A stretch of 64,000 bases of DNA from Paucidesulfovibrio gracilis DSM 16080 (GTDB lineage Bacteria > Desulfobacterota > Desulfovibrionia > Desulfovibrionales > Desulfovibrionaceae). The notes under the pieces were generated by a model that worked only from the letters and a program-made list of their open reading frames with translations, did no database searches and was not told where the DNA came from. Made by a program: the position numbers and the translations under genes. The stretch is taken from contig NZ_FUYC01000005.1 in assembly GCF_900167125.1 (NCBI RefSeq), forward strand, positions 62,001 through 126,000. Reading direction: 5' to 3'. Shown one piece after another: positions 1 through 64,000 of the stretch. Position 1 is the stretch's first letter. The number at the start of each line of letters is the position of its first letter.

Positions 1-275
1 GCGCCGTGGCGCCGCTTCTGGGGCTGCTCGGCACGGTCACGGGCATGATCAACACCTTCGGCATGATGACCCTGTTCGGCAACAGCGATCCCAAACTCAT
101 GTCCGGCGGCATTTCCGAAGCGCTGATCACCACGCAGCTCGGCCTTGGCGTGGCCATTCCCATTCTGCTGCTGCATCATTTTCTGGAACGCCGGGTGGAC
201 CGCATCGTGGGAGACATGGAGGAAAAGAGCGTGGCCTTCAGCGTCACGCTCCTGCACCGGGAGCCTCGACCGTGA
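1..275 (+). CDS. TtpC/ExbB-like proton channel protein, C-terminal fragment
   Basis: This is the C-terminal part of a MotA/TolQ/ExbB family protein; its start lies left of the window. The visible ~90 residues hold the family's conserved block: a hydrophobic APLLGLLGTVTGM segment, then SGGISEALITTQLGLGVAIP, then a charged tail. The stop codon overlaps the GTG start of a second ExbB-like gene. Two successive ExbB-like genes followed by exbD, tonB and a TPR gene match the TonB2/TonB3-type clusters known from Vibrio, where the longer first one is called TtpC. That identity is inferred from order, because the N-terminal half cannot be seen. It should sit in the inner membrane and help couple proton flow to TonB. 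Confidence 0.85.
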   Translation, partial: AVAPLLGLLGTVTGMINTFGMMTLFGNSDPKLMSGGISEALITTQLGLGVAIPILLLHHFLERRVDRIVGDMEEKSVAFSVTLLHREPRP

Positions 276-952
276 ACGGCCTTGCCGAGCACGCCATGGA
301 ACAGGCCATGCGCCTGGCCGCCTACGTGGAATCCGGCGGAGCCATGATCTGGCCCTTGCTGGCCCTTTCGGTCTGGGCCTGGACCCTGGTCCTGTGCAAG
401 GCGCGCCAACTGGCCCGCTGGCGGCGGAGCGAACGGCCCGGCGAGGACGTCATCGCCGCACTGCTGCGCCAGCACTCCAAATCCGACTGCCCCACTTCGG
501 ACTCCCGGACCGCCTCCCCGGAAGAACGCTGGCAGGAGACGTTGACCCGGCAATACCTGGCACGACGCACCGGCGACACCGGACTGGATGAACGTCTGCT
601 GCACAGGTTGGCCCACGGATTTCAGGACGAGGCGCGACGCGGCACCGGAACGATCCTGACCTTTGCGGCCGTGGCCCCGCTCCTGGGCCTGCTCGGTACG
701 GTCACGGGCATGATCGAGGCCTTCGACGCCCTGGCCGCCTGGGGTTCGGCCAATCCACGCGCTCTGTCCGGCGGCATTTCCGAAGCCCTGATCAGCACCC
801 AGACCGGACTATTGGTGGCCATCCCCGTGCTCTTTGCCGGACAATTTCTGCGACGCCGCGCCCAAACCTTTGCCAACAGGGTGGACCGCTTTTGCGCGGC
901 CCTGGCCGGTGCCATGGCCCGGCCAACGACATCAACGGAGAACCTGCCATGA
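272..952 (+). CDS. exbB: ExbB-type biopolymer transport protein
   Basis: A 226-residue inner-membrane protein of the MotA/TolQ/ExbB proton channel family. A first membrane segment lies near residues 24-42, a cytoplasmic loop follows, and two further segments carry the conserved APLLGLLGTVTGMIEAF and SGGISEALISTQTGLLVAIP blocks. The start is a GTG overlapping the upstream stop, and the stop overlaps the ATG of exbD, so translation is probably coupled. With ExbD it should form the proton-conducting stator that energises the TonB encoded two genes downstream. The family assignment is secure; the substrate of the whole system is not visible from this operon. Confidence 0.93.
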   Translation: MNGLAEHAMEQAMRLAAYVESGGAMIWPLLALSVWAWTLVLCKARQLARWRRSERPGEDVIAALLRQHSKSDCPTSDSRTASPEERWQETLTRQYLARRTGDTGLDERLLHRLAHGFQDEARRGTGTILTFAAVAPLLGLLGTVTGMIEAFDALAAWGSANPRALSGGISEALISTQTGLLVAIPVLFAGQFLRRRAQTFANRVDRFCAALAGAMARPTTSTENLP

Positions 953-1362
953 GCTGTTACCGATACGTCCGTTCGTCACGCGGCCGGGGCGTGGATATCA
1001 ATATGGCCCCGCTCATTGACATGATCTTCATTCTCCTGATCTTTTTCATCGTCACATCCTCCTTTGTGCGGGACGCGGGCGTGGAAGTGGAACGGCCCGG
1101 CGCCGACACCGCCCAGACCGCGGACCGGCCCACCATCCAGGTGGGCATCACGGAAAACGGCTCCATCCACATGGACGGCGAACCCGTGGACATCCGCTCG
1201 GTGCGGCCCCGCGTGGCCGCATTTCTGGCCGGCTCGCCCGAGGGAGGCGTACTCGTGGTGGCGGACCGCAGCAGCCGGACTGATGCCGTGATCCGCGTCA
1301 TCGACCAATGCCGTCTGGCCGGTGCGGAAAACGTGGGCATCGCGGCCCGCAATCCGTACTGA
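949..1362 (+). CDS. exbD: ExbD-type biopolymer transport protein
   Basis: A 137-residue ExbD/TolR family protein. It has a short cytoplasmic N terminus, one membrane helix near residues 20-40 containing the essential acidic residue (Asp24 in the APLIDMIF segment), and a periplasmic C-terminal domain. A longer reading frame exists upstream, but the ATG at 949 overlaps the exbB stop in an ATGA arrangement and places the helix where ExbD proteins have it. It works with ExbB to transmit proton motive force to TonB. Confidence 0.93.
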   Translation: MSCYRYVRSSRGRGVDINMAPLIDMIFILLIFFIVTSSFVRDAGVEVERPGADTAQTADRPTIQVGITENGSIHMDGEPVDIRSVRPRVAAFLAGSPEGGVLVVADRSSRTDAVIRVIDQCRLAGAENVGIAARNPY

Positions 1363-1373
1363 CGAGGCTTGCC

Positions 1374-2078
1374 ATGGCCGCCGCACTCCACGCTTTTACC
1401 GCTGCTACCCGCACCCTGGCCCGTACAACCCTCGGCCGCGCCCCGGCCTGGATTGGCGGCGCCGCCATCACCTTTGCCCTGCTTCTGGCCCTGCCCCTGC
1501 CCGCCATGCAGACGCCGCGCCCCACAGCCGAACCCCTGCGCGCCGCCCCCCTGACCTTTGACCAGCAAACCCCGTGGAACCGCACCCCGGAATCCATCCA
1601 CGCGGAAGCCGAAACCTACGATCTGCCCAGCCTGCAACCTCCGTCGCCACAAAGCACGGACACCACGTCCGCCGCGGCCATGCCGAACGTACCAACCTTT
1701 GCCCAAGCCCTGCCCGGCCCTCGCCTGGACACCTCCCTGAGCGTTCCCGCCGCTCCCGGACCAGCGGCCCCGCCCACGGGAAGCCCGGCTTTTGCCCTTG
1801 GTCAGGTGGACACGGCCCCCCGCGTCCTGCACCGCACCAAACCGGAATACCCTGCGGAGGCGCGTCGCAAGGGACGCACCGGAACCGTGCTGTTGGGATT
1901 CGTGGTGGAAGCCGATGGTAGCGTGAGCCGGGTGCGCGTGCTGGAGGCGAACCCCCCGGGCGTATTCGACCAACACGCCATACGCGCCGTGCGGCAATGG
2001 ACCTTCCGCCCCGGGGAACGTGGAGGATCGGCCGTGGCCACCCGCGTACGCCTGCCTGTCCACTTTCGCCTGGAGTGA
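1374..2078 (+). CDS. tonB: TonB family energy transducer
   Basis: A 234-residue TonB protein. It has a cytoplasmic N terminus, one hydrophobic anchor at about residues 22-42, a long proline- and alanine-rich periplasmic spacer, and a C-terminal TonB domain of about 85 residues (the PRVLHRTKPEYPAEARRKG block onward, ending VRLPVHFRLE). The ATG at 1374 follows a GAGG ribosome-binding site 11 bases after the exbD stop. It spans the periplasm and energises outer-membrane receptors. The TonB-dependent receptor at 13.2 kb is one possible client, but this is not shown by linkage. Confidence 0.92.
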   Translation: MAAALHAFTAATRTLARTTLGRAPAWIGGAAITFALLLALPLPAMQTPRPTAEPLRAAPLTFDQQTPWNRTPESIHAEAETYDLPSLQPPSPQSTDTTSAAAMPNVPTFAQALPGPRLDTSLSVPAAPGPAAPPTGSPAFALGQVDTAPRVLHRTKPEYPAEARRKGRTGTVLLGFVVEADGSVSRVRVLEANPPGVFDQHAIRAVRQWTFRPGERGGSAVATRVRLPVHFRLE

Positions 2079-2081
2079 CCC

Positions 2082-3467
2082 ATGCCGCTGTTTTCCCGAA
2101 CATCTTTCATACGCGGGGCCGCGGGGCTGGTTTTGCTTCTGAGCCTTGCCGTACTCTGCGGACCGTTTGTCCGGGCTTCCAACGTCCGGGCTGATACGCA
2201 CGCCCCCACGACACGGTCCCTGCCGGACCCGAAGGAGGACAGAGCCTGTCTTCAAGAGGCAGGCGCGTTGCTGGATGCCGGAGAATTCCACAAGGCCCGG
2301 ACCCTGCTGCGGACCCATCTGCAAACCACCGGGCGACTGCCCGCCCACGGATATGATCCATGTGCTCGGGATGCCGCCGAAAACGAGACCACAGCGGACC
2401 CGCGTCACGAGGAATCCCGCGCCCTGACCGCCACACTCTGCTTGGCGCTGGGCAATGCCCTGTATATGGAAGGGGAAATGGCCGATGCCTACGCCGCGTT
2501 CCGCTCGGCCCGCACCGGTCTGCCCGAAGACCCGGCAGCCTGCCGCAATCTGGCCCTGGCCGCCTACGGTCTGGAACGCTGGACCGAGAGCGCGGCCCTG
2601 TTCGAAACAGCCAGCGACCTGCTGCCCAGCCCGGATCCCAAGCTGCTGCGACAGGCGGCCACGGCCTGGAGCCTTGGAGGACGAGACCAAAAAGCCGCTG
2701 GAACCATTGCCCGCGCCCTGGATCTGGTGGGCAAGCCGGATGCCGAGTGGCTGGAACTATACGCCCATCTGCACACCAAAGCGGGCAAACATCTTCAGGG
2801 GCTGCACCCCCTGTTGACGGCCCTGCGTCGCGCCCCCCAGCGCCTTTCCCTCTGGCTGGCCCTGGGCAACGCAGAATGGCGCGGGCAACGCCTGCCCCGT
2901 GCGGTGGCCGCCCTGGAAACCGCCCTGCGGCTCCGGCAACGCTCCACAACCTCCACTGAAACAGAAGATACCGTCTCGGCCGCGACCCTGCGCCGCCAGC
3001 TGGATAGCCTGTATGCCAACGGCGGCCTTCCGGCCCAGGCCGCCATGCGGCTGCTGCACCGCCCCGGGGAACAAAAAACGCAATGGCTGGATCGGGCGGC
3101 AGCCCTTTTCGACGAAGCCCAGCGACCGGAAAAGGCGCTCAACGCATTGCAACAGGCCCAGCAACAACAATTTTCGCGGGCAAGACTCCTGCGCATGGCG
3201 CGACTGTGCATGCGCTACGGCATGGACAGGCGTGCCTGCGACCTGTTCCTTCGCTATCTGGAATGTACGGGGCAACCGGGTCAACCCTCGGCAAACGGGC
3301 GTGACGATATTGATCAGGTCCGAATCCAGCTCGCAATCTGCGCCCTGGGCATCGGGAACCACGACCTGGCCCGCACCGCCCTGAAGGACATTCCGCGCAC
3401 CAGCGCCAATCACGCCTACGCCGCCAAAATGCTGGAGCTGCTCGCTCCGCCCGCCGAAACTCCCTGA
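2082..3467 (+). CDS. TPR-repeat periplasmic protein of the TonB cluster
   Basis: A 461-residue protein with an N-terminal signal sequence (hydrophobic residues about 12-33) and a body of alpha-helical tetratricopeptide-like repeats. Alanine- and leucine-rich helical pairs such as ALGNALYMEGEMADAYAAFRSA recur throughout. It starts three bases after the tonB stop, so it is co-transcribed. TPR proteins at the end of TtpC-ExbB-ExbD-TonB operons are known in Vibrio and other Gram-negatives and are needed for transport in some of them. A role as a periplasmic scaffold for the TonB complex is inferred. There is no catalytic motif. Confidence 0.85.
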   Translation: MPLFSRTSFIRGAAGLVLLLSLAVLCGPFVRASNVRADTHAPTTRSLPDPKEDRACLQEAGALLDAGEFHKARTLLRTHLQTTGRLPAHGYDPCARDAAENETTADPRHEESRALTATLCLALGNALYMEGEMADAYAAFRSARTGLPEDPAACRNLALAAYGLERWTESAALFETASDLLPSPDPKLLRQAATAWSLGGRDQKAAGTIARALDLVGKPDAEWLELYAHLHTKAGKHLQGLHPLLTALRRAPQRLSLWLALGNAEWRGQRLPRAVAALETALRLRQRSTTSTETEDTVSAATLRRQLDSLYANGGLPAQAAMRLLHRPGEQKTQWLDRAAALFDEAQRPEKALNALQQAQQQQFSRARLLRMARLCMRYGMDRRACDLFLRYLECTGQPGQPSANGRDDIDQVRIQLAICALGIGNHDLARTALKDIPRTSANHAYAAKMLELLAPPAETP

Positions 3468-3535
3468 CGGGCGCACGGACTGCGTGACACACCCGCCCGC
3501 CTGCCGCGTACCCGCCGCCCCTGGACCAACACCTT

Positions 3536-5071
3536 TTATTCGTCGGTATCAACGCCGTCTTCGGGTTGATCCTGACCGCTTCGCTCGTGACGCAATTCGT
3601 ACCGCACCCCGCGCAAGAGGCAGAAGCACAGCAGAAGCATAATTCCGGTGAACGGCAGGGCCGCGGCAATGGCCATGCGCTGCAATCCCTCCAGCCCGCC
3701 CGTAAAGAGCAAAATCGCGGCGGTGACCGAAACCGTCAGCCCCCAGACGATCTTTTTCCCGGCCGGGGGATCCTGTTGTCCGCCCGAGGTCATCATGCCG
3801 AGCACAAAGGTGGCCGAATCCGCCGACGTGACAAAGAAGACCACCAGCAACAGCACGGTGAGCAGGGTCAGCACCGAACTCAGCGGATAAAAGGAATAGA
3901 GCTTAAAAAGCCCTGTGGACACGTCCTGCGCCACAGTTGCCGCGATGTTCGCTCCCTCCTGCAACTCCAGATGGAACGCGGATCCACCGAACACGCTGAA
4001 CCAGACAAAGGTCAGCAGCGTGGGTACCAGCAGGCAGCCGGTGACGAACTCGCGTATGGTGCGCCCGCGGGAAATACTGGCCACGAACAGCCCCACGAAC
4101 GGGGACCAGGAAATCCACCAGGCCCAATAAAACAAGGTCCAGTTCTGGGTCCACTCCAGCCCCCGGAACGGGTTGGTGGAAAGACTCATGGAAAAGAGGG
4201 AGGTGGCATAGTCCGCAAAGGTGCTCAAGAGCACGTTCATGATCGTGGTGGTCGGTCCCACCAGGAGCATGAAGCAAAGAATGGTGATGGCCAGCATCAC
4301 GTTGGCCGTGCTCAGTAGCTTGATGCCCCGGTCCAGCCCGGTCATGCTGGAGATCATGAACAACACCGTGACCACGCCGATAATCACCAGCGTGCTGGTG
4401 AAACTGGCCTCAAACGGCAGCACCGAGGCCAGGCCGCTGTTGATCTGCATGGCGCCAAGCCCCAGCGAGGTGACGATACCGAATACCGTGGCGAACACGG
4501 CCAGGATGTCGATGGCGTACCCGATGGGTCCGTGGATGCGCTCTCCCAGGATGGGGAAAAAGCAGCTGGAAATCAGCGGCGGCATGCCCCGGCGAAACGA
4601 AAAATAGGCGATGGAAAGACTCATGACGATGTAGATGGCCCAGGGATGCACGCCCCAATGGAAAAAACTGTAGCGCATGGCAAACCGGGCCGCCTCGGGC
4701 GAGGCCTTGGCCACATACCCCGGCGGATTGAGATAATGGCTCATGGGTTCGGCCACGCCCCAAAAAATCAGACCAATGCCCATACCCGCGGCAAAAAGCA
4801 TGCTGAACCACGCAAAATAGGAAAAACGGGGCTTTTCATGGTCATGGCCCAACTTGATGTTGCCGAACCGGCTGAAAGCCATGAACAGGCTGAACACCAG
4901 GAATAAAAACGCGAACAGCAGGTAGGTCCACCCGAAATCACGGATAATGGCGGCATGCAGACGGGACGACCAGGCATCCAGCTGCTCGGGCCAAATCGCG
5001 CCCACCACGATGAGCAGCAACACAATGCACAGAGAGGCCGCAAAGACAATGTTGTTCTTGAGCTTAGGCAT
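3536..5071 (-). CDS. BCCT family betaine/carnitine/choline transporter
   Basis: A 511-residue inner-membrane transporter with about twelve hydrophobic segments. The glycine-rich AAGMGIGLIFWGVAEP stretch and the tryptophan-rich signature (NWTLFYWAWWISWSPF) are diagnostic of the betaine-choline-carnitine transporter family. The ATG at 5071 was chosen because it starts MPKLKNN, just before the first membrane helix; the longer upstream reading has no membrane character and covers the end of the stress-protein gene. It probably imports a quaternary-ammonium osmolyte. The start overlaps the stop of the upstream usp-like gene by 8 bases, which implies co-translation. Confidence 0.92.
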   Translation of the reverse strand: MPKLKNNIVFAASLCIVLLLIVVGAIWPEQLDAWSSRLHAAIIRDFGWTYLLFAFLFLVFSLFMAFSRFGNIKLGHDHEKPRFSYFAWFSMLFAAGMGIGLIFWGVAEPMSHYLNPPGYVAKASPEAARFAMRYSFFHWGVHPWAIYIVMSLSIAYFSFRRGMPPLISSCFFPILGERIHGPIGYAIDILAVFATVFGIVTSLGLGAMQINSGLASVLPFEASFTSTLVIIGVVTVLFMISSMTGLDRGIKLLSTANVMLAITILCFMLLVGPTTTIMNVLLSTFADYATSLFSMSLSTNPFRGLEWTQNWTLFYWAWWISWSPFVGLFVASISRGRTIREFVTGCLLVPTLLTFVWFSVFGGSAFHLELQEGANIAATVAQDVSTGLFKLYSFYPLSSVLTLLTVLLLVVFFVTSADSATFVLGMMTSGGQQDPPAGKKIVWGLTVSVTAAILLFTGGLEGLQRMAIAAALPFTGIMLLLCFCLLRGVRYELRHERSGQDQPEDGVDTDE

Positions 5072-5963
5072 GGTCGGCCTCCGTTGGCGCGGAGCCGTTC
5101 TCCGGGCCGGGAGCCGGAACCTCGGACGCCTCGACCTCGTCGGCCCGGGGCAGTCCGCACACACTGGGAATGATGAACACGCTGCAATGAGCGCGGTGGG
5201 GCAGCACCTCGGCCGTGGAACCCACCAGACGGCTCATGGTTCCGGGCTTGTCGGATTTGCCCGCCACGATCAGATCCACCTTCTTGGCCTTGGCCTGCCG
5301 CACGATCTGGCTGCGCACGGATCCCAACGTTTCAATCACCTCCACATGGTCATAGGCATGGGCGCACTCCCCGGCCAATCGCCGCAGGTTTTCCAGGGCG
5401 CTTTCCCGCCGGGCCGCCTCGGTGTCCGGATCCGGGGCGCGCTCGCCCACATGCAGCAGATAGAGAATCCGCGCCTTGAACCGGCTGCTCTTGAGATAGG
5501 GCATGGCCACGGCGTCCGTGAACCGAAAATCCGTGGCATAGAGCACGCTTTCCAGTTCCACCACGGGACGAAACAGCTTGGGATTGTAGATGAACACGGG
5601 CATGTTGCTCATGCGCAGGATGTCGGAGTCAATGCTGCCCAGCAGGGCGTGGCGCAACAACGCCTTGGGCTTCCAGTACAGGGCCAGGTAATCGGCCCGC
5701 ACCTTGGCGGCCACCTCGGTCATGACCCGGGGGGCATAGCCATTGCGGATGCTGAACGCCGAGGCCATGCCCAGTTCGTTCACCTCGGTACCCAGCTCTT
5801 CCAGGGCATGTTCGGCCTTTTCCCGCTCCCGAAAGTTCGTGCGGGTCCGCACATGCACAAGATGCACCTCGCTGGTGCCGTAGTTGCGCATGTACGCAAA
5901 CATATCCAAAAGCTTCTTTTTCGGCTCGTTCAGGCTCACCTTCACGGCGGCTCGTTGCAACAC
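5064..5963 (-). CDS. Universal stress protein, tandem Usp domains
   Basis: A 299-residue cytoplasmic protein with two Usp-like halves. The first contains the LLDMFAYMRNYGTSEVHLVHV strand-helix pattern; the second contains ILYLLHVGER and ends with the nucleotide-binding-type segment DLIVAGKSDKPGTMSRLVGSTAEVLPHRAHCSVFII. The start is a GTG at 5963, preceded by an AGGGAGAG ribosome-binding site; a longer frame lacks one. Usp domains often accompany osmolyte and ion transporters, and the 8-base overlap with the BCCT gene suggests a regulatory or sensory role for that transporter. That role is an inference from context. Confidence 0.85.
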   Translation of the reverse strand: MLQRAAVKVSLNEPKKKLLDMFAYMRNYGTSEVHLVHVRTRTNFREREKAEHALEELGTEVNELGMASAFSIRNGYAPRVMTEVAAKVRADYLALYWKPKALLRHALLGSIDSDILRMSNMPVFIYNPKLFRPVVELESVLYATDFRFTDAVAMPYLKSSRFKARILYLLHVGERAPDPDTEAARRESALENLRRLAGECAHAYDHVEVIETLGSVRSQIVRQAKAKKVDLIVAGKSDKPGTMSRLVGSTAEVLPHRAHCSVFIIPSVCGLPRADEVEASEVPAPGPENGSAPTEADHA

Positions 5964-6248
5964 GTTGCTCTCCCTTGACTTTTCCGCGAGTAACACAGCG
6001 ACCCGATCCCCCACCACCGCCTTGCCCGACACTGCCCGGGCATACAGCACAACTCGGCCAACCGCGTTTGCAGCAATCCGCCGACAGCAGGTCATCCTTT
6101 TCATCGTACCCGCAGGGGGAAAATCCGTCAAAGGCGTTCCCAACGCCGATACAGCCGGGGCGTTCCCGGGCGGCATGCAAAAGGGCCGCACCCATGGCAC
6201 GGCCCTGGTGATGCCCGGCGCATCGACGCCGGGACGGGTTTTCAAAAG

Positions 6249-7112
6249 CTATTGGTTGGTGTCGTAACGCCCCACCAGAATACGGTCGCGGTCGCCTTCC
6301 GGGATACCGGCTCCGGGGGTGTAGTAGTAGTTGATGTAGAACCGATCACGCAGGCTCCCGGGCTTGAACTTCAGCGCAAAGATGTGTCCGCGCCAGCCCT
6401 GGTAGGAGAAGATCTCCTGTTTGGCGGCCACGATGTTGTCCTTGGGGAAGCGGTCGTTCTTCTTCTGGCTGACGATCGGCTCGAACCCGGCGTCATCGGG
6501 CAGCCGGCTCATGACGAAGCTGACCACATAATACACCTGCTTTTCCTCGGGATCGCCAGGCTTGTACGCATTGGATTTGACGAACTGGTAAAAGGACGCC
6601 CAGTCCTTGTTCGCACCCGAAGCCTGACACTGTTGCTCGAACACGGTGGCGGGTACGAGATAGACCTCAATGGGGATGGTGGGCGGTGATGCCAGCGTGA
6701 CGATGCACTCGCGCACGATGATGTGCTTGCCCATCACATGATACTTCGCCAGAAACTGCAATCCCGCGTACCGGCCGTACTGGTCCTGGAGGTTGAGATA
6801 CCCGGCAAGATCCGCGTTGTACTCGGTGCCGGTGCCATGGTTCTGATAAAATGCCGGCGCCACCACACCTTCATTGAAGGGATGGTAGAACCCGTCCTGC
6901 AATCCTTCCATGGTGCCGAGGGTTTCCGGCGCAAAGCGGATGTCCGTGAAGCTGTCCCCGCCCGTAAGCCGGTCCGCCACGGCCATGGTCACGTCCATGG
7001 CGTCCTGGGGCCATTTCTTGGCGTCCTGGGCCTGAGCAAGGGCCACTGTCGCAAGCAACAAAACCGTGCCAAGGGCCAGAATCGAAACCGTCGTTTTTCG
7101 CAGCATTCGCAT
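6249..7112 (-). CDS. Exported protein of unknown function
   Basis: A 287-residue protein with a signal peptide (residues about 1-25, ending ALAQAQ) and a soluble body rich in aromatic residues. I do not recognise the family. The ATG at 7112 follows an AGGAGG site, making it better than the upstream ATG at 7130. It is the third gene of a minus-strand operon with a glycine-rich exported protein (11 bases upstream) and a haem-bearing propeller, so all three products probably meet in the periplasm. Only two cysteines are visible in the body (around residues 134 and 163), and there is no haem motif or membrane anchor. Confidence 0.75.
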   Translation of the reverse strand: MRMLRKTTVSILALGTVLLLATVALAQAQDAKKWPQDAMDVTMAVADRLTGGDSFTDIRFAPETLGTMEGLQDGFYHPFNEGVVAPAFYQNHGTGTEYNADLAGYLNLQDQYGRYAGLQFLAKYHVMGKHIIVRECIVTLASPPTIPIEVYLVPATVFEQQCQASGANKDWASFYQFVKSNAYKPGDPEEKQVYYVVSFVMSRLPDDAGFEPIVSQKKNDRFPKDNIVAAKQEIFSYQGWRGHIFALKFKPGSLRDRFYINYYYTPGAGIPEGDRDRILVGRYDTNQ

Positions 7113-7123
7113 GATTTGGCCTC

Positions 7124-7729
7124 CTACCACAGGAAATTGTTATCGTGCAGCGGGCCGGGACCGACTCCGCCGATTCCAGAAGACGGGCCGACCGTGGGGG
7201 TGCTCTGGGACGGTGCCTTCAGACCGGATCCAAGGGTGCCGAGCGCCGCCTTTTGATAGGATTTTTTCTCCTTGGCGAGCTTGTCCGCCACATTGCTGGC
7301 AAACTTGCCGGCGCTGTAGATTTTGTCGGCCGCGTTCAACGCCGCACCAATCCCGGGATGCAGAGCCGTGACCGCGTCAATGGCCTTGTTCTTGAGCTGA
7401 CCCGAAATGAATCCGGAAACAGCGGACTGGAGCTTGCTGGGACTTTTCGGGCCGGAAGCCGCGCTGGATCCGGGTTCGCCGCTGCCCATGGAACCAAAGG
7501 CATTGGGCGGGGTCACGGGCATGCCCTCGATGCCCTGGAGCGGTTCCGGCGTCAGTGAGCCGGTTCCCGTGGCGCCGAACAGACTCCCCCCGCTGCCGCC
7601 TCCGCCCCCGCCGCCGTAGCCCAGGGAAAGGGACGGCAGCGCCAAAAGCGCCGCCAAAAGCGCCAGGCCTGCCACAACAGCGCGCCAGGACGCACGGGAA
7701 CGTCTTTTGACCAACAATGATTCGTGCAT
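7124..7729 (-). CDS. Glycine-rich exported protein of unknown function
   Basis: A 201-residue protein with a hydrophobic export signal at residues about 17-37. A run of seven glycines lies just after the predicted cleavage site, followed by a proline/glycine/serine-rich linker and an alanine/lysine-rich amphipathic segment near residues 100-160. A strong GAGGAGG ribosome-binding site precedes the ATG at 7729. No enzyme motif is visible. It sits between the propeller gene and another exported protein on the same strand. The low-complexity composition suggests a surface-exposed or structural protein. Confidence 0.72.
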   Translation of the reverse strand: MHESLLVKRRSRASWRAVVAGLALLAALLALPSLSLGYGGGGGGGSGGSLFGATGTGSLTPEPLQGIEGMPVTPPNAFGSMGSGEPGSSAASGPKSPSKLQSAVSGFISGQLKNKAIDAVTALHPGIGAALNAADKIYSAGKFASNVADKLAKEKKSYQKAALGTLGSGLKAPSQSTPTVGPSSGIGGVGPGPLHDNNFLW

Positions 7730-7760
7730 GGTGCCTCCTCTCGGAATATCTTGTTACGCG

Positions 7761-9350
7761 TTACGACGTTGTATCCGGAGCGGGCACGTCGATGCGGATG
7801 GACCGCAACGGGATGTCCGCGGGAACGGCTTCGGGGATGATGAACGCGGCGCCGTGTTCGGCCAGGGCGTCCAAAAGCACGGGACGCGAGGCCCGGCCCT
7901 GCTCGTCCAGATGCGCGGCGTAAATCTGGGTAAATACGGAAACCTGCTTGGCGCTGAACACGATCCAACGGCCGTTGGGCGTAAAGCTGTGCCAGGAGTT
8001 GAACGGCTCGGTGTTGCAGGCCAGTCGGCGCGCCTGCCCGCCCTGGGCGGGAACGATCCACAATTCACTGTCGGGCTGCTGCACCAGGCCGGTGGGGGCG
8101 CGGCAATACACGACCCAGCGTCCGTCCGGGGAATACCGGGGGAAATAGTTGCTCATGCCATTGGCCGATGCTCCGGCCAGGGGTTGCGGCTCCCCGCCCC
8201 GGCCCTGGTCAAAGGGCATGCGGTAGAGATCGAACTGATACGGATACAGATCATTCAGTTCATCAATGTAGCGTCCGTTCGCGGGCAGGAACTTGCGGTC
8301 GCCGATGGCATCCAACAACTCCTGGTTCAAGGGCGCCCCCGCGAACACGAGCCATTTTCCGTCCGGACTCAGAGCCGGACTGGTCTGGACGCGATCTTCG
8401 CGGTCCGCGCCGGGCAGCGCGGCCATGGTTCCGGTCTGCCGGTCATAATAGGCCAGATGCCCGCGGATGGGGAAAAACAGTTGGGAATAGGTCACGTGGT
8501 CGATGGGAATGAAGAAACTTTTTTCCTTCACCGTGGTCACGGCGAAGCGGCCATCCGTGGACAGCTTGGTGAACAGCCCCATGCTCCGGCGCGGCTGGTC
8601 CGGCTTGTACCGGCTCCAGGAAATGAACTGGTCCGGGCCGAGCCGCAAATCCCGATCCATGTCGGTGAGGGCGTAGCCCCCCTTGTCGCCATGCAGGTCG
8701 ATGTCCATGCCAAAGACCTTGCCGTTGCCGGAGACCGTATGACAGTTGCCGCAATGGGGCATCTCACTGAGCACGGTTACGGGCGGCTCCAGGGTGGTGG
8801 GATCATCCAGCAGCCAGCGGGATAAACCGGGATTATCCTGGGCGTGGAGAAACGGCACGGGAATGCGCTGCACCAGCACCCGGGCGTCAAAGGGGTCCGG
8901 GGCCACGCTCAGCCGGGTCTCGCCCAGGGCCGCGGGCCGGTCACCGTCAAAGGAGGTCACATGGATGCGCACGGGCTGTTTCACGGCCAGGGCGCGCACC
9001 GCGTCCCAGGTATCCTGGTCCATACGCCAGAACGGTTGCCCGCTGGCCGCCAGCACGGACCGATCCTTCAGCTCCACGCGTACCAGCCAGTGTTCCTGAG
9101 CAAAACCGCTCGGTTCCCAGGCCACGAGCGGCGGGGCGAAATCCGGCGGATACGCGGCCTGATCCAGCGGATTGAGAATCTCCAGGGATTCCATGAACCC
9201 TGTATGCGTATCCAGAGCGCGCTGCATTTCCTCGGCGGAGGGAGCGGCGGACGCGGTGGAACAGGACAAAAAAACCGCAACAACAGCACAAATGCATAAT
9301 GTGCAGATACCAGAGAGGAGGAAACGCCGTATCCAGACTGTAATACCCAC
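7761..9350 (-). CDS. TolB-like beta-propeller protein with one c-type haem motif
   Basis: A 529-residue exported protein. After a signal peptide (residues about 1-36) comes an Ig-like N-terminal region, then a single haem-attachment motif CGNCH at residues 200-204. A C-terminal half follows that is built of propeller blades with the recurrent SPDGKWLVF, SPDGRWVVY and TPNGRWIVF signature of TolB/WD40-like proteins. A c-type haem inside a propeller protein recalls periplasmic oxidoreductases such as nitrite reductase cd1 or hydrazine-type enzymes, but no second cofactor motif is seen. The start is a GTG with a GAGG site. It heads a three-gene minus-strand operon. Confidence 0.82.
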   Translation of the reverse strand: MGITVWIRRFLLSGICTLCICAVVAVFLSCSTASAAPSAEEMQRALDTHTGFMESLEILNPLDQAAYPPDFAPPLVAWEPSGFAQEHWLVRVELKDRSVLAASGQPFWRMDQDTWDAVRALAVKQPVRIHVTSFDGDRPAALGETRLSVAPDPFDARVLVQRIPVPFLHAQDNPGLSRWLLDDPTTLEPPVTVLSEMPHCGNCHTVSGNGKVFGMDIDLHGDKGGYALTDMDRDLRLGPDQFISWSRYKPDQPRRSMGLFTKLSTDGRFAVTTVKEKSFFIPIDHVTYSQLFFPIRGHLAYYDRQTGTMAALPGADREDRVQTSPALSPDGKWLVFAGAPLNQELLDAIGDRKFLPANGRYIDELNDLYPYQFDLYRMPFDQGRGGEPQPLAGASANGMSNYFPRYSPDGRWVVYCRAPTGLVQQPDSELWIVPAQGGQARRLACNTEPFNSWHSFTPNGRWIVFSAKQVSVFTQIYAAHLDEQGRASRPVLLDALAEHGAAFIIPEAVPADIPLRSIRIDVPAPDTTS

Positions 9351-9499
9351 TGCAACGCCTCTTTTTTATTCACAAAAGAACATAAATCAACAATACGATC
9401 ATGCCACAAACCCATCACTCCCGCAAGGAGATGATGCAAAACAGTGCACGCCGCTTGCCGAATGCGTTCTCCGCAAGGAAGCGCCAACGGGACGCGGAA

Positions 9500-10102
9500 T
9501 TACTTTTTTTCTAGAAAGATAACGCGGGTTTTGGGGGCGGGATGGTTCAGAGGCGCGCAGCCCAGGGCATGGACCGCCGCCAGATCCAGATCAGAACAAA
9601 GTTGCTCCACGGCGCGGGTTTCTTCCTGGCCGCCGGGATGCCCGCTGTAGAGCACCAGGGAAACCAGGCCGCCGGGAGCCAGCCAATCCAGGGCCGCACG
9701 CACGGCACGGCAGGTGGTTTCCGGCCGGGTGATCACGGCCTGGTCCGTGTCCTGACCGCGTCCGCCATGGCGCACGGTACCCGGCAGGTAGCCGCAATTA
9801 AAGGTTACGGCCCGTATCCGGCCATGCAGGTCCGCCGGAAGCCGCTCGGCCATGGTTTCGTGTCCGGCCAGCCAAAGGGCGGCCCGATCCGCCAGCCCAT
9901 GCATTGCAAGGCAGCGACGGGTCCGCTCCAGGGCGCGTTCCTGAACGTCAAAAGCGTGGACCCGGCCCTGCGGTCCCAAAGTACGCGCCAGGAACAAGGT
10001 ATCGTGTCCATTGCCCATGGTGGCGTCCACGGCCACACCGCCGGGGGTGAGCACCGGGGTAAGGACGTTGTGGACAAAACGTGTGGTCTGACTGACGTAC
10101 AT
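9500..10102 (-). CDS. YtqB-like class I SAM-dependent methyltransferase
   Basis: A 200-residue methyltransferase. Motif I is the VDATMGNGHDTLFLA block typical of the YtqB/putative rRNA methylase family. The later segments FNCGYLPG and LVSLVLYSGHPGGQEE are also characteristic of that family. Known YtqB-family members modify the tRNA wobble uridine (MnmM activity in Bacillus), so a tRNA-modifying role is likely but not provable here. The ATG at 10102 follows an AGGAG site; the longer reading frame would run into the hydrogenase promoter region. It diverges from hydA. Confidence 0.85.
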   Translation of the reverse strand: MYVSQTTRFVHNVLTPVLTPGGVAVDATMGNGHDTLFLARTLGPQGRVHAFDVQERALERTRRCLAMHGLADRAALWLAGHETMAERLPADLHGRIRAVTFNCGYLPGTVRHGGRGQDTDQAVITRPETTCRAVRAALDWLAPGGLVSLVLYSGHPGGQEETRAVEQLCSDLDLAAVHALGCAPLNHPAPKTRVIFLEKK

Positions 10103-10228
10103 GGCTCCTGTCCAACGCGGAAAATGTTTGACGACCGCCGTCAATCTGCCTCCTTCCGGCCCGGGAAGCAAGGGGGGACACGGCATACCGCCTTTGTGCG
10201 GACATGGACTTTTTTGATAACACGTATG

Positions 10229-10245
10229 TTGAAAAAATTTTTCAA
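10229..10245. promoter_or_regulatory. Palindromic element upstream of hydA
   Basis: A 17-base inverted repeat with 8-base arms (TTGAAAAA / TTTTTCAA) around one central base lies about 80 bases before the hydA start, in the divergent interval between the methyltransferase and hydA. Its TTG...CAA ends resemble sites bound by CRP/FNR-type or Rex-type regulators, but it fits neither consensus exactly. It is followed directly by a direct-repeat pair. A regulatory role for hydrogenase expression is inferred from position and symmetry only. Confidence 0.45.
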
Positions 10246-10274
10246 AAGTAATACAAAACGAAAAAAAGTAATAC
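10244..10274. repeat. 11-bp direct repeat with 20-bp period upstream of hydA
   Basis: The sequence AAAAGTAATAC occurs at 10244-10254 and again at 10264-10274, exactly 20 bases apart and therefore on the same face of the helix. The pair adjoins the palindrome at 10229-10245 and ends about 50 bases before the hydA ATG. Such phased direct repeats are typical of binding sites for cooperative activators. No known family is recognised. Confidence 0.5.
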
Positions 10275-10325
10275 GGAGGTGTTTCCCGATGACTTGGTCG
10301 TTTATAACTTGAGAGGAGGAATTCC

Positions 10326-11579
10326 ATGCTGGAAATCGAACATGTGATGATGAACGACAAATCCCCGCGCAACGTGGATCCGGATTCGTTTTCATTCGTG
10401 CAGGTGGATCCCGACAAATGCGAAGCCTGCGGCACCTGTGCCGAGGTCTGCGGAACCGGAGCCATCCAACCCGTCAATGAGGACGGCATCCACGGCGTGG
10501 TGGACCCCGTGGCCTGCATCAACTGTGGCCAATGCCTGGTGAACTGCCCGTTCGGGGCCATCTATGAGGAAGTGTCCTTTGTGAAGGACGTGCTGGCCGC
10601 CATCGAGGATCCCGACACCGTGGTGGTCTCCATGCCCGCCCCGGCCGTGCGCTACGCCCTGGGGGAACCCTTCGGCATGCCCCCGGGAACGTATGTCGGC
10701 GGCAAGATGCACGCGGCCCTGCGCAAGCTCGGCTTCGATCTCATCTGGGATAACGAGTTCACCGCCGACGTGACCATCATGGAGGAAGGCAGCGAGCTGA
10801 TCAAACGGGTGGCCCACCCGGATCCGCACCATCCTCTGCCGCAGTTCACGTCCTGTTGTCCGGGCTGGGTCAAGTTCGTGGAGTCCTATTATCCCGAACT
10901 GATCCCCAACCTGTCCACCTGCAAATCGCCCATCGGCATGCTCGGCCCATTGGCCAAGACCTACGGCGCACAGCAGGCCAAGGTGGATCCGGCCAAGATG
11001 TATACCGTGTCCATCATGCCCTGCATTGCGAAAAAGTATGAGGGCTTGCGCCCTGAGCTGGCCGCCAGCGGACACCGCGACATCGACGCCACCATCACAA
11101 CCCGGGAGCTGGCCTACCTGATCAAAAAGGCGGGCATCAACTTCGCCAAACTGCCCGACGAAAAGCCGGACCCCGTGCTCGGCGAATCCACGGGCGCGGC
11201 CACCATCTTCGGCACGAGCGGCGGCGTGATGGAAGCGGCCCTCCGCCTGGCCTACGAGGTGCTCTCCGGCAAAAAACTGGCAAACCCGGACATCAAGGCC
11301 GTGCGCACCGAGGAAGGCATCCGCACCGCGTCCGTGGAAGTACCCAACTTCGGCAAGGTCAACGTTGCCATTGCCAGCGGTCTGGAAAACGCGGCCAAAC
11401 TCTGCGACGAAGTCAAGGCGGGCAAGTCTCCGCACCACTTTATCGAAATCATGACCTGCCCCGGCGGCTGCGTGAACGGCGGCGGGCAGCCCCTGGATCC
11501 GGACATCCGCATGGCCGCCAACGGCAAACGGTTCATGGCCGGACTGAAACGCCGCTTCAACAGCAACCGCTTGGCCTAA
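10326..11579 (+). CDS. hydA: Periplasmic-type [FeFe] hydrogenase large subunit
   Basis: A 417-residue catalytic subunit that interconverts H2 with protons and electrons. An N-terminal 2[4Fe-4S] ferredoxin domain carries cysteines 32/35/38/42 and 64/67/70/74. The H-cluster domain has all three signatures: TSCCPGW (Cys178), MPCIAKKYE (Cys233) and TCPGGCVNGGGQP (Cys378, Cys382). These positions nearly coincide with those of the structurally known Desulfovibrio enzyme. It lacks a signal peptide, as expected when the Tat-bearing small subunit carries it across the membrane. A strong GAGAGGAGG site precedes the ATG, and hydB follows after 12 bases. Confidence 0.97.
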   Translation: MLEIEHVMMNDKSPRNVDPDSFSFVQVDPDKCEACGTCAEVCGTGAIQPVNEDGIHGVVDPVACINCGQCLVNCPFGAIYEEVSFVKDVLAAIEDPDTVVVSMPAPAVRYALGEPFGMPPGTYVGGKMHAALRKLGFDLIWDNEFTADVTIMEEGSELIKRVAHPDPHHPLPQFTSCCPGWVKFVESYYPELIPNLSTCKSPIGMLGPLAKTYGAQQAKVDPAKMYTVSIMPCIAKKYEGLRPELAASGHRDIDATITTRELAYLIKKAGINFAKLPDEKPDPVLGESTGAATIFGTSGGVMEAALRLAYEVLSGKKLANPDIKAVRTEEGIRTASVEVPNFGKVNVAIASGLENAAKLCDEVKAGKSPHHFIEIMTCPGGCVNGGGQPLDPDIRMAANGKRFMAGLKRRFNSNRLA

Positions 11580-11591
11580 AGGAGGAGGAAC

Positions 11592-11939
11592 ATGGACAGC
11601 GTTTTGGCAATCAGCAGAAGAGGCTTCTTGAAGACCGCCGGTATGGCCGCTGCCGCCGCCATGATCGGTGGCGGTATGCTCGTGCCTGCTCCGTCCCGGG
11701 CTGCGGCTCTGGATTTCGTGGGCCAGCGCCAGTCCTCGGTGTACGAGGCCGACGCCAAGGTCTACAAAATCCGCAAATCCCAGGACAACCCCATGATCAA
11801 AAAGATCTACGGCAAGGAAGGCTTCCTTTCCGAAGGTCCGCTGGGACACACTTCGCACCAGTTGCTGCATACATACTACTATGATCGCAGCGCGGGAGTG
11901 AAGGCTCTGAAGGCCAAGGGCGTTCAGCTCAAGGTCTGA
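11592..11939 (+). CDS. hydB: Periplasmic-type [FeFe] hydrogenase small subunit
   Basis: A 115-residue subunit with a twin-arginine signal (SRRGFLKTAG at residues about 8-17, then an alanine-rich hydrophobic stretch). The short mature chain is lysine-rich and wraps the large subunit in the known Desulfovibrio enzyme. It follows hydA after 12 bases with an AGGAGG ribosome-binding site. The Tat signal implies that the folded heterodimer is exported to the periplasm, where it would pass electrons to c-type cytochromes. Confidence 0.95.
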   Translation: MDSVLAISRRGFLKTAGMAAAAAMIGGGMLVPAPSRAAALDFVGQRQSSVYEADAKVYKIRKSQDNPMIKKIYGKEGFLSEGPLGHTSHQLLHTYYYDRSAGVKALKAKGVQLKV

Positions 11940-12109
11940 TTCCGTCGATAGAACACCTCCGGCAACCTGAGGCGAGGACGCTTCTGACCTGAGGGTTGCA
12001 ACTCCATCCGCTCCCCAACGCGAACCGCGTTACCGTCCCATTGGCCTGCCTGCCAGAGGCGCGATCAGTCCCACGCTGCCTTCGGCCCATCCGGCCGCAC
12101 GGCCCATGT

Positions 12110-12712
12110 TTACGGCGTGTCCACTGGTGCGGACAAGGCCCGGCGCACATCCTCCAATAGTGCCTCGCGCTGGTAATCCACGCTGGGCGGCTTGGGCGCG
12201 TCCGATTCAAGCCACCGGGCAAACTCGGCATACAACCCCTGCGCCCGCTTGCGGGCAACCGTCCTTTGCGCAGTGGAATACTGTTCGTCATGGCTCCGGC
12301 GGCCGTACAACCGCGCCAGATTATACAGGGCCAATGGATAGCGGTTGATCTCCAGCGCGGCCAGATAGTGCGTCTCGGCCTCGGCCTCGCGTCCCAGGCG
12401 CGACAGGGCCACGCCGCTGTCGTTATGGGCCTCGGCCGCCTCCGCGGTATCCGGGCAGCACTGCAGCACCTTTGCGTACCGTGCCAGAGCGGCTTTGTAT
12501 TTGCCCATGGCCAGATACCGTTCCCCCTGCTGCACGAGCACCCCGGGCAACTCCTGGGCCGGGGACGCTCCGGCTCCCGTCATCCCCGCCAGCAGCAAGA
12601 CCAAGAGCAGCAGACCAGCTCGATGGGTAAACGGTCGGGGGGGCGTTGCCAGGACAAGGGACATGGACGGCGTGCTCCGTTTCTGCGGCGCACGCGGCGA
12701 GGATATGGGCAT
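12110..12712 (-). CDS. Small exported TPR-repeat protein
   Basis: A protein of about 200 residues with an export signal (hydrophobic LLLLVLLLAGMTGAGA near residue 40) and at least two tetratricopeptide repeats in the middle (QQGERYLAMGKYKAALARYAKV, then a second pair around AHNDSGVALSRLGREAEAETHY). The ATG at 12712 has a GGAG site five bases upstream. A shorter start at 12664, which would give a more normal signal length, is also possible. It is a single gene, opposite in strand to hydAB and the downstream regulator, and no partner is obvious. Confidence 0.75.
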   Translation of the reverse strand: MPISSPRAPQKRSTPSMSLVLATPPRPFTHRAGLLLLVLLLAGMTGAGASPAQELPGVLVQQGERYLAMGKYKAALARYAKVLQCCPDTAEAAEAHNDSGVALSRLGREAEAETHYLAALEINRYPLALYNLARLYGRRSHDEQYSTAQRTVARKRAQGLYAEFARWLESDAPKPPSVDYQREALLEDVRRALSAPVDTP

Positions 12713-12934
12713 ACACACTCCGTGCTATTTTTTTTCAAATGTTCTGTTGTAAATACATATTCAGCTCGAAAAAGTCCACCATGCCGCGATGGTTTATATT
12801 TCGCCGAATGAAACTTTTAGCCACGTATCTTCAGTGTGTTGACTCGAATGGCAAACCCGTATACGAATATTCAGCGTGTTATGTTTTAACTTTTTGTAAC
12901 ATGAATCAGACACGAAAAGATCAGGAGTAGAGGC

Positions 12935-13192
12935 GTGAAACCGGATACCACGGTACGACGGCTCGGTGTGGTGGGCATCATCGTTGCGGACCGCCAGAAC
13001 ATGGCCCGCAAGGTGAACGAAATCCTCAGCGATTTCGGTTCGATCATTGTTGCCCGCACCGGTGTTCCCCATCGGGAACGGCAGGTCGCGGTCATCTCCG
13101 TGATCATCGACGCCACCACCAATGAGCTGGGTGCCCTGACCGGGCGGCTGGGAATGCTGCCGCAGGTACGGGTCAAGTCGCTGATGCTTTAG
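12935..13192 (+). CDS. TM1266-type iron-only hydrogenase system regulator
   Basis: An 85-residue ACT-like protein. The pattern (RLGVVGIIVADRQNMARKVNEILSDFG, then a beta-strand-rich C-terminal half with VISVIIDATTNELGALTGRLG) matches the family annotated as putative iron-only hydrogenase system regulator, usually found beside [FeFe] hydrogenase or maturase genes. The start is a GTG after an AGGAG site. Its target is unproven even in other species. Here it lies one gene from hydAB and only 27 bases before a TonB-dependent receptor, so it may be co-transcribed with the receptor. Confidence 0.85.
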   Translation: MKPDTTVRRLGVVGIIVADRQNMARKVNEILSDFGSIIVARTGVPHRERQVAVISVIIDATTNELGALTGRLGMLPQVRVKSLML

Positions 13193-13219
13193 ATCGCGTT
13201 TTCGTGCGCAGGAGGTTCA

Positions 13220-15265
13220 ATGCGAATGCTCGGAAAAGCCGTCGCGCTGATTCCTTTGCTGAGCGTGTTGCTCTGCCCCGTGACAGGGGCGGGAGCAGCC
13301 TACGCCGCACAGGAAGAGGCCGACGATGTTTCGAAGGAACAGACGCTGGAACCGGTGGTGGTCACGGCGCGCGGCTATGCGGGCGCAGTATCGGCCACCC
13401 CCGGAGGGGTCGGAGTCGTGGATCGGCGCGAGCTGGAGGAAACCATGCCCACCGGAGTGGGCGACGCCCTGGACCGCGTTCCCGGAGTGGGCGTCTCCAC
13501 GGACTCCCCCTGGGGAGCGGACGTGGTCATCCGCGGCCTGGCCCGCGACTCGGTGGTGGTGCTCATCGATGGTTGCCGACTGAACGTAACCACGGACATC
13601 AACGGCCGCCTCGGTTTGGTCAATCCCGACGACGTGGAGCGTGTGGAAGTGCTCAAGGGGCCGATCAGCACCCTCTACGGCACCGGCTCCACCGGCGGCG
13701 TGGTCAACATCGTCACGCGTCAGGGCGACTACTCGGAAACACCGCAACTCGGCGGCGAGGTCGCTGCGGGCTGGGCGTCCAATCCGCAAGGCCCGGATAC
13801 CTATGCCAACCTGACCTACGGTGACGAAAACGTATGGTTCTATGCCTCGGGCGGCTGGCGGGAACACGACGACTCCTACAGCGGAGGCGGCGACGTGATC
13901 CGCAACAGCGGCTTCACGGATCTGCAGGGCAAAATTGCCGCGGCCCTGGCCTGGAACGACCGGCATGAAACCATGGTCCAATACCAGTTCACCGAGGCGG
14001 ACGAAGTGGGCATCCCCGGCACCGGCACGGCGGCACTGCCCGACAACGCGGACGTGACCCTGGAACAAAATGACCGCACCTTTGCCCAACTGCGGCACAG
14101 GTACCAAAATCCCCAAGGCACCCTGACCGAATCCGAGTTGAAGATCTCCTACCAACTACTCACCCGCGACCCGCGCGTGGACAACTTCACCGGCGGTCCC
14201 ATGCGCAAGGTTGATCCCTACGCCGAGCACGAAACCATTGCCCTGAACTGGCGCAATGTGCTGGATCTCGGAGCGCATCGGCTAACGGCGGGCGTGGACG
14301 CCTGGAACTGGTACATGACCTCCAAGCGGGCCAGATACACCGTGGCCGGTGCCGTGCTGCGCGACAAACCCACCCCGGATACGGACATGTTCTCGGGCGG
14401 AATCTTCGTGGAGGACGACTGGACCCTGGATCCCGACTGGGTGCTCAACCTGGGCGGCAGGCTGGACGGCGTCCTCATTGAAAACGACCAGACGCCCAAT
14501 GTGGCGGCACGCACCAGAAGAAACATGGACTGGGGCGCGCACGCCGGGTTGACCTGGGCCTTTTCCCCGGGCTGGACCGCCACCGGACTGGTGGCCGCCA
14601 GCTACCGCACGCCGAACATCCTTGAACTCTATAAGGACATCAACATCGGACCGGGCATCCGTGAACTCGGCAACGCGGAGCTGCGCTCGGAAAAATCCCG
14701 GTACGCGGAATTGGGGCTGCACTACGCCGGCTCCCGGTGGAGCGCTTCCGCGGCCGCGTTCCTCAACATGGTGGACGACCTGGTCACCAGTGAACTGGAG
14801 ACCGCCGGCGTCTACCGCATGGCCAACGCGGCCGAGGCGCGCATCCATGGGCTGGAAGGCTCGGTGCAATGGCGCTTTGCCCCGGGCTGGCAGGCCTATG
14901 CGGACGCTGCCTGGACCGAAGGACGCAACGAAGATACCGGAGAATGGCTGCGGTTCGTGGCGCCGCTCAGCGGACTGGTGGGCCTGCGCCAGGATCTGGA
15001 CAACGGACTCTGGTGGGCCTTGGAATCCCGCTGGGCCGCAGAACAGCACCAGGTGCCGGACGATGCCCTGCGCACCGACTCCTGGGCCGTTTTCGACGCC
15101 CGCTGCGGATACGGCTTTGAGACCGCCGGACTGCACAACGATTTGACCCTGGCCGTGACCAACCTGTTCGACGAACGCTACCGCAACCATCTGGCCACTT
15201 CGCGGGGCGTGGAACTGCACGCTCCCGGCATCGGCATGAAGGCCGAATGGCGGCTGCGTTTCTGA
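13220..15265 (+). CDS. TonB-dependent outer-membrane receptor
   Basis: A 681-residue receptor with an N-terminal signal peptide (cleaved near residue 32), a TonB box-like EPVVVTA segment around residue 46, and a plug domain (VVIRGLARDSVVVLIDG; VERVEVLKGPISTLYGTGSTGGVVNIVTR). A beta-barrel follows, ending in the typical terminal strand with a final Phe. It imports a scarce ligand across the outer membrane; whether that is a siderophore, cobalamin or another metal complex cannot be told. An AGGAGG site precedes the ATG. The TM1266-type gene lies just upstream and an intrinsic terminator follows. Confidence 0.93.
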   Translation: MRMLGKAVALIPLLSVLLCPVTGAGAAYAAQEEADDVSKEQTLEPVVVTARGYAGAVSATPGGVGVVDRRELEETMPTGVGDALDRVPGVGVSTDSPWGADVVIRGLARDSVVVLIDGCRLNVTTDINGRLGLVNPDDVERVEVLKGPISTLYGTGSTGGVVNIVTRQGDYSETPQLGGEVAAGWASNPQGPDTYANLTYGDENVWFYASGGWREHDDSYSGGGDVIRNSGFTDLQGKIAAALAWNDRHETMVQYQFTEADEVGIPGTGTAALPDNADVTLEQNDRTFAQLRHRYQNPQGTLTESELKISYQLLTRDPRVDNFTGGPMRKVDPYAEHETIALNWRNVLDLGAHRLTAGVDAWNWYMTSKRARYTVAGAVLRDKPTPDTDMFSGGIFVEDDWTLDPDWVLNLGGRLDGVLIENDQTPNVAARTRRNMDWGAHAGLTWAFSPGWTATGLVAASYRTPNILELYKDINIGPGIRELGNAELRSEKSRYAELGLHYAGSRWSASAAAFLNMVDDLVTSELETAGVYRMANAAEARIHGLEGSVQWRFAPGWQAYADAAWTEGRNEDTGEWLRFVAPLSGLVGLRQDLDNGLWWALESRWAAEQHQVPDDALRTDSWAVFDARCGYGFETAGLHNDLTLAVTNLFDERYRNHLATSRGVELHAPGIGMKAEWRLRF

Positions 15266-15291
15266 TCCCAACGCGGTCCCCGGCCGTATGC

Positions 15292-15335
15292 AGCGCCTCG
15301 GTTCGCCGCCCCCGGGCGGACCGGGGCGCATTTTT
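15292..15335 (+). terminator. Intrinsic terminator after the TonB-dependent receptor
   Basis: A long GC-rich imperfect hairpin (arms GCGCCTCGGT and ACCGGGGCGC) is followed by TTTTT. It lies 27 bases after the receptor stop and separates that transcript from the riboswitch-nrdD unit. Confidence 0.7.
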
Positions 15336-15462
15336 CCCGGTTCCCGGCCCGCAGAGGGATACGCGTGTTTTCCCCACAGGAAATACGGATTTTTTTTCAC
15401 TGCTTTTCCGGGTTTTTGACCTGTGAAAATGCTGTTCAGGAAACAAATTCCGCTCTGCTCCC

Positions 15463-15491
15463 TTGCCGTGAATTAGCCCTTGGGCTAGTCT
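15463..15491 (+). promoter_or_regulatory. Candidate sigma-70 promoter of nrdD
   Basis: TTGCCG at 15463-15468 and TAGTCT at 15486-15491 are separated by 17 bases. Transcription would start near 15498, immediately before the cobalamin riboswitch. The hexamers are only moderate matches; the position makes the assignment plausible. Confidence 0.45.
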
Positions 15492-15499
15492 CTTTTTCG

Positions 15500-15668
15500 C
15501 ACGATGCCCCCCGGGTGGCCATGGGCCTTGATAGTGAATCCGGTGCGAATCCGGAGCGGTCCCGCCGCTGTAATCCCATGACGCCACGGCCCGAAACGCC
15601 ACTGCAATACCTTTGCGGGAAGGCCGGGCCGGACGGGAAAGCCAGAAGACCTGCCCGGGGCTTATCCG
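15500..15668 (+). promoter_or_regulatory. Cobalamin riboswitch
   Basis: The conserved parts of the B12 element are all present. The closing stem pairs CCCCCCGGG (about 15507) with CCCGGGG (15654). GGTGCGAATCCGG and GCGGTCCCGCC precede CGCTGTAA. The B12-box motif GCCACTG lies at 15597-15603, and the 3' signature GCCAGAAGACCTGCC at 15641-15655. It lies in the leader of nrdD, about 190 bases before the start codon. Cobalamin riboswitches are known to repress B12-independent isozymes when adenosylcobalamin is available. Here it would turn off the class III reductase, implying a B12-dependent class II reductase elsewhere. Confidence 0.93.
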
Positions 15669-15856
15669 GCCGCCTGCCATGCGCGGACATGGCGGACCGC
15701 CAGAGTTTTACCAATACCAAGCCGTTGTCCGGCGTTCGCGGGGTTCCGCCCCGACGACCATCAACCGGAACAACATACGAACAGCAAACGCCGTCCTCTG
15801 CCAATGGTCCGGCGTTTTCCGCTTTCCGCGAGGCGCTGTTCCCTGAAGAGAGATTC

Positions 15857-17920
15857 ATGCCGGTACAAATTCTCAAACGTGACGGTTGCATTGAGACCTG
15901 GTCCACCAGGCGCATTGCCGACGCCATCTTCAAAGCGCTCAAAAACAGCGGTATCAAGGATCCGCTCCTGGCGGACCGGCTGGCCCGCAAGGTGGAAAAA
16001 AAACTCGACGGCGTGGATGTGCCCGAACAAGAGCAGGTGCAGGACATGGTCCAGCAGGTGCTCATGGAGGCGCGCCTCTACAAAGTGGCGGAACGCTACA
16101 TCATCTACCGTGAGAAACGCCGCGAACTGCGCAGCCAGGACCAGGCCTTTCTGGACATTTCCGCCGTCACCGAAGGCTACCTCGACAACGTGGACTGGCG
16201 CGTGAACGAAAACTCCAACATGGTGCACTCGTTCCAGGGGCTGATCCTGCACATGGCCGGTGCGGTGCAGGCCCGTTACGTGCTGGAAAAATATCCCGAG
16301 GAAGTACGCATGGCCCACAACCACGGCTACTTCCACATTCACGACCTGTCCTTTGGCCTGGCCGGATACTGCTCGGGCTGGAGCCTGCGCGACCTGCTCC
16401 TGGAAGGATTCAACCTCCGGGACCGTTGTTCCTCCACCCCGGCCAAGCATTTTGACGCGGCCTGCGGCCAGATGGTCAATTTCCTGGGGACGCTGCAAAA
16501 CGAATGGGCCGGCGCCCAGGCCTTCAACAACGTGGACACCTATCTCGCGCCCTTTGTCCGCTACGACGGCCTGGATTACGCCACCGTGAAGCAGCAGGTG
16601 CAAAAGCTGCTGCACAATCTCAACGCCACGTCCCGCTGGGGCGGACAAAGCCCGTTCACCAACTTTACCTTCGACTTTGTGCCCCCTTCGCACATCGCCA
16701 ACGAACCCATCATCATCGGCGGGGAATACCAGGATTCCACCTACGGCGAATATGCCGAGGAAATGGCCATGATCAACCGGGCCTTCCTGGAGGTCATGCT
16801 TGAGGGCGACGCGGACGGACGCATCTTCTCCTTCCCCATCCCCACGTACAACGTGACCAAGGACTTCCCCTGGGATTCCGAGGAAGGCAAACTCCTGCTG
16901 CAAATGACCGCCAAATACGGTGCGCCCTACTTCCAGAACTTCATCAACTCGGACCTGAACCCCGAGGATGTGCGTTCCATGTGCTGCCGTCTCCAGATGG
17001 ACCTGCGGGAAATCCGCAAGAAAACCGGCGGACTGTTCGGCGCGGGCGACCTCACCGGCTCCATCGGCGTGGTCACTTTGAACCTGCCCAAGCTGGCCTA
17101 CCTGGCCCACAATGAGGACGATTTCCTGGATCTGGTCACGGAATACGCGGAACTGGCCAGGGACTCCCTGGAATACAAGCGCAAGTTCGTGCAGCAAAAC
17201 CTGGAAGCGGGCATGTTCCCGTTCTCGCGCCGCTACCTCAAAAACGGCTTCAGCGGACACTTCTCCACCATCGGACTCATCGGCGGACACGAGGCCTGCA
17301 TGAACCTGCTGGAAAAAGGCATCGACACCGAGGCCGGATCCCGGCTCATGCAGCGCGTGCTCAACCATCTGCGCGAACTGGTGGTGCGCTTTCAGGAGGA
17401 GACCGGCAACCTCTACAACCTGGAAGCCACGCCCGGCGAAGGCACCTGCTACCGCCTGGCCAAGATCGACAAGGAACTCTACAACGATATCCACACCTCG
17501 GGCGAGGAAGTGCCGTACTACACCAACTCCACCCTGCTGCCCGTGGGCGTGACCTCGGACGTGTTCTTTGCCCTGGAACACCAGGACAAGCTCCAGACCC
17601 TCTACAATGGGGGAACCGTGTTCCACACCTTCCTGGGTGAGGCCGCCCCGGACGAGGAGAGCGTCAAAAACTTCCTGATCAAGTCCATGAGCCTGACCAA
17701 AATCCCGTACCTGTCCGTGACCCCCACCTTCTCGGTGTGCAAAGACCACGGTTACATCTACGGCGAGCACTTCGCCTGCCCCACCTGCGGGGAGGAAACC
17801 GAGGTCTATACCCGCGTGGTGGGCTACTACCGCCCGGTTTCCCGCTGGAACAAGGGCAAGCAGGAGGAGTACCGCGAACGCGTGGAATACGGCATGAACT
17901 CCTTTTGCACCACCTGCTGA
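15857..17920 (+). CDS. nrdD: Anaerobic (class III) ribonucleoside-triphosphate reductase
   Basis: A 687-residue glycyl-radical enzyme that reduces ribonucleotides to deoxyribonucleotides without oxygen. An N-terminal ATP-cone runs over residues about 3-95 (ILKRDGCIETWSTRRIADAI). A catalytic barrel and a C-terminal zinc-binding region (CKDHGYIYGEHFACPTCG) follow. The glycyl-radical loop contains RVVGYYRPVSRWNKG, and the chain ends in a CTTC pair. The ATG at 15857 is used; the open frame upstream only reads through the riboswitch. No nrdG activase gene is adjacent, although one is required for radical formation. Confidence 0.95.
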   Translation: MPVQILKRDGCIETWSTRRIADAIFKALKNSGIKDPLLADRLARKVEKKLDGVDVPEQEQVQDMVQQVLMEARLYKVAERYIIYREKRRELRSQDQAFLDISAVTEGYLDNVDWRVNENSNMVHSFQGLILHMAGAVQARYVLEKYPEEVRMAHNHGYFHIHDLSFGLAGYCSGWSLRDLLLEGFNLRDRCSSTPAKHFDAACGQMVNFLGTLQNEWAGAQAFNNVDTYLAPFVRYDGLDYATVKQQVQKLLHNLNATSRWGGQSPFTNFTFDFVPPSHIANEPIIIGGEYQDSTYGEYAEEMAMINRAFLEVMLEGDADGRIFSFPIPTYNVTKDFPWDSEEGKLLLQMTAKYGAPYFQNFINSDLNPEDVRSMCCRLQMDLREIRKKTGGLFGAGDLTGSIGVVTLNLPKLAYLAHNEDDFLDLVTEYAELARDSLEYKRKFVQQNLEAGMFPFSRRYLKNGFSGHFSTIGLIGGHEACMNLLEKGIDTEAGSRLMQRVLNHLRELVVRFQEETGNLYNLEATPGEGTCYRLAKIDKELYNDIHTSGEEVPYYTNSTLLPVGVTSDVFFALEHQDKLQTLYNGGTVFHTFLGEAAPDEESVKNFLIKSMSLTKIPYLSVTPTFSVCKDHGYIYGEHFACPTCGEETEVYTRVVGYYRPVSRWNKGKQEEYRERVEYGMNSFCTTC

Positions 17921-17947
17921 TTTCGGGACGTGCAAGGGGGAACAGCG

Positions 17948-18187
17948 ATGATCCTGGACGCCAACCAGCTTGCGGCCATCCGCCAGCGCAACGACGAGGA
18001 ACTGCGGCTCGGCCCGCGTGCAACCCACGGCTACCCCGCCCGTACCGTGCAGGATCTGCTGCACACGGTGGAGGCCATGAAGCGCGAAAAGCGCAAGTGG
18101 AAAAAGCTGGCCCAGGCCCGGGGCAAGGCACTGGCGGACATCCGGGAACTGGCCTCCAAGACGGGCAACGGCGGTTCCGGCGGCTGA
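17948..18187 (+). CDS. Small basic protein of unknown function downstream of nrdD
   Basis: A 79-residue hydrophilic protein with a lysine/arginine-rich helical centre (TVEAMKREKRKWKKLAQARGKALADIREL) and a glycine/serine tail. I do not recognise it. The ATG at 17948 follows an AAGGGGG site; an earlier in-frame ATG has none. It is 27 bases after nrdD and before a terminator, so it belongs to the riboswitch-controlled transcript. It is too short, and has no CxxxCxxC motif, to be the NrdG activase. Confidence 0.7.
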   Translation: MILDANQLAAIRQRNDEELRLGPRATHGYPARTVQDLLHTVEAMKREKRKWKKLAQARGKALADIRELASKTGNGGSGG

Positions 18188-18219
18188 TCCCGCAAGCCCG
18201 ACCCCTTCGCTCAAATACG

Positions 18220-18256
18220 ACTCCCGTCCTGCACGCAGGGCGGGAGTTTTCTTTTC
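18220..18256 (+). terminator. Intrinsic terminator of the nrdD transcript
   Basis: The arms ACTCCCG and CGGGAGT, extended by CCTGC/GCAGG, are followed by a T-rich tract. It lies about 30 bases after the small gene. Confidence 0.8.
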
Positions 18257-18330
18257 CCGCGTCCATCCTTCAGCATCACGGGCATGCGCTTTTCCGTTGA
18301 CGAACGGCGCGTGCTCGGCAACCATTGCCC

Positions 18331-18822
18331 ATGGTCCATCGCATCCATCGCATCCATCGCATCCAAACCCTGCCCGTGACACCGGACAAGGCCTGGGACT
18401 TTTTTTCCGACCCGTGCAACCTGGCGCGCATCACCCCGCCCTGGATGGATTTCCGCATTGTTTCCGGCTGTGCGGACCACACCTATCCCGGCCAGATCAT
18501 CGAATACCGGGTCCGGCCCTTCCCCCTGGTACGGCTGGGCTGGCTCACGGAGATCACCCAGGCCCGGTCCCCGGTGTTCTTTGTGGACGAACAACGGCGC
18601 GGTCCCTATGCCTTTTGGCACCACCAGCATCACTTTGCAGCCGTAGAAAACGGTGCCGCCGTGCGCATGACCGACCTGGTGCACTGGGCCTTGCCCTGGT
18701 ACGCCCTGCCGGTCCGCGCCCTGGTGCGCCGACGGTTGCGGATCATTTTCGACTACCGGCAACACGCGCTGGAACGGCTTCTGGGCCGTGCCGAACAAGG
18801 GGAAGACGCATGCCGGGCGTAA
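18331..18822 (+). CDS. SRPBCC (START-like) family protein
   Basis: A 163-residue protein of the polyketide cyclase/START-like superfamily. It has the typical opening (TLPVTPDKAWDFFSDPCNLARITPPWMDF) and a C-terminal amphipathic helix. Such proteins bind hydrophobic ligands in a helix-grip fold; the ligand here is unknown. The N terminus contains three exact copies of a 9-base repeat coding His-Arg-Ile. The stop overlaps the following pseudouridine synthase start by 13 bases, so the two are translated from one message. Confidence 0.82.
   Translation: MVHRIHRIHRIQTLPVTPDKAWDFFSDPCNLARITPPWMDFRIVSGCADHTYPGQIIEYRVRPFPLVRLGWLTEITQARSPVFFVDEQRRGPYAFWHHQHHFAAVENGAAVRMTDLVHWALPWYALPVRALVRRRLRIIFDYRQHALERLLGRAEQGEDACRA
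18337..18363 (+). repeat. Three perfect 9-bp tandem repeats at the start of a gene
   Basis: CATCGCATC is repeated three times without mismatch from the third codon of the SRPBCC gene, encoding His-Arg-Ile three times. Gain or loss of a unit by slippage would keep the frame and change only the N-terminal length. Confidence 0.85.
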
Positions 18823-19742
18823 CCACCGTGCGTGTGACCCGCGCCGAGGAAGGACAGAAGCTGGTGGCTTTTTTGCGCCGCCGCGTGGGGCGCGACCTGC
18901 CCCAATCCGCATTGCTGCGCTGGATCCGCACCGGCCAGGTCCGGGTGGACGGCGGACGGAAAAAACCCTTTGACCGACTGCGTCGGGACCAGATGGTGCG
19001 CATTCCGCCGCACGACCCGCCCCAAACGTCCCCGGCCAAGGGGGACACAGCGCCCGTACCGGGCGCGCCCGAACTGAGCATCGTCCATGAGGACCGCGAC
19101 CTGCTGGTCCTGCACAAACCCGCAGGATTGCCCGCCCACGGCGGCACAGGACACACGGATTCCGTGGCCGCACGTCTGGCCGTACGCCATGCGGACGCCC
19201 CGTTTACGCCCACGCTGGCCCACCGGCTGGACCGCGACACCTCGGGCCTGCTCCTGGCCGCCAAAAGCTACGCCATGCTCCAACAGCTTCAATCCGCCAT
19301 ACAGGACGGCGCGCTGGAAAAAACGTACCTTGCCTGGACCTGGGGAGACTGGCCCATGCAAGAGGAGACCACGCTTCGCGATCAGATGGAAAAAGCCGGT
19401 CCCCAGGGACGGGAGCGCATGCAAACCGGCCAGGGCAAGACCGCGCTGGCCAGGGTGCGCCCCGTACGACGCATGGATCCGGGCCGGGGTCAAATTTCCG
19501 CCACCCTTCTGGCCGTGACCCTGCTCACAGGCCGTACGCATCAAATCCGGGTTCAGCTGGCCAGCCGGGGGCATGCGCTGGTGGGGGACCGCAAATACGG
19601 TCCGCAACACCCGGCAACCCCGCGAAACACCGGGCTGTTGCTCCACGCCTGCCGTCTGCGCCTACAGGACAGGCAGTGGCTGCTGCCCCCGGACTGGTCC
19701 GCTCCATGGAACATTTCGGAACGCATCCTGCATATGCTTTAA
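18810..19742 (+). CDS. RluA-family RNA pseudouridine synthase
   Basis: A 310-residue enzyme that isomerises uridine to pseudouridine in rRNA or tRNA. An N-terminal S4 RNA-binding domain covers residues about 8-65. The catalytic domain has the HRLDRDTSGLLL motif with the nucleophilic Asp141, and LLTGRTHQIRVQLASRGHALVGDRKYG near the C terminus. This fits the RluC/RluD subgroup, but the exact target base cannot be assigned. The ATG at 18810 overlaps the SRPBCC stop. Confidence 0.92.
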   Translation: MPGVTTVRVTRAEEGQKLVAFLRRRVGRDLPQSALLRWIRTGQVRVDGGRKKPFDRLRRDQMVRIPPHDPPQTSPAKGDTAPVPGAPELSIVHEDRDLLVLHKPAGLPAHGGTGHTDSVAARLAVRHADAPFTPTLAHRLDRDTSGLLLAAKSYAMLQQLQSAIQDGALEKTYLAWTWGDWPMQEETTLRDQMEKAGPQGRERMQTGQGKTALARVRPVRRMDPGRGQISATLLAVTLLTGRTHQIRVQLASRGHALVGDRKYGPQHPATPRNTGLLLHACRLRLQDRQWLLPPDWSAPWNISERILHML

Positions 19743-19789
19743 ACCAAGGTCCGACCCTGCGGTCATATTCTTTCTGGAGGAACCCGATC

Positions 19790-20359
19790 ATGCTCCGTCT
19801 TCCCCTGCCGTGCCTTCTGCTCCTGCTCCTGCTCGTTTCCGGCTGCGTCACCGCCGAAGGGGAACGTCACTATTCCGCGGACCCGCGCCCTCAGCCCGTA
19901 TTGGCCCGGGATCGCGCCCTGGCCACGGAAATACTGGGCCGGTTCGCGGACGAGGAGTTGGTGGGCCTGGGCCAGCTCAAGGCCCATGTCTACAATGGAC
20001 ACGTCTACCTTGTGGGGGAATATGAATCCGAGGAACAGCGGCGTGCGGCTCTGGATATCGTCACGGCCGTGGCCGGATCCGGCAAGGTGACCATGCGTAC
20101 CCTGCCCCTGAAGCGCGGCGGACAATGCAGCGACAGCCGCAACAATGCCCTGGCCCGGGATGTGACCGCAAAGCTCATTGCCGATTCCAAGGTACATGGG
20201 TATACAGTGGAGGTGCGCGCCATGCAGTGCCGCGAAATCGTGCTGCTCGGACTGCTTTCCGACGAAGAGGAGATAGCCCGGGCAACGTCCCTGGCGGCGC
20301 GGGTACCCGGCGTGCAACAGGTGGATTCCCTGCTCAACGTCTTTGCACCACAACCCTAG
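19790..20359 (+). CDS. BON-domain lipoprotein (first of two)
   Basis: A 189-residue lipoprotein with a leucine-rich signal and the lipobox LVSGC (Cys20). Two BON-like repeats follow (about residues 40-110 and 120-187), with the typical GHVYLVGEY and IVLLGLLSDEEEIARA segments. BON domains are thought to bind phospholipid membranes. A CTGGAGG site precedes the ATG. It is paralogous to the next lipoprotein and lies in a run of envelope genes. Confidence 0.88.
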   Translation: MLRLPLPCLLLLLLLVSGCVTAEGERHYSADPRPQPVLARDRALATEILGRFADEELVGLGQLKAHVYNGHVYLVGEYESEEQRRAALDIVTAVAGSGKVTMRTLPLKRGGQCSDSRNNALARDVTAKLIADSKVHGYTVEVRAMQCREIVLLGLLSDEEEIARATSLAARVPGVQQVDSLLNVFAPQP

Positions 20360-20515
20360 CCCGCCATTGAAAAAAGCAAACCCGCAGGCTGCTCAAAAAT
20401 GGTCGGACGCTGGGCGAAAAACGGTCGAGGTTACAACGTACTGGCTGTACGAAAAAATTTTTACAACACCGGCACAGAGTGCCGTTTCCGGGCAGCCTGC
20501 TGGGGAGTATTTCAG

Positions 20516-21061
20516 ATGCAACGTGCCCTCTATTTCTTCCTGTTTTGCCTGCTGCTGATCTCGGCCACGGGCTGCACCGCCTACAAAGTGGCCATGGACG
20601 AACGCAGCCTCGGACAGATTTACGACGATGAGGAAATCACCTTCAAAGTGGAAAAAGAACTGCTCAACGACAAGGACGTGAGCTACCTGGACTTCAAGGC
20701 CTTCACCTACCTGGGCCGCGTCTACCTCGTGGGCGAATACGAGGACACCTACCAGCGCGACCGCGCTGTGCGGCTGGCCCGTGGAGTGGAAGGCGTTCGC
20801 TCCGTGACCACCTATCTGCTGCCCAAGCAGGACGTGGCCAACTGCGGCACCGCTACCAGCGTGCGCATTGGCGCGGAGCTGGACAAAAATCTGCTGGAAG
20901 ATTCGGACGTAAGCGGCACCAACGTGGATACCAAGATTGTACAATGCAACGCCGTGCTGCTCGGACTGGTCTCCTCCCAGACCGAAATTTCCCGGGCCGA
21001 ATCCATCGCCCGCAACGTACCCGGCGTCCGCCAGGTCAAAAACTTCCTGCGGGTACGCTGA
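20516..21061 (+). CDS. BON-domain lipoprotein (second of two)
   Basis: A 181-residue lipoprotein with a signal peptide and lipobox SATGC (Cys20), and the same two-BON architecture as its upstream neighbour (GRVYLVGEYEDTYQRDRAV; NAVLLGLVSSQTEISRAESIA). The two genes probably arose by duplication, but their sequences have diverged considerably. A GGGGAG site lies nine bases before the ATG. It is followed at 22 bases by an NlpC/P60 lipoprotein, so a shared role in envelope integrity is likely. Confidence 0.88.
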   Translation: MQRALYFFLFCLLLISATGCTAYKVAMDERSLGQIYDDEEITFKVEKELLNDKDVSYLDFKAFTYLGRVYLVGEYEDTYQRDRAVRLARGVEGVRSVTTYLLPKQDVANCGTATSVRIGAELDKNLLEDSDVSGTNVDTKIVQCNAVLLGLVSSQTEISRAESIARNVPGVRQVKNFLRVR

Positions 21062-21082
21062 CCCGCTCCGGAGGCAGGCAGC

Positions 21083-21631
21083 ATGCGTCGCCCGTTCCCA
21101 CACACCGCGTCCGGCCTTTTGGTCAGGATCCGGTCCGCCCTGTGGATCGCGGTGCTTGGCGCGGCGCTGCTGCCCCTCACGGCCTGCGGCGTGCTGGACT
21201 TCGGCAAGGCCCGGCTCCCCGGCGGACATGCCGGTCCGTCCTCGCACCCCGTGGTGCGGACCGCGCAGTCCGCCATCGGCATCCCCTACCGCTGGGGCGG
21301 CGACACCCCGCGCGAGGGCTTCGACTGCTCCGGGCTGGTCCACTGGGCCTACGCCCGGCACGGCGTGCGCCTGCCGCGTCCCAGCTGGCAGCAGATTCGG
21401 GCCGGATTCGCCGTCCCCCGCAGCCAGGTCATGGCCGGGGATCTGGTCTTCTTTAAAATCGTGCAGGGCCGGAGCTACCATGTGGGCATTTCCACGGGTC
21501 GCGGCACCTTCATCCACAGCCCCAAATCCGGCTCCCGCGTACGCGAAAGCTCTCTCTCCAACAGCTATTGGCAGAGCCATTACGTCACAGCCCGCCGGGT
21601 GGCCCGGCCCGCCACGGCCGCCCATCCCTGA
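21083..21631 (+). CDS. NlpC/P60 peptidoglycan hydrolase lipoprotein
   Basis: A 182-residue lipoprotein with lipobox LTAC (Cys35) and an NlpC/P60 papain-like domain. The catalytic Cys82 lies in FDCSGLVHWAY, the catalytic His in SYHVGIST, and a third polar site in FIHSPKSG. Family members cut the D-Glu-diaminopimelate bond in peptide stems (Spr/MepS-like). A GGAGG site precedes the ATG. Its place between BON lipoproteins and a TolQ/TolR pair suggests a module for cell-wall remodelling at the outer membrane. Confidence 0.9.
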   Translation: MRRPFPHTASGLLVRIRSALWIAVLGAALLPLTACGVLDFGKARLPGGHAGPSSHPVVRTAQSAIGIPYRWGGDTPREGFDCSGLVHWAYARHGVRLPRPSWQQIRAGFAVPRSQVMAGDLVFFKIVQGRSYHVGISTGRGTFIHSPKSGSRVRESSLSNSYWQSHYVTARRVARPATAAHP

Positions 21632-21773
21632 CCTCCGGCAACGCGGCACACGCTATCCAGGCGCTCCCGCGCCGCTTCTTCCGAGATATCCTCCTTTTGC
21701 GCATCCCTGCTTGCGCTCGGCCTGCATTGGATTTAGGAAAGGAAAAGGTACGCACGAGAGCGAGGAGCGCACA

Positions 21774-22487
21774 ATGGAACCCATGTCGGACAGCGGATTC
21801 TGGACCCTGGTGTTGGAAACCGGCCCCGTGATCAAAGCCGTGTTCGCGGTGTTGCTGGCCATGTCCCTGGCCAGCTGGAGCCTGATTTTTCTAAAATGGT
21901 ACGAACTGCGCAAGGTCCGCGCCCAGGCGCGGGAGGACCGCCGGGCCTTTTCCCGTCCGGGCGGCCTGCGTGAGGCCATGGCCGGCATCAACCAACGGCC
22001 CGAAGCCGCTCCTTCCCGGCGCGTTGCCGAACAGGGCGGCCAGGAATTGCAACGCATGGCCGAACTGGACCTGGACCCGGGCCTCAAAGGACGCGTGGTG
22101 CTGGACTGCGTACGCCACGCCCTGCAGGATGAGGTGCAGGCCCAGGGCGACAGGCTGCACGGTTCCCTGTCCCTGCTGGCCACGGTGGGCAACGTGGCGC
22201 CCCTGCTCGGCCTCTTCGGCACGGTATGGGGCATCATGAACTCCTTCAGCCACATCACGGGCGGAGCGGACCTGGTCAGCGGCGTGGCCCCGGGACTGGC
22301 CGAAGCCCTCTCCACCACGGCTTTCGGGTTGATCGTGGCCATACCCGCCGTACTCGCCCACAACGCCTACATCAAACAGCTCGGCAACATCGAAGCGGAA
22401 CTAGCGGCCCTGTCCGGCGCGTTCATGAACCGCGTCAAGGAACGCTTTTCCGAATATCTGACCTGCGCTCCCGCCCCGGAGGAATAA
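21774..22487 (+). CDS. tolQ: TolQ/ExbB-type proton channel protein
   Basis: A 237-residue MotA/TolQ/ExbB family protein. The first membrane helix is near residues 17-37, and the conserved pair of helices contains NVAPLLGLFGTVWGIM and ALSTTAFGLIVAIPAVLAHN. The ATG at 21774 has a GAGGAG site; a much longer frame upstream merely overlaps the NlpC gene. With the TolR-like protein it should form a proton-driven stator. TolB and Pal genes are not nearby, so Tol versus Exb naming is not certain. Confidence 0.9.
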   Translation: MEPMSDSGFWTLVLETGPVIKAVFAVLLAMSLASWSLIFLKWYELRKVRAQAREDRRAFSRPGGLREAMAGINQRPEAAPSRRVAEQGGQELQRMAELDLDPGLKGRVVLDCVRHALQDEVQAQGDRLHGSLSLLATVGNVAPLLGLFGTVWGIMNSFSHITGGADLVSGVAPGLAEALSTTAFGLIVAIPAVLAHNAYIKQLGNIEAELAALSGAFMNRVKERFSEYLTCAPAPEE

Positions 22488-22488
22488 G

Positions 22489-22929
22489 ATGGCCCAACGC
22501 AGCCGCCGACGGTATCTTACGGAAATCAACACCACGCCCTTTGTGGACGTGATGCTCGTGCTCCTGGTGTTCGTCATGGTGGGGGCCGCGGTCAAAGGCG
22601 AGGGCGTGCAGGTGGATCTGCCCCGCACCCGCACCGTGGAATCCCTGCCCAAAGGCAGCGGGCACTTCGTGCTGACCATGGACGCGGACGCCCGGCTCTT
22701 TCTGGACCAGGAAGAAGTGCCGCGGGATCATCTGCGCGAATACATGATTCAGCGAGTGCTCAAACAGGACAAGGCGCTGTTCCTGCGGGCCGACCAAAGC
22801 GTACCCTACGGCGACGTGGTCCGGGTCATGGCGGAAATCCGCGAGGCCGGCGTGCCGCACATCGGCATTGTGGCCGAGGAGGAAGACGGCGCGGACACGG
22901 CCCGAGACGCCGCCCAAAGCGGGGAATGA
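22489..22929 (+). CDS. tolR: TolR/ExbD-type protein
   Basis: A 146-residue ExbD/TolR family protein. A single helix near residues 17-38 carries the essential Asp20 in TTPFVDVMLVLLVFVMVG, and a periplasmic domain follows (VRVMAEIREAGVPHIGIV). It starts one base after the tolQ stop and ends one base before the next gene, so the three genes form a tight operon. Confidence 0.92.
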   Translation: MAQRSRRRYLTEINTTPFVDVMLVLLVFVMVGAAVKGEGVQVDLPRTRTVESLPKGSGHFVLTMDADARLFLDQEEVPRDHLREYMIQRVLKQDKALFLRADQSVPYGDVVRVMAEIREAGVPHIGIVAEEEDGADTARDAAQSGE

Positions 22930-22930
22930 G

Positions 22931-23605
22931 ATGACTGCCCGTCCGTCCGCCCGCGTCCTGGCCTGGAGCCTTTCCCTGGCGCTGCATCTCGCCACGCTGC
23001 TCCTGGCCCTGTTCCTCACGTCCCCCATCGCCTTCAAGCAACTGGCGGGCATGCAGCTCACGGAAGACGAACTGGCCGCCATGATGCCGCCGGAATATCT
23101 GGCTCCCCCGGAAGACATGGGCGCCATCCCCATCAGCCCCAACAAGGTGCTCGTGGACTACGGCGGACGTACGCCCGAGGAGGAGGAGCTGTACCGCGAG
23201 TTTGCCGAGGCCGGGGGCATGGTGGGCGCACTCCAGTCCACATCCTACGGACCCAAGGTGCGCTTCGGCGCCACCCTGTTCGACAACTATCATTCCTACT
23301 ATGTGGGGGGATTGGTGGGGCATTTCCGCACGGCGGACGGCCTGGACGTGTTCATTGTGGACGGCCGCAAGGATCCCCGTGTGGAAAAGCTGATCCTGCA
23401 TGTGCCGGATCGCGGCTTCACCCGCGCCCTCACCGAATACAACAGCCGCTACATCTACACCTACGGCCCGAGCCTGCTCACGCCCAAGCCCGTGCGGGGT
23501 ACGGTCATGTTCATGGGAGACGGGGACAAAATCCACCGGCTGCTCTGGATGCCCGCAACAGGCAAGGCGCTCTACCCGGAACGGGTCTACCACCGGCCGC
23601 AATAA
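22931..23605 (+). CDS. TolA/TonB-position membrane-anchored protein of unknown type
   Basis: A 224-residue protein with a short cytoplasmic N terminus, one membrane helix (residues about 10-30, WSLSLALHLATLLLALFL) resembling a TonB/TolA anchor, and a periplasmic C-terminal domain. It occupies the place of TolA after TolQ and TolR. The C-terminal region (GRKDPRVEKLILHVPDRGFTRAL onward) lacks the obvious TonB or TolA signature, and there is no long proline- or alanine-rich spacer. It may be a short, divergent energy transducer; the function is inferred from order only. Confidence 0.72.
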   Translation: MTARPSARVLAWSLSLALHLATLLLALFLTSPIAFKQLAGMQLTEDELAAMMPPEYLAPPEDMGAIPISPNKVLVDYGGRTPEEEELYREFAEAGGMVGALQSTSYGPKVRFGATLFDNYHSYYVGGLVGHFRTADGLDVFIVDGRKDPRVEKLILHVPDRGFTRALTEYNSRYIYTYGPSLLTPKPVRGTVMFMGDGDKIHRLLWMPATGKALYPERVYHRPQ

Positions 23606-23803
23606 TCCATCGGCACGATATCGGGCGTTCTCTTTGCCTGATCGGTAAACAATCCATCCATAGGCGGATCAAAACCATGTGCGCGCAAAGTGCGAAAAAC
23701 ACCAGGGACGACGGACACTTCCTGCGCGCGATGATGTGCTGCTTTTGAAGCAACGCAGCAAACGTGCGTTTTCAACAGCCTGTTCTCGCACCCCGCTTTC
23801 GGC

Positions 23804-24553
23804 TCACAGCTCCCGATAATCGAACGTACGGCCGTGCAACTCCGGCCAGGGATGCTCCAGCAGGTCCGCCAATTTCGATGCGGACGCCTCGGGAGTGGCC
23901 AGGAGACCTTTGGCCTTCCACGGACCAAACGTGGAGCGCACCCGCTCGGCCTGCCCTCCCTCGGCTTCCCGAGCCTGCCGCTGCATCCGGGTCTCCACGA
24001 TGCCGGGCCGGTACACCAGGGCGGTCACCTGGTCGGTTTCCACGGCCAGTTGCCGCATGTAATGCTCTTCCGCGGCCTTGGCCGCACAATAAGCCGCTGT
24101 GCCGGGCAAGGCTTTTTCCGCGGCCCCGGATCCAAAAAACACGGCCAGTCCGCCCCCTTTGCGCAGCAACAGGGGATAGCAAAACCGGGCCAACTGGTAC
24201 GCGCCCTTGACGCTGGCATCCATAACCTCGCAAAAAACGGGTTCCGGCAATTCCCAGGCGGACGGGCCAGGAGCCAGCACCCCGGCCGCATGGATGAATC
24301 CCGCAAACTGCTCCTCATCCCCGGCCCGGAGCATCAGCCGCTCCACCACCTCGGCATGGGCCACGTTTCCGGCCACGCCCTGCACCGCACCGCCTTGTTC
24401 GGCGCAGGGCTCGACCACCTCCCGCAGGCGCTTTTCCGACCGGGCCGAGAGCAACAGCCGCACTCCGCGCCCGGCCAGCTCCACGGCAAGCGCCTTACCG
24501 ATTCCGCGAGATGCCCCCGTAACGATCAGGGTTTTGTTCCGTAGCAAACTCAT
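23804..24553 (-). CDS. Short-chain dehydrogenase/reductase (SDR)
   Basis: A 249-residue Rossmann-fold oxidoreductase. The cofactor loop TGASRGIG is at residues 12-19, the HAAG segment stabilises the central sheet, and the catalytic Tyr and Lys are in YCAAK. The substrate cannot be inferred. The gene diverges from the aminotransferase across 53 bases and has only a weak GGTGA ribosome-binding site. Confidence 0.9.
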   Translation of the reverse strand: MSLLRNKTLIVTGASRGIGKALAVELAGRGVRLLLSARSEKRLREVVEPCAEQGGAVQGVAGNVAHAEVVERLMLRAGDEEQFAGFIHAAGVLAPGPSAWELPEPVFCEVMDASVKGAYQLARFCYPLLLRKGGGLAVFFGSGAAEKALPGTAAYCAAKAAEEHYMRQLAVETDQVTALVYRPGIVETRMQRQAREAEGGQAERVRSTFGPWKAKGLLATPEASASKLADLLEHPWPELHGRTFDYREL

Positions 24554-24606
24554 ATATATTCACCTTTGGTTTTCCCTTCACCTAGAATTCGTCAAAGGAT
24601 TTGATC

Positions 24607-25764
24607 ATGCCGATCAGGCAAAGCCAACGTTGCGATCTTGTGAAACAATCCGATATTCGAAGCATGACCCTGGCCTGCGCTGCCGTGGACGGCATCAACC
24701 TGGCCCAGGGCGTCTGCGATCTGGACGTGCCGGAGCCGGTGCTCCACGGAGCCGAGCAGGCCATGCGCCAGGGCAAAAACGTCTACACACGCTTTGACGG
24801 TCTGCCCGAATTCCGCCAGGCCATCGCCCGGCACCAGCGCCGCTTCCAAGGGCTGGACCTGGATCCGGAATCCAACATCGTGGTCAGCGTGGGAGCCACC
24901 GGCGCGTTCCAGGCCACCTGTGCGGCCATGTTTGATCCGGGCGACGAAATCCTGCTTTTCGAACCCTTTTACGGATATCATGTGAACACCCTGCGGTCCA
25001 TGGACCTCACGCCCACATTCGTTTCCCTGCGGCAGCCGGACTGGAGCTTCACGGACGACGATCTGGACGCGGCCGCCTCGCCCAAACTGCGCGGCGTGGT
25101 GCTGAACACCCCGCTGAACCCCTGCGGCAAGGTCTTTACCCAGGAGGAACTGGAGCGCGTGGCCCGCTTTTGCCGGAAACACGACCTCATGCTCCTGTCC
25201 GATGAAATCTATGAACACTTCGTCTACGACGGGCACAGGCACATCTCCCCGGCGACCCTGCCCGGCATGGAAGAACGCGTGGTGTCCATCTCCGGCGTAT
25301 CCAAAGTCTTCGCGGTCACGGGCTGGCGGTTGGGCTGGGCCGTGTGCCATTCCCGCTGGCATGAACCCATCGGCCACTTCAACGACCTTTATTACGTCTG
25401 CCCGCCCGCGCCGTTGCAAATGGGCGCGGCCAACGGACTCGATCAGCTCGGCGACGACTATTACCAAGAACTGGCCGAGGACCACCGCCGCAAACGGGAC
25501 CGCTTTTGCCTGGCTCTGACCCGGGCCGGACTCAAGCCCCATGTTCCCGACGGCGCGTACTACGCCCTGGCACGCATCGACCATCTGCCCGGCCGCGACA
25601 GCCACGAACGCGCCATGCACCTGCTTCGGGAAACCGGCGTGGCCTGCGTCCCCGGACGCGCTTTTTGGAACGACCCACTGGGCCAGGGCTTGGCCCGGTT
25701 CTGTTTCGCCAAACGCTGGCCCGAACTGGAAGAGGCCTGCCGACGACTGGAGCATTTCGCATGA
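24607..25764 (+). CDS. Class I/II PLP-dependent aminotransferase
   Basis: A 385-residue fold-type I aminotransferase. NTPLNPCGKVFTQEEL, LLSDEIYEHFVYDG and the PLP-lysine segment SGVSKVFAVTGWRLGW are characteristic of the aspartate/aromatic or kynurenine-type group. It converts an amino acid to its 2-oxo acid; the exact substrate is unknown. The ATG at 24607 has an AAAGGA site; a TTG at 24601 is less likely. The stop overlaps the start of a methyltransferase gene in an ATGA arrangement. Confidence 0.92.
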   Translation: MPIRQSQRCDLVKQSDIRSMTLACAAVDGINLAQGVCDLDVPEPVLHGAEQAMRQGKNVYTRFDGLPEFRQAIARHQRRFQGLDLDPESNIVVSVGATGAFQATCAAMFDPGDEILLFEPFYGYHVNTLRSMDLTPTFVSLRQPDWSFTDDDLDAAASPKLRGVVLNTPLNPCGKVFTQEELERVARFCRKHDLMLLSDEIYEHFVYDGHRHISPATLPGMEERVVSISGVSKVFAVTGWRLGWAVCHSRWHEPIGHFNDLYYVCPPAPLQMGAANGLDQLGDDYYQELAEDHRRKRDRFCLALTRAGLKPHVPDGAYYALARIDHLPGRDSHERAMHLLRETGVACVPGRAFWNDPLGQGLARFCFAKRWPELEEACRRLEHFA

Positions 25765-26441
25765 GCGAGGATCCCCCCCGAACCGACGAATACCAGGGAT
25801 GCGCACGGTTATATGACCCTCTGCTCAATCCCCTGCTGGACCGGCCGCGCCGTCACGTGGCCGCGCTGGTGGAGCACTGTCTGCGCCCCTTTGCCAAAAG
25901 CGAGGGACCGCCCCCGCCGGTGCTGGACCTCTGCTGCGGCACGGGTCGGCAGGCCGTGTTCCTCCTGGAGCGCGGGTTGCGGGTCCACGGCCTGGATCTC
26001 TCCCCGGCCATGCTCCGCACCGCCCAGCGCACCACCTCGCCGCGAATCAACTATGTGCACGGCAACGCCGCCGCCACCGGCTACGCGGACAGGAGCTTCG
26101 GCTGCGTGTGCGTCTCCCTGGCCCTGCATGAAAAACCGCCGCACACGCGGGAAGAAATACTGGAGGAATCCATGCGGCTGCTGCTGCCGGGCGGTTCCCT
26201 GGTGCTGCTGGACTATCGCTGGCCGGAGTCCGCTGCCGGACGCGGGGCCATGCGCCTTGCTTCGCTGGTGGAACGCCTGGCCGGTGCCGAACACTTCGCC
26301 AACTACCGGCAGTTCCTGGCCGGAGGCGGCATTCGCGCCCTGCTGGGAGCCTCGCGCCTGCCCTTCCGACGCGTCCAGACATTTTTTCATGGCAGTATGG
26401 GATTATACAGGGTCTTCACTCACGGCTGTGAGGAAGCATAA
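25761..26441 (+). CDS. Class I SAM-dependent methyltransferase
   Basis: A 226-residue methyltransferase of the UbiE/Methyltransf_11 type. Motif I is VLDLCCGTGRQAVFLLERG, followed by LDLSPAMLRTA. The later motif LLLPGGSLVLLDYRWPE is typical of small-molecule methyltransferases. It is translationally coupled to the aminotransferase, suggesting action on a common metabolite. The substrate is not recognisable. Confidence 0.87.
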   Translation: MSEDPPRTDEYQGCARLYDPLLNPLLDRPRRHVAALVEHCLRPFAKSEGPPPPVLDLCCGTGRQAVFLLERGLRVHGLDLSPAMLRTAQRTTSPRINYVHGNAAATGYADRSFGCVCVSLALHEKPPHTREEILEESMRLLLPGGSLVLLDYRWPESAAGRGAMRLASLVERLAGAEHFANYRQFLAGGGIRALLGASRLPFRRVQTFFHGSMGLYRVFTHGCEEA

Positions 26442-26509
26442 TTCAAAACCATCGGCGGGCGCGCCCTTTCGGTACGATTTCCCGGCCCGGACAGCAAAGC
26501 TGCAACGGA

Positions 26510-28636
26510 TCACTTGCGTTTGATTACGGCCAGGGTCACGTCGTCCTCGCAGGCCTTGCCCCCCCGAAAGCGATCCAGGGCATCCAGCACGGCCTGTACG
26601 ATTCCGGCGGCGTCACTGTCGGCGTGGCGACGCACCACGTCCAGCATGCGGGCGCGGCCAAAGGGTTCCCCTTCGGCGTTCACGGATTCCCAAATGCCGT
26701 CCGTGGCCAGCAACGCGAACTGGCCGCGACGGTCAAAGCCCCGTTCCTGTTCCTCGAACTCGGTTTCCTCCAAAAATCCAAGGCTGAGTCCCTCGCCGCG
26801 CAGCTCCTCGAATTCCCCGGTCCAGGGATCATAGAGCCAGGCGGGTTCGTGTCCGGCACGCACCCAGCGGATCACATTCCGGGCCATGTCGAATTCCGCG
26901 CAAAACAGGGTCATGAACCGCCCGGAGGGAGCCACATCCTCATAGAGACGCCGGTTCACCAGGGCCACACGCCGGGCCAGCCCGCGCCGCGCCTCGGAAG
27001 CGGCCCGCAGCATGGCGCGCACCGTGGCCATGAGCAAGGCCGGAGCTGCTCCGTGTCCGGACACGTCGCCCACGGCCACGGTCAGGCGTTTGCCGTCATC
27101 ACCGGGCAGAACGAACGCGTCATAGTAATCCCCGCCGGTTTCGTCACAAAACACCACGGTTCCGGCCACGTCCAGGCCGGGAATCCGGGGCGGCTCCCGC
27201 GGGACCAGATTCTGTTGCACCTCCCGGGCCAGGGCCATGGACCGGCTCAGACGCACATGATCCTCCAGCTTGGGTACGGTCTCATTAAACGCCTGTACCA
27301 AAAGATCCCGCTCGTCCCGGGTGCGCATGTCCAGACGCGCGGTGTAGTCCCCGCCGGCCAGCCGCTGCCACGCGCCCACCATGAGCATGACCATATCCGA
27401 AGCGCGCTTGGCCCCCACATAGGCGAGCAGCGCAGCCCCCGCCAGCACGGCCAGGGCCGCCAGCAGGGCGGTGCTCCGCTGGGCCGCGGCATGGGCGGCC
27501 ACATCCTTGCGCAGTCGCGCCGGGACGTTCATGGCCACGGTTTTGGGGACCACCAACAGGAAGGCGGTGTTGCCCTCCACCGGAGCAAAGGCCCAGATGG
27601 AAGGTCGGCCCTCGTACTCCATTTCCATGCTGCCGGAACCGCCGTTGCGGATCCGCTCCACCAGCCCCGTAAACTCCGGGTCGTCCACCGGACGCATCCA
27701 GCGATAGTCCACGGCGGTCCCCGCAGACTCCGCGTCGCGGGAAATATGCCGTTCCGCCATGATTTGCAGCCCCAGGGTCTTGCGGCGCGGATCAATGCGC
27801 GCGCTCACAAGAAAGGACCGCATCTCCTCGGACCATTGCGAGGCGAGCCGGGCCTCCTGCAGGAACCAGCTTACCGGCGCCTCTATGCCCGCGACCCCGG
27901 CAAAGTGACCTTCCGGACCATACAAAGGACGGTTCAGGGCCAAAAGCACCCGGCCCGTATTACGGCTGTAGAGCAGGCCGGACCACTCCGCCTTGCCGGA
28001 TTCCCTGGCCCGGGCGTACCAGGCCGACTCCCGCAGATCCAATCCGCGGGGATAGCCGCCGAATCCGGGATAGGCCATGCTTACCCCGCTTTCCAGAGCC
28101 ACGTAGAGTCGATGGGCCGCGTACCCGGAAAACTGGAAAACATCACGGCAAAGGGGCGTCAGCCGGGCCAGACGGGCCACGTCAGGTCCGATGCGCCGTT
28201 CGGACAGGCCTGCAGCCTTGAGAAACACGGGATGGGAAAAGCTCACGCGCATGGGTTCCACGCCGTCCAGGGTTCGACGGGTATAGCGCCGATCCTCGAC
28301 AAGATCCGGCGGCTCGCTGGGCGGGTGGTCGAAGTCCGGACCGAAATAGACCTTGGGAGCACGCACAAAGGGGCGGGCCAGCAGGGATTCCGTTTCCACG
28401 GCCAGGGACCGCAAGGCAAAGGTCAGCGCCGCAGTGCCTCGCAGTACGGACTTGGAGGCGTTTTCCGCGTCCTGTTCCAACTGGGCCGTAACCATGCGGG
28501 TCACTTCCCGGCCCGCAACGTCCGAGACCGTGCGCTCCAGGCGTTGGGTGCCGCGCTGCATGATCCAGCCCGCCGTGAGCAAGGGAACCAGGCTGAGAAA
28601 CAGCAACGCGAGAAAATACTTCCAACGGATCGGCAC
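26510..28636 (-). CDS. Membrane-bound PP2C (SpoIIE/RsbU-type) phosphatase with extracytoplasmic sensor
   Basis: A 708-residue sensor phosphatase. A membrane helix lies at residues about 7-25, and a periplasmic Cache-like sensor spans about 30-385. A second helix is near 395-415, and a HAMP linker follows (AWQRLAGGDYTARLDMRTRDERDLL). The C-terminal PP2C domain has metal-binding aspartates in DETGGDYYDAFVL, VAVGDVSGHGAAPALLMA and LLATDGIWE. Such enzymes dephosphorylate STAS anti-anti-sigma factors, and a STAS gene lies at 32192. The start is a GTG with a GGAG site. Confidence 0.9.
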   Translation of the reverse strand: MPIRWKYFLALLFLSLVPLLTAGWIMQRGTQRLERTVSDVAGREVTRMVTAQLEQDAENASKSVLRGTAALTFALRSLAVETESLLARPFVRAPKVYFGPDFDHPPSEPPDLVEDRRYTRRTLDGVEPMRVSFSHPVFLKAAGLSERRIGPDVARLARLTPLCRDVFQFSGYAAHRLYVALESGVSMAYPGFGGYPRGLDLRESAWYARARESGKAEWSGLLYSRNTGRVLLALNRPLYGPEGHFAGVAGIEAPVSWFLQEARLASQWSEEMRSFLVSARIDPRRKTLGLQIMAERHISRDAESAGTAVDYRWMRPVDDPEFTGLVERIRNGGSGSMEMEYEGRPSIWAFAPVEGNTAFLLVVPKTVAMNVPARLRKDVAAHAAAQRSTALLAALAVLAGAALLAYVGAKRASDMVMLMVGAWQRLAGGDYTARLDMRTRDERDLLVQAFNETVPKLEDHVRLSRSMALAREVQQNLVPREPPRIPGLDVAGTVVFCDETGGDYYDAFVLPGDDGKRLTVAVGDVSGHGAAPALLMATVRAMLRAASEARRGLARRVALVNRRLYEDVAPSGRFMTLFCAEFDMARNVIRWVRAGHEPAWLYDPWTGEFEELRGEGLSLGFLEETEFEEQERGFDRRGQFALLATDGIWESVNAEGEPFGRARMLDVVRRHADSDAAGIVQAVLDALDRFRGGKACEDDVTLAVIKRK

Positions 28637-28967
28637 GACGCTTCGTCACTCCGGGGCGTTACAGGCTGTTGAAAGAAACGATCCTTGTCGTCCACTCGAA
28701 ACATTCAGACTGTTGCGTACGGGGAATACACTTCCGCGTGAACGTTTTTCGCGTTGTAGCATTCCCACCCATCCTGATATTGACTTTTGCGCGGGTCAAG
28801 TCGCGCAGTTTCCAACAAACCCGGGGAAGTTGCACCTCTTTGCAACCCGGCGCATCCACTCCCTTGTAGAGCCGGAATACCTCGCTTTGTTTCGCGAGGC
28901 AATGGCATGCCCTGGCATTTTTACTCGGAGCATGGCATACTCCCACAAACGAGAGGGGTTTCTGCCC
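28637..28967. other. Divergent intergenic region between the PP2C phosphatase and a solute-binding protein
   Basis: This 331-base interval must hold the promoters of two divergent transcripts. It contains short dyads (for example GCGCGGGTCAAGTCGCGC around 28791) and A/T-rich patches. I could not find a convincing pair of promoter hexamers, a coding frame with a ribosome-binding site, or an RNA gene. Confidence 0.5.
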
Positions 28968-29765
28968 ATGTTTCGGCACAAGACATGGCTTATCTTCATG
29001 GCATGGCTTCTCGCCCTGGTCATGCTCCCTGCACCCTGTTCCGCATCAGGCGAAGACAGGTTGCTGCTCGTCACGGAAAGCGGTCCGCCCTTTAATTTCC
29101 TGACCCAGCAGGGACCGGCCGGGTATTCGGTGGACATCGTGCGCGAACTGCTGCGCCGCACCGAAATGCATGGAGAGTTCCATTTTCTGCCCTGGGCCAG
29201 GGCGTACAACACGGCCCTGACCCAACCCGACACGCTGCTGTTCACCATCAGCCACACTCCGGAACGGCACGACCTGTTCCAATGGGTGGGACCGGTGATG
29301 TATATTTCCTGGGCGCTCTATGCCAAGCCGGAATCCAACCTGCACATACACGACATGGACGACGCCCGCATGCTCAGCGGCATCAGCGTATACCGCTCGG
29401 ACGTGCGCGAACAATATCTCCGCGACCTGGGATTCGTAAATCTGCACGTTTCCCCGGCCTTTTCCAACAGTGTGCAAATGATGCTCGGCGGTCGCGTTCC
29501 AGCGGTCATTGCCGATGAAATGGGCATTCGTCATCAACTAAAGCGCCTGGGCCAGCCCCGAAGCAGCGTGGAGCGCGTGTTCATCTTCAAAACCATGAAG
29601 CTCTTCCTGGCCTTTTCCAAGACCACCGATCCCGATATTGTGGCGCGCTGGCGTCGCGCCTTTGAAGCCATGCGCCGCGACGGCACCCTGGCGCGCATCC
29701 ATGCCCGCTGGGACATGCCCGCGAATACGCTGCAACGCCTGCTTGCGCTTCCTGAAGGGCCATAA
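28968..29765 (+). CDS. Family 3 extracellular solute-binding protein
   Basis: A 265-residue periplasmic protein with a signal peptide (residues about 1-26) and the two-lobed SBP_bac_3 pattern: LLLVTESGPPFNFLTQQGPAGYSVDIV at the start, FTISHTPERHDLFQWVGP in the first lobe, and a C-terminal lobe ending MRRDGTLARIHARW. It probably binds an amino acid or similar small ligand. No ABC permease genes follow; the next gene is a histidine kinase 31 bases downstream. The protein may therefore serve signalling rather than import, though that is inferred. Confidence 0.85.
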   Translation: MFRHKTWLIFMAWLLALVMLPAPCSASGEDRLLLVTESGPPFNFLTQQGPAGYSVDIVRELLRRTEMHGEFHFLPWARAYNTALTQPDTLLFTISHTPERHDLFQWVGPVMYISWALYAKPESNLHIHDMDDARMLSGISVYRSDVREQYLRDLGFVNLHVSPAFSNSVQMMLGGRVPAVIADEMGIRHQLKRLGQPRSSVERVFIFKTMKLFLAFSKTTDPDIVARWRRAFEAMRRDGTLARIHARWDMPANTLQRLLALPEGP

Positions 29766-29796
29766 TCGTGCTATAGCGAGAGCGAGGAGAAAGACG

Positions 29797-31578
29797 ATGA
29801 TCCAGAGCAGTAAACGGTCCCTTTCCAGAAACTTGACGATCAGCCTCGTGGCGGCGGTGGTCATCCTGGTGGCGGCACTGTTCGGCATCCAGCATTGGAA
29901 CCTCGCACGTCGTGCCAACGCCGAACTGGAAATCAAGGCCGACAACTACGCCGACGAACTTGCGGAAATTCTTGCCATCCCCATGTGGACCCTGGATACC
30001 GCCAACGTGCGGCACGTGGGACAGGTTTACGAACGAAACGACCTCTTCTCCCGCCTGCGCATCGCGGATTCCCGCGGGGAAACACTCTACCTCTACGAAG
30101 CCGAAGACCGGACCGCCGAGGAAATTCACCGCACCCGCAGCATCACCTTTGAAGGACACGTCATCGGCCATCTGGACATGGCGCTCTCCCTGGCCAGCAG
30201 CCAAAAAACCGCGCGCCAGCTCCTCTATGCCACCTCCATGAACATCGCGGCCACGGCCCTGGCCCTGTTCGTGGCCACGGGCATCCTCTTGCGCGTCTTT
30301 CTCCGGCGGCCCTTGACGGAGCTGGAACAAGCCATGGACCATGTGGCCCGGGGCGACTTTTCCAAATCCATTTCCGGCCCGCGCTATGCCGAACTGGAAC
30401 GCATCATGGACTCCTTTCAAAAAATGTCCGCCACCATCCGCGCACGCGAGGAATCCCTGCGCCGCGTCAACGAAGCCCTCTCCGTAAGCGAGCAGCGCTT
30501 GAACATGGCCATTACAGCGGCCAACGACGGCCTTTGGGACTGGGAATTGCCGCACAATCAATCCTACTATTCGCCGCGCTGGTACACCATGCTCGGCTAT
30601 GAACCGGACTCCATGCCCCCGACTCTGGAAACCTGGGAAAAACTCATTCATCCCGAAGACCAGCCCCGGGTTCGTGCCGCCCTGGACCAACACCTCAAAG
30701 ACGGGGGCGAGGAATTCACTTCGGAATTCCGCATGCGCAGCAGCGACGGCGGATACCGCTGGGTGCTCACGCGAGGGCAGGTCACGGAACGCGGTCCCCA
30801 GGGGGAGCCGCTCCGCATGACCGGCACGCACCAGGACATCACCGAGCGCAAGGAAGCCGAAGCCATGCGCGAGGAACTGATCAACGAACTGGAAGAAAAA
30901 AACGCCGAGTTGGAACGCTTCACCTACACCGTATCCCACGATCTCAAAAGCCCGCTCATCACCATCAAAGGCTTTCTGGGCATGTTGCAGACTGATCTGG
31001 AGCGCGGCGACAAGGAACACATTGAAAAAGACATGGGCCGCATCGGCCAGGCCGCGGACAAGATGCAGCAGTTGCTCGACGAACTGCTTGAACTTTCCCG
31101 CGTGGGCCGGCTCAACAACCCGCCCGAGGAAGTGAATCTCGGCACCCTCGCGGGCGAAGCCGTGGAGCTGGTGGCCGGACAAATCAACGAGCTGGGCGTT
31201 TCCGTGGACATTCAACCGGACCTGCCCACAGTGCGGGCGGACCGACCCCGGATGCTTGAGGTCTTCCAAAACCTCGTGGACAACGCCACTAAATTCATGG
31301 GCGAACAGCCCGATCCCCACATCGAAATCGGCGTCCGCAAGGAAAACGGAGAGGATGTCGTGTTTGTCAAAGACAACGGCATCGGCATCAAAAAGGATTA
31401 CTTCCACAAAGTCTTCGGACTCTTCGACCAACTGGACCAGGGCAAGGGCGGCACCGGCATCGGACTGGCCCTGGTCAAACGCGTCATAGAAACCCACGGC
31501 GGACGCATCTGGGTGGAGTCCGAAGGTCTGGGCCACGGCGCCACGTTCTTCTTCACCATCAAGGGGATGTCCGGTTGA
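29797..31578 (+). CDS. Membrane PAS-domain sensor histidine kinase
   Basis: A 593-residue kinase. Two membrane helices (about 12-33 and 148-170) flank a periplasmic sensor. A HAMP segment, a PAS/PAC domain (about 235-355, ending TGTHQDITERKEAEA) and a coiled coil follow. HisKA has phospho-acceptor His381 in VSHDLKSPL, and the HATPase_c domain has VFQNLVDNATKF, DNGIGI and GGTGIGLALVKR. No receiver domain or response-regulator gene is adjacent, so the output is unknown. The preceding solute-binding gene may supply its input. Confidence 0.93.
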   Translation: MIQSSKRSLSRNLTISLVAAVVILVAALFGIQHWNLARRANAELEIKADNYADELAEILAIPMWTLDTANVRHVGQVYERNDLFSRLRIADSRGETLYLYEAEDRTAEEIHRTRSITFEGHVIGHLDMALSLASSQKTARQLLYATSMNIAATALALFVATGILLRVFLRRPLTELEQAMDHVARGDFSKSISGPRYAELERIMDSFQKMSATIRAREESLRRVNEALSVSEQRLNMAITAANDGLWDWELPHNQSYYSPRWYTMLGYEPDSMPPTLETWEKLIHPEDQPRVRAALDQHLKDGGEEFTSEFRMRSSDGGYRWVLTRGQVTERGPQGEPLRMTGTHQDITERKEAEAMREELINELEEKNAELERFTYTVSHDLKSPLITIKGFLGMLQTDLERGDKEHIEKDMGRIGQAADKMQQLLDELLELSRVGRLNNPPEEVNLGTLAGEAVELVAGQINELGVSVDIQPDLPTVRADRPRMLEVFQNLVDNATKFMGEQPDPHIEIGVRKENGEDVVFVKDNGIGIKKDYFHKVFGLFDQLDQGKGGTGIGLALVKRVIETHGGRIWVESEGLGHGATFFFTIKGMSG

Positions 31579-31601
31579 CAGGGAGGTTCCGCCTGTTTAT
31601 C

Positions 31602-31628
31602 AGCACGAAAATCTTTCGTGCTTTTTTT
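31602..31628 (+). terminator. Intrinsic terminator after the histidine kinase
   Basis: A perfect 9-base stem (AGCACGAAA / TTTCGTGCT) with a three-base loop is followed by seven T. It closes the solute-binding/kinase transcript. Confidence 0.9.
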
Positions 31629-31631
31629 CAC

Positions 31632-31658
31632 TTGACTTTCCTACGCATTCGGTAGACT
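31632..31658 (+). promoter_or_regulatory. Candidate promoter of the non-coding RNA locus
   Basis: TTGACT at 31632 and TAGACT at 31653 lie just after the kinase terminator, with a short spacing of 15 bases. It would start transcription near 31665, at the left end of the structured region. Confidence 0.4.
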
Positions 31659-31659
31659 T

Positions 31660-31976
31660 TTGCCTCGGTTTCCACACGACGCCGACGACCACGGCCGCGT
31701 GGAAGGGATCCACCTATCTCTCCCTTCCCCCAATCAAGCGCTGCCGACAGTCGCCCGGTTCTCCGTCAAGGGCCTGCCGCCGGACGCTTCGGCGCAGCGA
31801 GACCGCCCTTCGCGTGCCATCCACCGAAGGTCGTTGCCCGAATCGCGGACTCGGCGGAACCCGAACCCGAGAAGGCCGGTAGAACATGGACACCCAAAAC
31901 GGCGCGCAACGCGCAAGGCCTTGGGGATCTCGGACTAGGCTCAGGAACGGCTCGGCTTTTGTCGGGCCGTTCTTTT
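31660..31976 (+). ncRNA. Probable structured non-coding RNA of unknown class
   Basis: This ~310-base interval between two intrinsic terminators has its own candidate promoter and no plausible coding frame. The longest frame, 31660-31938, lacks a ribosome-binding site and protein-like composition. It is rich in self-complementary segments: an 8-base stem GGAAGGGA / TCCCTTCC around a 12-base loop (31701-31728), a CCAC..GTGG hairpin just before it, GCCG..CGGC pairs in the middle, and GCCT near the 5' end with AGGC near 31937. It ends in a strong terminator. Signatures of tmRNA, RNase P and SRP RNA were looked for and not found. A 6S-like RNA is possible but not demonstrated. Confidence 0.45.
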
Positions 31977-31977
31977 T
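31945..31977 (+). terminator. Intrinsic terminator ending the non-coding RNA locus
   Basis: The stem GAACGGC(T)CGGC / GTCGGGCCGTTC has a TTTT loop and is followed by seven T. Confidence 0.85.
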
Positions 31978-32115
31978 TTCTGCGCCGCTCTCTCCCCTCC
32001 CGCCCGGACCGTTGCCCCCTGGCGCATCCGCATCCACGAACAATATGGCGTACAAAACGCCCAGGGTACCCCCACAGCCCTGCAACGAATTTCCCCGGAA
32101 AAGTTTTCGGCTTGG

Positions 32116-32144
32116 TTGCCTTCCCCCGAAAAGCCGGATACATA
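32116..32144 (+). promoter_or_regulatory. Candidate sigma-70 promoter of the STAS gene
   Basis: TTGCCT at 32116 and TACATA at 32139 are 17 bases apart, about 45 bases before the STAS start codon. Confidence 0.5.
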
Positions 32145-32191
32145 ATGCAACGGCGTACCCGTAGCCCAAGCGGACCGCCAAAGGAGGGGGA

Positions 32192-32536
32192 ATGGAATTC
32201 ACGGTCTTGGAAGACACGGACGGTCTGCGCCGCGTTGTGCTTTCCGGTCGCATGGACGCGGCGGGCATCAAGGAAATTGAAACCGCCTTTAACGAGGCGG
32301 TGGGGCAATCCCCCCATTCCGTGGTCGCGGACATGGGCGACGTGGCGTTCATGGCCTCCATGGGCATGGGCCTGCTCCTGCGCAACGCCCGGGAACTGGC
32401 CGCGCAGGAAAAGCGTCTTGTCCTGTACCGCCCCCAGGAACTGGTGGAGGAAGTCATGCAGATCGCGGGATTGCAGCGGCTCATTCCCATTGAGCACGAC
32501 CCGGACCAAGCCGCGGCTCGCGCCAAGGAAGCCTGA
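32192..32536 (+). CDS. STAS-domain anti-anti-sigma factor-like protein
   Basis: A 114-residue cytoplasmic STAS protein. The pattern matches SpoIIAA/RsbV-type antagonists (VVLSGRMDAAGIKEIETAFNEA; VVADMGDVAFMASMGMGLLLRNAREL). The serine corresponding to the phosphorylated residue is present (Ser56), but the preceding Asp is Ala and the usual SSGLG is SMGMG. It may be a substrate of the PP2C phosphatase at 26.5-28.6 kb. No kinase/anti-sigma partner is encoded in the window. An AGGAGG-type site precedes the ATG. Confidence 0.88.
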   Translation: MEFTVLEDTDGLRRVVLSGRMDAAGIKEIETAFNEAVGQSPHSVVADMGDVAFMASMGMGLLLRNARELAAQEKRLVLYRPQELVEEVMQIAGLQRLIPIEHDPDQAAARAKEA

Positions 32537-32595
32537 TCGCGATACTTTTTCTCCACATTCGGAGACGGCGCGGTTTTACTTTTTGCGGTGCGACT

Positions 32596-32616
32596 GCTAT
32601 CGTTCCGCACGATAGC
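32596..32616 (+). promoter_or_regulatory. Perfect inverted repeat between the STAS gene and the next exported protein
   Basis: GCTATCGT and ACGATAGC are separated by five bases, 59 bases before the following start codon. It could be an operator or an RNA hairpin. No T tract follows, so it is not an obvious terminator. Confidence 0.35.
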
Positions 32617-32674
32617 GGGATATGCGCCCTTCCCGCCAATGGCCCCGTACCATAAATGCAGCAAAGGTGTGCGC

Positions 32675-33481
32675 ATGATCAAGCGAACAACTCCCCTCGT
32701 CCTTCTCGTCGTCCTCTCGGCCCTGATCGCGCTGACGGCGGCTCCGGCCTTTTCCGAAAACCTTTCCGAAGCGGAAAAAAAAGAATTTTCCATGAACGTG
32801 GCTCTGCCCTCCCCGGCGGAAATGTTCCTGGCCATCGACCGGCTGGGTGAAACCGACTGGCAGGCCGTGGCCGAACACAACCCCCGCTACGACTACCAGG
32901 ACAACTACATGCGCGCGCTGAACCTGGGGGTTCGCTCCGCTGACGGCCTGGTAGCCATTCTTGCCGAGGACAAATCCAAACTCGGCGAGATCATCGTCAT
33001 CGTCATCACCCTGGCCGAGGAACTCCAGGTGCAGGAAACCATCCTGGACCGGAGCAAGTCCTTTGAGGACATGGCCAACCAGGGACGCTGGGACGAACTG
33101 CGCGACGAACTGGACGCGCTGCGCTACCTCATCGAAATGGAGATGGACCAGCTCGGCGACCAGGACGTGGCCACGCTGGTACGCGTGGGCGGCTGGCTGG
33201 AAGGCCTGCGGGTCACTTCCGGACTGCTGGCCGAAGGACTCTACCCCGAGCACAGCTCATCCATTCTGTATCAGCCGAACCTCGTAAACTACTTTGAACG
33301 CGAACTCTCGGGCATGGAACCCGAAGCGCGGCAATCCCCGGCAGTGCAGGCCGTGCTCCAGGCGCTGCCTGAAATCCGATCCCTGGTGCGCGTGGGATAC
33401 CGAAAGCCCGTGCCCACGAAAAACATCCAACGCCTGAATCGGATCGCCACGGATCTGATCGCACTGATCGAAAGGGGGTAA
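32675..33481 (+). CDS. Exported helical protein of unknown function
   Basis: A 268-residue protein with a signal peptide (residues about 1-25, ending APAFS) and a largely helical, acidic mature chain. I do not recognise the family. The ATG at 32675 follows AAAGGTG; the longer frame lacks a signal sequence at its start. It is followed after six bases by a second small exported protein, then by a large ABC transporter on the same strand. Confidence 0.75.
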   Translation: MIKRTTPLVLLVVLSALIALTAAPAFSENLSEAEKKEFSMNVALPSPAEMFLAIDRLGETDWQAVAEHNPRYDYQDNYMRALNLGVRSADGLVAILAEDKSKLGEIIVIVITLAEELQVQETILDRSKSFEDMANQGRWDELRDELDALRYLIEMEMDQLGDQDVATLVRVGGWLEGLRVTSGLLAEGLYPEHSSSILYQPNLVNYFERELSGMEPEARQSPAVQAVLQALPEIRSLVRVGYRKPVPTKNIQRLNRIATDLIALIERG

Positions 33482-33487
33482 GGAAAT

Positions 33488-33913
33488 ATGAAGGCACGCA
33501 CTCTCGCCTTGCTGGCAGCCATGCTGCTGATTCCGATCCTGGCCATGGCCGGGCGCATGGACATCCGCAAGCCCGCCTACGACCAGGTGCTCAAATATGA
33601 GAACCAGGGCTACAGCGTTAAGGACGACATCCAGATCGGCGAACTCGCCGAAGGAAAGTCCTATTATTTCGACACACAACTCACCACGGGCATCGACTAC
33701 TTCTTCCACTTTCAGGGGGACCAGGGTGTTCGCTCCCTGCGCCTGGAAATGTACGATGAAAACTGGGATCTCGTAGCCCAGAGCACCGGCACCGGCGAAC
33801 CAGCCACCGTGGCGCTCAAACCGGAATGGAGCGGAACCTTCCACGTCAAGGCCACTCTGGTGGAATGCCAGGGCGGTATGGATTACTGGTTCATCCTCGC
33901 GGGATACAAGTAG
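33488..33913 (+). CDS. Small exported beta-rich protein of unknown function
   Basis: A 141-residue protein with a signal peptide (residues about 1-21) and a body of alternating strands that looks like a small beta-sandwich (YYFDTQLTTGIDYFFHFQGD, then VRSLRLEMYDENWDLVAQS). It starts six bases after the previous exported protein, indicating one transcript. Such domains resemble periplasmic pre-peptidase C-like or carbohydrate-binding folds, but no definite family is claimed. Confidence 0.75.
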   Translation: MKARTLALLAAMLLIPILAMAGRMDIRKPAYDQVLKYENQGYSVKDDIQIGELAEGKSYYFDTQLTTGIDYFFHFQGDQGVRSLRLEMYDENWDLVAQSTGTGEPATVALKPEWSGTFHVKATLVECQGGMDYWFILAGYK

Positions 33914-34082
33914 CCCACCGAGCGACGATACGCGCCATGGTCCCCATCGCGCGGCAGAAAACAATTTCGGACGGGTTCGGTCCCCCGGCGGCGTGGGACC
34001 GGCCCTTCCCTTTCCCGCTTCCGCCCGACCGCCCCACTGACACGCGGTGACGGTCAGCCGCCACAGCCCGCTTTGGAGACCC

Positions 34083-37499
<3,417 letters not shown>

Positions 37500-37513
37500 G
37501 CGAATACAGATTC

Positions 37514-37812
37514 CGGGGGGAACCCTTTCTGAAGAAAGGTTCTCCCCCCGGCCCCCCCTTCCAAAGACTTTTATTAGCTCCAGGCCTGCGGCCTGTCGCG
37601 GTTATCGTTTTTTTGAGTTTCTTATTCCCCCCCCTTCCCCAAAGCAAAAGAACGGCCGAAGCCGTTCTTTTGCTTTGGGGCGCACCGTTGCCGCGCTGCT
37701 CCGCCTTGCCACTCCCCCGACGCCTTCCCACCCTACGCCCCCGGCCGCGCGCAGCGCGAGACCGGGAAATGGGATTCCAAAGGGTCGCGGACCCTTTGGC
37801 CGCCGGAGGCAT
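37514..37812 (+). repeat. Modular intergenic repeat, copy A
   Basis: This non-coding stretch between the ABC transporter and etfA matches the reverse complement of 44443-44751 over most of its length. Shared blocks are a hairpin around CTTTCTGAAGAAAG, TCCAAAGACTT, the CAGGCCTGCGGCCTG dyad followed by TCGCGGTTATCG, GCGCACCGTTGCCGCG, CTGCTCCGCCTTGCCA, CCCACCCTACGCCCCCGGCC, and the near-palindrome CCAAAGGGTCGCGGACCCTT. A unique insert (37637-37680) forms a perfect 20-base-pair hairpin with a CGAA loop. It carries no open reading frame with coding character. Confidence 0.9.
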
Positions 37813-37853
37813 GCCTTTCAGCCCCGCAGGGCCGCCGGAGGCATTGTTGTTCT

Positions 37854-38885
37854 TTACTTGGCGAGCAACTCGTTCACTTTTTTCATGACAGCGAACGCAT
37901 CGGCCACGTAGAGCACATCGGCTTTTCCGTGCGCCCAGCCGCATCCGGCATCCAGGTTGATGGCGCGGCGCTCATTGATGAACCGCCAGCCCACCACGTG
38001 GGGTTCCTCGCCGTGGCAACAGGTCGCCAGCCCCTTGGGGTGGCGCGGTGTGGAGCCGGTCTGCCCCACTTGGTGCAGATGCGTGAGGAAGTCCAGCACA
38101 TCCTGCCCTTCGGACCCGAGGTCCACCAGAGACTTGGAACTGCCAAGGGAACTTTTCGTTTTGTCCAGAAAATCGAGCAACATTTCGCCCGCTTCCTTGA
38201 CGTGGGGCTGTCCGTCATTTTGTTTTTTGGTCCAGCCTGCACCGGCCACGATGAGCAAATTCGCATCCGGGCGGATGGTCTGGGCGTCAGCGTCAGGCTT
38301 TTTCACGCCCGTCACCGTGGTGCGGGTCAGGTTGTCCAGCGGGACATCCACAGCCTGGAGCGCCGCCTCCCCGGGGAATTCGGCGGGTTCGGCGCATCCG
38401 GGCGACAGGGTCAGCACCCAGGGTCCGTCAAAGGAATCCATATCACGCTGCACCTGGCCGGACATACGTTGCCGGTAGAACCATCGGGTGGGTAGCGGGT
38501 TGCCGTCAACCGCATCCAGTGCGGTGATGTTGGTGTCGATGCGGCCGCCCAGACGGTAGGCTGCCCCGGGCAAACAACGGGCAAACCGGGCCGTGGCCGG
38601 GGCGAGGACGATTTTGGCTTCGGCCGCAGTGCAAAGTGCGGCACAGGCTGCGGCATCCGTGCTGTAGCGGGACTGTCCGAAGGCTTCGCCGCTGACGCTG
38701 AAAAAGGCCTCGGCTCCGCATCCGCCGATGCTTTGCGCGGCCTGGGTCACGTCGGCGCCCACGAGTCCCACCTTGAGCGGTCGGCCCAGGTTGTCGGCAA
38801 GCTGTTTTGCGGTGCCGAGAGTTTCCATGGCGGCCTTGGACAGACTGCCGTTGTCGTCGGTATGTGCGAGATACAAAATACTCAT
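37854..38885 (-). CDS. etfA: Electron transfer flavoprotein alpha subunit, divergent
   Basis: A 343-residue ETF alpha-type protein that should carry electrons from the acyl-CoA dehydrogenase to the quinone oxidoreductase of the same operon. The N-terminal domain and linker fit the family. The C-terminal FAD domain keeps VGQTGST, but the usual following stretch (LYIAxGISGAIQH in canonical proteins) is replaced by one with a Cys-Cys pair (HPKGLATCCHGEEPHVVGW). The ATG at 38885 with an AGGGGAAG site starts MSILYLAH, the normal family start. It is the last gene of a four-gene minus-strand operon. Confidence 0.85.
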   Translation of the reverse strand: MSILYLAHTDDNGSLSKAAMETLGTAKQLADNLGRPLKVGLVGADVTQAAQSIGGCGAEAFFSVSGEAFGQSRYSTDAAACAALCTAAEAKIVLAPATARFARCLPGAAYRLGGRIDTNITALDAVDGNPLPTRWFYRQRMSGQVQRDMDSFDGPWVLTLSPGCAEPAEFPGEAALQAVDVPLDNLTRTTVTGVKKPDADAQTIRPDANLLIVAGAGWTKKQNDGQPHVKEAGEMLLDFLDKTKSSLGSSKSLVDLGSEGQDVLDFLTHLHQVGQTGSTPRHPKGLATCCHGEEPHVVGWRFINERRAINLDAGCGWAHGKADVLYVADAFAVMKKVNELLAK

Positions 38886-38895
38886 ACTCTTCCCC

Positions 38896-39693
38896 TTATC
38901 CCTGAATCCAGTCCACGAGTTCGCGGGCGATGTCATCCACGGGCATGTCCTTGACCACGCGGGTTTCGCGCACCACCTGCGGCAGGCTCACGCCCAGCAC
39001 ACCGAAGCCGTTGCCGAGCTGGGCCGGCTTGGCCTGCTGGAGCGCGGGCATAATGGTCTTCATGTTCATCATGCCCACCTGGGGATTGTTGGGCGGTTCG
39101 GGCAATTCGCCGGTGGCCCAGCCAAACGCGGCCGGAGCGCCCTGGACGGTGGAGGTCAGCCAGCTGCCGCCCTCAATGCGTTCCAGCACTTCAAGGCCGT
39201 TGTCGGTGATGGAGAGCTGGTCCACGCCCTGGAACTGGTCCACGATGCCGAGACGTTCGGCCACCATCTGAATGGTGGAACCCGAGCCACGGGAAGCGGA
39301 TTGCCAGCCGCCGAAGAGCAGGAGCTTTTCACGATCCAGATCAGCGATGCCCTCAATGGCCTGGGCCAGGGCTTCGGCCACCTGGAAGCTGTCGGTGAAG
39401 CCCGAGGCAGGTCCGTCCACGGCCACCAGCTCAAAGGGGGCTTTTTGCGCCACGGCCATCATGACCTGCTGGAGCTTGGCCTTGGGACCGAGGCTCACGA
39501 GCCAGACCCGGCAATCTCCGCGCTTGGCGGCTAGGTTGGCGGCTTCGTACAGGGCATGCCCGGCCCAGGGGTCGAGCACGGCGGGAAGCATCATCTCATT
39601 TTTCAAGGCCGGTCCCTGCGGACTGTCCACGGGGTTCAGGGTTTGCAGCGGATCAGGAACGATACTGCCGCAGACCACGATGTGGTAACTCAT
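38896..39693 (-). CDS. etfB: Electron transfer flavoprotein beta subunit
   Basis: A 265-residue ETF beta-type protein. It opens with HIVVCGSIVPDPLQ, has LDPWAGHALYEAANLAAKRG (the adenine-nucleotide-binding type helix) and GSTIQMVAERLGI, and ends near VDWIQG. It pairs with EtfA in a soluble FAD-containing electron carrier. An AAGGAG site precedes the ATG, and etfA follows after 10 bases. Upstream in the operon are the ETF:quinone oxidoreductase and acyl-CoA dehydrogenase. Confidence 0.88.
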   Translation of the reverse strand: MSYHIVVCGSIVPDPLQTLNPVDSPQGPALKNEMMLPAVLDPWAGHALYEAANLAAKRGDCRVWLVSLGPKAKLQQVMMAVAQKAPFELVAVDGPASGFTDSFQVAEALAQAIEGIADLDREKLLLFGGWQSASRGSGSTIQMVAERLGIVDQFQGVDQLSITDNGLEVLERIEGGSWLTSTVQGAPAAFGWATGELPEPPNNPQVGMMNMKTIMPALQQAKPAQLGNGFGVLGVSLPQVVRETRVVKDMPVDDIARELVDWIQG

Positions 39694-39902
39694 AGATTCT
39701 CCTTGTTGCGGCTTGGGGGCGGTCTCCTGGGTGCGAGATCCACCGCCTTTGCTCGAAACGTGCGGAGCGGGAAAATGCTCCGTTGCGGTCGGCCCGCGCC
39801 ATGGTCGGCAGCAAGGGCTTACCCGCGTCAGTTGTCAACAGGCCGCCGCACGCGGCAACGGCGTGGAAGGGAAAGATCGGCTCCCGCCGTGGGGAGCGGA
39901 AT

Positions 39903-41765
39903 TTAGTTCTCAGCCGAATGCAATCCGCCGGATCCAGCGGAAAAATCCACATTGGTCCGTTCAGGATCGTCAGGATGCGCCTGGGTACAGTTCCACAGGC
40001 ACGCGCCGCAATGCACGCATTTTTCGCGGTCGAACAGAGGCACAGGACCATCCGGATTCATGGTGATGGCCTGGCCGGAGCAGACTTCGACGCAAATGTT
40101 GGTCCGGCAGCGGGCGCAGGCCTGCGGATCCAGGAATCGGACATGATCCGCGAATCCCGGGTTGGCCTGGACCTTGCCACCCATGAGCAGGGCATCCTGA
40201 TGGGAAACCAAGAGCTTGCCGTCATAGGGGATGGACGGCCAGCCCGCACGCTCCATGAGCGTATCGTGCAGGGGGCGGCCATTGGTCTTGCACTCCTCGC
40301 GGATGCGCATGATTTCCCCGGCAGGCAGGATGTGGCGGTAATATTCCTCCAGGGTGGGAATGCGCTCATACACGCGCTTTTGCGGACCCGAGAGGTTGAA
40401 CGCGCCTTTGGTCAGGCCGGACAACGCCATGCCCATCAATCCGGAAACCATGCCTTTTTGGAAGCCGTCGCGAGCCTTTTCGGACTGCACGGACTCCTCT
40501 TCCAGCCAGGAGGCACGACGCCGTGCGGCGTAGGCGATATCCAGATTGTCCTTGGTGAAATCACGTCCCTTGCGCATCAGGTCAAGGACGGCCTGGCCGA
40601 GCTGCACACCCGAGGTCCAGGCTTCGTCCACGCCCGAGCCGGTTAGCACGTTGGTGGTGCCGGAGCCTTCGCCGATGCGCGCCCAACCATCGCCCGTCAG
40701 GAACGGTTCGCCGCGGCGTCCCGATTCCAGCAGGGACTTGGCGCCCCAGGAACGCATGGTCCCGCCGCGAAGGTGCTTCCAGAGGTAGGGATGCATCATC
40801 CAATGCTGGAGGTAGCGGTAGGCGGTGCGGACCGGGGAGTCAAACCAGGACGGCACAAAAATGCCCAGGGACGCCACATTGTCCGGGTAGACATAGAGAA
40901 AACCAAAAATTTCCGGCTCGGGATAGCCCAGGGTATGCAGCACGGTGCCGGGCTTGAGACCGCAGTGCTCGGGCAAATCCACGACCATCTTCATGCCCAC
41001 GGCCCATTCGCGTTGATGGTTGCCCTTGGGCAGGCCGAATTCGTTGTTCAACCCGCGTCCCACAGCACCCACGGGACCGTCGCCCACCACGGTGAGCTGC
41101 GCTTTGACGTCCATGCCGGGCATAAACGCGCCTTCCGGGGTGCCGTCCCGCGCCACGCCCTGATCAACAAGCCGCACGCCCGTGACCTTGTCGTCCTCGG
41201 TAAGGGCTTTTTCCACGGGCATGCCGGGCCAGATCTGGGCCATCCCCGATCCCATGGCCTGTGCGCCGGTCCAGGAAAGAAACTGCCCCATGGAGAGCAG
41301 CATTCCCGGTTCCTTACGCAGGAAAGGAGGAATCCAGGGGAGTTCGGCAGCCATATCCCGTCGGAACGGAAGCAAGAGCTTTTCAAAGGCCTTCATGCCC
41401 GTGGCCTTACGGCTGGCCCCCACGGGATCAAAAAGATACACGACCTTTTCCTCGGTGACCTCGCAAGCCATGGGGATCTGGGAAAGGTCCAGCTCCGGGA
41501 AGGAAGCGCGGATGCCGCGGCCTTTGGTCACGATGCCGGAAACACCGAATCCGATGTCGTCGGCGCGTTCATAGCAGAGCACCTGCGGCGGCATGCCCGG
41601 CATGGCCTTGGATTCGGCGATGGGCGTCCCGTCTTCATTCATGAGGGCGGGAATCAGCGTGGCCAGGAATCCGGCGGTGGCTGGCCCGTAGCCCACGCAG
41701 ACGATGTCCGCTTCCATGGATTGCCGCAGGTCGTCGGGGTTGATTTGGGGCGTCTGATCGCTCAT
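39903..41765 (-). CDS. ETF:quinone oxidoreductase-like flavoprotein with 2[4Fe-4S] C terminus
   Basis: A 620-residue FAD protein. The dinucleotide fold opens with DIVCVGYGPATAGFL, and the middle contains VVGDGPVGAVGRGLNNEFG and GWARIGEGSGTTNVLTGSGVDEA. The C terminus binds two iron-sulfur clusters: CARCRTNICVEVC and CVHCGACLWNC, the latter with standard CxxCxxCxxxC spacing. This is the architecture of ETF:quinone oxidoreductase/FixC-FixX fusions, which pass electrons from ETF to the membrane quinone pool. The ATG at 41765 has a GGAG site. It lies between acyl-CoA dehydrogenase and etfB. Confidence 0.87.
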   Translation of the reverse strand: MSDQTPQINPDDLRQSMEADIVCVGYGPATAGFLATLIPALMNEDGTPIAESKAMPGMPPQVLCYERADDIGFGVSGIVTKGRGIRASFPELDLSQIPMACEVTEEKVVYLFDPVGASRKATGMKAFEKLLLPFRRDMAAELPWIPPFLRKEPGMLLSMGQFLSWTGAQAMGSGMAQIWPGMPVEKALTEDDKVTGVRLVDQGVARDGTPEGAFMPGMDVKAQLTVVGDGPVGAVGRGLNNEFGLPKGNHQREWAVGMKMVVDLPEHCGLKPGTVLHTLGYPEPEIFGFLYVYPDNVASLGIFVPSWFDSPVRTAYRYLQHWMMHPYLWKHLRGGTMRSWGAKSLLESGRRGEPFLTGDGWARIGEGSGTTNVLTGSGVDEAWTSGVQLGQAVLDLMRKGRDFTKDNLDIAYAARRRASWLEEESVQSEKARDGFQKGMVSGLMGMALSGLTKGAFNLSGPQKRVYERIPTLEEYYRHILPAGEIMRIREECKTNGRPLHDTLMERAGWPSIPYDGKLLVSHQDALLMGGKVQANPGFADHVRFLDPQACARCRTNICVEVCSGQAITMNPDGPVPLFDREKCVHCGACLWNCTQAHPDDPERTNVDFSAGSGGLHSAEN

Positions 41766-41841
41766 GCGTGCTCCGTCTGGTATGCATCGGCTCCCGTGGG
41801 CACGGTGCGCCACGGGAGCCGGGATTATTATTGTTGCGGAT

Positions 41842-43878
41842 TTACAGCGGATAATCCAGGGCTTCGGGGATCATCACGCCGGCCAGGGCTTCGGCGGCGC
41901 GGTCCTTGGCCAACCGGGAACCCGCGAGCTTGGCGTCAGTGGCCGCGCGCAGGGCGGCAAAGGGGGCGGTGTCGCCCTGGGCCTCGAAGCCGTAAACCAG
42001 CTCGGCCAAAATGCGTCCGGCTTCCCCTGTGGAGCGGGCCGCCTGCACAAAGCCAAGATCGTTGTAGAATCCGGAGAGGCCTTCCAGTCCCTCGGCCACG
42101 GTGGGATTCATCGGGCCTTGCTCGATCAAAGCGGCCACATCATCCATGAAGGTGACGGCGGCCACAAGCCAGCACAACGCGTCGGCCAGTGGGAAGGAAA
42201 CCCCCTGCCGCTTGCGGTGCAGCAGTTTTTTGCCATCCGCGTCCTTGGCCTTGGCCAGGAAGTCCTGCGCCCAGAGCCAGGTACGCAGCCCCTCGGCCAG
42301 GGCAGCGGCTCCGGGACGACCCGAGGCTTCCAGTTGATCCGCCTTGTTCTTCAACACGGCCAAAAATACCGGATTGCTCATGGTCACGGTGAGGTGCATG
42401 CGCTGTACAGCTTCCGGACCTTCGTAGGTGGCTTCAAGCTGGGCGTCGGCCCATTTGTGCATCAAAAAGCCGGGGCAGTCCTCGGTGATGCCGTACCCGC
42501 CCATAAGACTGATGGCCTCACGCAGGAACGTGGCACCAACGCCCGTGTTCCACAGCTTGGTGGCCGGAATGGTCACGTTGAGCACGGCGTCGAGATAGGA
42601 AAAACGCACCAGGGGATCGGACTCCAGTTCCGCCAAACGGCCTTGGTCCGCTCCCTCGGCAAACAGCAGATCCACATATTCCAGGGTCTCGGGCTGTTTT
42701 TTCTTCAACGCGGCCATTTGCTTGCGCGGCCCTTCACAGCCCTGCTCGGCCAAAAGCGCTTCCTTCTGCTTTTCAATGGGATCGAAATCATCGGCCATGC
42801 GTGCGGCAGAAAAACCAAGGGAAGCGCCAGCTTCGCCCGCAGCCCAGATGTCCACAAGACGCTGGCGGGTGTCTTCCTTCTGTTGCAGGCCCATTTCAAA
42901 CTTAGGACTCCCGGGACCAGAGGCATCGCCGCCCCGGAAACGGGTGCGATGATAGCGAATCACCGGCTCAATAGCGGAAAGCAACTTGGCCGTGGTCATC
43001 AGACCCACCGGAATACGGGTGCGGTGGAACACCGCGCCGATAATCTCGGCGTGGGAATATTTGGGGACAATGACTCCGTCCTTGATCTCGTACCCGCCGA
43101 TGATGCGGCTGGCCGGAACCTTCACGGAGATGATGGGATCGCGTGTGGAGGAAAGCTGGTGACACATCTTCAGGGTGGGCGCGCCGCGGTCAAACGTACC
43201 CGGGTCGTCGGCCTGCAGGGTGATCATACAGGAACCCTGAATACGATCGTCCGTGGAGTCCACGGCCGCAGTCACGAAATGGGCGAAATCCATATTGGTG
43301 ATGAACCGGCCGCGTTTTTCCACATGCAGCATCGGCTCCTCGCCGTCCTTCCATTCGTCCACGCGGACCTTGCCCACGAGAACGCCCGTGTCCACGCCCA
43401 CATACGGCAGCGGCTCGGTGAGCGCGAACGCGCCGCGCCAGATCTCCCGGTCCTCGCCCGGCTGGGGCGGCGTGGCCTTGTGCATGTAGTAGTCGCGCTG
43501 CTCCGGGGTGCCCTTCTCGTGGATGGGGGCCAGGGCCAGGTTGCTGGCCAAGGAGCACGTGGCGGACCCGCCGTCCACCCAGGACAACTCAAAGGCCACC
43601 AGAGCCAACGCCAAATTTTTTGGTCCCTCAATGAACCCGCCCTGATGCGGATCCATGAACAACGATGTCAAACCGGATTGGTCAAACGCCTCCAGAAGCT
43701 GATCCTTCTGTTCGTTCCACTCATGGCTGGCGCGGACGCCCTGGGCCACGAGACCGGCCACGGTTCCCCGCGCAATCTGGCGGGCGGATTGGACCACCAT
43801 CTGGAGGTCGAAACGATCGGCGAAGCGCCACATGATTTGACGGACGTCGTCGCCGGGCAGTGTGTTGAGCGTGTACAT
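41842..43878 (-). CDS. Acyl-CoA dehydrogenase, long form
   Basis: A 678-residue flavoenzyme that introduces a double bond into acyl-CoA. The core domain has GAFALTEPLPYVGVDTG, and LMGGYGITEDCPGFLMHKWADAQLEATYEGPEAVQRMHLT contains the catalytic-base-type YEG Glu. The protein is longer than classical dehydrogenases (about 380-400 residues), with about 150 extra C-terminal residues like bacterial FadE-type enzymes. It is the first gene of the operon feeding ETF and ETF:quinone oxidoreductase, and a near-consensus promoter precedes it. The chain length of its substrate is unknown. Confidence 0.92.
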   Translation of the reverse strand: MYTLNTLPGDDVRQIMWRFADRFDLQMVVQSARQIARGTVAGLVAQGVRASHEWNEQKDQLLEAFDQSGLTSLFMDPHQGGFIEGPKNLALALVAFELSWVDGGSATCSLASNLALAPIHEKGTPEQRDYYMHKATPPQPGEDREIWRGAFALTEPLPYVGVDTGVLVGKVRVDEWKDGEEPMLHVEKRGRFITNMDFAHFVTAAVDSTDDRIQGSCMITLQADDPGTFDRGAPTLKMCHQLSSTRDPIISVKVPASRIIGGYEIKDGVIVPKYSHAEIIGAVFHRTRIPVGLMTTAKLLSAIEPVIRYHRTRFRGGDASGPGSPKFEMGLQQKEDTRQRLVDIWAAGEAGASLGFSAARMADDFDPIEKQKEALLAEQGCEGPRKQMAALKKKQPETLEYVDLLFAEGADQGRLAELESDPLVRFSYLDAVLNVTIPATKLWNTGVGATFLREAISLMGGYGITEDCPGFLMHKWADAQLEATYEGPEAVQRMHLTVTMSNPVFLAVLKNKADQLEASGRPGAAALAEGLRTWLWAQDFLAKAKDADGKKLLHRKRQGVSFPLADALCWLVAAVTFMDDVAALIEQGPMNPTVAEGLEGLSGFYNDLGFVQAARSTGEAGRILAELVYGFEAQGDTAPFAALRAATDAKLAGSRLAKDRAAEALAGVMIPEALDYPL

Positions 43879-43939
43879 GGGATGCGTTCCTGATCTCGAT
43901 AGGTTGGTAAACGATTGCCAGGGATAGAACCGACATGGG

Positions 43940-43968
43940 AGGATAGGTCAAAGCGTACAGCGAGTCAA
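43940..43968 (-). promoter_or_regulatory. Sigma-70 promoter of the acyl-CoA dehydrogenase/ETF operon
   Basis: On the minus strand TTGACT (43968-43963) and TATCCT (43945-43940) are separated by exactly 17 bases. Transcription would start near 43933, about 55 bases before the dehydrogenase start codon. Confidence 0.7.
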
Positions 43969-44243
43969 AAATAAATGTCCCCGTCGATCTCCTGGAATAT
44001 CCTTGTCTGCTGTGGGTTTCCGGTGCATGCGAAGAAGCGGCGGCGCATACGTGCGGGCGCTCACTCGATCATCTGTGCCGTGCAATGTTGGTATCGTGTT
44101 TTGGGCGCACCGGCAAGGTTTCAGGTCCAAGACAACCACGCTCAAAAACATATCCCACCAGTACCCCCCCCTCCCACAATCGCGTCGGATCCCAATATCC
44201 ACACCCGGCAATGGGGAATTTTCAAAAAATCGGCAAAAAGTCC

Positions 44244-44272
44244 TTGACGACCGAAGGGGATTGCTTTAGTTC
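44244..44272 (+). promoter_or_regulatory. Promoter of tRNA-Arg
   Basis: TTGACG at 44244 and TAGTTC at 44267 have 17-base spacing and lie 15 bases before the mature tRNA. The remaining ~270 bases between this promoter and the dehydrogenase promoter show no gene or clear structure. Confidence 0.55.
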
Positions 44273-44286
44273 TCTCTTCCTCGCGT

Positions 44287-44362
44287 GGGCTCGTGGCTCA
44301 GTGGATAGAGCATTCGGCTACGAACCGAAAGGTCGCAGGTTCGAATCCTGCCGAGCCCACCA
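44287..44362 (+). tRNA. tRNA-Arg (anticodon ACG)
   Basis: A complete 76-base cloverleaf: acceptor GGGCTCG pairing with CGAGCCC, D-arm GCTC/GAGC, anticodon stem TTCGG/CCGAA with loop CTACGAA (anticodon ACG), T-arm GCAGG/CCTGC with TTCGAAT, discriminator A and an encoded CCA. The ACG anticodon is normally converted to ICG to read CGU, CGC and CGA. Confidence 0.97.
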
Positions 44363-44374
44363 CTCCGAAAATTT

Positions 44375-44403
44375 AGGCCGTTCCAAATGGAACGGCCTTT
44401 TTC
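44375..44403 (+). terminator. Intrinsic terminator of tRNA-Arg
   Basis: A perfect 10-base stem AGGCCGTTCC / GGAACGGCCT with an AAAT loop is followed by TTTTT, 12 bases after the tRNA. Confidence 0.92.
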
Positions 44404-44442
44404 GTTATTGTATCCCCTCCGCATATCCGCCAAGCCAATACT

Positions 44443-44751
44443 ATGCCTCCGGCGGCCAAAGGGTCCGCGACCCTTTGGAATCCCTTTTCCCGGTCTCGCG
44501 CTTTCGCGCGGCCGGGGGCGTAGGGTGGGATGGAGTCCGGGGAATGGCAAGGCGGAGCAGCGCGGCAGCGCGATCTCATGTTGCCGCGATTTCCGGGATG
44601 GCTCCGCCCTCCCGAAACTCGCGGCAACGGTGCGCCCCCAAACAAAACAAACAACGATAACCGCGACAGGCCGCAGGCCTGGAGCTAGGGAAAGTCTTTG
44701 GAAAGGGGGTCCAGGGGGAAGAACCTTTCTTCAGAAAGGTTTGCCCCCTGG
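44443..44751 (-). repeat. Modular intergenic repeat, copy B (inverted relative to copy A)
   Basis: The reverse complement of this stretch follows copy A block for block, from the hairpin around CTTTCTGAAGAAAG to the CCAAAGGGTCGCGGACCCTT near-palindrome and GCCGCCGGAGGCAT. Between GCGCACC and CTGCTCCGCC it carries a different insert, a long imperfect hairpin at 44580-44628 with GTTGCCGCGA / TCGCGGCAAC arms. It lies between tRNA-Arg and a radical SAM gene. The open frames across it (for example 44266-44550 minus) look like artefacts of the repeat. Confidence 0.9.
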
Positions 44752-44820
44752 TCGCCGAAGGCCACCCATTCCACTCCTTCACGGCTTGCCTGTTTGCCGG
44801 AACTCGTGCAGACCAGTTTG

Positions 44821-45690
44821 ATGGACTATCAAGGCCGGATCATACGTCCGCCCAGCGAGGCGGAATCCATTTTATTGCAGGTCACCACGGGCTGTTCCCA
44901 CGGCAAGTGTACCTTTTGCGGCGCGTACCAGGGCAAACGATTTTCCATCAAGCCTGAGGATGTTGTCACCAAGGACATCGGCTATGCGGCTCGGCATTTT
45001 CCGGACCAGCGCCGATTATTTTTATGCGACGGCGACGCATTGATCATGCCGCAGGCCCGGCTTGTGGGGCTGCTGGATGAAATCCGCTCGGCCCTGCCCA
45101 GGCTCACGCGCATCGGCAGTTACGCCAATGCCAAGGCCGTGGCACGCAAGACGGATGCGGAGCTGCGCGAATTGCGCCGCCATGGGCTGGGCATGCTTTA
45201 CATGGGGCTGGAGTCGGGACACGATCCCACCCTACGGCGTGTCAAAAAATATGGAGACGCCGCATTTCTTGTACAGCAGGGCCAACGGCTGCGCGATGCG
45301 GGGTTTCGGCTCAACGTCACGGTGCTGCTTGGGCTGGGCGGACCGGATCAAAGCCTGGAGCATGCCCGGGCCACGGGTGCGGCGCTTTCGGCCATGGATC
45401 CGGACCAGGCCGCCGCGCTCACGCTGATGCTCATTCCGGGGACGCCGCTCCATGCGGAAGCGCAATCCGGTCATTTTCGGGAGCTTACGGCGCACGAGGC
45501 ACTGGTGGAGCTGCGCGAGTTGTTGGCGCACACCCACCTGACCCGCGGCTTATTTTTATCGGACCACGCGTCCAATCGCCTCCCTTTGCAGGTACGGCTT
45601 CCCAAGGGACGGGAAAAGGCTTTGGCGCGCATTGATGCGGCACTGGCAGGAGGAGTACGGCTCAAGCCCGAAGCATTGCGCCGTCTTTGA
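44821..45690 (+). CDS. Radical SAM protein of unknown specificity
   Basis: A 289-residue radical SAM enzyme. The [4Fe-4S]-binding CxxxCxxC motif is CSHGKCTFC at residues about 25-33, with GLESGHDPTLRRVKK and LNVTVLLGLGG further on. The start MDYQGRIIRPPSEAES is the typical opening of a widespread uncharacterised radical SAM family. The frame extends upstream into the repeat, but that part has no family similarity, and 44821 has no strong ribosome-binding site. The function is unknown. Confidence 0.85.
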   Translation: MDYQGRIIRPPSEAESILLQVTTGCSHGKCTFCGAYQGKRFSIKPEDVVTKDIGYAARHFPDQRRLFLCDGDALIMPQARLVGLLDEIRSALPRLTRIGSYANAKAVARKTDAELRELRRHGLGMLYMGLESGHDPTLRRVKKYGDAAFLVQQGQRLRDAGFRLNVTVLLGLGGPDQSLEHARATGAALSAMDPDQAAALTLMLIPGTPLHAEAQSGHFRELTAHEALVELRELLAHTHLTRGLFLSDHASNRLPLQVRLPKGREKALARIDAALAGGVRLKPEALRRL

Positions 45691-45730
45691 AAAAGGCACC
45701 CGCACTTTCGAGGGGAACCTTTCGGGAGGA

Positions 45731-46684
45731 TCAGTTCCTGGAATCCACCAATTCCAAAACCTTGCTGGTCAGATTGTTGAAATCCGGTTTGGTCACCTGG
45801 AGATCCGCCCGCACGGCGTCGCCCTTGTGGGCAACATCTCCGGCGATGAGCGAGGAAAAAAGCACCACGGGCAACGCACTAAGTATGGGATCGTCCTTAA
45901 TATGCCGGGTCAGAGTGTAGCCGTCCATGCGCGGCATTTCCACATCCGTGACCACCACATCCAGCAAATCCGTGACCGGAACGCCCTGCTCCTGGGACTG
46001 ATCCCGCAAATGTTGCAGCTCATCCCAGGCTTCCTGTCCATCCATGTAGGCGCTGACTTCAAACCCGGCCTTGTCGAACCGCTGACTGAGCAAGGCACGT
46101 ACCGAGGTGGAATCGTCGGCCAGGAGCACGCGCTTTCCCTCCCCTCCGCTGTCCGCTGAGGAGGAATCGTCCGTAAGCTCCCCGGTTTCGTCCAGTTCCG
46201 CCAGGGCGCGTTCCAGATCAATGAGCAGCACGAAATTGTCGTTCAGCAGCATGGAGCCGGTGATGCAGTTGCCCGGCAGACTGGACATGACTTTGCCCGG
46301 GGATTCGATATCCTTCCAGTTCACGCGGTGGATCTGCACCACGCCCGTGACCAGAAACCCGGTGACCACGTTGTTGAAGCGGGTCACGATGATATTTTCA
46401 TTGGGAGCGGGGGAGCGTTCCAGGTCGAGCCATTTTCCGAGATCCACCACGGGCAGAGCCAACTCCCGCAACGGAATGGTACCCATGAGCGCGGGATGCC
46501 GGTCCGTACCTTCGGATTGCAGATCCTTGGGCACTTCCACAACTTCCATGACCTTGGCCACGTTGACGCCGAAACGGCTCCGCTCGGTGCTTTTCCCGTC
46601 GGCGCTGCTGTGGTCCACATAGAATTCCAGCACTTCAAGTTCATTTGTGCCGGTTTCCAACAAGATTTCCTGTTTCCCCTGCAT
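45731..46684 (-). CDS. cheV: Chemotaxis protein CheV
   Basis: A 317-residue protein with an N-terminal CheW-like adaptor domain (residues about 15-165) and a C-terminal receiver domain. The receiver has the acidic pocket (LLADDST), the phospho-acceptor Asp247 in VVTDVEMPRMDGYT, and the conserved KPDF lysine. CheV couples CheA to chemoreceptors and is tuned by phosphorylation. It is a single gene with GGGAGG upstream. Confidence 0.94.
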   Translation of the reverse strand: MQGKQEILLETGTNELEVLEFYVDHSSADGKSTERSRFGVNVAKVMEVVEVPKDLQSEGTDRHPALMGTIPLRELALPVVDLGKWLDLERSPAPNENIIVTRFNNVVTGFLVTGVVQIHRVNWKDIESPGKVMSSLPGNCITGSMLLNDNFVLLIDLERALAELDETGELTDDSSSADSGGEGKRVLLADDSTSVRALLSQRFDKAGFEVSAYMDGQEAWDELQHLRDQSQEQGVPVTDLLDVVVTDVEMPRMDGYTLTRHIKDDPILSALPVVLFSSLIAGDVAHKGDAVRADLQVTKPDFNNLTSKVLELVDSRN

Positions 46685-46748
46685 AGACGCCTACCTCCCT
46701 TCTCCTCTTGTATACGACCATTGCATTCTTGAAAAGGGGGATACGTAT

Positions 46749-46772
46749 TTTCCACGCGCTGCCACGTGGAAA
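46749..46772. promoter_or_regulatory. Inverted repeat between the NeuB-like gene and cheV
   Basis: TTTCCACG and CGTGGAAA are separated by eight bases, 65 bases upstream of cheV and downstream of the NeuB-like gene. No T tract follows on either strand, so it may be an operator for cheV rather than a terminator. Confidence 0.35.
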
Positions 46773-46856
46773 GCACCTACGAGGAAAACCGACATGGATA
46801 GTTGTTCCCTCCGGCACGCCCCAGAGCCGGGACGCTCCGCAACACCCGGCAACGGC

Positions 46857-47954
46857 TCAGGAACCGGAGGCGGTGCGCGCCTGCGACGTATGTGCAGGCT
46901 CCAGCACCTCCCACTGGAGTTGCTGCTCATGCCGAACCGCGGTGCGCAAGGTACGCCCGACCACTTCATCCCAGCGCATGGGCGAAACCCCGTCCCCGGG
47001 GCATTTTGTGGTCAGATCCGCTTCCCCCAAAACGTGCCCCACCGGCAAATCGCGGGAAAACACAATGCTCTTGCGCAATTTTTTTGCTGCGGCCAGTTCT
47101 TCCGGGAACACGGTCTTGCCCTGCACGTCCATGGCTTTTTCCACCTCGCGGATCATGCCGACCATCAGGGCCAGTTCGTCGGGCGTGAGGGAAACCTGGT
47201 GGTCCGTACCGCGCATGGTTTTATCCAGGGTGAAGTGGCGTTCCACCACGCAGGCACCCATGGCCACGGACGCCACGCTCGGTCCCATGCCGCGCTCATG
47301 TCCGGAGTAGCCCACCGGCAGGTCGAACGCCTGGGCCAGGGATCCCATCACGGGCAGGCCAATCTGCTCTTCAGGGCAGGGGTAGCGGCTGTTGCAATGC
47401 AGCAACACCACGTCATCATGCTTGCGGCGAACTTCGGCCAGGGCGCTTTCGATGTCGGCCATGCTGCTCATGCCCGTGGACATGATCAGAGGAATGCCCG
47501 AACAGGCCATTTTGCGCACCAAGGGCAGGTTGACCAGCTCGGCGGAACTGATTTTCAACAGCTCCGGCTTCAGTTCCAGCATTTCATCCAGGCTGGGTCC
47601 ATCCCAGGCCGAAGCGAAAAAGATCAGGCCCAGGCTTTCGGCAAGCTCTTTCAGCCCTGCCAGCTGGGACACGGACAATTCCAGGGCGTCGCGATGTTCG
47701 CCATACGTCGGCCCGAAGCTGTTGGAGCCGGTGTAGGGCTTTTCCCGTCCGGCACGGGTCAACAGCGCCTCGGTATTGCGCTTTTGAAATTTCACGGCGT
47801 CCACCCCGGCGCGTGCGGCCTCGTGCACCATCTGGGCCGCCAGTGCAGGATCGCCCTGGTGATTGTTGCCGATTTCCGCCACCACGAAGCAAGGACTGCC
47901 CGCGCCGAGCGTTTTTCCGGAACGAAGAGTAATGGTCTTGTTGCACTGCTGCAT
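46857..47954 (-). CDS. NeuB-family sialic/legionaminic/pseudaminic acid synthase
   Basis: A 365-residue enzyme that condenses phosphoenolpyruvate with a six-carbon sugar to make a nonulosonic acid. The TIM barrel opens with FVVAEIGNNHQGDPALAAQMV and includes AVKFQKRN, ISSAELVNLPLV, MSTGMSS and LLHCNSRYPCPEEQIGL. A C-terminal SAF (antifreeze-like) domain follows from residue about 300. It starts one base after the HTH regulator stop with a GAGGA site. The other genes of a nonulosonic-acid pathway are not in the window, and the particular sugar cannot be assigned. Confidence 0.9.
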   Translation of the reverse strand: MQQCNKTITLRSGKTLGAGSPCFVVAEIGNNHQGDPALAAQMVHEAARAGVDAVKFQKRNTEALLTRAGREKPYTGSNSFGPTYGEHRDALELSVSQLAGLKELAESLGLIFFASAWDGPSLDEMLELKPELLKISSAELVNLPLVRKMACSGIPLIMSTGMSSMADIESALAEVRRKHDDVVLLHCNSRYPCPEEQIGLPVMGSLAQAFDLPVGYSGHERGMGPSVASVAMGACVVERHFTLDKTMRGTDHQVSLTPDELALMVGMIREVEKAMDVQGKTVFPEELAAAKKLRKSIVFSRDLPVGHVLGEADLTTKCPGDGVSPMRWDEVVGRTLRTAVRHEQQLQWEVLEPAHTSQARTASGS

Positions 47955-47955
47955 C

Positions 47956-48645
47956 TCACATCCTCACTATTGGAATCCCTTTCCGTTCAGAAAAGGAAGA
48001 AAGTTGCTCAAAAATTTCCTGCTGTTTTCCGAAGGAGGTGATCACCACAGCGTCGCAGTCGATTTGTTCCAGCAGGGCCGGATGGCCGATGACATGACCG
48101 TGAAACACCCGGCCATGTTTTTCCTCGTCATTGTCCAAAAGCGCCAACACGGTCAACCCGCCGTCCATCAACGCGGAAAGCACCACCTCGCAGGTTTCCG
48201 CAGCGCCGAAAAGCACCACCCGGGTGCGGCCGCTCCGCTCCAGCCCCAAAACGCGGGATTTCACGTACCGCTTGATGCGCGAATAGAGCTGCACGGTTTC
48301 ACTGGAATATTCCGCGAACATGCTCTCCCGGCAGGCCTGGCCCTCGGCTGTCAGTTCATAGTGATAGCTCTTGCCGTCACGCGGCTTGAACCGGACAAGA
48401 TCTTCCTGCTGCATGGAACGCAAATACTGGTTGACCATGGCGGAACTCAGGTGCAGCCGGCATCCTAGTTCATACTGGGAAAGCCCGCTATCATCGTTGA
48501 GCGCATCCAGGATGGCAAGCACGCGTGCCTGCTTGCTGGGTTTGAGGTATTTTCCGTAAGTCCGGAGTATATCCATTTGGCAACCGAATGTTTCCTCTGT
48601 TTTTCGCAGCAGAAGATCAGGAACCGAATTCGCCATATTTCCCAT
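47956..48645 (-). CDS. Winged-helix DNA-binding protein fused to a PglD/CoA-binding-like domain
   Basis: A 229-residue protein. The N-terminal part (about 35-110) is a MarR-like winged helix (SQYELGCRLHLSSAMVNQYLRSMQQEDLVRF), and the C-terminal part (about 140-229) is Rossmann-like (TRVVLFGAAETCEVVLSALMDGG; LALLDNDEEKHGRVFHGHVIGHPALL). The latter resembles the nucleotide-binding domain at the front of sugar acetyltransferases such as PglD. It is read with the NeuB-like gene, so it may sense a sugar nucleotide and control surface-sugar synthesis; that is inference. The ATG at 48645 has a GGGGAG site. Confidence 0.8.
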   Translation of the reverse strand: MGNMANSVPDLLLRKTEETFGCQMDILRTYGKYLKPSKQARVLAILDALNDDSGLSQYELGCRLHLSSAMVNQYLRSMQQEDLVRFKPRDGKSYHYELTAEGQACRESMFAEYSSETVQLYSRIKRYVKSRVLGLERSGRTRVVLFGAAETCEVVLSALMDGGLTVLALLDNDEEKHGRVFHGHVIGHPALLEQIDCDAVVITSFGKQQEIFEQLSSFSERKGIPIVRM

Positions 48646-48880
48646 TAGCTCCCCGGCCGGTCGCTGTCAACGTGGCCCTGCGCCCCATCTCTGCTCAACC
48701 CGCCTTGTGCACGTTTCACTTACTGATTGAATAATCGTCGCTCGGAGTCAAAAACTTTAGCGTCCGCAATGGGGACGCCAAACCAGCCGACATGACCTTG
48801 CCGGAGCACCCCGGCATTGACCGCGCCGGTCTGGTCTTATATCCTCCTGCGCTCCAACGCTGTTTTTCAGGAGCAATTTG

Positions 48881-50671
48881 ATGGCGGATTTTGAATATCC
48901 CTGGCTCAAAAGCTACGATCCCAACGTCCCGTATCACATCGACTACGAGTCCCGGCCCCTGTTCGAATTCCTTGAACAGACCGCCCGACGCTGGCCCAAA
49001 CGGACCGCCATCGTCTTTCAAAATTTCAAGCTCACCTACGCCAAGCTCAACAAACTGAGCAAAATCTTTGCGGCGAATCTTCGCTCCCGCGGGTTGCGCC
49101 CCGGCGACAGAGTGGCCGTGATGCTGCCCAACTCCCCCATGGCCGTAATCGCCTACTGGGGCATTCTGCGGGCGGGCGGGGTCATTGTCATGACCAACCC
49201 GCTCTACATGGAAACCGAGATCATCCACCAGTTCAATGACTCAGGCGCCAAATTTTTGATCATGCTGGATCTGCTTTGGCCCAAGATCGACAAACTGCGC
49301 AAGGAAATCCCTATTGAAAAATTCCTTGTGACCAGCATTGCCGACTGTCTGCGCTTCCCGCTGAACTGGCTCTACCGCGTTAAACTCCGCCGCGAGGGCA
49401 AGCGGCCCCGCGTGCCGTTTGACGGTAAAACCGTGTTTGCCTTCAAACAGATGCTCAAAGGGCGGGAGACCTTTACCTGCCGCGGCATCGACCCGGCCAA
49501 CGACCTGGCCCTGCTGCAATACACCGGCGGCACCACAGGCGTTCCCAAAGGGTGCATGATCACCCATGACAACCTGGCCGCCAACATGCAGCAGTGCCGT
49601 GCACAGTTGCACAAACTGGACCAAAAGCAAGGGGAACGCTTTATCGCAGTGCTCCCCTATTTTCATATCTATGGCCTGACCGTCTGCCTGAACGTCCCGA
49701 CCATCCTCGGGTCCACCGCCCACATCTTCCCTCGCTACGTTCCCAAAGATCTGCTCAAGGCCATCCACAAGCACAAGCCCACCATCTTTCCGGGCGCCCC
49801 CTCGGTCTACATCTCCCTGCTGCAACAAAAGAACCTGGCCAAGTTCAACCTGCGCTCCATCAAGTACTGCATCTCAGGCTCCGCGCCCATGCCCGTGGAA
49901 TACATCGAGCAGTTCAAGGAAGTGACCGGAGCGGAAATCATCGAAGGCTACGGCCTGTCCGAGGCATCGCCCATCACGCACCTGAACCCGTTCGTTGGCG
50001 AACGCAAGAACGGATCCATCGGTCTGCCCTTCCCGGATACGGAGGCCAAAGTCGTGGACATGGTGGTGGGCGGCGAAGAACTCCCCCCGGGGAAAATGGG
50101 CGAACTGGTTCTGCGCGGTCCGCAGGTCATGAAGGGGTACTACAATCGGCCCGACGACACCGCGGACGTGCTGCGCAACGGCTGGCTCTACACCGGCGAC
50201 ATCGCCACCATGGACGAGCAGGGCTATTTCCGCATCGTGGACCGGCGCAAGGATCTGATCATCTCCGCCGGATACAACATTTACCCGCGTGAAATCGACG
50301 AGGTGCTCTACCAGCATCCCAAAATCAAAGAAGCCGTTGCCGTGGGCATCCCTTCGGAAACCCGCGGGGAAATCGTCAAGGTCTACCTTGTACTGCATGA
50401 TGACGAAGAACTGACCAAATCGGACATCATGGCCTATTGCCGCGAAAAGCTCGCCGGGTACAAGGTTCCCCGCAAAGTGGAATTCCGCGACGACCTGCCC
50501 AAGACCATGGTGGGCAAAGTGCTTCGCCGCGCCCTGCGCGAGGAAGAGGAAGCCAAGATCAAGGCCCGCGAAGAGCGCAAAGCCGAACGCCGGGCAAAAA
50601 AACAAGCGGCCCAAGCCCAGGAAGAACTCCGGGGAACGGATGAGGCCGACAACCCGGCAGACGCGGGCTAG
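48881..50671 (+). CDS. fadD: Long-chain acyl-CoA synthetase
   Basis: A 596-residue AMP-forming ligase that activates fatty acids to acyl-CoA. The AMP-binding P-loop YTGGTTGVPKG, the ISGSAPMP and GYGLSEASP segments, GWLYTGDIATMDEQGYFRIVDRRKDLI and the catalytic-lysine region near PKTMVGKVLRRAL are all present. It ends in a lysine/glutamate-rich tail. The ATG at 48881 follows CAGGAG. It could supply substrate to the acyl-CoA dehydrogenase/ETF operon 5 kb away. A terminator lies directly downstream. Confidence 0.93.
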   Translation: MADFEYPWLKSYDPNVPYHIDYESRPLFEFLEQTARRWPKRTAIVFQNFKLTYAKLNKLSKIFAANLRSRGLRPGDRVAVMLPNSPMAVIAYWGILRAGGVIVMTNPLYMETEIIHQFNDSGAKFLIMLDLLWPKIDKLRKEIPIEKFLVTSIADCLRFPLNWLYRVKLRREGKRPRVPFDGKTVFAFKQMLKGRETFTCRGIDPANDLALLQYTGGTTGVPKGCMITHDNLAANMQQCRAQLHKLDQKQGERFIAVLPYFHIYGLTVCLNVPTILGSTAHIFPRYVPKDLLKAIHKHKPTIFPGAPSVYISLLQQKNLAKFNLRSIKYCISGSAPMPVEYIEQFKEVTGAEIIEGYGLSEASPITHLNPFVGERKNGSIGLPFPDTEAKVVDMVVGGEELPPGKMGELVLRGPQVMKGYYNRPDDTADVLRNGWLYTGDIATMDEQGYFRIVDRRKDLIISAGYNIYPREIDEVLYQHPKIKEAVAVGIPSETRGEIVKVYLVLHDDEELTKSDIMAYCREKLAGYKVPRKVEFRDDLPKTMVGKVLRRALREEEEAKIKAREERKAERRAKKQAAQAQEELRGTDEADNPADAG

Positions 50672-50692
50672 CCCGCCCTAGCCAACCGGATC

Positions 50693-50734
50693 AAAAAAAA
50701 CGCCCCGCTCCAACACGCAGAGCGGGGCGTTTCT
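50693..50734. terminator. Bidirectional intrinsic terminator between fadD and the small secreted genes
   Basis: A perfect stem AACGCCCCGCTC / GAGCGGGGCGTT is flanked by A-rich sequence on the left and T-rich sequence on the right. It can end both fadD and the convergent transcript. Confidence 0.88.
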
Positions 50735-50751
50735 GCTTTCAGTATATTGCT

Positions 50752-51120
50752 CTACCTGGCGCATTCCATGGACACGAACCGGCAATTTGTCCGGTTGTTG
50801 TCGCGGCAGCGCTGCATGGCGTCGGCAATGGCCTGCTTTGGGCTGGGCGCCCAGGCAATGGAAACCGATTCCTTGGCGTCCACCAGGGCAATGCACTGGC
50901 CCGACTCCATGATTTCAATCTCATCCCGGCAGAACTGGGTTCCGCCGCAAGCGCGCACGGCCTGTTCCACGGCCTCGCTCTTGACCTGGCTGCGGCCGTA
51001 ATACGCCATCCAATCCTCATTGGACACGGTGGCGGCAAGGTATTCTCCAGCCCAGGCAGCCCCGGAAGAAAGCACCAAGACCATAGCCAACAGCGTTCCT
51101 ACAATTCGTGCATTTTTCAT
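50752..51120 (-). CDS. Small secreted cysteine-containing protein (DUF4189-like), second of a tandem pair
   Basis: A 122-residue protein with a signal peptide (residues about 1-24) and a mature domain with paired cysteines in CGGTQFCRDEIEIMESGQCIALVDA, AWAPSPKQAIADAMQRC and NNRTNCRFVSMEC. The pattern resembles the DUF4189 family. Its ATG overlaps the stop of its paralogue upstream (ATGA), so the two are made together. The cysteines probably form disulfides in the periplasm. The function is unknown. Confidence 0.82.
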   Translation of the reverse strand: MKNARIVGTLLAMVLVLSSGAAWAGEYLAATVSNEDWMAYYGRSQVKSEAVEQAVRACGGTQFCRDEIEIMESGQCIALVDAKESVSIAWAPSPKQAIADAMQRCRDNNRTNCRFVSMECAR

Positions 51121-51488
51121 TTCCGGCACTCCACACTGATGATCTTGCAGTTGCTGCTGTTCTTACGGCATTCAGCCAAGGCCGTATCAATGGCCTCGTT
51201 GTAGTCCACTCGGGCGGCCCAGCCCATGCGCTCGGGGGAATCAGCAATGGCGAAGCAGGTGGGCGTGGCCGCGCTCTCCACCTCGTTCACACAGGTCTGG
51301 TTCCCGCCGCAAGCCTGAATAGCGGCCTGTTCCGCCTGCGCAGCCGTGGCCCCCTCACCGTAACGCGGCAGCCAATCCGAGTCCGAGACCGTAAAGGCGA
51401 AATATCCGCCCGCAACAGCCGTGCCGGACAACGCGAAGCAAAGCGTCATAACGCTCAGCGACGCCATAATCCAACGACAAAAGTTCAT
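51117..51488 (-). CDS. Small secreted cysteine-containing protein (DUF4189-like), first of a tandem pair
   Basis: A 123-residue paralogue of the next gene, with a signal peptide (residues about 1-28) and the same layout: SDSDWLPRYGEGATAAQAEQAAIQACGGNQTC, a central C-F-A-I motif and a terminal NCKIISVEC. The ATG at 51488 with a GTAGGAGGG site is preferred over a longer frame. The two proteins share the W..YG repeat opening and the CGG-TQ/QT-C pairs, so they arose by duplication. Confidence 0.82.
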   Translation of the reverse strand: MNFCRWIMASLSVMTLCFALSGTAVAGGYFAFTVSDSDWLPRYGEGATAAQAEQAAIQACGGNQTCVNEVESAATPTCFAIADSPERMGWAARVDYNEAIDTALAECRKNSSNCKIISVECRK

Positions 51489-51757
51489 GCTCCCTCCTAC
51501 GGAAAATGAATTGATATTCGCTGTAGCATTGCCACACGACGGCGCTGCTGTCCACTCAAGCGCGCACACCATTCCACTGCGGTTCTTACCCGTGTCCCGT
51601 GTTCTGCCAAAACAAACCATCGAGCAACAATGTCAGGCCCACAAAAACCGTCCCATCTCCCGCACGGCAATGCCATACAGGGGATGGGACGGTATCGGGC
51701 TGTCTCAGGCGGCGTTCAGCAATCCTGCTTCTGCACGCTTTGCCGCTTGCGTTTCAG

Positions 51758-52354
51758 CTAGGGAAGTACCATGACCCGCTTGATGACCACGGGCCGCACG
51801 GGAACATGGGCGAACGGGGGGCGTCCCTGCGCCTTGACCGGCATGGTGCGGATGCGTTCCACCACGTTCTTGCCTGCGTAGACCTTGCCGAATACGCAAT
51901 ATCCCCAACCTTGCGGCGTTTTGGAACGGAAATCCAACGGCGCATTGTCCTGCACGTTGATGAAAAATTCCGCAGTGGCGGAATGCGGCTCGCTGGTGCG
52001 GGCCATGGCAATGGTGTAGGTATGGTTTTTCAGTCCGTTGTCCGCCTCGTTCACGACCGGGGCAAACGCGGCCCGACGGGGGTGCAGCTGCTCGTCGAAT
52101 CCTCCGGCCTGGATCATGAAATTACTGATGACCCGGTGAAAAATGGTCCCTTCGTAATGACCGGACTCCACATAGCGCAAAAAGTTTTCCACGGTTTTGG
52201 GTGCCTTGTCCGGCCAAAGCTCCAACACGATGTTGCCTTCCGTGGTCATGATGTTCACCCGGACCGGCTCGGCACCGTCGGCGTCCGCAGCGTGCACCGT
52301 GACCGCTCCAACAAGCAGGCTCAGACAAATAAGCGCGGCAATAATTTTTTTCAT
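51758..52354 (-). CDS. Periplasmic cyclophilin-type peptidyl-prolyl isomerase
   Basis: A 198-residue enzyme with a signal peptide (residues about 1-23) and a cyclophilin domain: YEGTIFHRVISNFMIQAGG, the ARTSEPHSATAEFFINVQDN active-site segment and GYCVFGKVYAGKNVVERI. It speeds cis-trans isomerisation of prolyl bonds in exported proteins. The ATG at 52354 with CAGGAG overlaps the cobB stop by one base, so translation is coupled to the amidase gene. Confidence 0.93.
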   Translation of the reverse strand: MKKIIAALICLSLLVGAVTVHAADADGAEPVRVNIMTTEGNIVLELWPDKAPKTVENFLRYVESGHYEGTIFHRVISNFMIQAGGFDEQLHPRRAAFAPVVNEADNGLKNHTYTIAMARTSEPHSATAEFFINVQDNAPLDFRSKTPQGWGYCVFGKVYAGKNVVERIRTMPVKAQGRPPFAHVPVRPVVIKRVMVLP

Positions 52355-53775
52355 CAACAATCTCCTGAAGTTTGAAGAAGCCGGGCGCGGGCGGCCCGTA
52401 CAAAGTTCGGCGCCCATTGGGGAGTGGCCAAAGCGAAAATATGATTGTACCCCGCCTGGGTGGCGGCAAAAAACGCTCCATCCTTTTGGTCAAGCATGCC
52501 TTTGCCCCGGCGCATGCGCATGGTCATTTCCGGTATTCCGTCCTGACCAGGCACCACGCATCGGGAGTAATGGAATTCATGGCCATGCACGATTTCCCCG
52601 GCGCGATAAAACGGTGTGTCCCGAAGCACCTCGGCCTCGGTATAGCCCAAGCCCTGAGGCCGCTGACAAAATCCCGTACGTAGCGGAAACACTCCGGCCA
52701 TGGGCCAATCCTTTCCGTCAAATTCCAGCTGCTGGCATAGGTACATAAACCCGCCGCATTCCGCATAAATGGGCAGGCCGGACAAGGCCAGCTCCCGAAC
52801 CTGGTCCCTCCGGGATCGGTTGCCTGCCAACTGCTCGGCCAGCGTTTCAGGGAATCCGCCCCCGAGATACAGACCGTGAAGCTCGGGCCAGGGTTCGTTG
52901 TCCAGCAGGCTGAGTTTCACAAGCCTGGCTCCGGCACGCTCCAGGGCTTCCAGATTTTCGGGGTAGTAGAACCAGAAGGCCGCATCCCGCACATAGCCGA
53001 TGGTGGGTTGCGGTCCGGCCTCGGCACGGGGCCAGATTTCGGCCCGCTGCTCATCCAGCGCCGGAGCGCAGCGCGCTTCTTCGAGCAGGCGCTCCAGGTC
53101 GAGATTCTCGGCCATGGTCTTTCCCAGCGCCTGCAGGGACTGATTGCCGCCGTCGGAAAGCTCCTCGCCGGACCAAAGCCCCATGTGCCGTTCGGGAATG
53201 GGATTTTCCGCCAGCTTCGGCAGGGTTCCCAGAACCGCGACGTCCGTATAGGTCTCCACGGCCCGGCGCAGCATGGTGCGGTGTCGTTGGCCCGCCGTGC
53301 GGTTCAAAATCACCCCGGCCAGAGGAACATCCGGCTCAAACCCGGCACAGCCCTGCACAACAGCCGCAATGGTGCGGGTCATCTTGGTACAGTCCACCAC
53401 CAGAGCCACCGGCGCGCGCAGAATGCGGGCCAGCTCCGCCGTGGAACAGGAGCCGCGCACATCCTTGCCGTCGAACAGCCCCCGGTTTCCTTCCACCAGG
53501 GCCAAATCCGAAGCACAGGCCTTTTCCTGAAAAAGCGTCAGCAGGGAGGCACGGTCCAAGAGTCCTGGATCGAGATTGGTGCACTCCTGCCGGGCGGCAA
53601 GCCCGAGCCAGGCAGCGTCGATATAATCCGGGCCTTTTTTAAACGGCTTGACGCGCAAGCCCGCATCGGCCCAGGCACGGGCAAGCCCGAGGCTGACGAT
53701 GGTCTTGCCGCTTCCGCCGGAAAGCCCGGCCAGCACCAGTCGGGGGTACCGCGTAACGTTGGGTTCGGAAGTCAA
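52354..53775 (-). CDS. cobB: CobB/CbiA-type a,c-diamide synthase (DsrN-like)
   Basis: A 473-residue glutamine-dependent amidase. The N-terminal P-loop domain has LAGLSGGSGKTIVSLGLARA, and the C-terminal class I glutaminase domain has the catalytic Cys in YAECGGFMYLC. CobB/CbiA converts cobyrinic acid to its a,c-diamide. The closely related DsrN, encoded beside dsrAB in sulfur-metabolising bacteria, amidates siroheme for sulfite reductase. Its position after dsrD makes the DsrN role the more likely one. The start appears to be TTG after AAGGGTG. A terminator separates it from dsrD. Confidence 0.88.
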   Translation of the reverse strand: MTSEPNVTRYPRLVLAGLSGGSGKTIVSLGLARAWADAGLRVKPFKKGPDYIDAAWLGLAARQECTNLDPGLLDRASLLTLFQEKACASDLALVEGNRGLFDGKDVRGSCSTAELARILRAPVALVVDCTKMTRTIAAVVQGCAGFEPDVPLAGVILNRTAGQRHRTMLRRAVETYTDVAVLGTLPKLAENPIPERHMGLWSGEELSDGGNQSLQALGKTMAENLDLERLLEEARCAPALDEQRAEIWPRAEAGPQPTIGYVRDAAFWFYYPENLEALERAGARLVKLSLLDNEPWPELHGLYLGGGFPETLAEQLAGNRSRRDQVRELALSGLPIYAECGGFMYLCQQLEFDGKDWPMAGVFPLRTGFCQRPQGLGYTEAEVLRDTPFYRAGEIVHGHEFHYSRCVVPGQDGIPEMTMRMRRGKGMLDQKDGAFFAATQAGYNHIFALATPQWAPNFVRAARARLLQTSGDC

Positions 53776-53810
53776 TGTTCACCCTTGGTTATGGCACGCC
53801 AGGGATAGGA

Positions 53811-53841
53811 AAAGCCTTGTCCAAAAAAATATGGACAAGGC
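53811..53841 (-). terminator. Intrinsic terminator after dsrD
   Basis: On the minus strand the stem GCCTTGTCCA / TGGACAAGGC has an A/T loop and is followed by TTTTCC. It should end most dsrABD transcripts before cobB. Confidence 0.8.
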
Positions 53842-53870
53842 CTCTGAGACACGTCGTGATAAGCGGAGTA

Positions 53871-54119
53871 CTAGCCTTCGCCCTCACCGGCGGTCTGCTT
53901 GCCCTCACCGGCCAGACCATACATGGTGGTGCTGCCGGAGGACCAGAAAATCATCACGCCTTCGTTCACGAGAGCAGTGAGAATTTTCTTGACTTCACGG
54001 GCCTTGGCATCCGGGAAAAGCTTGGTGAAGTCATTGAAGTAGAATTTCGACTTGCTCTTGCTCTTGGAGTGGCAAAAGTCCACGATTTCTTTTTTCGCGG
54101 CTTCCATTTCGAGCGGCAT
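53871..54119 (-). CDS. dsrD: DsrD, activator of dissimilatory sulfite reductase
   Basis: An 82-residue winged-helix protein. The opening MPLEMEAAKKEIVDFCHSK, the SKFYFNDFTKLFPD middle and VNEGVMIFWSSGSTTMYGL are characteristic of DsrD, which is always encoded with dsrAB in sulfate reducers. It has been shown to stimulate DsrAB activity rather than act as a DNA-binding regulator. An AAGGAG site precedes the ATG. It is separated from dsrB by a strong hairpin. Confidence 0.95.
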   Translation of the reverse strand: MPLEMEAAKKEIVDFCHSKSKSKSKFYFNDFTKLFPDAKAREVKKILTALVNEGVMIFWSSGSTTMYGLAGEGKQTAGEGEG

Positions 54120-54143
54120 AGCCCTCTCCTTTGTTGTATGTGA

Positions 54144-54170
54144 GGGCGCGGGGAAAAACCCCGCGCCCTT
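54144..54170 (-). promoter_or_regulatory. Intercistronic hairpin between dsrB and dsrD
   Basis: A perfect 11-base stem (AGGGCGCGGGG / CCCCGCGCCCT) has a five-base loop and lies 16 bases after dsrB and 25 before dsrD. On the coding strand it is not followed by T residues, so it is unlikely to be a full terminator. It may set the ratio of dsrAB to dsrD message by processing or stabilisation. Confidence 0.6.
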
Positions 54171-54185
54171 TGTTTCAACCAGTTC

Positions 54186-55331
54186 TTAGAACTTGAACTG
54201 CGTGGTCTGGCGCCAGGTGTAGTAGGCGGGATCGCGGAAGTCGTCGATCAGGTGTTCGGTGAACTCCAGACCGCACTTCTCGAAGAAGCGCTCCCAACCG
54301 ATACGGTTGGCCCAGTCACCCAGACGCTCGTACTTGCGGGCGTCTTCGGCGTAGGCGTCAAGGATCTGCTTGATGACCTTGGTCATCGTAGGCCAACGCG
54401 GCGGCTCGTTCGGGATGAACGGAACCACGACCTTGGAGAACGCAGGCTTGGTGATACGGTTGGAGATCTTACCGCCAACCATCAGCGCCACACCGTCGCC
54501 TTCCTTGTCGGAAAGCGGCATGGCCGGACACATGGTGTAGCAGTTACCGCAGAACATGCAGCGCTCTTCCTTGACCGCGACAGTCTTGTAGGACTTGCCG
54601 TCGATCTCGACCTTGGTCGGCCGGATGGCGCCGGTGGGGCAAGCGGCAACGGCCAGGGGCACTTCGCAGATGTTGTCGAGCACTTTGTGGTCGACCATCG
54701 GCGGCTTGCGGTGGATGCCCAGGATGGCGATGTCGGAGCAGTGCACCGCGCCGCACATGTTCAGGCAGCAAGCCATGGAGATGCGCACCGGGGCGGGCAG
54801 ACGCATGTTCTGGAACTCATCAAAGACCGTGTCCATGGTCGCCTTCACGGTACCGGAAGCATCGGTAGCCGGGGTGTGGCAGTGGACCCAGCCCTGGGTG
54901 TGCACGATGTTGGTCACGCCAGCACCGGTGCCGCCCACGGGGTACTTATGAGAGCCGCCGGAGAACTTTTGGTCGTTCAGGTACTTCTTCAGCTCCTGAG
55001 CCTTCTCCAGGCTGTCCACCATGAACTCGATGTTGTTACGAGTGGTGAAGCGCAGGTGGCCGTCGCAGAACTTGTCGGCGATATCGCAGATCTCGCGGAT
55101 GTGCGTGACGGACATGAGGCGGGCGCCACCGCAACGCACGGTGTAGACTTCGTCACCGGACTCGGCTTTGTGCATAAGCATGCCGGGCTCGACGATTTCG
55201 TGGTAGACCCATTTGCCGAAGTTCTTTTCGATGATCGGCGGCAGGAACTCTTTGTATTCACGAGGGCCGATGTCCGTGATGCGGTTTTCCATCGGCTTTT
55301 CGGGATTGTATCCAGAAGAGATAAAAGCCAT
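54186..55331 (-). CDS. dsrB: Dissimilatory sulfite reductase beta subunit
   Basis: A 381-residue subunit of the siroheme enzyme that reduces sulfite in sulfate respiration. The cluster cysteines are Cys151 (VHCHT) and Cys188, Cys189 and Cys193 (MACCLNMC), the same positions as in Desulfovibrio vulgaris DsrB. An inserted ferredoxin domain binds one [4Fe-4S] through CPTGAIRP and [13 protein letters not shown]. The ATG at 55331 has a GGGAGG site, 17 bases after dsrA. It forms the alpha2beta2 core with DsrA and interacts with DsrC, which is not in the window. Confidence 0.98.
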
Positions 55332-55348
55332 GTCTTTTCCTCCCTTGC

Positions 55349-56668
55349 TTACTGCTGGTGACGTTTTCTGTACTCGGCGATATCGCGGTCCCAACCGCCC
55401 TCGACATCTTCGGCCTTCCAGAAGATGTAGGGGTTGGTGCGCGGCTCCTGAACCTGGCGGACGTCGACGGGCACGCCGGCGGACTCGATGATCTTCTGGA
55501 AGCCCATACGCTTCATGGTCTCGCCGAGACGCTCACGGTTCTTGCCTTCTTCCATCCACAGGTCCCAGATGCCTTCGACGATGTCCTTGATCTCCTGGTA
55601 GTCGTTACCAGCGTCGACCTTGACGAAGGGCACCAGCAGGGAACCCATCTGCGCGCCATCGAGGATCGGAGCCTTGGCGCCGACGAAGATGGAGGCGCCG
55701 CGGTCGTTACCGATGCGCAGGGCACGCGGCATGGTGTTGATGCAGTGCATGCAGCGGACGCATTCCTTGTTGTCGATGGACAGCTTGCCGTCCTCGTAGC
55801 TCATGCACTCGGAGGGACACAGGTCGATGACTTCTTTCTGGATGTCGAACTTGCCCCAGTCGCGACCGGCGTGGGCACCGGCGTTGGGAGCCAGCTCGCC
55901 GCCGACGTAACCGGCCACGGCTTCCTGGTCGATGCGGATCTCGTCGCGCCAGGTTCCGATCACGGAGAAGTCAGAACGGGCGATGGAGGCCACGCAACCG
56001 TTGGGGCAACCGTCGAACTTGAACTTGAACTTGTACGGGAAGGCCGGGCGGTGCAGCTCGTCCTGGTACTCGTTGGTCAGGTTGAAGCACAGAGCCTGGG
56101 TGTCGTAGCAGGCGTACTCACAGCGGGACATACCCAGGCAGGTGGCCGGGGTACGCAGGTTGGAGCCGGATCCGCCCAGGTCGGTGTTCAGGTTGTGGGT
56201 CAGCTCGTAGAAGATTTCCTCAAGCTGCGGGGTGGTGGTGCCGATGAACACGATGTCGCCGGTGGCGCCGTGCATGTTGGTCAGACCGGAACCGCGGAAC
56301 TCCCACAGGTCGCACAGCTGGCGGAGGAACTCGGTGGTGTAGTACTTACCGGAGGGCTGGTTCACACGGATGGTGTGGAAGTGGGCCACGCCGGGGAACA
56401 TTTCGGGCTGGTCGCAGTAACGGCCGATAACGCCGCCGCCGTAACCGAACACGCCGACGATGCCGCCGTGTTTCCAGTGAGTTTCACCATCAACATAGGA
56501 GAGCTCGAGCACGCCCAGCAGGTCTTCCGGGCAGTCGGCGGGAATCTGAAATTCGACTCCCTTTTCATTCTTGGCTCGGTTTTCACATTCCTGCTTAATG
56601 TCGGACACAAAGCTGGGCCACGGCCCGCTTTCCAGCTGGTCCAACAGGGGGGTTTTGTGTTTCGCCAT
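55349..56668 (-). CDS. dsrA: Dissimilatory sulfite reductase alpha subunit
   Basis: A 439-residue alpha subunit. The siroheme-[4Fe-4S] cysteines fall at 177 and 183 (TCLGMSRC) and 221 and 225 (DGCPNGC), exactly as in Desulfovibrio vulgaris. A ferredoxin domain follows with CPSECMSY and [15 protein letters not shown]. The ATG at 56668 with GGAGG seven bases upstream starts [17 protein letters not shown], the usual family start. It heads the dsrABD operon behind a ~180-base leader. Confidence 0.98.
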
Positions 56669-56828
56669 TCCCTTAACCTCCATAACGTTTGGATTAAGAT
56701 ACTACCCTCATCACCGATAGCGCGTCCGGATGCGCCACCCGCTTGGCGGGGCGTCCGGGCATCTTTCCGTGCTATTGAAAGAACGTCCGCCGCCCCTTGA
56801 CGAAGGAGCGCGGTTCGTTCGGTAAAAC

Positions 56829-56847
56829 CTGTGACAAATGGCACAAG
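56829..56847. promoter_or_regulatory. Rex/CRP-like dyad in the dsrA promoter
   Basis: On the minus strand TTGTG and CACAG are separated by eight bases. This matches the TTGTG-N8-CACAA form of Rex-type operators with one mismatch. It lies just downstream of the predicted start point of dsrA, where a repressor would block transcription. Its identity as a Rex site is inferred. Confidence 0.5.
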
Positions 56848-56857
56848 CTGCCAACAC

Positions 56858-56886
56858 TTCTAAGGACATCGGTAGTTCTTTGTCAA
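56858..56886 (-). promoter_or_regulatory. Sigma-70 promoter of dsrABD
   Basis: On the minus strand TTGACA (perfect consensus, 56886-56881) and TTAGAA (56863-56858) are separated by 17 bases. The start point would be near 56851, giving a leader of about 180 bases. The rest of the interval to 57044 shows nothing else convincing. Confidence 0.6.
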
Positions 56887-57044
56887 CCCATAATCCCCGG
56901 AAACCCACCGTCTGCACTGCTATTGCACAAGCCCCGGATCCCGTGCTCCCTCAGGCTCGCCCCCTTGCCATGAGGCGCGTGGCAAGGTATCCCTCCCCTC
57001 GGCCGGAAGCGGAATTCCGCAATCCTGACCGGCTGGAGAAACGC

Positions 57045-57716
57045 ATGACCGATTCCAAAAATAATACCGAATGTCGTCGTTGCGGCATCTGCTGTAGCAA
57101 GGGCGGCCCCGCCCTGCACGACCAGGACGCCTCCCTGGTGGGCGGCGTGCTGCCCATGGAACAGCTCCTGACCCTGCGCGTGGGCGAAATGGTCATGGAC
57201 CAGCCCCTGGGAAAAGTGGTTCCGCTGGTGGAGGAAATCATTAAAATCCGCTCGGCCCCAGGGTCCACGGCCTGCATGCTTTATGACGACGCGGCCAAAA
57301 CCTGCGCCGTGTATGAAAACCGCCCCGCGGAATGCCGGGAGCTGCTCTGCGAAAACGACGAACGGCTCAAAGCTATGTATGATAAGGATCGGCTCTGCCG
57401 TCGAGATCTGCTCCCGGAGGGCCACCCCCTGCTGGAAATCGTGGAGGATCACGACCGCCGCTGCTCTCCCCGCAAGCTCACCTCCCTGGCCCGACGCGTT
57501 GTGAGCGGAGAGGAACAGGCGCTGGAGGAGCTGGGCGAAATCCTGGCCTATGACGCCAATCTGCGTGAACTGGTGCCGGAAAAATCCGGACTGCCCGCCG
57601 AAGCCATGGACTTTCTCCTGGGCCGGTCCCTGGACCTGGTTCTGGCAGGCATCGGCCTGGAAGTGCACCACGAGCAGGGGCGCACCGTGCTGCGCAAAAG
57701 CCCCGTGCGCCTTTGA
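57045..57716 (+). CDS. YkgJ-type cysteine-cluster protein
   Basis: A 223-residue protein. Its N terminus carries CRRCGICCSKGG, with further cysteines in GSTACMLYDDAAKTC, ENRPAECRELLC and a later C-R-R-D segment. This is the pattern of the YkgJ/zinc-or-iron-chelating family (PF03692 type), thought to bind a metal or Fe-S centre. The C-terminal half is helical. The ATG at 57045 follows GGAG; a longer frame upstream overlaps the dsr promoter region. It diverges from dsrA. The function is unknown. Confidence 0.83.
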   Translation: MTDSKNNTECRRCGICCSKGGPALHDQDASLVGGVLPMEQLLTLRVGEMVMDQPLGKVVPLVEEIIKIRSAPGSTACMLYDDAAKTCAVYENRPAECRELLCENDERLKAMYDKDRLCRRDLLPEGHPLLEIVEDHDRRCSPRKLTSLARRVVSGEEQALEELGEILAYDANLRELVPEKSGLPAEAMDFLLGRSLDLVLAGIGLEVHHEQGRTVLRKSPVRL

Positions 57717-57854
57717 GCCACAACGCCGCGACCATCGGAACCGTTCCTGCCGGAGGATGCAGCGCAAACCGCATTGCACTCCTGCCCGGCCCGAACGCAG
57801 GCGCCACGCCCCTCAACCCGCTGCCCGGCTCCGCCGGTCCACCGGAGAACTGCA

Positions 57855-58118
57855 ATGAAAGACGAACGCGGACTCTACTATCTTCCCTCCATGCAGGATA
57901 CCGACACCCGCATGTATGTGCGTAGCGTGGACGGCGTGATCCAGTTCCGACTCTGGAACGCCAATCACGCCGAAGTGTGGGATCGTCACGAATGGCTGCC
58001 CTTCGACGTGATCGAGGCCGCTGCGGAAATGTACAAGGAACGCGGTGCGGAACGAAATCCGCTCGCCCTCTACGACGTGGAGATCGCCAAACGGTTGATC
58101 AAGGACGAAGCCAACTGA
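57855..58118 (+). CDS. Small conserved-looking protein of unknown function
   Basis: An 87-residue soluble acidic protein without signal or motif; it contains VDGVIQFRLWNANHAEVWDRHEWLPFDVIEAAA. The ATG at 57855 has GGAG upstream. It follows the cysteine-cluster gene at 138 bases and ends at a good terminator, so it is a real transcription end. I do not recognise the family. Confidence 0.72.
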   Translation: MKDERGLYYLPSMQDTDTRMYVRSVDGVIQFRLWNANHAEVWDRHEWLPFDVIEAAAEMYKERGAERNPLALYDVEIAKRLIKDEAN

Positions 58119-58147
58119 CAACGGCTGTTTTTCCGCCGACCACGACG

Positions 58148-58178
58148 AAAAAAGGACGTACTTTGCGTCCTTTTTTTA
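58148..58178 (+). terminator. Intrinsic terminator after the 87-residue protein gene
   Basis: An A-rich flank and the stem AAGGACG / CGTCCTT are followed by seven T. It can work in both directions. Confidence 0.88.
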
Positions 58179-58302
58179 TTATGGACGAAAACTCATGCAC
58201 AAGCACATCGCGCAACGCATGAGAATCATCCCAGGGCATGATTCTTGTATAGATTCCAGCATCCGACTCCCGGCCTGGGCAACAACGGAAGGAGTGATCG
58301 TC

Positions 58303-58605
58303 ATGCACGCGTATGAATTGACCCGTATCGTCCAACAAAGCATTCTTGAGGGTGGAAAGCCCGCCAAAGTCGTTTCTGCGGAAATCGGGAAGCCCTACTC
58401 CACCATGCTTCGCGAAGCCAACCCGTACGACACCACGGCCAAGGTGGGCGTGGAAACCCTCATGGAAATCATGAAAGCCACCGGCAACCTGGCGCCGTTG
58501 CGTTTCATGGCGGCGCGATTCGGGTACGAACTGGTGCGAAAGACCGACACTGTTTCGGATGACCTGTTTTCCACTCCGGGAAACGGCCGTCCGGTCAATG
58601 CCTGA
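58303..58605 (+). CDS. CII-like (phage regulatory type) DNA-binding protein
   Basis: A 100-residue protein resembling the phage regulatory protein CII/CP76 family: an N-terminal helix-turn-helix (ELTRIVQQSILEGGKPAKVVSAEIGKPYSTMLREANPYD) followed by VETLMEIMKATGNLAPLRFMAARFGYELV. The ATG at 58303 has AAGGAG nine bases upstream. No other phage gene is near, so it is either a domesticated regulator or a remnant. A terminator follows. Confidence 0.83.
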   Translation: MHAYELTRIVQQSILEGGKPAKVVSAEIGKPYSTMLREANPYDTTAKVGVETLMEIMKATGNLAPLRFMAARFGYELVRKTDTVSDDLFSTPGNGRPVNA

Positions 58606-58634
58606 GCCGGTCCCTGCTTCGGCAGGGTGGTTCC

Positions 58635-58664
58635 GTGCCCGGTCCTGCGGGGCCGGGCACTTTT
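58635..58664 (+). terminator. Intrinsic terminator after the CII-like gene
   Basis: The stem GTGCCCGG / CCGGGCAC, with a GC-rich loop, is followed by TTTT. Confidence 0.85.
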
Positions 58665-58785
58665 GCATGGTCCAAATCGCGCAACCGGAACAATGCGCTA
58701 TTTTGCACGATACAGCGTGGTATTGCGATACACTGCACAATAGCTCGGAATATCCACCAAGCCCCCTGCAACAACCCGCCCCGCT

Positions 58786-59190
58786 CTACTCCGTTTCGGC
58801 CGGATCCACAGGATGCAGTGGGCCTCCCGGAAGTATTTCCTCCGAAGGGATAGGTGCTTCTTCCTGCTGGACCGAAGCCGGGTCCGTGACCTTCAATGCC
58901 GGCACCGGATCCAGCGCAGGGCGAACCACCTCCGGCCCTGTTCCCAATGATCCGCGAATAATAATCTCCACATTTTGTCCCTGGGTCGAATCCGCCGGCG
59001 TGGCCAGGCCCGCGCCGGCTACGGCCAGCACAAACCAGGCCGCCCAGCAGAACCGACAAGCCCACCGCGCCGATACGCCGCGCATAACGACCGCCGCTGC
59101 TGTGAAACAACGGCGGCCGCCCGCGCACCGGCGGTCCCTCGTGCCTCTCGTGTCAGGCAAGCCTTCGGTATCGCGCCTTTGGGTCATCAT
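58786..59190 (-). CDS. Possible small exported protein, uncertain
   Basis: A 134-residue reading frame with a hydrophobic segment (WAAWFVLAVAGAGLA, about residues 49-63) that could be a signal or anchor, followed by a proline-rich acidic tail. No ribosome-binding site is evident and an overlapping frame of similar length exists on the same strand (58595-59128). I consider it a plausible but unproven gene. Confidence 0.4.
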   Translation of the reverse strand: MMTQRRDTEGLPDTRGTRDRRCAGGRRCFTAAAVVMRGVSARWACRFCWAAWFVLAVAGAGLATPADSTQGQNVEIIIRGSLGTGPEVVRPALDPVPALKVTDPASVQQEEAPIPSEEILPGGPLHPVDPAETE

Positions 59191-59406
59191 TCTGGGAAAG
59201 CAAACGCCATACCAGAGAGCAATAGGCCGAGATCATGGAAAATTCTTCACAGCAGCATACGCATTGAGCGCATATTTTGCACACAGAACGCAAAGAAGGA
59301 CAATTTCTGCAACGGCTTGACGGAACAAGTACACAAGGCTAGGAAATGATCTATTATGACGCATGTGGGGCGCATCCCACCAACCAGAACCATGAGGTGT
59401 ACCAAT

Positions 59407-59802
59407 ATGCTGCGCAAGGCCACGCATCTGGCTGCGGTCCTGTTTCTTTTCAGTGTTCTCTTGACGGGCTGCGGCGGAACCGGCCCGGAAGAAGCGGCTC
59501 AGGGAGCCTTGGAAGCCACCATCAGCGGCGACTTCAAAAGCGCCACCGACTTTTTCTGCAAAAGCATGCTGGAAGACATGCCGCCCCAGGAGCTGATCGA
59601 CGAGATCGCCAAAGAATTGCAACAGTATGATTTTGACTTTTCCGGCTTGAAGTACGAAGTGCTGGAGCAGAGCGACGACGCTGCCAAAGTGCATGTGACC
59701 GGCAGCATCAGTGCCACAGGTCCGGACGACGAAAAGAACGATGAAATGGATGAAACCATCTCCCTGGTCAAGGAAGACGGCAAGTGGAAGGTCTGCGAAT
59801 AG
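59407..59802 (+). CDS. Small lipoprotein with DUF4878-like domain
   Basis: A 131-residue lipoprotein. The signal ends at lipobox LLTGC (Cys23), and the mature part opens GGTGPEEAAQGALEATISGDFKSATDF, the pattern of DUF4878/NTF2-like lipoproteins. It ends LVKEDGKWKVCE. The ATG at 59407 follows GAGGTG; the upstream in-frame ATGs give no better signal. An intrinsic terminator follows at 37 bases. The function is unknown. Confidence 0.85.
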   Translation: MLRKATHLAAVLFLFSVLLTGCGGTGPEEAAQGALEATISGDFKSATDFFCKSMLEDMPPQELIDEIAKELQQYDFDFSGLKYEVLEQSDDAAKVHVTGSISATGPDDEKNDEMDETISLVKEDGKWKVCE

Positions 59803-59837
59803 CCCATTGCGAGCCGACTGTTCCTTTGGGAAGATAC

Positions 59838-59865
59838 AAAGGCGGGGTTTTCCCCGCCTTTTTTT
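59838..59865 (+). terminator. Intrinsic terminator of the DUF4878-like lipoprotein gene
   Basis: The stem AAAGGCGGGG / CCCCGCCTTT with a short T loop is followed by a T tract. The next ~300 bases to the BASS gene show no gene. Confidence 0.9.
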
Positions 59866-60162
59866 ATGCCGACCCGCGGCATGCCGTGGTTGCTGCGGTC
59901 ATTCCGCCTGGCCACGATTCTTTTTCAGTGTCCTTCCATCATAAAAAAGTACGTTTGCACCGGCACACCGGAACCCTGAAAACCCGTCAAGCGAATCTGG
60001 AACCCAGCCGGACACCAACACCAGCGCGGCCACGATCGGAAATCAAACATTCTTCCACGGGCTTCAGGAACAGCAAGGTCCGGGACCAAGGCTCTCCCCA
60101 CGCATTGCCACGAGAGCGCGTGGGTACGAGAGCCACAAGGATGCCTCCCGTTCCGGGCAAGC

Positions 60163-61110
60163 CTATCTGAACGCGCCCGTCACCTTTCCCGAGCGGATAC
60201 GCTGCTTCCAGACGCGGGCCATGCTCACGCCGAGCAGGTTCTGCACCAGGCTGAACAACGCCCCGGGCAACGCGGCCCGTGCCGAAAAAAAGCTGTTGGC
60301 CAAGGCCACGCCCAATCCGGAATTCTGCATGCCCACCTCGATGGAAAGGGTCACGGCATCGCGCCGGTCCGAGGAAAGCACTTTACCCGCGGCATAGCCC
60401 ACGCCGAACCCCGCGGCGCTGTGCAGAAAAACCGCGCCCAGCACCAGCAGTGGAAGTCCCAGGATCGTATGTTGATTCAGCCCCACCACACAGGCAATGA
60501 CCGCGGAAATGGTCAGAATGGAGATGGACGGAAACACACGCACCAATCCTTCCACACGGCGGCGGAGCAACCGGCGCAAAATCAGACCGTCCACCAGGGG
60601 AAAGACCACGATCCAAAAAACAGACGCGGCCATGGCCCAGAAATCAATGGCGATCTGCTTATCGTAGAGCGCGTAGACAATGGCGGGAGTCAGCAGAGGC
60701 GCCAGGGCCGTGGACACCATGGTCATGGTAACGGACAGCGCCACATTGCCACCGGCCAGATAACAGATCACGTTGGAGGCGGTGCCGCCCGGACACGCGC
60801 CCACCAAGACCAGACCCAGGGCGGCTTCAATGTCCAGACCAAACAGCGTACTGGCCATAAGCGCCAGCAACGGCATGACCACATATTGCAATGTGGCCCC
60901 CGCAATCAACAACGGCCAGCGCGGCAACACCGCGGCAAAGTCGGAAACGTTCAGGGTCAGCCCCATGCCGAACATGATCAGCCCCAGAGCCGGAGCGATG
61001 TGCGGCTTAAGCCAGATGAACAATGGCGGATGCAGCAGCGCGGCAGCACTGAAGGCCAGGGCGATGGGCATAAAAGCGCGTTCGATGCGCCCGGAAAGGG
61101 AGTTCAACAC
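60163..61110 (-). CDS. Bile acid:sodium symporter (BASS) family transporter
   Basis: A 315-residue inner-membrane protein with about ten hydrophobic segments. LIMFGMGLTLNVSDF, LVGACPGGTASNVICYLAGGNVALSVTMT and SIEVGMQNSGLGVALAN are hallmarks of the BASS/SBF family, which takes up organic anions with sodium. The GTG at 61110 has AAGGAT upstream and starts VLNSLSGRIER; the longer frame has no such site. The substrate is unknown. Confidence 0.9.
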   Translation of the reverse strand: MLNSLSGRIERAFMPIALAFSAAALLHPPLFIWLKPHIAPALGLIMFGMGLTLNVSDFAAVLPRWPLLIAGATLQYVVMPLLALMASTLFGLDIEAALGLVLVGACPGGTASNVICYLAGGNVALSVTMTMVSTALAPLLTPAIVYALYDKQIAIDFWAMAASVFWIVVFPLVDGLILRRLLRRRVEGLVRVFPSISILTISAVIACVVGLNQHTILGLPLLVLGAVFLHSAAGFGVGYAAGKVLSSDRRDAVTLSIEVGMQNSGLGVALANSFFSARAALPGALFSLVQNLLGVSMARVWKQRIRSGKVTGAFR

Positions 61111-61337
61111 GGTGATATCCTTGGTTGCATGGACAACAGCCCCCGAATCGGGGGGCAGTACCACACCGGGGGCAAGCGGGCAACCGCCCACACACCGTCC
61201 ATACCGATTCTCGGAACACCGTTTCAAGTCACGGTAAACCGCAATGAAAGAGTAAAATTACAGTGTGTTAGATAATCAGTCTTGTACGGCCGCCTGGCCC
61301 GCAACCGACCAAAAAAAATTCAGTCAACATTCACAGG

Positions 61338-61628
61338 CTACCGGGACAACGCGGTTCCCGCGGCATGGGCCGAAGTCCGTACAGCCAGATGCAATGCATC
61401 CGGTACGGATTCCGACGCCGCCCCATCCATCGTGGTATCCTGGACACTTACAGCGAGTTCCGCATCGGCATCCGTAAGGCCGCCTCGCAGGATCAGCGAA
61501 CCGACCAACACCACGCACAGAGCCAGGGCCACCCAAAACAAGGCCTTGGTTCCGGACGAGGCTCTGTCCTCAATACGCTCAGGATCATAGGCCCGCACCT
61601 GGGGCCGGTATTGTTCCGGATTGGTCAC
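61338..61628 (-). CDS. Small single-pass membrane protein of unknown function
   Basis: A 96-residue protein with a charged cytoplasmic N terminus (about 28 residues), one hydrophobic helix (ALFWVALALCVVLVGSLIL) and a short periplasmic tail. The start is a GTG with GGGAGAGGG upstream. It lies alone between the BASS transporter and the feoB-linked operon. I do not recognise it. Confidence 0.65.
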   Translation of the reverse strand: MTNPEQYRPQVRAYDPERIEDRASSGTKALFWVALALCVVLVGSLILRGGLTDADAELAVSVQDTTMDGAASESVPDALHLAVRTSAHAAGTALSR

Positions 61629-61732
61629 GCCCTCTCCCTCCCGTCACGCGCCAACGAAGCAATCAAAAAACACTGTTTTTCTTCGTAGGCATGGATGACC
61701 ATTTTCGTCAACAATGTCCCGCAGAAAGTACT

Positions 61733-61764
61733 GAAAAACCGCCCGCACATGGGTACGCGGGCGG
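61733..61764 (-). terminator. Intrinsic terminator of the feoB-linked operon
   Basis: On the minus strand the stem CCGCCCGC / GCGGGCGG with a 10-base loop is followed by TTTTT. It lies about 150 bases after the DUF4198-type gene. Confidence 0.85.
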
Positions 61765-61912
61765 CGGGGTGGGATCCTTGTTGCCGTGGCCGTTGCGGGG
61801 GGAGGCCGGAAGGGAGCGGCAACAAGGACACAATGAACTTCAAGTGCGCGGCGGACCTCGGAGGCAGCCCGCCGCGCGGCTCAGGCGTGAACACGCCATC
61901 GGGGGGAAGAGC

Positions 61913-62740
61913 TTACTTCATATCCACGGCTTTGATCCAAAGCACCGCGTCCTGAGAGAGTTCCTTGCCCTTGTACTCGGTGTCGGGACCGACGCCCAGA
62001 GCGGCAAAGCCCCACCAACCGGCCTTGGGCACGCCAAAGGTGATGTACCCTTCGGAATCGGAGAAGATGGTCTGGGTCACAAACGCGTCGTGGGGGTAGT
62101 CCACGGAGGAAGCCTCGTGCATGGCGTTGGCCTTGAAGTCGGGCATGTGGCTCATGAATTCCACTTCCACCTCGGCACCGGCCACGGGCTTGCCGTCGGA
62201 AAGCACGCGGGCCTTGAACACGTTACCGGTCCACACGCCGTAGGGCTTGATCAGGGGCACGATTTCGCAGGGCAGACCCGCAGGCTCGGCCCAGTTGCCC
62301 GGGATGCCGCCCACGTTGGCCACCAGCTTGGTGATCTGCTGCATGTAGATGCCTTCTTCTTCCTCAAAGTAGTAGCCCGGCTTGAACACGAAGGTGTAGT
62401 CACCCATGGAGCGGACGAGCTTTTTGGGGATCAAGGCGGAGAAACCGGTTCCGCTGGACGCGGGGTTGGTCCATTTGATTTCCTGGAGGTAGGATTTCAG
62501 CTCAATCTTTTTCGCGGGGTTGTCGCCGCGCTGATAGATGGCGTAAAAGTCCTCGGCACCGCCCATATCCATGGTGTGTCCGGCTTCAGCGGGGTGCGTA
62601 AACACGATGCGGAAATCCAGGTCGCCGCCTTTTTCAAGGGCGATCTCCGGGGTATTCAGCATCATGAAGTGGGCGGAAGCGGGCAGGGCCATGGTCAGCA
62701 CGGCCAGGGCGCACAACGCCGCGATCAGTCCTTTTTTCAT
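61913..62740 (-). CDS. Periplasmic DUF4198-type protein, probable metal-uptake accessory
   Basis: A 275-residue exported protein. The signal ends ALPASA, so the mature chain would start His-Phe. The body has the DUF4198 pattern (FVFKPGYYFEEEEGIYMQQITKLV; VLSDGKPVAGAEVEVEFMSH; GYITFGVPKAGWWGFAAL) seen in periplasmic partners of nickel and cobalt uptake systems. The ATG at 62740 has AAGGAG. It is downstream of feoB and another small exported protein, so the metal may here be ferrous iron; that is inference. Confidence 0.82.
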   Translation of the reverse strand: MKKGLIAALCALAVLTMALPASAHFMMLNTPEIALEKGGDLDFRIVFTHPAEAGHTMDMGGAEDFYAIYQRGDNPAKKIELKSYLQEIKWTNPASSGTGFSALIPKKLVRSMGDYTFVFKPGYYFEEEEGIYMQQITKLVANVGGIPGNWAEPAGLPCEIVPLIKPYGVWTGNVFKARVLSDGKPVAGAEVEVEFMSHMPDFKANAMHEASSVDYPHDAFVTQTIFSDSEGYITFGVPKAGWWGFAALGVGPDTEYKGKELSQDAVLWIKAVDMK

Positions 62741-62881
62741 CTGGTTCTCCTTTTTTGTCCTGATTTTGACACTCAATTTCATCAACTATTCGTAAAAAAC
62801 GCCGCGTCACTGGGCCGGTCCCGATGGCGCGGCGCTGGTTGAATTGCTTGCCGGGGCGCAGGCGTCCCGGGGTAAGACCGT

Positions 62882-63199
62882 CTACTCCACGATGTCCGAG
62901 CCGTTCACTTCCACGGTATGCCCCTCACCGGCGTCAAACACGACCTTGTACTCGCCTTCGGGCTTATCGAACATGAATTCGCTGTATTCGTTCATTTTTC
63001 CCTCAGTAACCACATTGCCGGAGCCGTCCTGGACACGCATGGTCACGCCGGAGGCGGACGAGCCGTCGGAGAAACCGCCTTCGCAGCTTACCGTGCCGTC
63101 ACCATTGTCAAAGCAGTCGCAGAGCGGGGTGTGAGCAAAGGCCTGACCGCCAAAGGCCATGGTTGCCAGCAAAAACAGTGCGATGATTCCTTTCTTCAT
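62882..63199 (-). CDS. Small exported cysteine-containing protein of the feoB operon
   Basis: A 105-residue protein whose signal ends GGQAFA, leaving a mature N terminus His-Thr-Pro-Leu-Cys-Asp-Cys. A CEGGFSDGSSASG segment and a small beta domain follow (VTMRVQDGSGNVVTEG; YKVVFDAGEGHTVEV). It resembles the small NikL/CbiL-type periplasmic modules of metal transporters. Its ATG overlaps the feoB stop. It probably assists ferrous iron entry, by context. Confidence 0.8.
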   Translation of the reverse strand: MKKGIIALFLLATMAFGGQAFAHTPLCDCFDNGDGTVSCEGGFSDGSSASGVTMRVQDGSGNVVTEGKMNEYSEFMFDKPEGEYKVVFDAGEGHTVEVNGSDIVE

Positions 63200-64000
63200 G
63201 ATTGCGCTCCTTCAGGGCATTCCCCTTTGGGCAGGGGGGTTGTGTTTGTCGAATCCGCCGCCGACTCCCGTTCCGGAATCAAGGCCATGATGATCGTGAC
63301 CGCCACGCACAGGCCATAGAAGGCCCACATGGTCTGGAATCCGGTGAGTCCGAGCAGCCGCCCGCCGGTAAAGACCAGCGAAGCCACGCCCAGCCCCAGA
63401 AGAGTTTGATAGGCGATGGAAAAAAGCATCCATTTGGTAGAGTTGGCCTGCATGCGCACCATGATGGAAGCGGGTACGCAGGGAGGATACAGCGCCATGA
63501 ACAGCATCAGGGCCAGGGCGTGCAGCGGGGTGAAGCCGCCTTCGGCCCGCTTCATGCTGTCCTGCACCGAGGCTTCGGTGCCGTCGATGCCGTAGATGGC
63601 CCCCAGGGTGGCGGCGCTGTTTTCCTTGGCCGCAAAGGCCGAAAGCAGAGCGATGTTGATACGCCAGTTGAATCCGGCATACTGGGTCACCGGCTCCAGG
63701 GCGCGGCCCGCCATGCCGAGGAAACTGTCCTCAAACAATTCGGACCGCATGTCGTAGCGCAGCTTCTTGCGCTTGCGCACCAGCTTTTTCAGGGAACGGT
63801 TCAATTTCTTTCCGTCCTTGCCCTGGCGCTTGACCACGGCATAAAAGACGGGATTGGCCTCGGCAAAGGACTGGTTGATGGCATCGGCCTTTTCCGAATC
63901 CGTGACCCCGCGCTTGGCGTCCCGAAGGCCTTCCTGAAAAAGGATCAAAGGCGTGATCTGTTCGGCCGTGATTTTTCCGGCAAAGCTGGTTTTGTCCACA
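63196..64000 (-). CDS. feoB: Ferrous iron transport protein B, C-terminal part
   Basis: The C-terminal ~268 residues of FeoB; the N-terminal GTPase domain lies beyond the right edge. The characteristic gate region FEDSFLGMAGRALEPVTQYAGFNWRINIALLSAFAAKENSAATLGAIYG and the later helices (ALALMLFMALYPPCVPASIMVR) identify it. The family imports Fe(II) across the inner membrane. The stop overlaps the start of a small exported protein, giving a feoB-exported-DUF4198 operon. Confidence 0.92.
   Translation of the reverse strand, partial: VDKTSFAGKITAEQITPLILFQEGLRDAKRGVTDSEKADAINQSFAEANPVFYAVVKRQGKDGKKLNRSLKKLVRKRKKLRYDMRSELFEDSFLGMAGRALEPVTQYAGFNWRINIALLSAFAAKENSAATLGAIYGIDGTEASVQDSMKRAEGGFTPLHALALMLFMALYPPCVPASIMVRMQANSTKWMLFSIAYQTLLGLGVASLVFTGGRLLGLTGFQTMWAFYGLCVAVTIIMALIPERESAADSTNTTPLPKGECPEGAQS

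Follow-up and report, generated by a model that had tools for sequence, protein, structure and literature searches.

In the window, the 64,000 nucleotides analyzed here (positions 62,001 to 126,000 of contig NZ_FUYC01000005.1 of Paucidesulfovibrio gracilis DSM 16080), a block of tRNA-Arg, acyl-CoA dehydrogenase and ETF genes lies between two inverted non-coding repeats, here named copy A and copy B. This raises the question of what kind of element these copies represent and whether their placement is connected with the orientation of the block. According to our analysis, A and B are probably copies, each with deletions, of a dispersed intergenic repeat in the form that this species carries; the ends of the repeat have a wider distribution in the bacterial family. 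The element is most likely a 3'-end structure, putatively a terminator, that doubles as a recombination site. For this explanation as a whole we estimate a probability of about 0.6.

Copy number and layout of the element

The inverted arms reported by the initial annotation were recovered as four pairs: 37515-37613/44649-44747 (99 nt, 80%), 37686-37751/44505-44570 (66 nt, 92%), 37753-37812/44443-44502 (60 nt, 98%) and 37665-37695/44620-44650 (31 nt, 90%). A search of the own genome with copy A gave 81 match rows (88 candidate places, 40 scored). Among the 40 rows examined 30 different right flanks were present, one of which (L046) was a right-end fragment only. The central 17-mer GGCGCACCGTTGCCGCG had 33 exact matches, one with one mismatch and two with two mismatches (34 at up to one mismatch) versus 5 for its backwards control, a count somewhat inflated since some matches represent one copy met at two contig ends. 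Altogether 31/40 copy rows were located at contig ends. In view of the match rows, the different flanks and the 17-mer counts, the inverted arms are not a product of chance. A and B thus belong to a hairpin-rich element of about 390 nt when complete (about 385-400), present in approximately 30 copies, most of them at gene ends.

This agrees with the dispersed non-coding element that had been suspected. The blocks were widespread in the own genome rather than confined to this site and, as far as the searches went (coding frames, Rfam, plasmids, phages and, among transposases, PF01797), gave no sign of being remnants of a known insertion sequence or protein gene: no coding frame was scored within the element in 40 rows and no Rfam family was matched. 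A plasmid or phage origin was rejected, since neither contained a match.

From left to right a complete copy consists of a left terminal repeat (often), the left palindrome, a GC dyad, a T/C-rich spacer, hairpin H1, GGCGCACC, hairpin H2, a GC-rich arm, the right hairpin and the right terminal repeat, ending in GGTCGCCGAAGGC or GGCCGCCGGAGGC (Table 1). The left terminal repeat GCCTTCGGCGACCA was exact in 22/40 rows, and many of the others were copies cut by contig ends. It was found in B (44746-44762) and was missing in A, in copy L025 and at the left ends of the copies read in G002, which together with G001 represents the other genomes of the genus. Its presence in L158 of another genus led us to drop the idea that it is unique to this genome. 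Matches starting at the first base of the element were found in G001, G006, G007 and G009.

Table 1. Features of copies A and B and of the gene block between them (positions within the window)
Feature	Position	Strand	Remark
Copy A of the element	37513..37812	+	without left terminal repeat; hairpin H2 deleted
Left-end palindrome of A, CCGGGGGGAACCC...GGTTCTCCCCCCGG	37513..37551	+	kept in relatives
CCAGGCCTGCGGCCTG dyad of A	37580..37595	+	
Hairpin H1 of A	37637..37680	+	20 bp perfect, CGAA loop; A-tract / GC stem / T-tract
CGTTGCCGCG in A	37686..37695	+	sole remaining copy of direct repeat at 59-nt H2 deletion
Right-end hairpin of A, CCAAAGGG TCGCGGA CCCTTTGG	37777..37799	+	covaries over three species
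Right terminal repeat of A, GGCCGCCGGAGGC	37798..37810	+	
Inverted block: ETF-alpha, ETF-beta, ETF-QO/FeS protein, acyl-CoA dehydrogenase (all -), tRNA-Arg (+)	37854..44362	.	relative to both congeners
tRNA-Arg (ACG)	44287..44362	+	
Copy B of the element	44443..44762	-	part of spacer and left arm of H1 missing; H2 present
Right terminal repeat of B	44445..44457	-	
Right-end hairpin of B	44456..44478	-	
Hairpin H2 of B, GTTGCCGCG...CGCGGCAAC	44580..44628	-	near-invariant in 16 aligned copies
Remnant right arm of H1 in B, TTTTGTTTGGGGG on - strand	44635..44647	-	
CCAGGCCTGCGGCCTG dyad of B	44667..44682	-	
Left-end palindrome of B	44711..44751	-	
Left terminal inverted repeat of B, GCCTTCGGCGACCAGGG	44746..44762	-	

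Hairpins and gene context

The perfect hairpin of A and the long imperfect hairpin of B (23 bp, 87%) were both found as described. They had been interpreted as exchangeable modules, each copy carrying a different insert. This did not hold for A and B: other copies that were complete over the central region contained both H1 and H2 and, to judge from this comparison, A and B each arose from such a form by deletions of their own. Between species the centres did differ, with the ends of the element kept across three species. In A, 59 nt with H2 were deleted at a direct repeat, which measured 10 nt in comparison with L011 and 6-7 nt with five others (8 copies tried, both anchors present in 6). In B the left arm of H1 was lost.

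The predicted folds reached z values of -4.8 (A), -5.2 (B) and -9.2 (L009). Sixteen of 40 rows were selected for the alignment of both hairpins. In the right hairpin (17 distinct hairpins of three species) 99.4% of the cells were paired, 5/10 pairs were changed on both sides, and 17 cells with such double changes compared with 2.2 in shuffles. H1 was free of mismatches in 30/32 rows despite about ten different arms. On the left-to-right strand, the imperfect pairs of the right hairpin comprised 6 species-column events of G-U, none of A-C and 1 of A-G; the internal deviations of H1 were G-U in 4 cases and A-C in none, plus two other mismatches. This bias is a post-hoc count and not general, since the terminal repeats showed one G-U and one A-C change.

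Gene 3' ends accounted for 39/49 scored sides of the element (left 16/19, right 23/30; 31 sides not scorable), an excess with p = 4e-5 provided that the sides are independent. The other 10 sides were not gene 3' ends, and B presently stands ahead of a gene start. A simple terminator scan listed 2 sites in A versus 1.4 in shuffles and 3 sites in B versus 1.2, one of the latter being the tRNA terminator. The GC dyad was among these sites, as was the right hairpin in B; H1 was not listed. With an A-tract, a GC stem and a T-tract within one long hairpin, H1 may be regarded as similar to a bidirectional intrinsic terminator. The element would be transcribed as the 3' end of adjoining genes and would act chiefly as a strong end structure, i.e. 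as bidirectional terminator and as block to 3' exonucleases.

Orientation of the acyl-CoA dehydrogenase/ETF block

In G001 and G002 the order is tRNA-Arg (-), acyl-CoA dehydrogenase (+), FeS protein (+), ETF-beta (+), ETF-alpha (+) and radical SAM (+). Here it runs from ETF-alpha (-) to the tRNA (+), followed by radical SAM (+). The block thus has opposite polarity in both congeners, which supports the earlier suggestion that the inverted placement could allow inversion of the 6.6-kb segment. In the nearer relative, G002, a short form of the element was located at the junction of ETF-alpha with radical SAM. Its right end faces ETF-alpha as in A and its left end faces radical SAM as in B, as expected for a parent of both copies. 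The G002 sequence is apparently metagenome-derived. On the right, 15/15 called genes from 44794 to 59802 were collinear with G001. The left side was not clean: the ABC transporter group was moved and flipped as well, and the genes beside the tRNA in the relatives had no full match in the window. Within the genome contig collection, relatives of the acyl-CoA dehydrogenase were found at 1 locus (MAG Desulfovibrio sp. isolate STF2_139).

The gene order supports the view that the flip of the block fits recombination between inverted repeats. A crossover between a copy that separated ETF-alpha from radical SAM and an inverted copy next to tRNA-Arg would have given the present order ABC transporter, A, ETF genes to tRNA, B and radical SAM. 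The copy next to tRNA-Arg that this model requires was not seen in G001 or G002. It is also conceivable, if unlikely, that another process inverted the block and that elements settled later at both ends. The rearranged ABC transporter group, at whose left junction (31540-32220) neither an element was recognised by eye nor a further end motif found, would fit this, so the lability of the region may have causes unrelated to the element. However, the nearer relative with its uninverted order already carries an element in the predicted orientation at the ETF-alpha/radical SAM junction, and an element stands at each end of the block today, the two being inverted relative to each other.

Other junctions and the spread of the element

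In the sister species, common ends of the element were found beside some of the same genes with unrelated centres. The genes on the far side of L034, L022 and L009 were not found at the corresponding loci of G001 and G002 (0/6 loci), and that of L025 was found in a relative (1/1), within a test reach of only about 1.5 kb. Since the gene beyond the element was found in neither relative at these three copies, the element may mark several breakpoints. Gains or losses of the element also occur, since two of five junctions examined in G002 (L025, L009) lacked it and none of four found in G001 carried it. L034 and L022 were rejected as fully shared junctions because only the gene ends are shared; their new centres can consequently be explained by crossover as well as by conversion. 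The exact centre pattern had no match in the genome contig collection. Mean identities of right modules were left out as a test owing to spurious rows, e.g. L009_R0, L023_R0 and left modules of G002 that had been read in reverse and scored as right modules.

Under our preferred explanation copies of the element would recombine with each other, and such exchanges, by crossover or conversion, probably spread the H1/H2 centre. We are more doubtful about a further reading: exchange between conserved ends might let the H1-H2 cassette overwrite the centres of older elements, leave this species and its nearest relative each with a centre of its own in their gene-end elements, and reshuffle gene order, i.e. 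concerted evolution and rearrangement without a transposase. The non-conserved far-side genes at L034 and L022 lowered its odds.

Alternatively, the element could be a MITE: a transposase acting in trans would recognise its terminal inverted repeats and move it as a non-autonomous transposon, with the inversion as by-product. We consider this possible, though somewhat unlikely. Terminal inverted repeats are present, the left one exact in more than half of the rows, coding capacity is lacking, and the L025 and L009 junctions, occupied here, are empty in the nearer relative. On the other hand, no target duplication was seen by eye in the flanks, and the sole site with both flanks aligned (L025 versus L122) has about 60 unalignable bases, so that it was not clean enough to serve as an exact empty site. 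Moreover, the element is dispersed in G002 despite the missing left repeats, and it has no plasmid or phage match. Correia/NEMIS and ERIC elements are likewise short repeats scattered over genomes, bounded by terminal inverted repeats and forming long RNA stem-loops; Correia elements exist in two forms that differ by a 50-bp internal stretch, and effects on mRNA stability are described (available text of PMC2229807). The element is comparable in its terminal repeats and predicted stem-loops but differs in that target duplications, of which none was seen here, are tabulated for both families, and in that its centres differ mainly between species.

Even less probable, to our mind improbable, is that the copies encode a family of trans-acting structured small RNAs transcribed from left to right. 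The strong predicted fold of L009, the covarying right hairpin and the preference for G-U over A-C would suit such a family; its centre differs between sister species, no sigma-70-like promoter was found at A or B, and the strand bias is limited as stated above. In Rfam only the tRNA exceeded the cut-off at five loci including A and B, and the best matches of L009 were far below gathering scores and look like chance, so that a known RNA family was rejected. Very improbable is a repeat of REP/BIME type that a REP-associated tyrosine transposase would mobilise. The excerpts of PMC2817692, PMC3116915 and PMC3733652 portray REP, BIME and REPIN sequences as palindromic, intergenic and sometimes arrayed. 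The short GC-rich end palindromes, the mostly gene-3' positions and the tandem left-right units of G002 (spacing 207-229 nt) are similar, but a unit of this length with several hairpins lies far above the 20-40 nt of a palindromic REP. Y1_Tnp (PF01797) had 0 matches in the own genome, compared with matches in 5/14 control genomes, which argues against a RAYT-driven REP.

In layout, the element resembles the pneumococcal BOX repeats, for which the available text of PMC3049150 gives end modules around a variable centre, a predicted structured RNA, sizes of 67-637 bp and over-representation between convergent genes. It is likewise modular, structured and mostly at gene 3' ends, and is compared here by layout. 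The boxB centre varies by copy number, whereas here the ends are kept and the centre sequence differs between species. Titles and opening lines of abstracts on Desulfovibrio repeats, MITEs of sulfate reducers and concerted evolution of palindromic repeats contained nothing on the element.

The element matters for the reading of fragmented assemblies, in which its copies stand so often at contig ends. It also matters for gene order, since a flipped block of metabolic genes is marked by two of its copies and further breakpoints perhaps by others. The spread of dispersed repeats in bacteria is commonly attributed to transposition. With common ends beside some of the same genes and unrelated centres in sister species, replacement by recombination becomes testable.

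Dispersal and layout of the element

Copies A and B had been described in the initial annotation as inverted copies of what looked like a dispersed non-coding element. Comparison of the inverted arms confirmed the inverted relation, a search of the own genome with copy A, in which 40 of the 88 candidate places received scores, gave 81 match rows, and the codon-score gene caller scored no coding frame within any of 40 rows. The central 17-mer had 33 exact matches, one with one mismatch and two with two mismatches, compared to five matches of its backwards control. The 40 rows comprised 38 fetched places with their surroundings as well as A and B, and some of them represent one physical copy counted twice. 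Thirty distinct right flanks were found, counting that of the right-end fragment L046. Since 31 of the 40 rows were located at contig ends, the assembly breaks at the repeat.

Two flanks were each joined through the element to two different partners in separate contigs. One case involved C2:1-497, the end of C30 and the start of C38 (L039, L029, L028), the other C34 (end), C35 (end) and C30 (start; L016, L015, L035). Such joins reflect chimeric assembly or else alternative arrangements within the culture.

The layout of the element was obtained from the row alignment and 16 rows picked as full or nearly full.

Modules of the element in left-to-right order, and features of the window
Feature	Position	Remark
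Left terminal repeat	left end	GCCTTCGGCGACC; in 22 of 40 rows exact, including the A that follows
Left palindrome	after left terminal repeat	from row alignment
Dyad	after left palindrome	CCAGGCCTGCGGCCTG
Spacer	between dyad and H1	T/C-rich, variable
Hairpin H1	between spacer and GGCGCACC	
GGCGCACC	between H1 and H2	
Hairpin H2	after GGCGCACC	followed by GC-rich arm
Right hairpin	after GC-rich arm	two alternatives, CCAAAGGG... or CCAGGGGG...
Right terminal repeat	after right hairpin	last module
ABC transporter group	32192-37499	
Copy A	37513-37812 (+)	
Second terminal palindrome	37830-37842	GGCCGCCGGAGGC, just beyond right end of A; similar extensions trail several other copies
Copy B	44443-44762 (-)	
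Genes in G001 order	44794-59802	15 of 15 called genes

According to a simple codon-score gene caller, a gene 3' end was faced on the left by 16 of 19 scored sides and on the right by 23 of 30; 31 of the 80 sides lay at contig ends and were hence unscorable. As described in PMC3049150, pneumococcal BOX elements are modular, structured and enriched between convergent genes, and they are the nearest known kind in behaviour. Correia/NEMIS and ERIC elements are treated in PMC2229807. Regarding MITE criteria, terminal repeats are present in the element and inspection of the flanks by eye showed no target duplication, so that it may or may not be a MITE. Its membership in the REP class with RAYT is not supported. 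The accessible parts of the literature on Desulfovibrio repeats, sulfate-reducer MITEs and concerted evolution of palindromic repeats yielded nothing on the element.

Hairpins and deletions in copies A and B

A and B were initially thought to carry different hairpin inserts. All rows complete over that region contained both H1 and H2, the exceptions being A, B and fragment L046, and the supposed inserts are therefore two different losses. Copy A lacked 59 nt that include H2. Compared with L011, a single copy of a 10-nt direct repeat remained at this deletion, and compared with five other copies a direct repeat of 6-7 nt (eight copies were tried, six of which had both anchors). In copy B, the left arm of H1 and some of the spacer were missing. 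As TTTTGTTT was present on both sides in L022, a slip between these repeats would suit the loss in B; the variable spacer prevented an exact junction from being located.

The predicted folds of L009, A and B were 9.2, 4.8 and 5.2 standard deviations lower than shuffles, respectively. For H1, 13 kinds of left arm were listed by script in 33 rows, of which 10 were left after setting aside B (where the dyad had been taken), L040, which is cut off, and one variant of end length. The arms were without mismatch in 30 of 32 true H1 rows, a few of these being one copy counted twice. H2 was almost invariant in 16 aligned copies. In 17 distinct forms of the right hairpin from three species, 99.4% of the cells were paired and both sides had changed in 5 of 10 pairs, with 17 both-sides-changed cells versus 2.2 in shuffles.

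Imperfect pairs of the right hairpin, read on the left-to-right strand as species-and-column events, were six G-U, no A-C and one A-G. Internal deviations in H1 comprised four G-U, no A-C and two other mismatches, and the changes in the terminal repeats one G-U and one A-C. This count, which was made post hoc, hints at an RNA-level constraint on the left-to-right strand. Few terminator-like sites in A and B exceeded the number in shuffles; the scan picked the dyad, to which B added its right hairpin and the terminator of the tRNA, with H1 absent from its sites in both copies. From the layout of H1 and the position of the element, a role in termination may be proposed. No sigma-70-like promoter was found by scan in A or B.

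Inverted polarity of the ETF/acyl-CoA dehydrogenase block

An inversion between A and B had been considered possible, and the gene orders support it. In G001 and G002, two other genomes of the genus (G002 being the nearer), tRNA-Arg(-) is followed by Tag(-), acyl-CoA dehydrogenase(+), ETF-QO/FeS protein(+), ETF-beta(+), ETF-alpha(+), a small gene(-) and radical SAM(+). The own genome has A, ETF-alpha(-), ETF-beta(-), FeS protein(-), acyl-CoA dehydrogenase(-), tRNA(+), B and radical SAM(+), and the block is thus of opposite polarity. On the right flank, all three genomes are collinear. A short element already lies between the ETF-alpha and radical SAM genes of G002, its right end facing ETF-alpha; in the own genome the right end adjoins ETF-alpha in A and the left end adjoins radical SAM in B. 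A crossover between two inverted copies would be expected to produce the present arrangement. The nine matched proteins shared 72-95% identity with their G002 counterparts and 62-87% with those of G001, so that by parsimony the inversion is placed on the own lineage.

The ABC transporter group is moved and inverted compared to both relatives, and reading of its left junction revealed no recognisable element. The relatives carry FNR-like, CooS, CooC and Tag genes, as we presume from reading the sequences without a family search, between the histidine kinase and acyl-CoA dehydrogenase genes (the interval 31578-44287 here). For these tRNA-adjoining genes of the relatives the window gave no full match, and short partial ones only. 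Together with the displaced ABC group, these missing genes indicate more than one event. A 286-aa protein without Pfam match, which in G002 separates the ETF-alpha and radical SAM genes (L101:13235-14095, minus strand), is missing at the corresponding place here.

The element in related genomes and at other junctions

The full-element query matched 12 of 39 genomes, the own included; outside the own genome only the two ends of the query matched among the matches listed (best 17 or fewer candidates per genome). A centre-only query of 199 family genomes (best three or fewer candidates each) found no full centre in other genomes, and the matches in eight of these span 25-42 nt. In another genus (G016, contig C2, L150-L154) the left module was paired, either directly or in inverted orientation, and the 500-nt stretches read contained no right module. 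In L158 of a different genus (G009), a palindrome was accompanied by a left terminal repeat resembling the one of the own genome.

Five junctions were examined, namely A/B and L034, L022, L025 and L009, the latter representing four of the seven other copies inside contigs. G002 has a short element at L034 and L022 too, next to the same gene and equally oriented, and none was found at the L025 and L009 junctions. In G001 no recognisable element was present at the four places found, and the L025 neighbour gene was not found. The far-side genes of L034, L022 and L009 were found in none of six G001/G002 loci, which extend no more than about 1.5 kb beyond the near gene, and that of L025 was found in its one locus. 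The 15 called genes between 44794 and 59802, in contrast, all retain their G001 order. This suggests that elements often sit at changed gene order, although within the reach of about 1.5 kb a longer insertion would look alike. L034, L022 and L009 are possible further breakpoints at the element.

In the relatives' elements read (17 G002 and 10 G001 stretches) the ends were the same and the centres different from those in the 40 rows of the own genome. The G002 centre is about 45-70 nt long, and tandem arrays of two or three left-right units with a spacing of 207-229 nt were present in 12 of the 17 stretches (L123, L124, L126, L127, L132 and others). The G001 centres were unlike one another. The new centres may stem from crossovers between copies.
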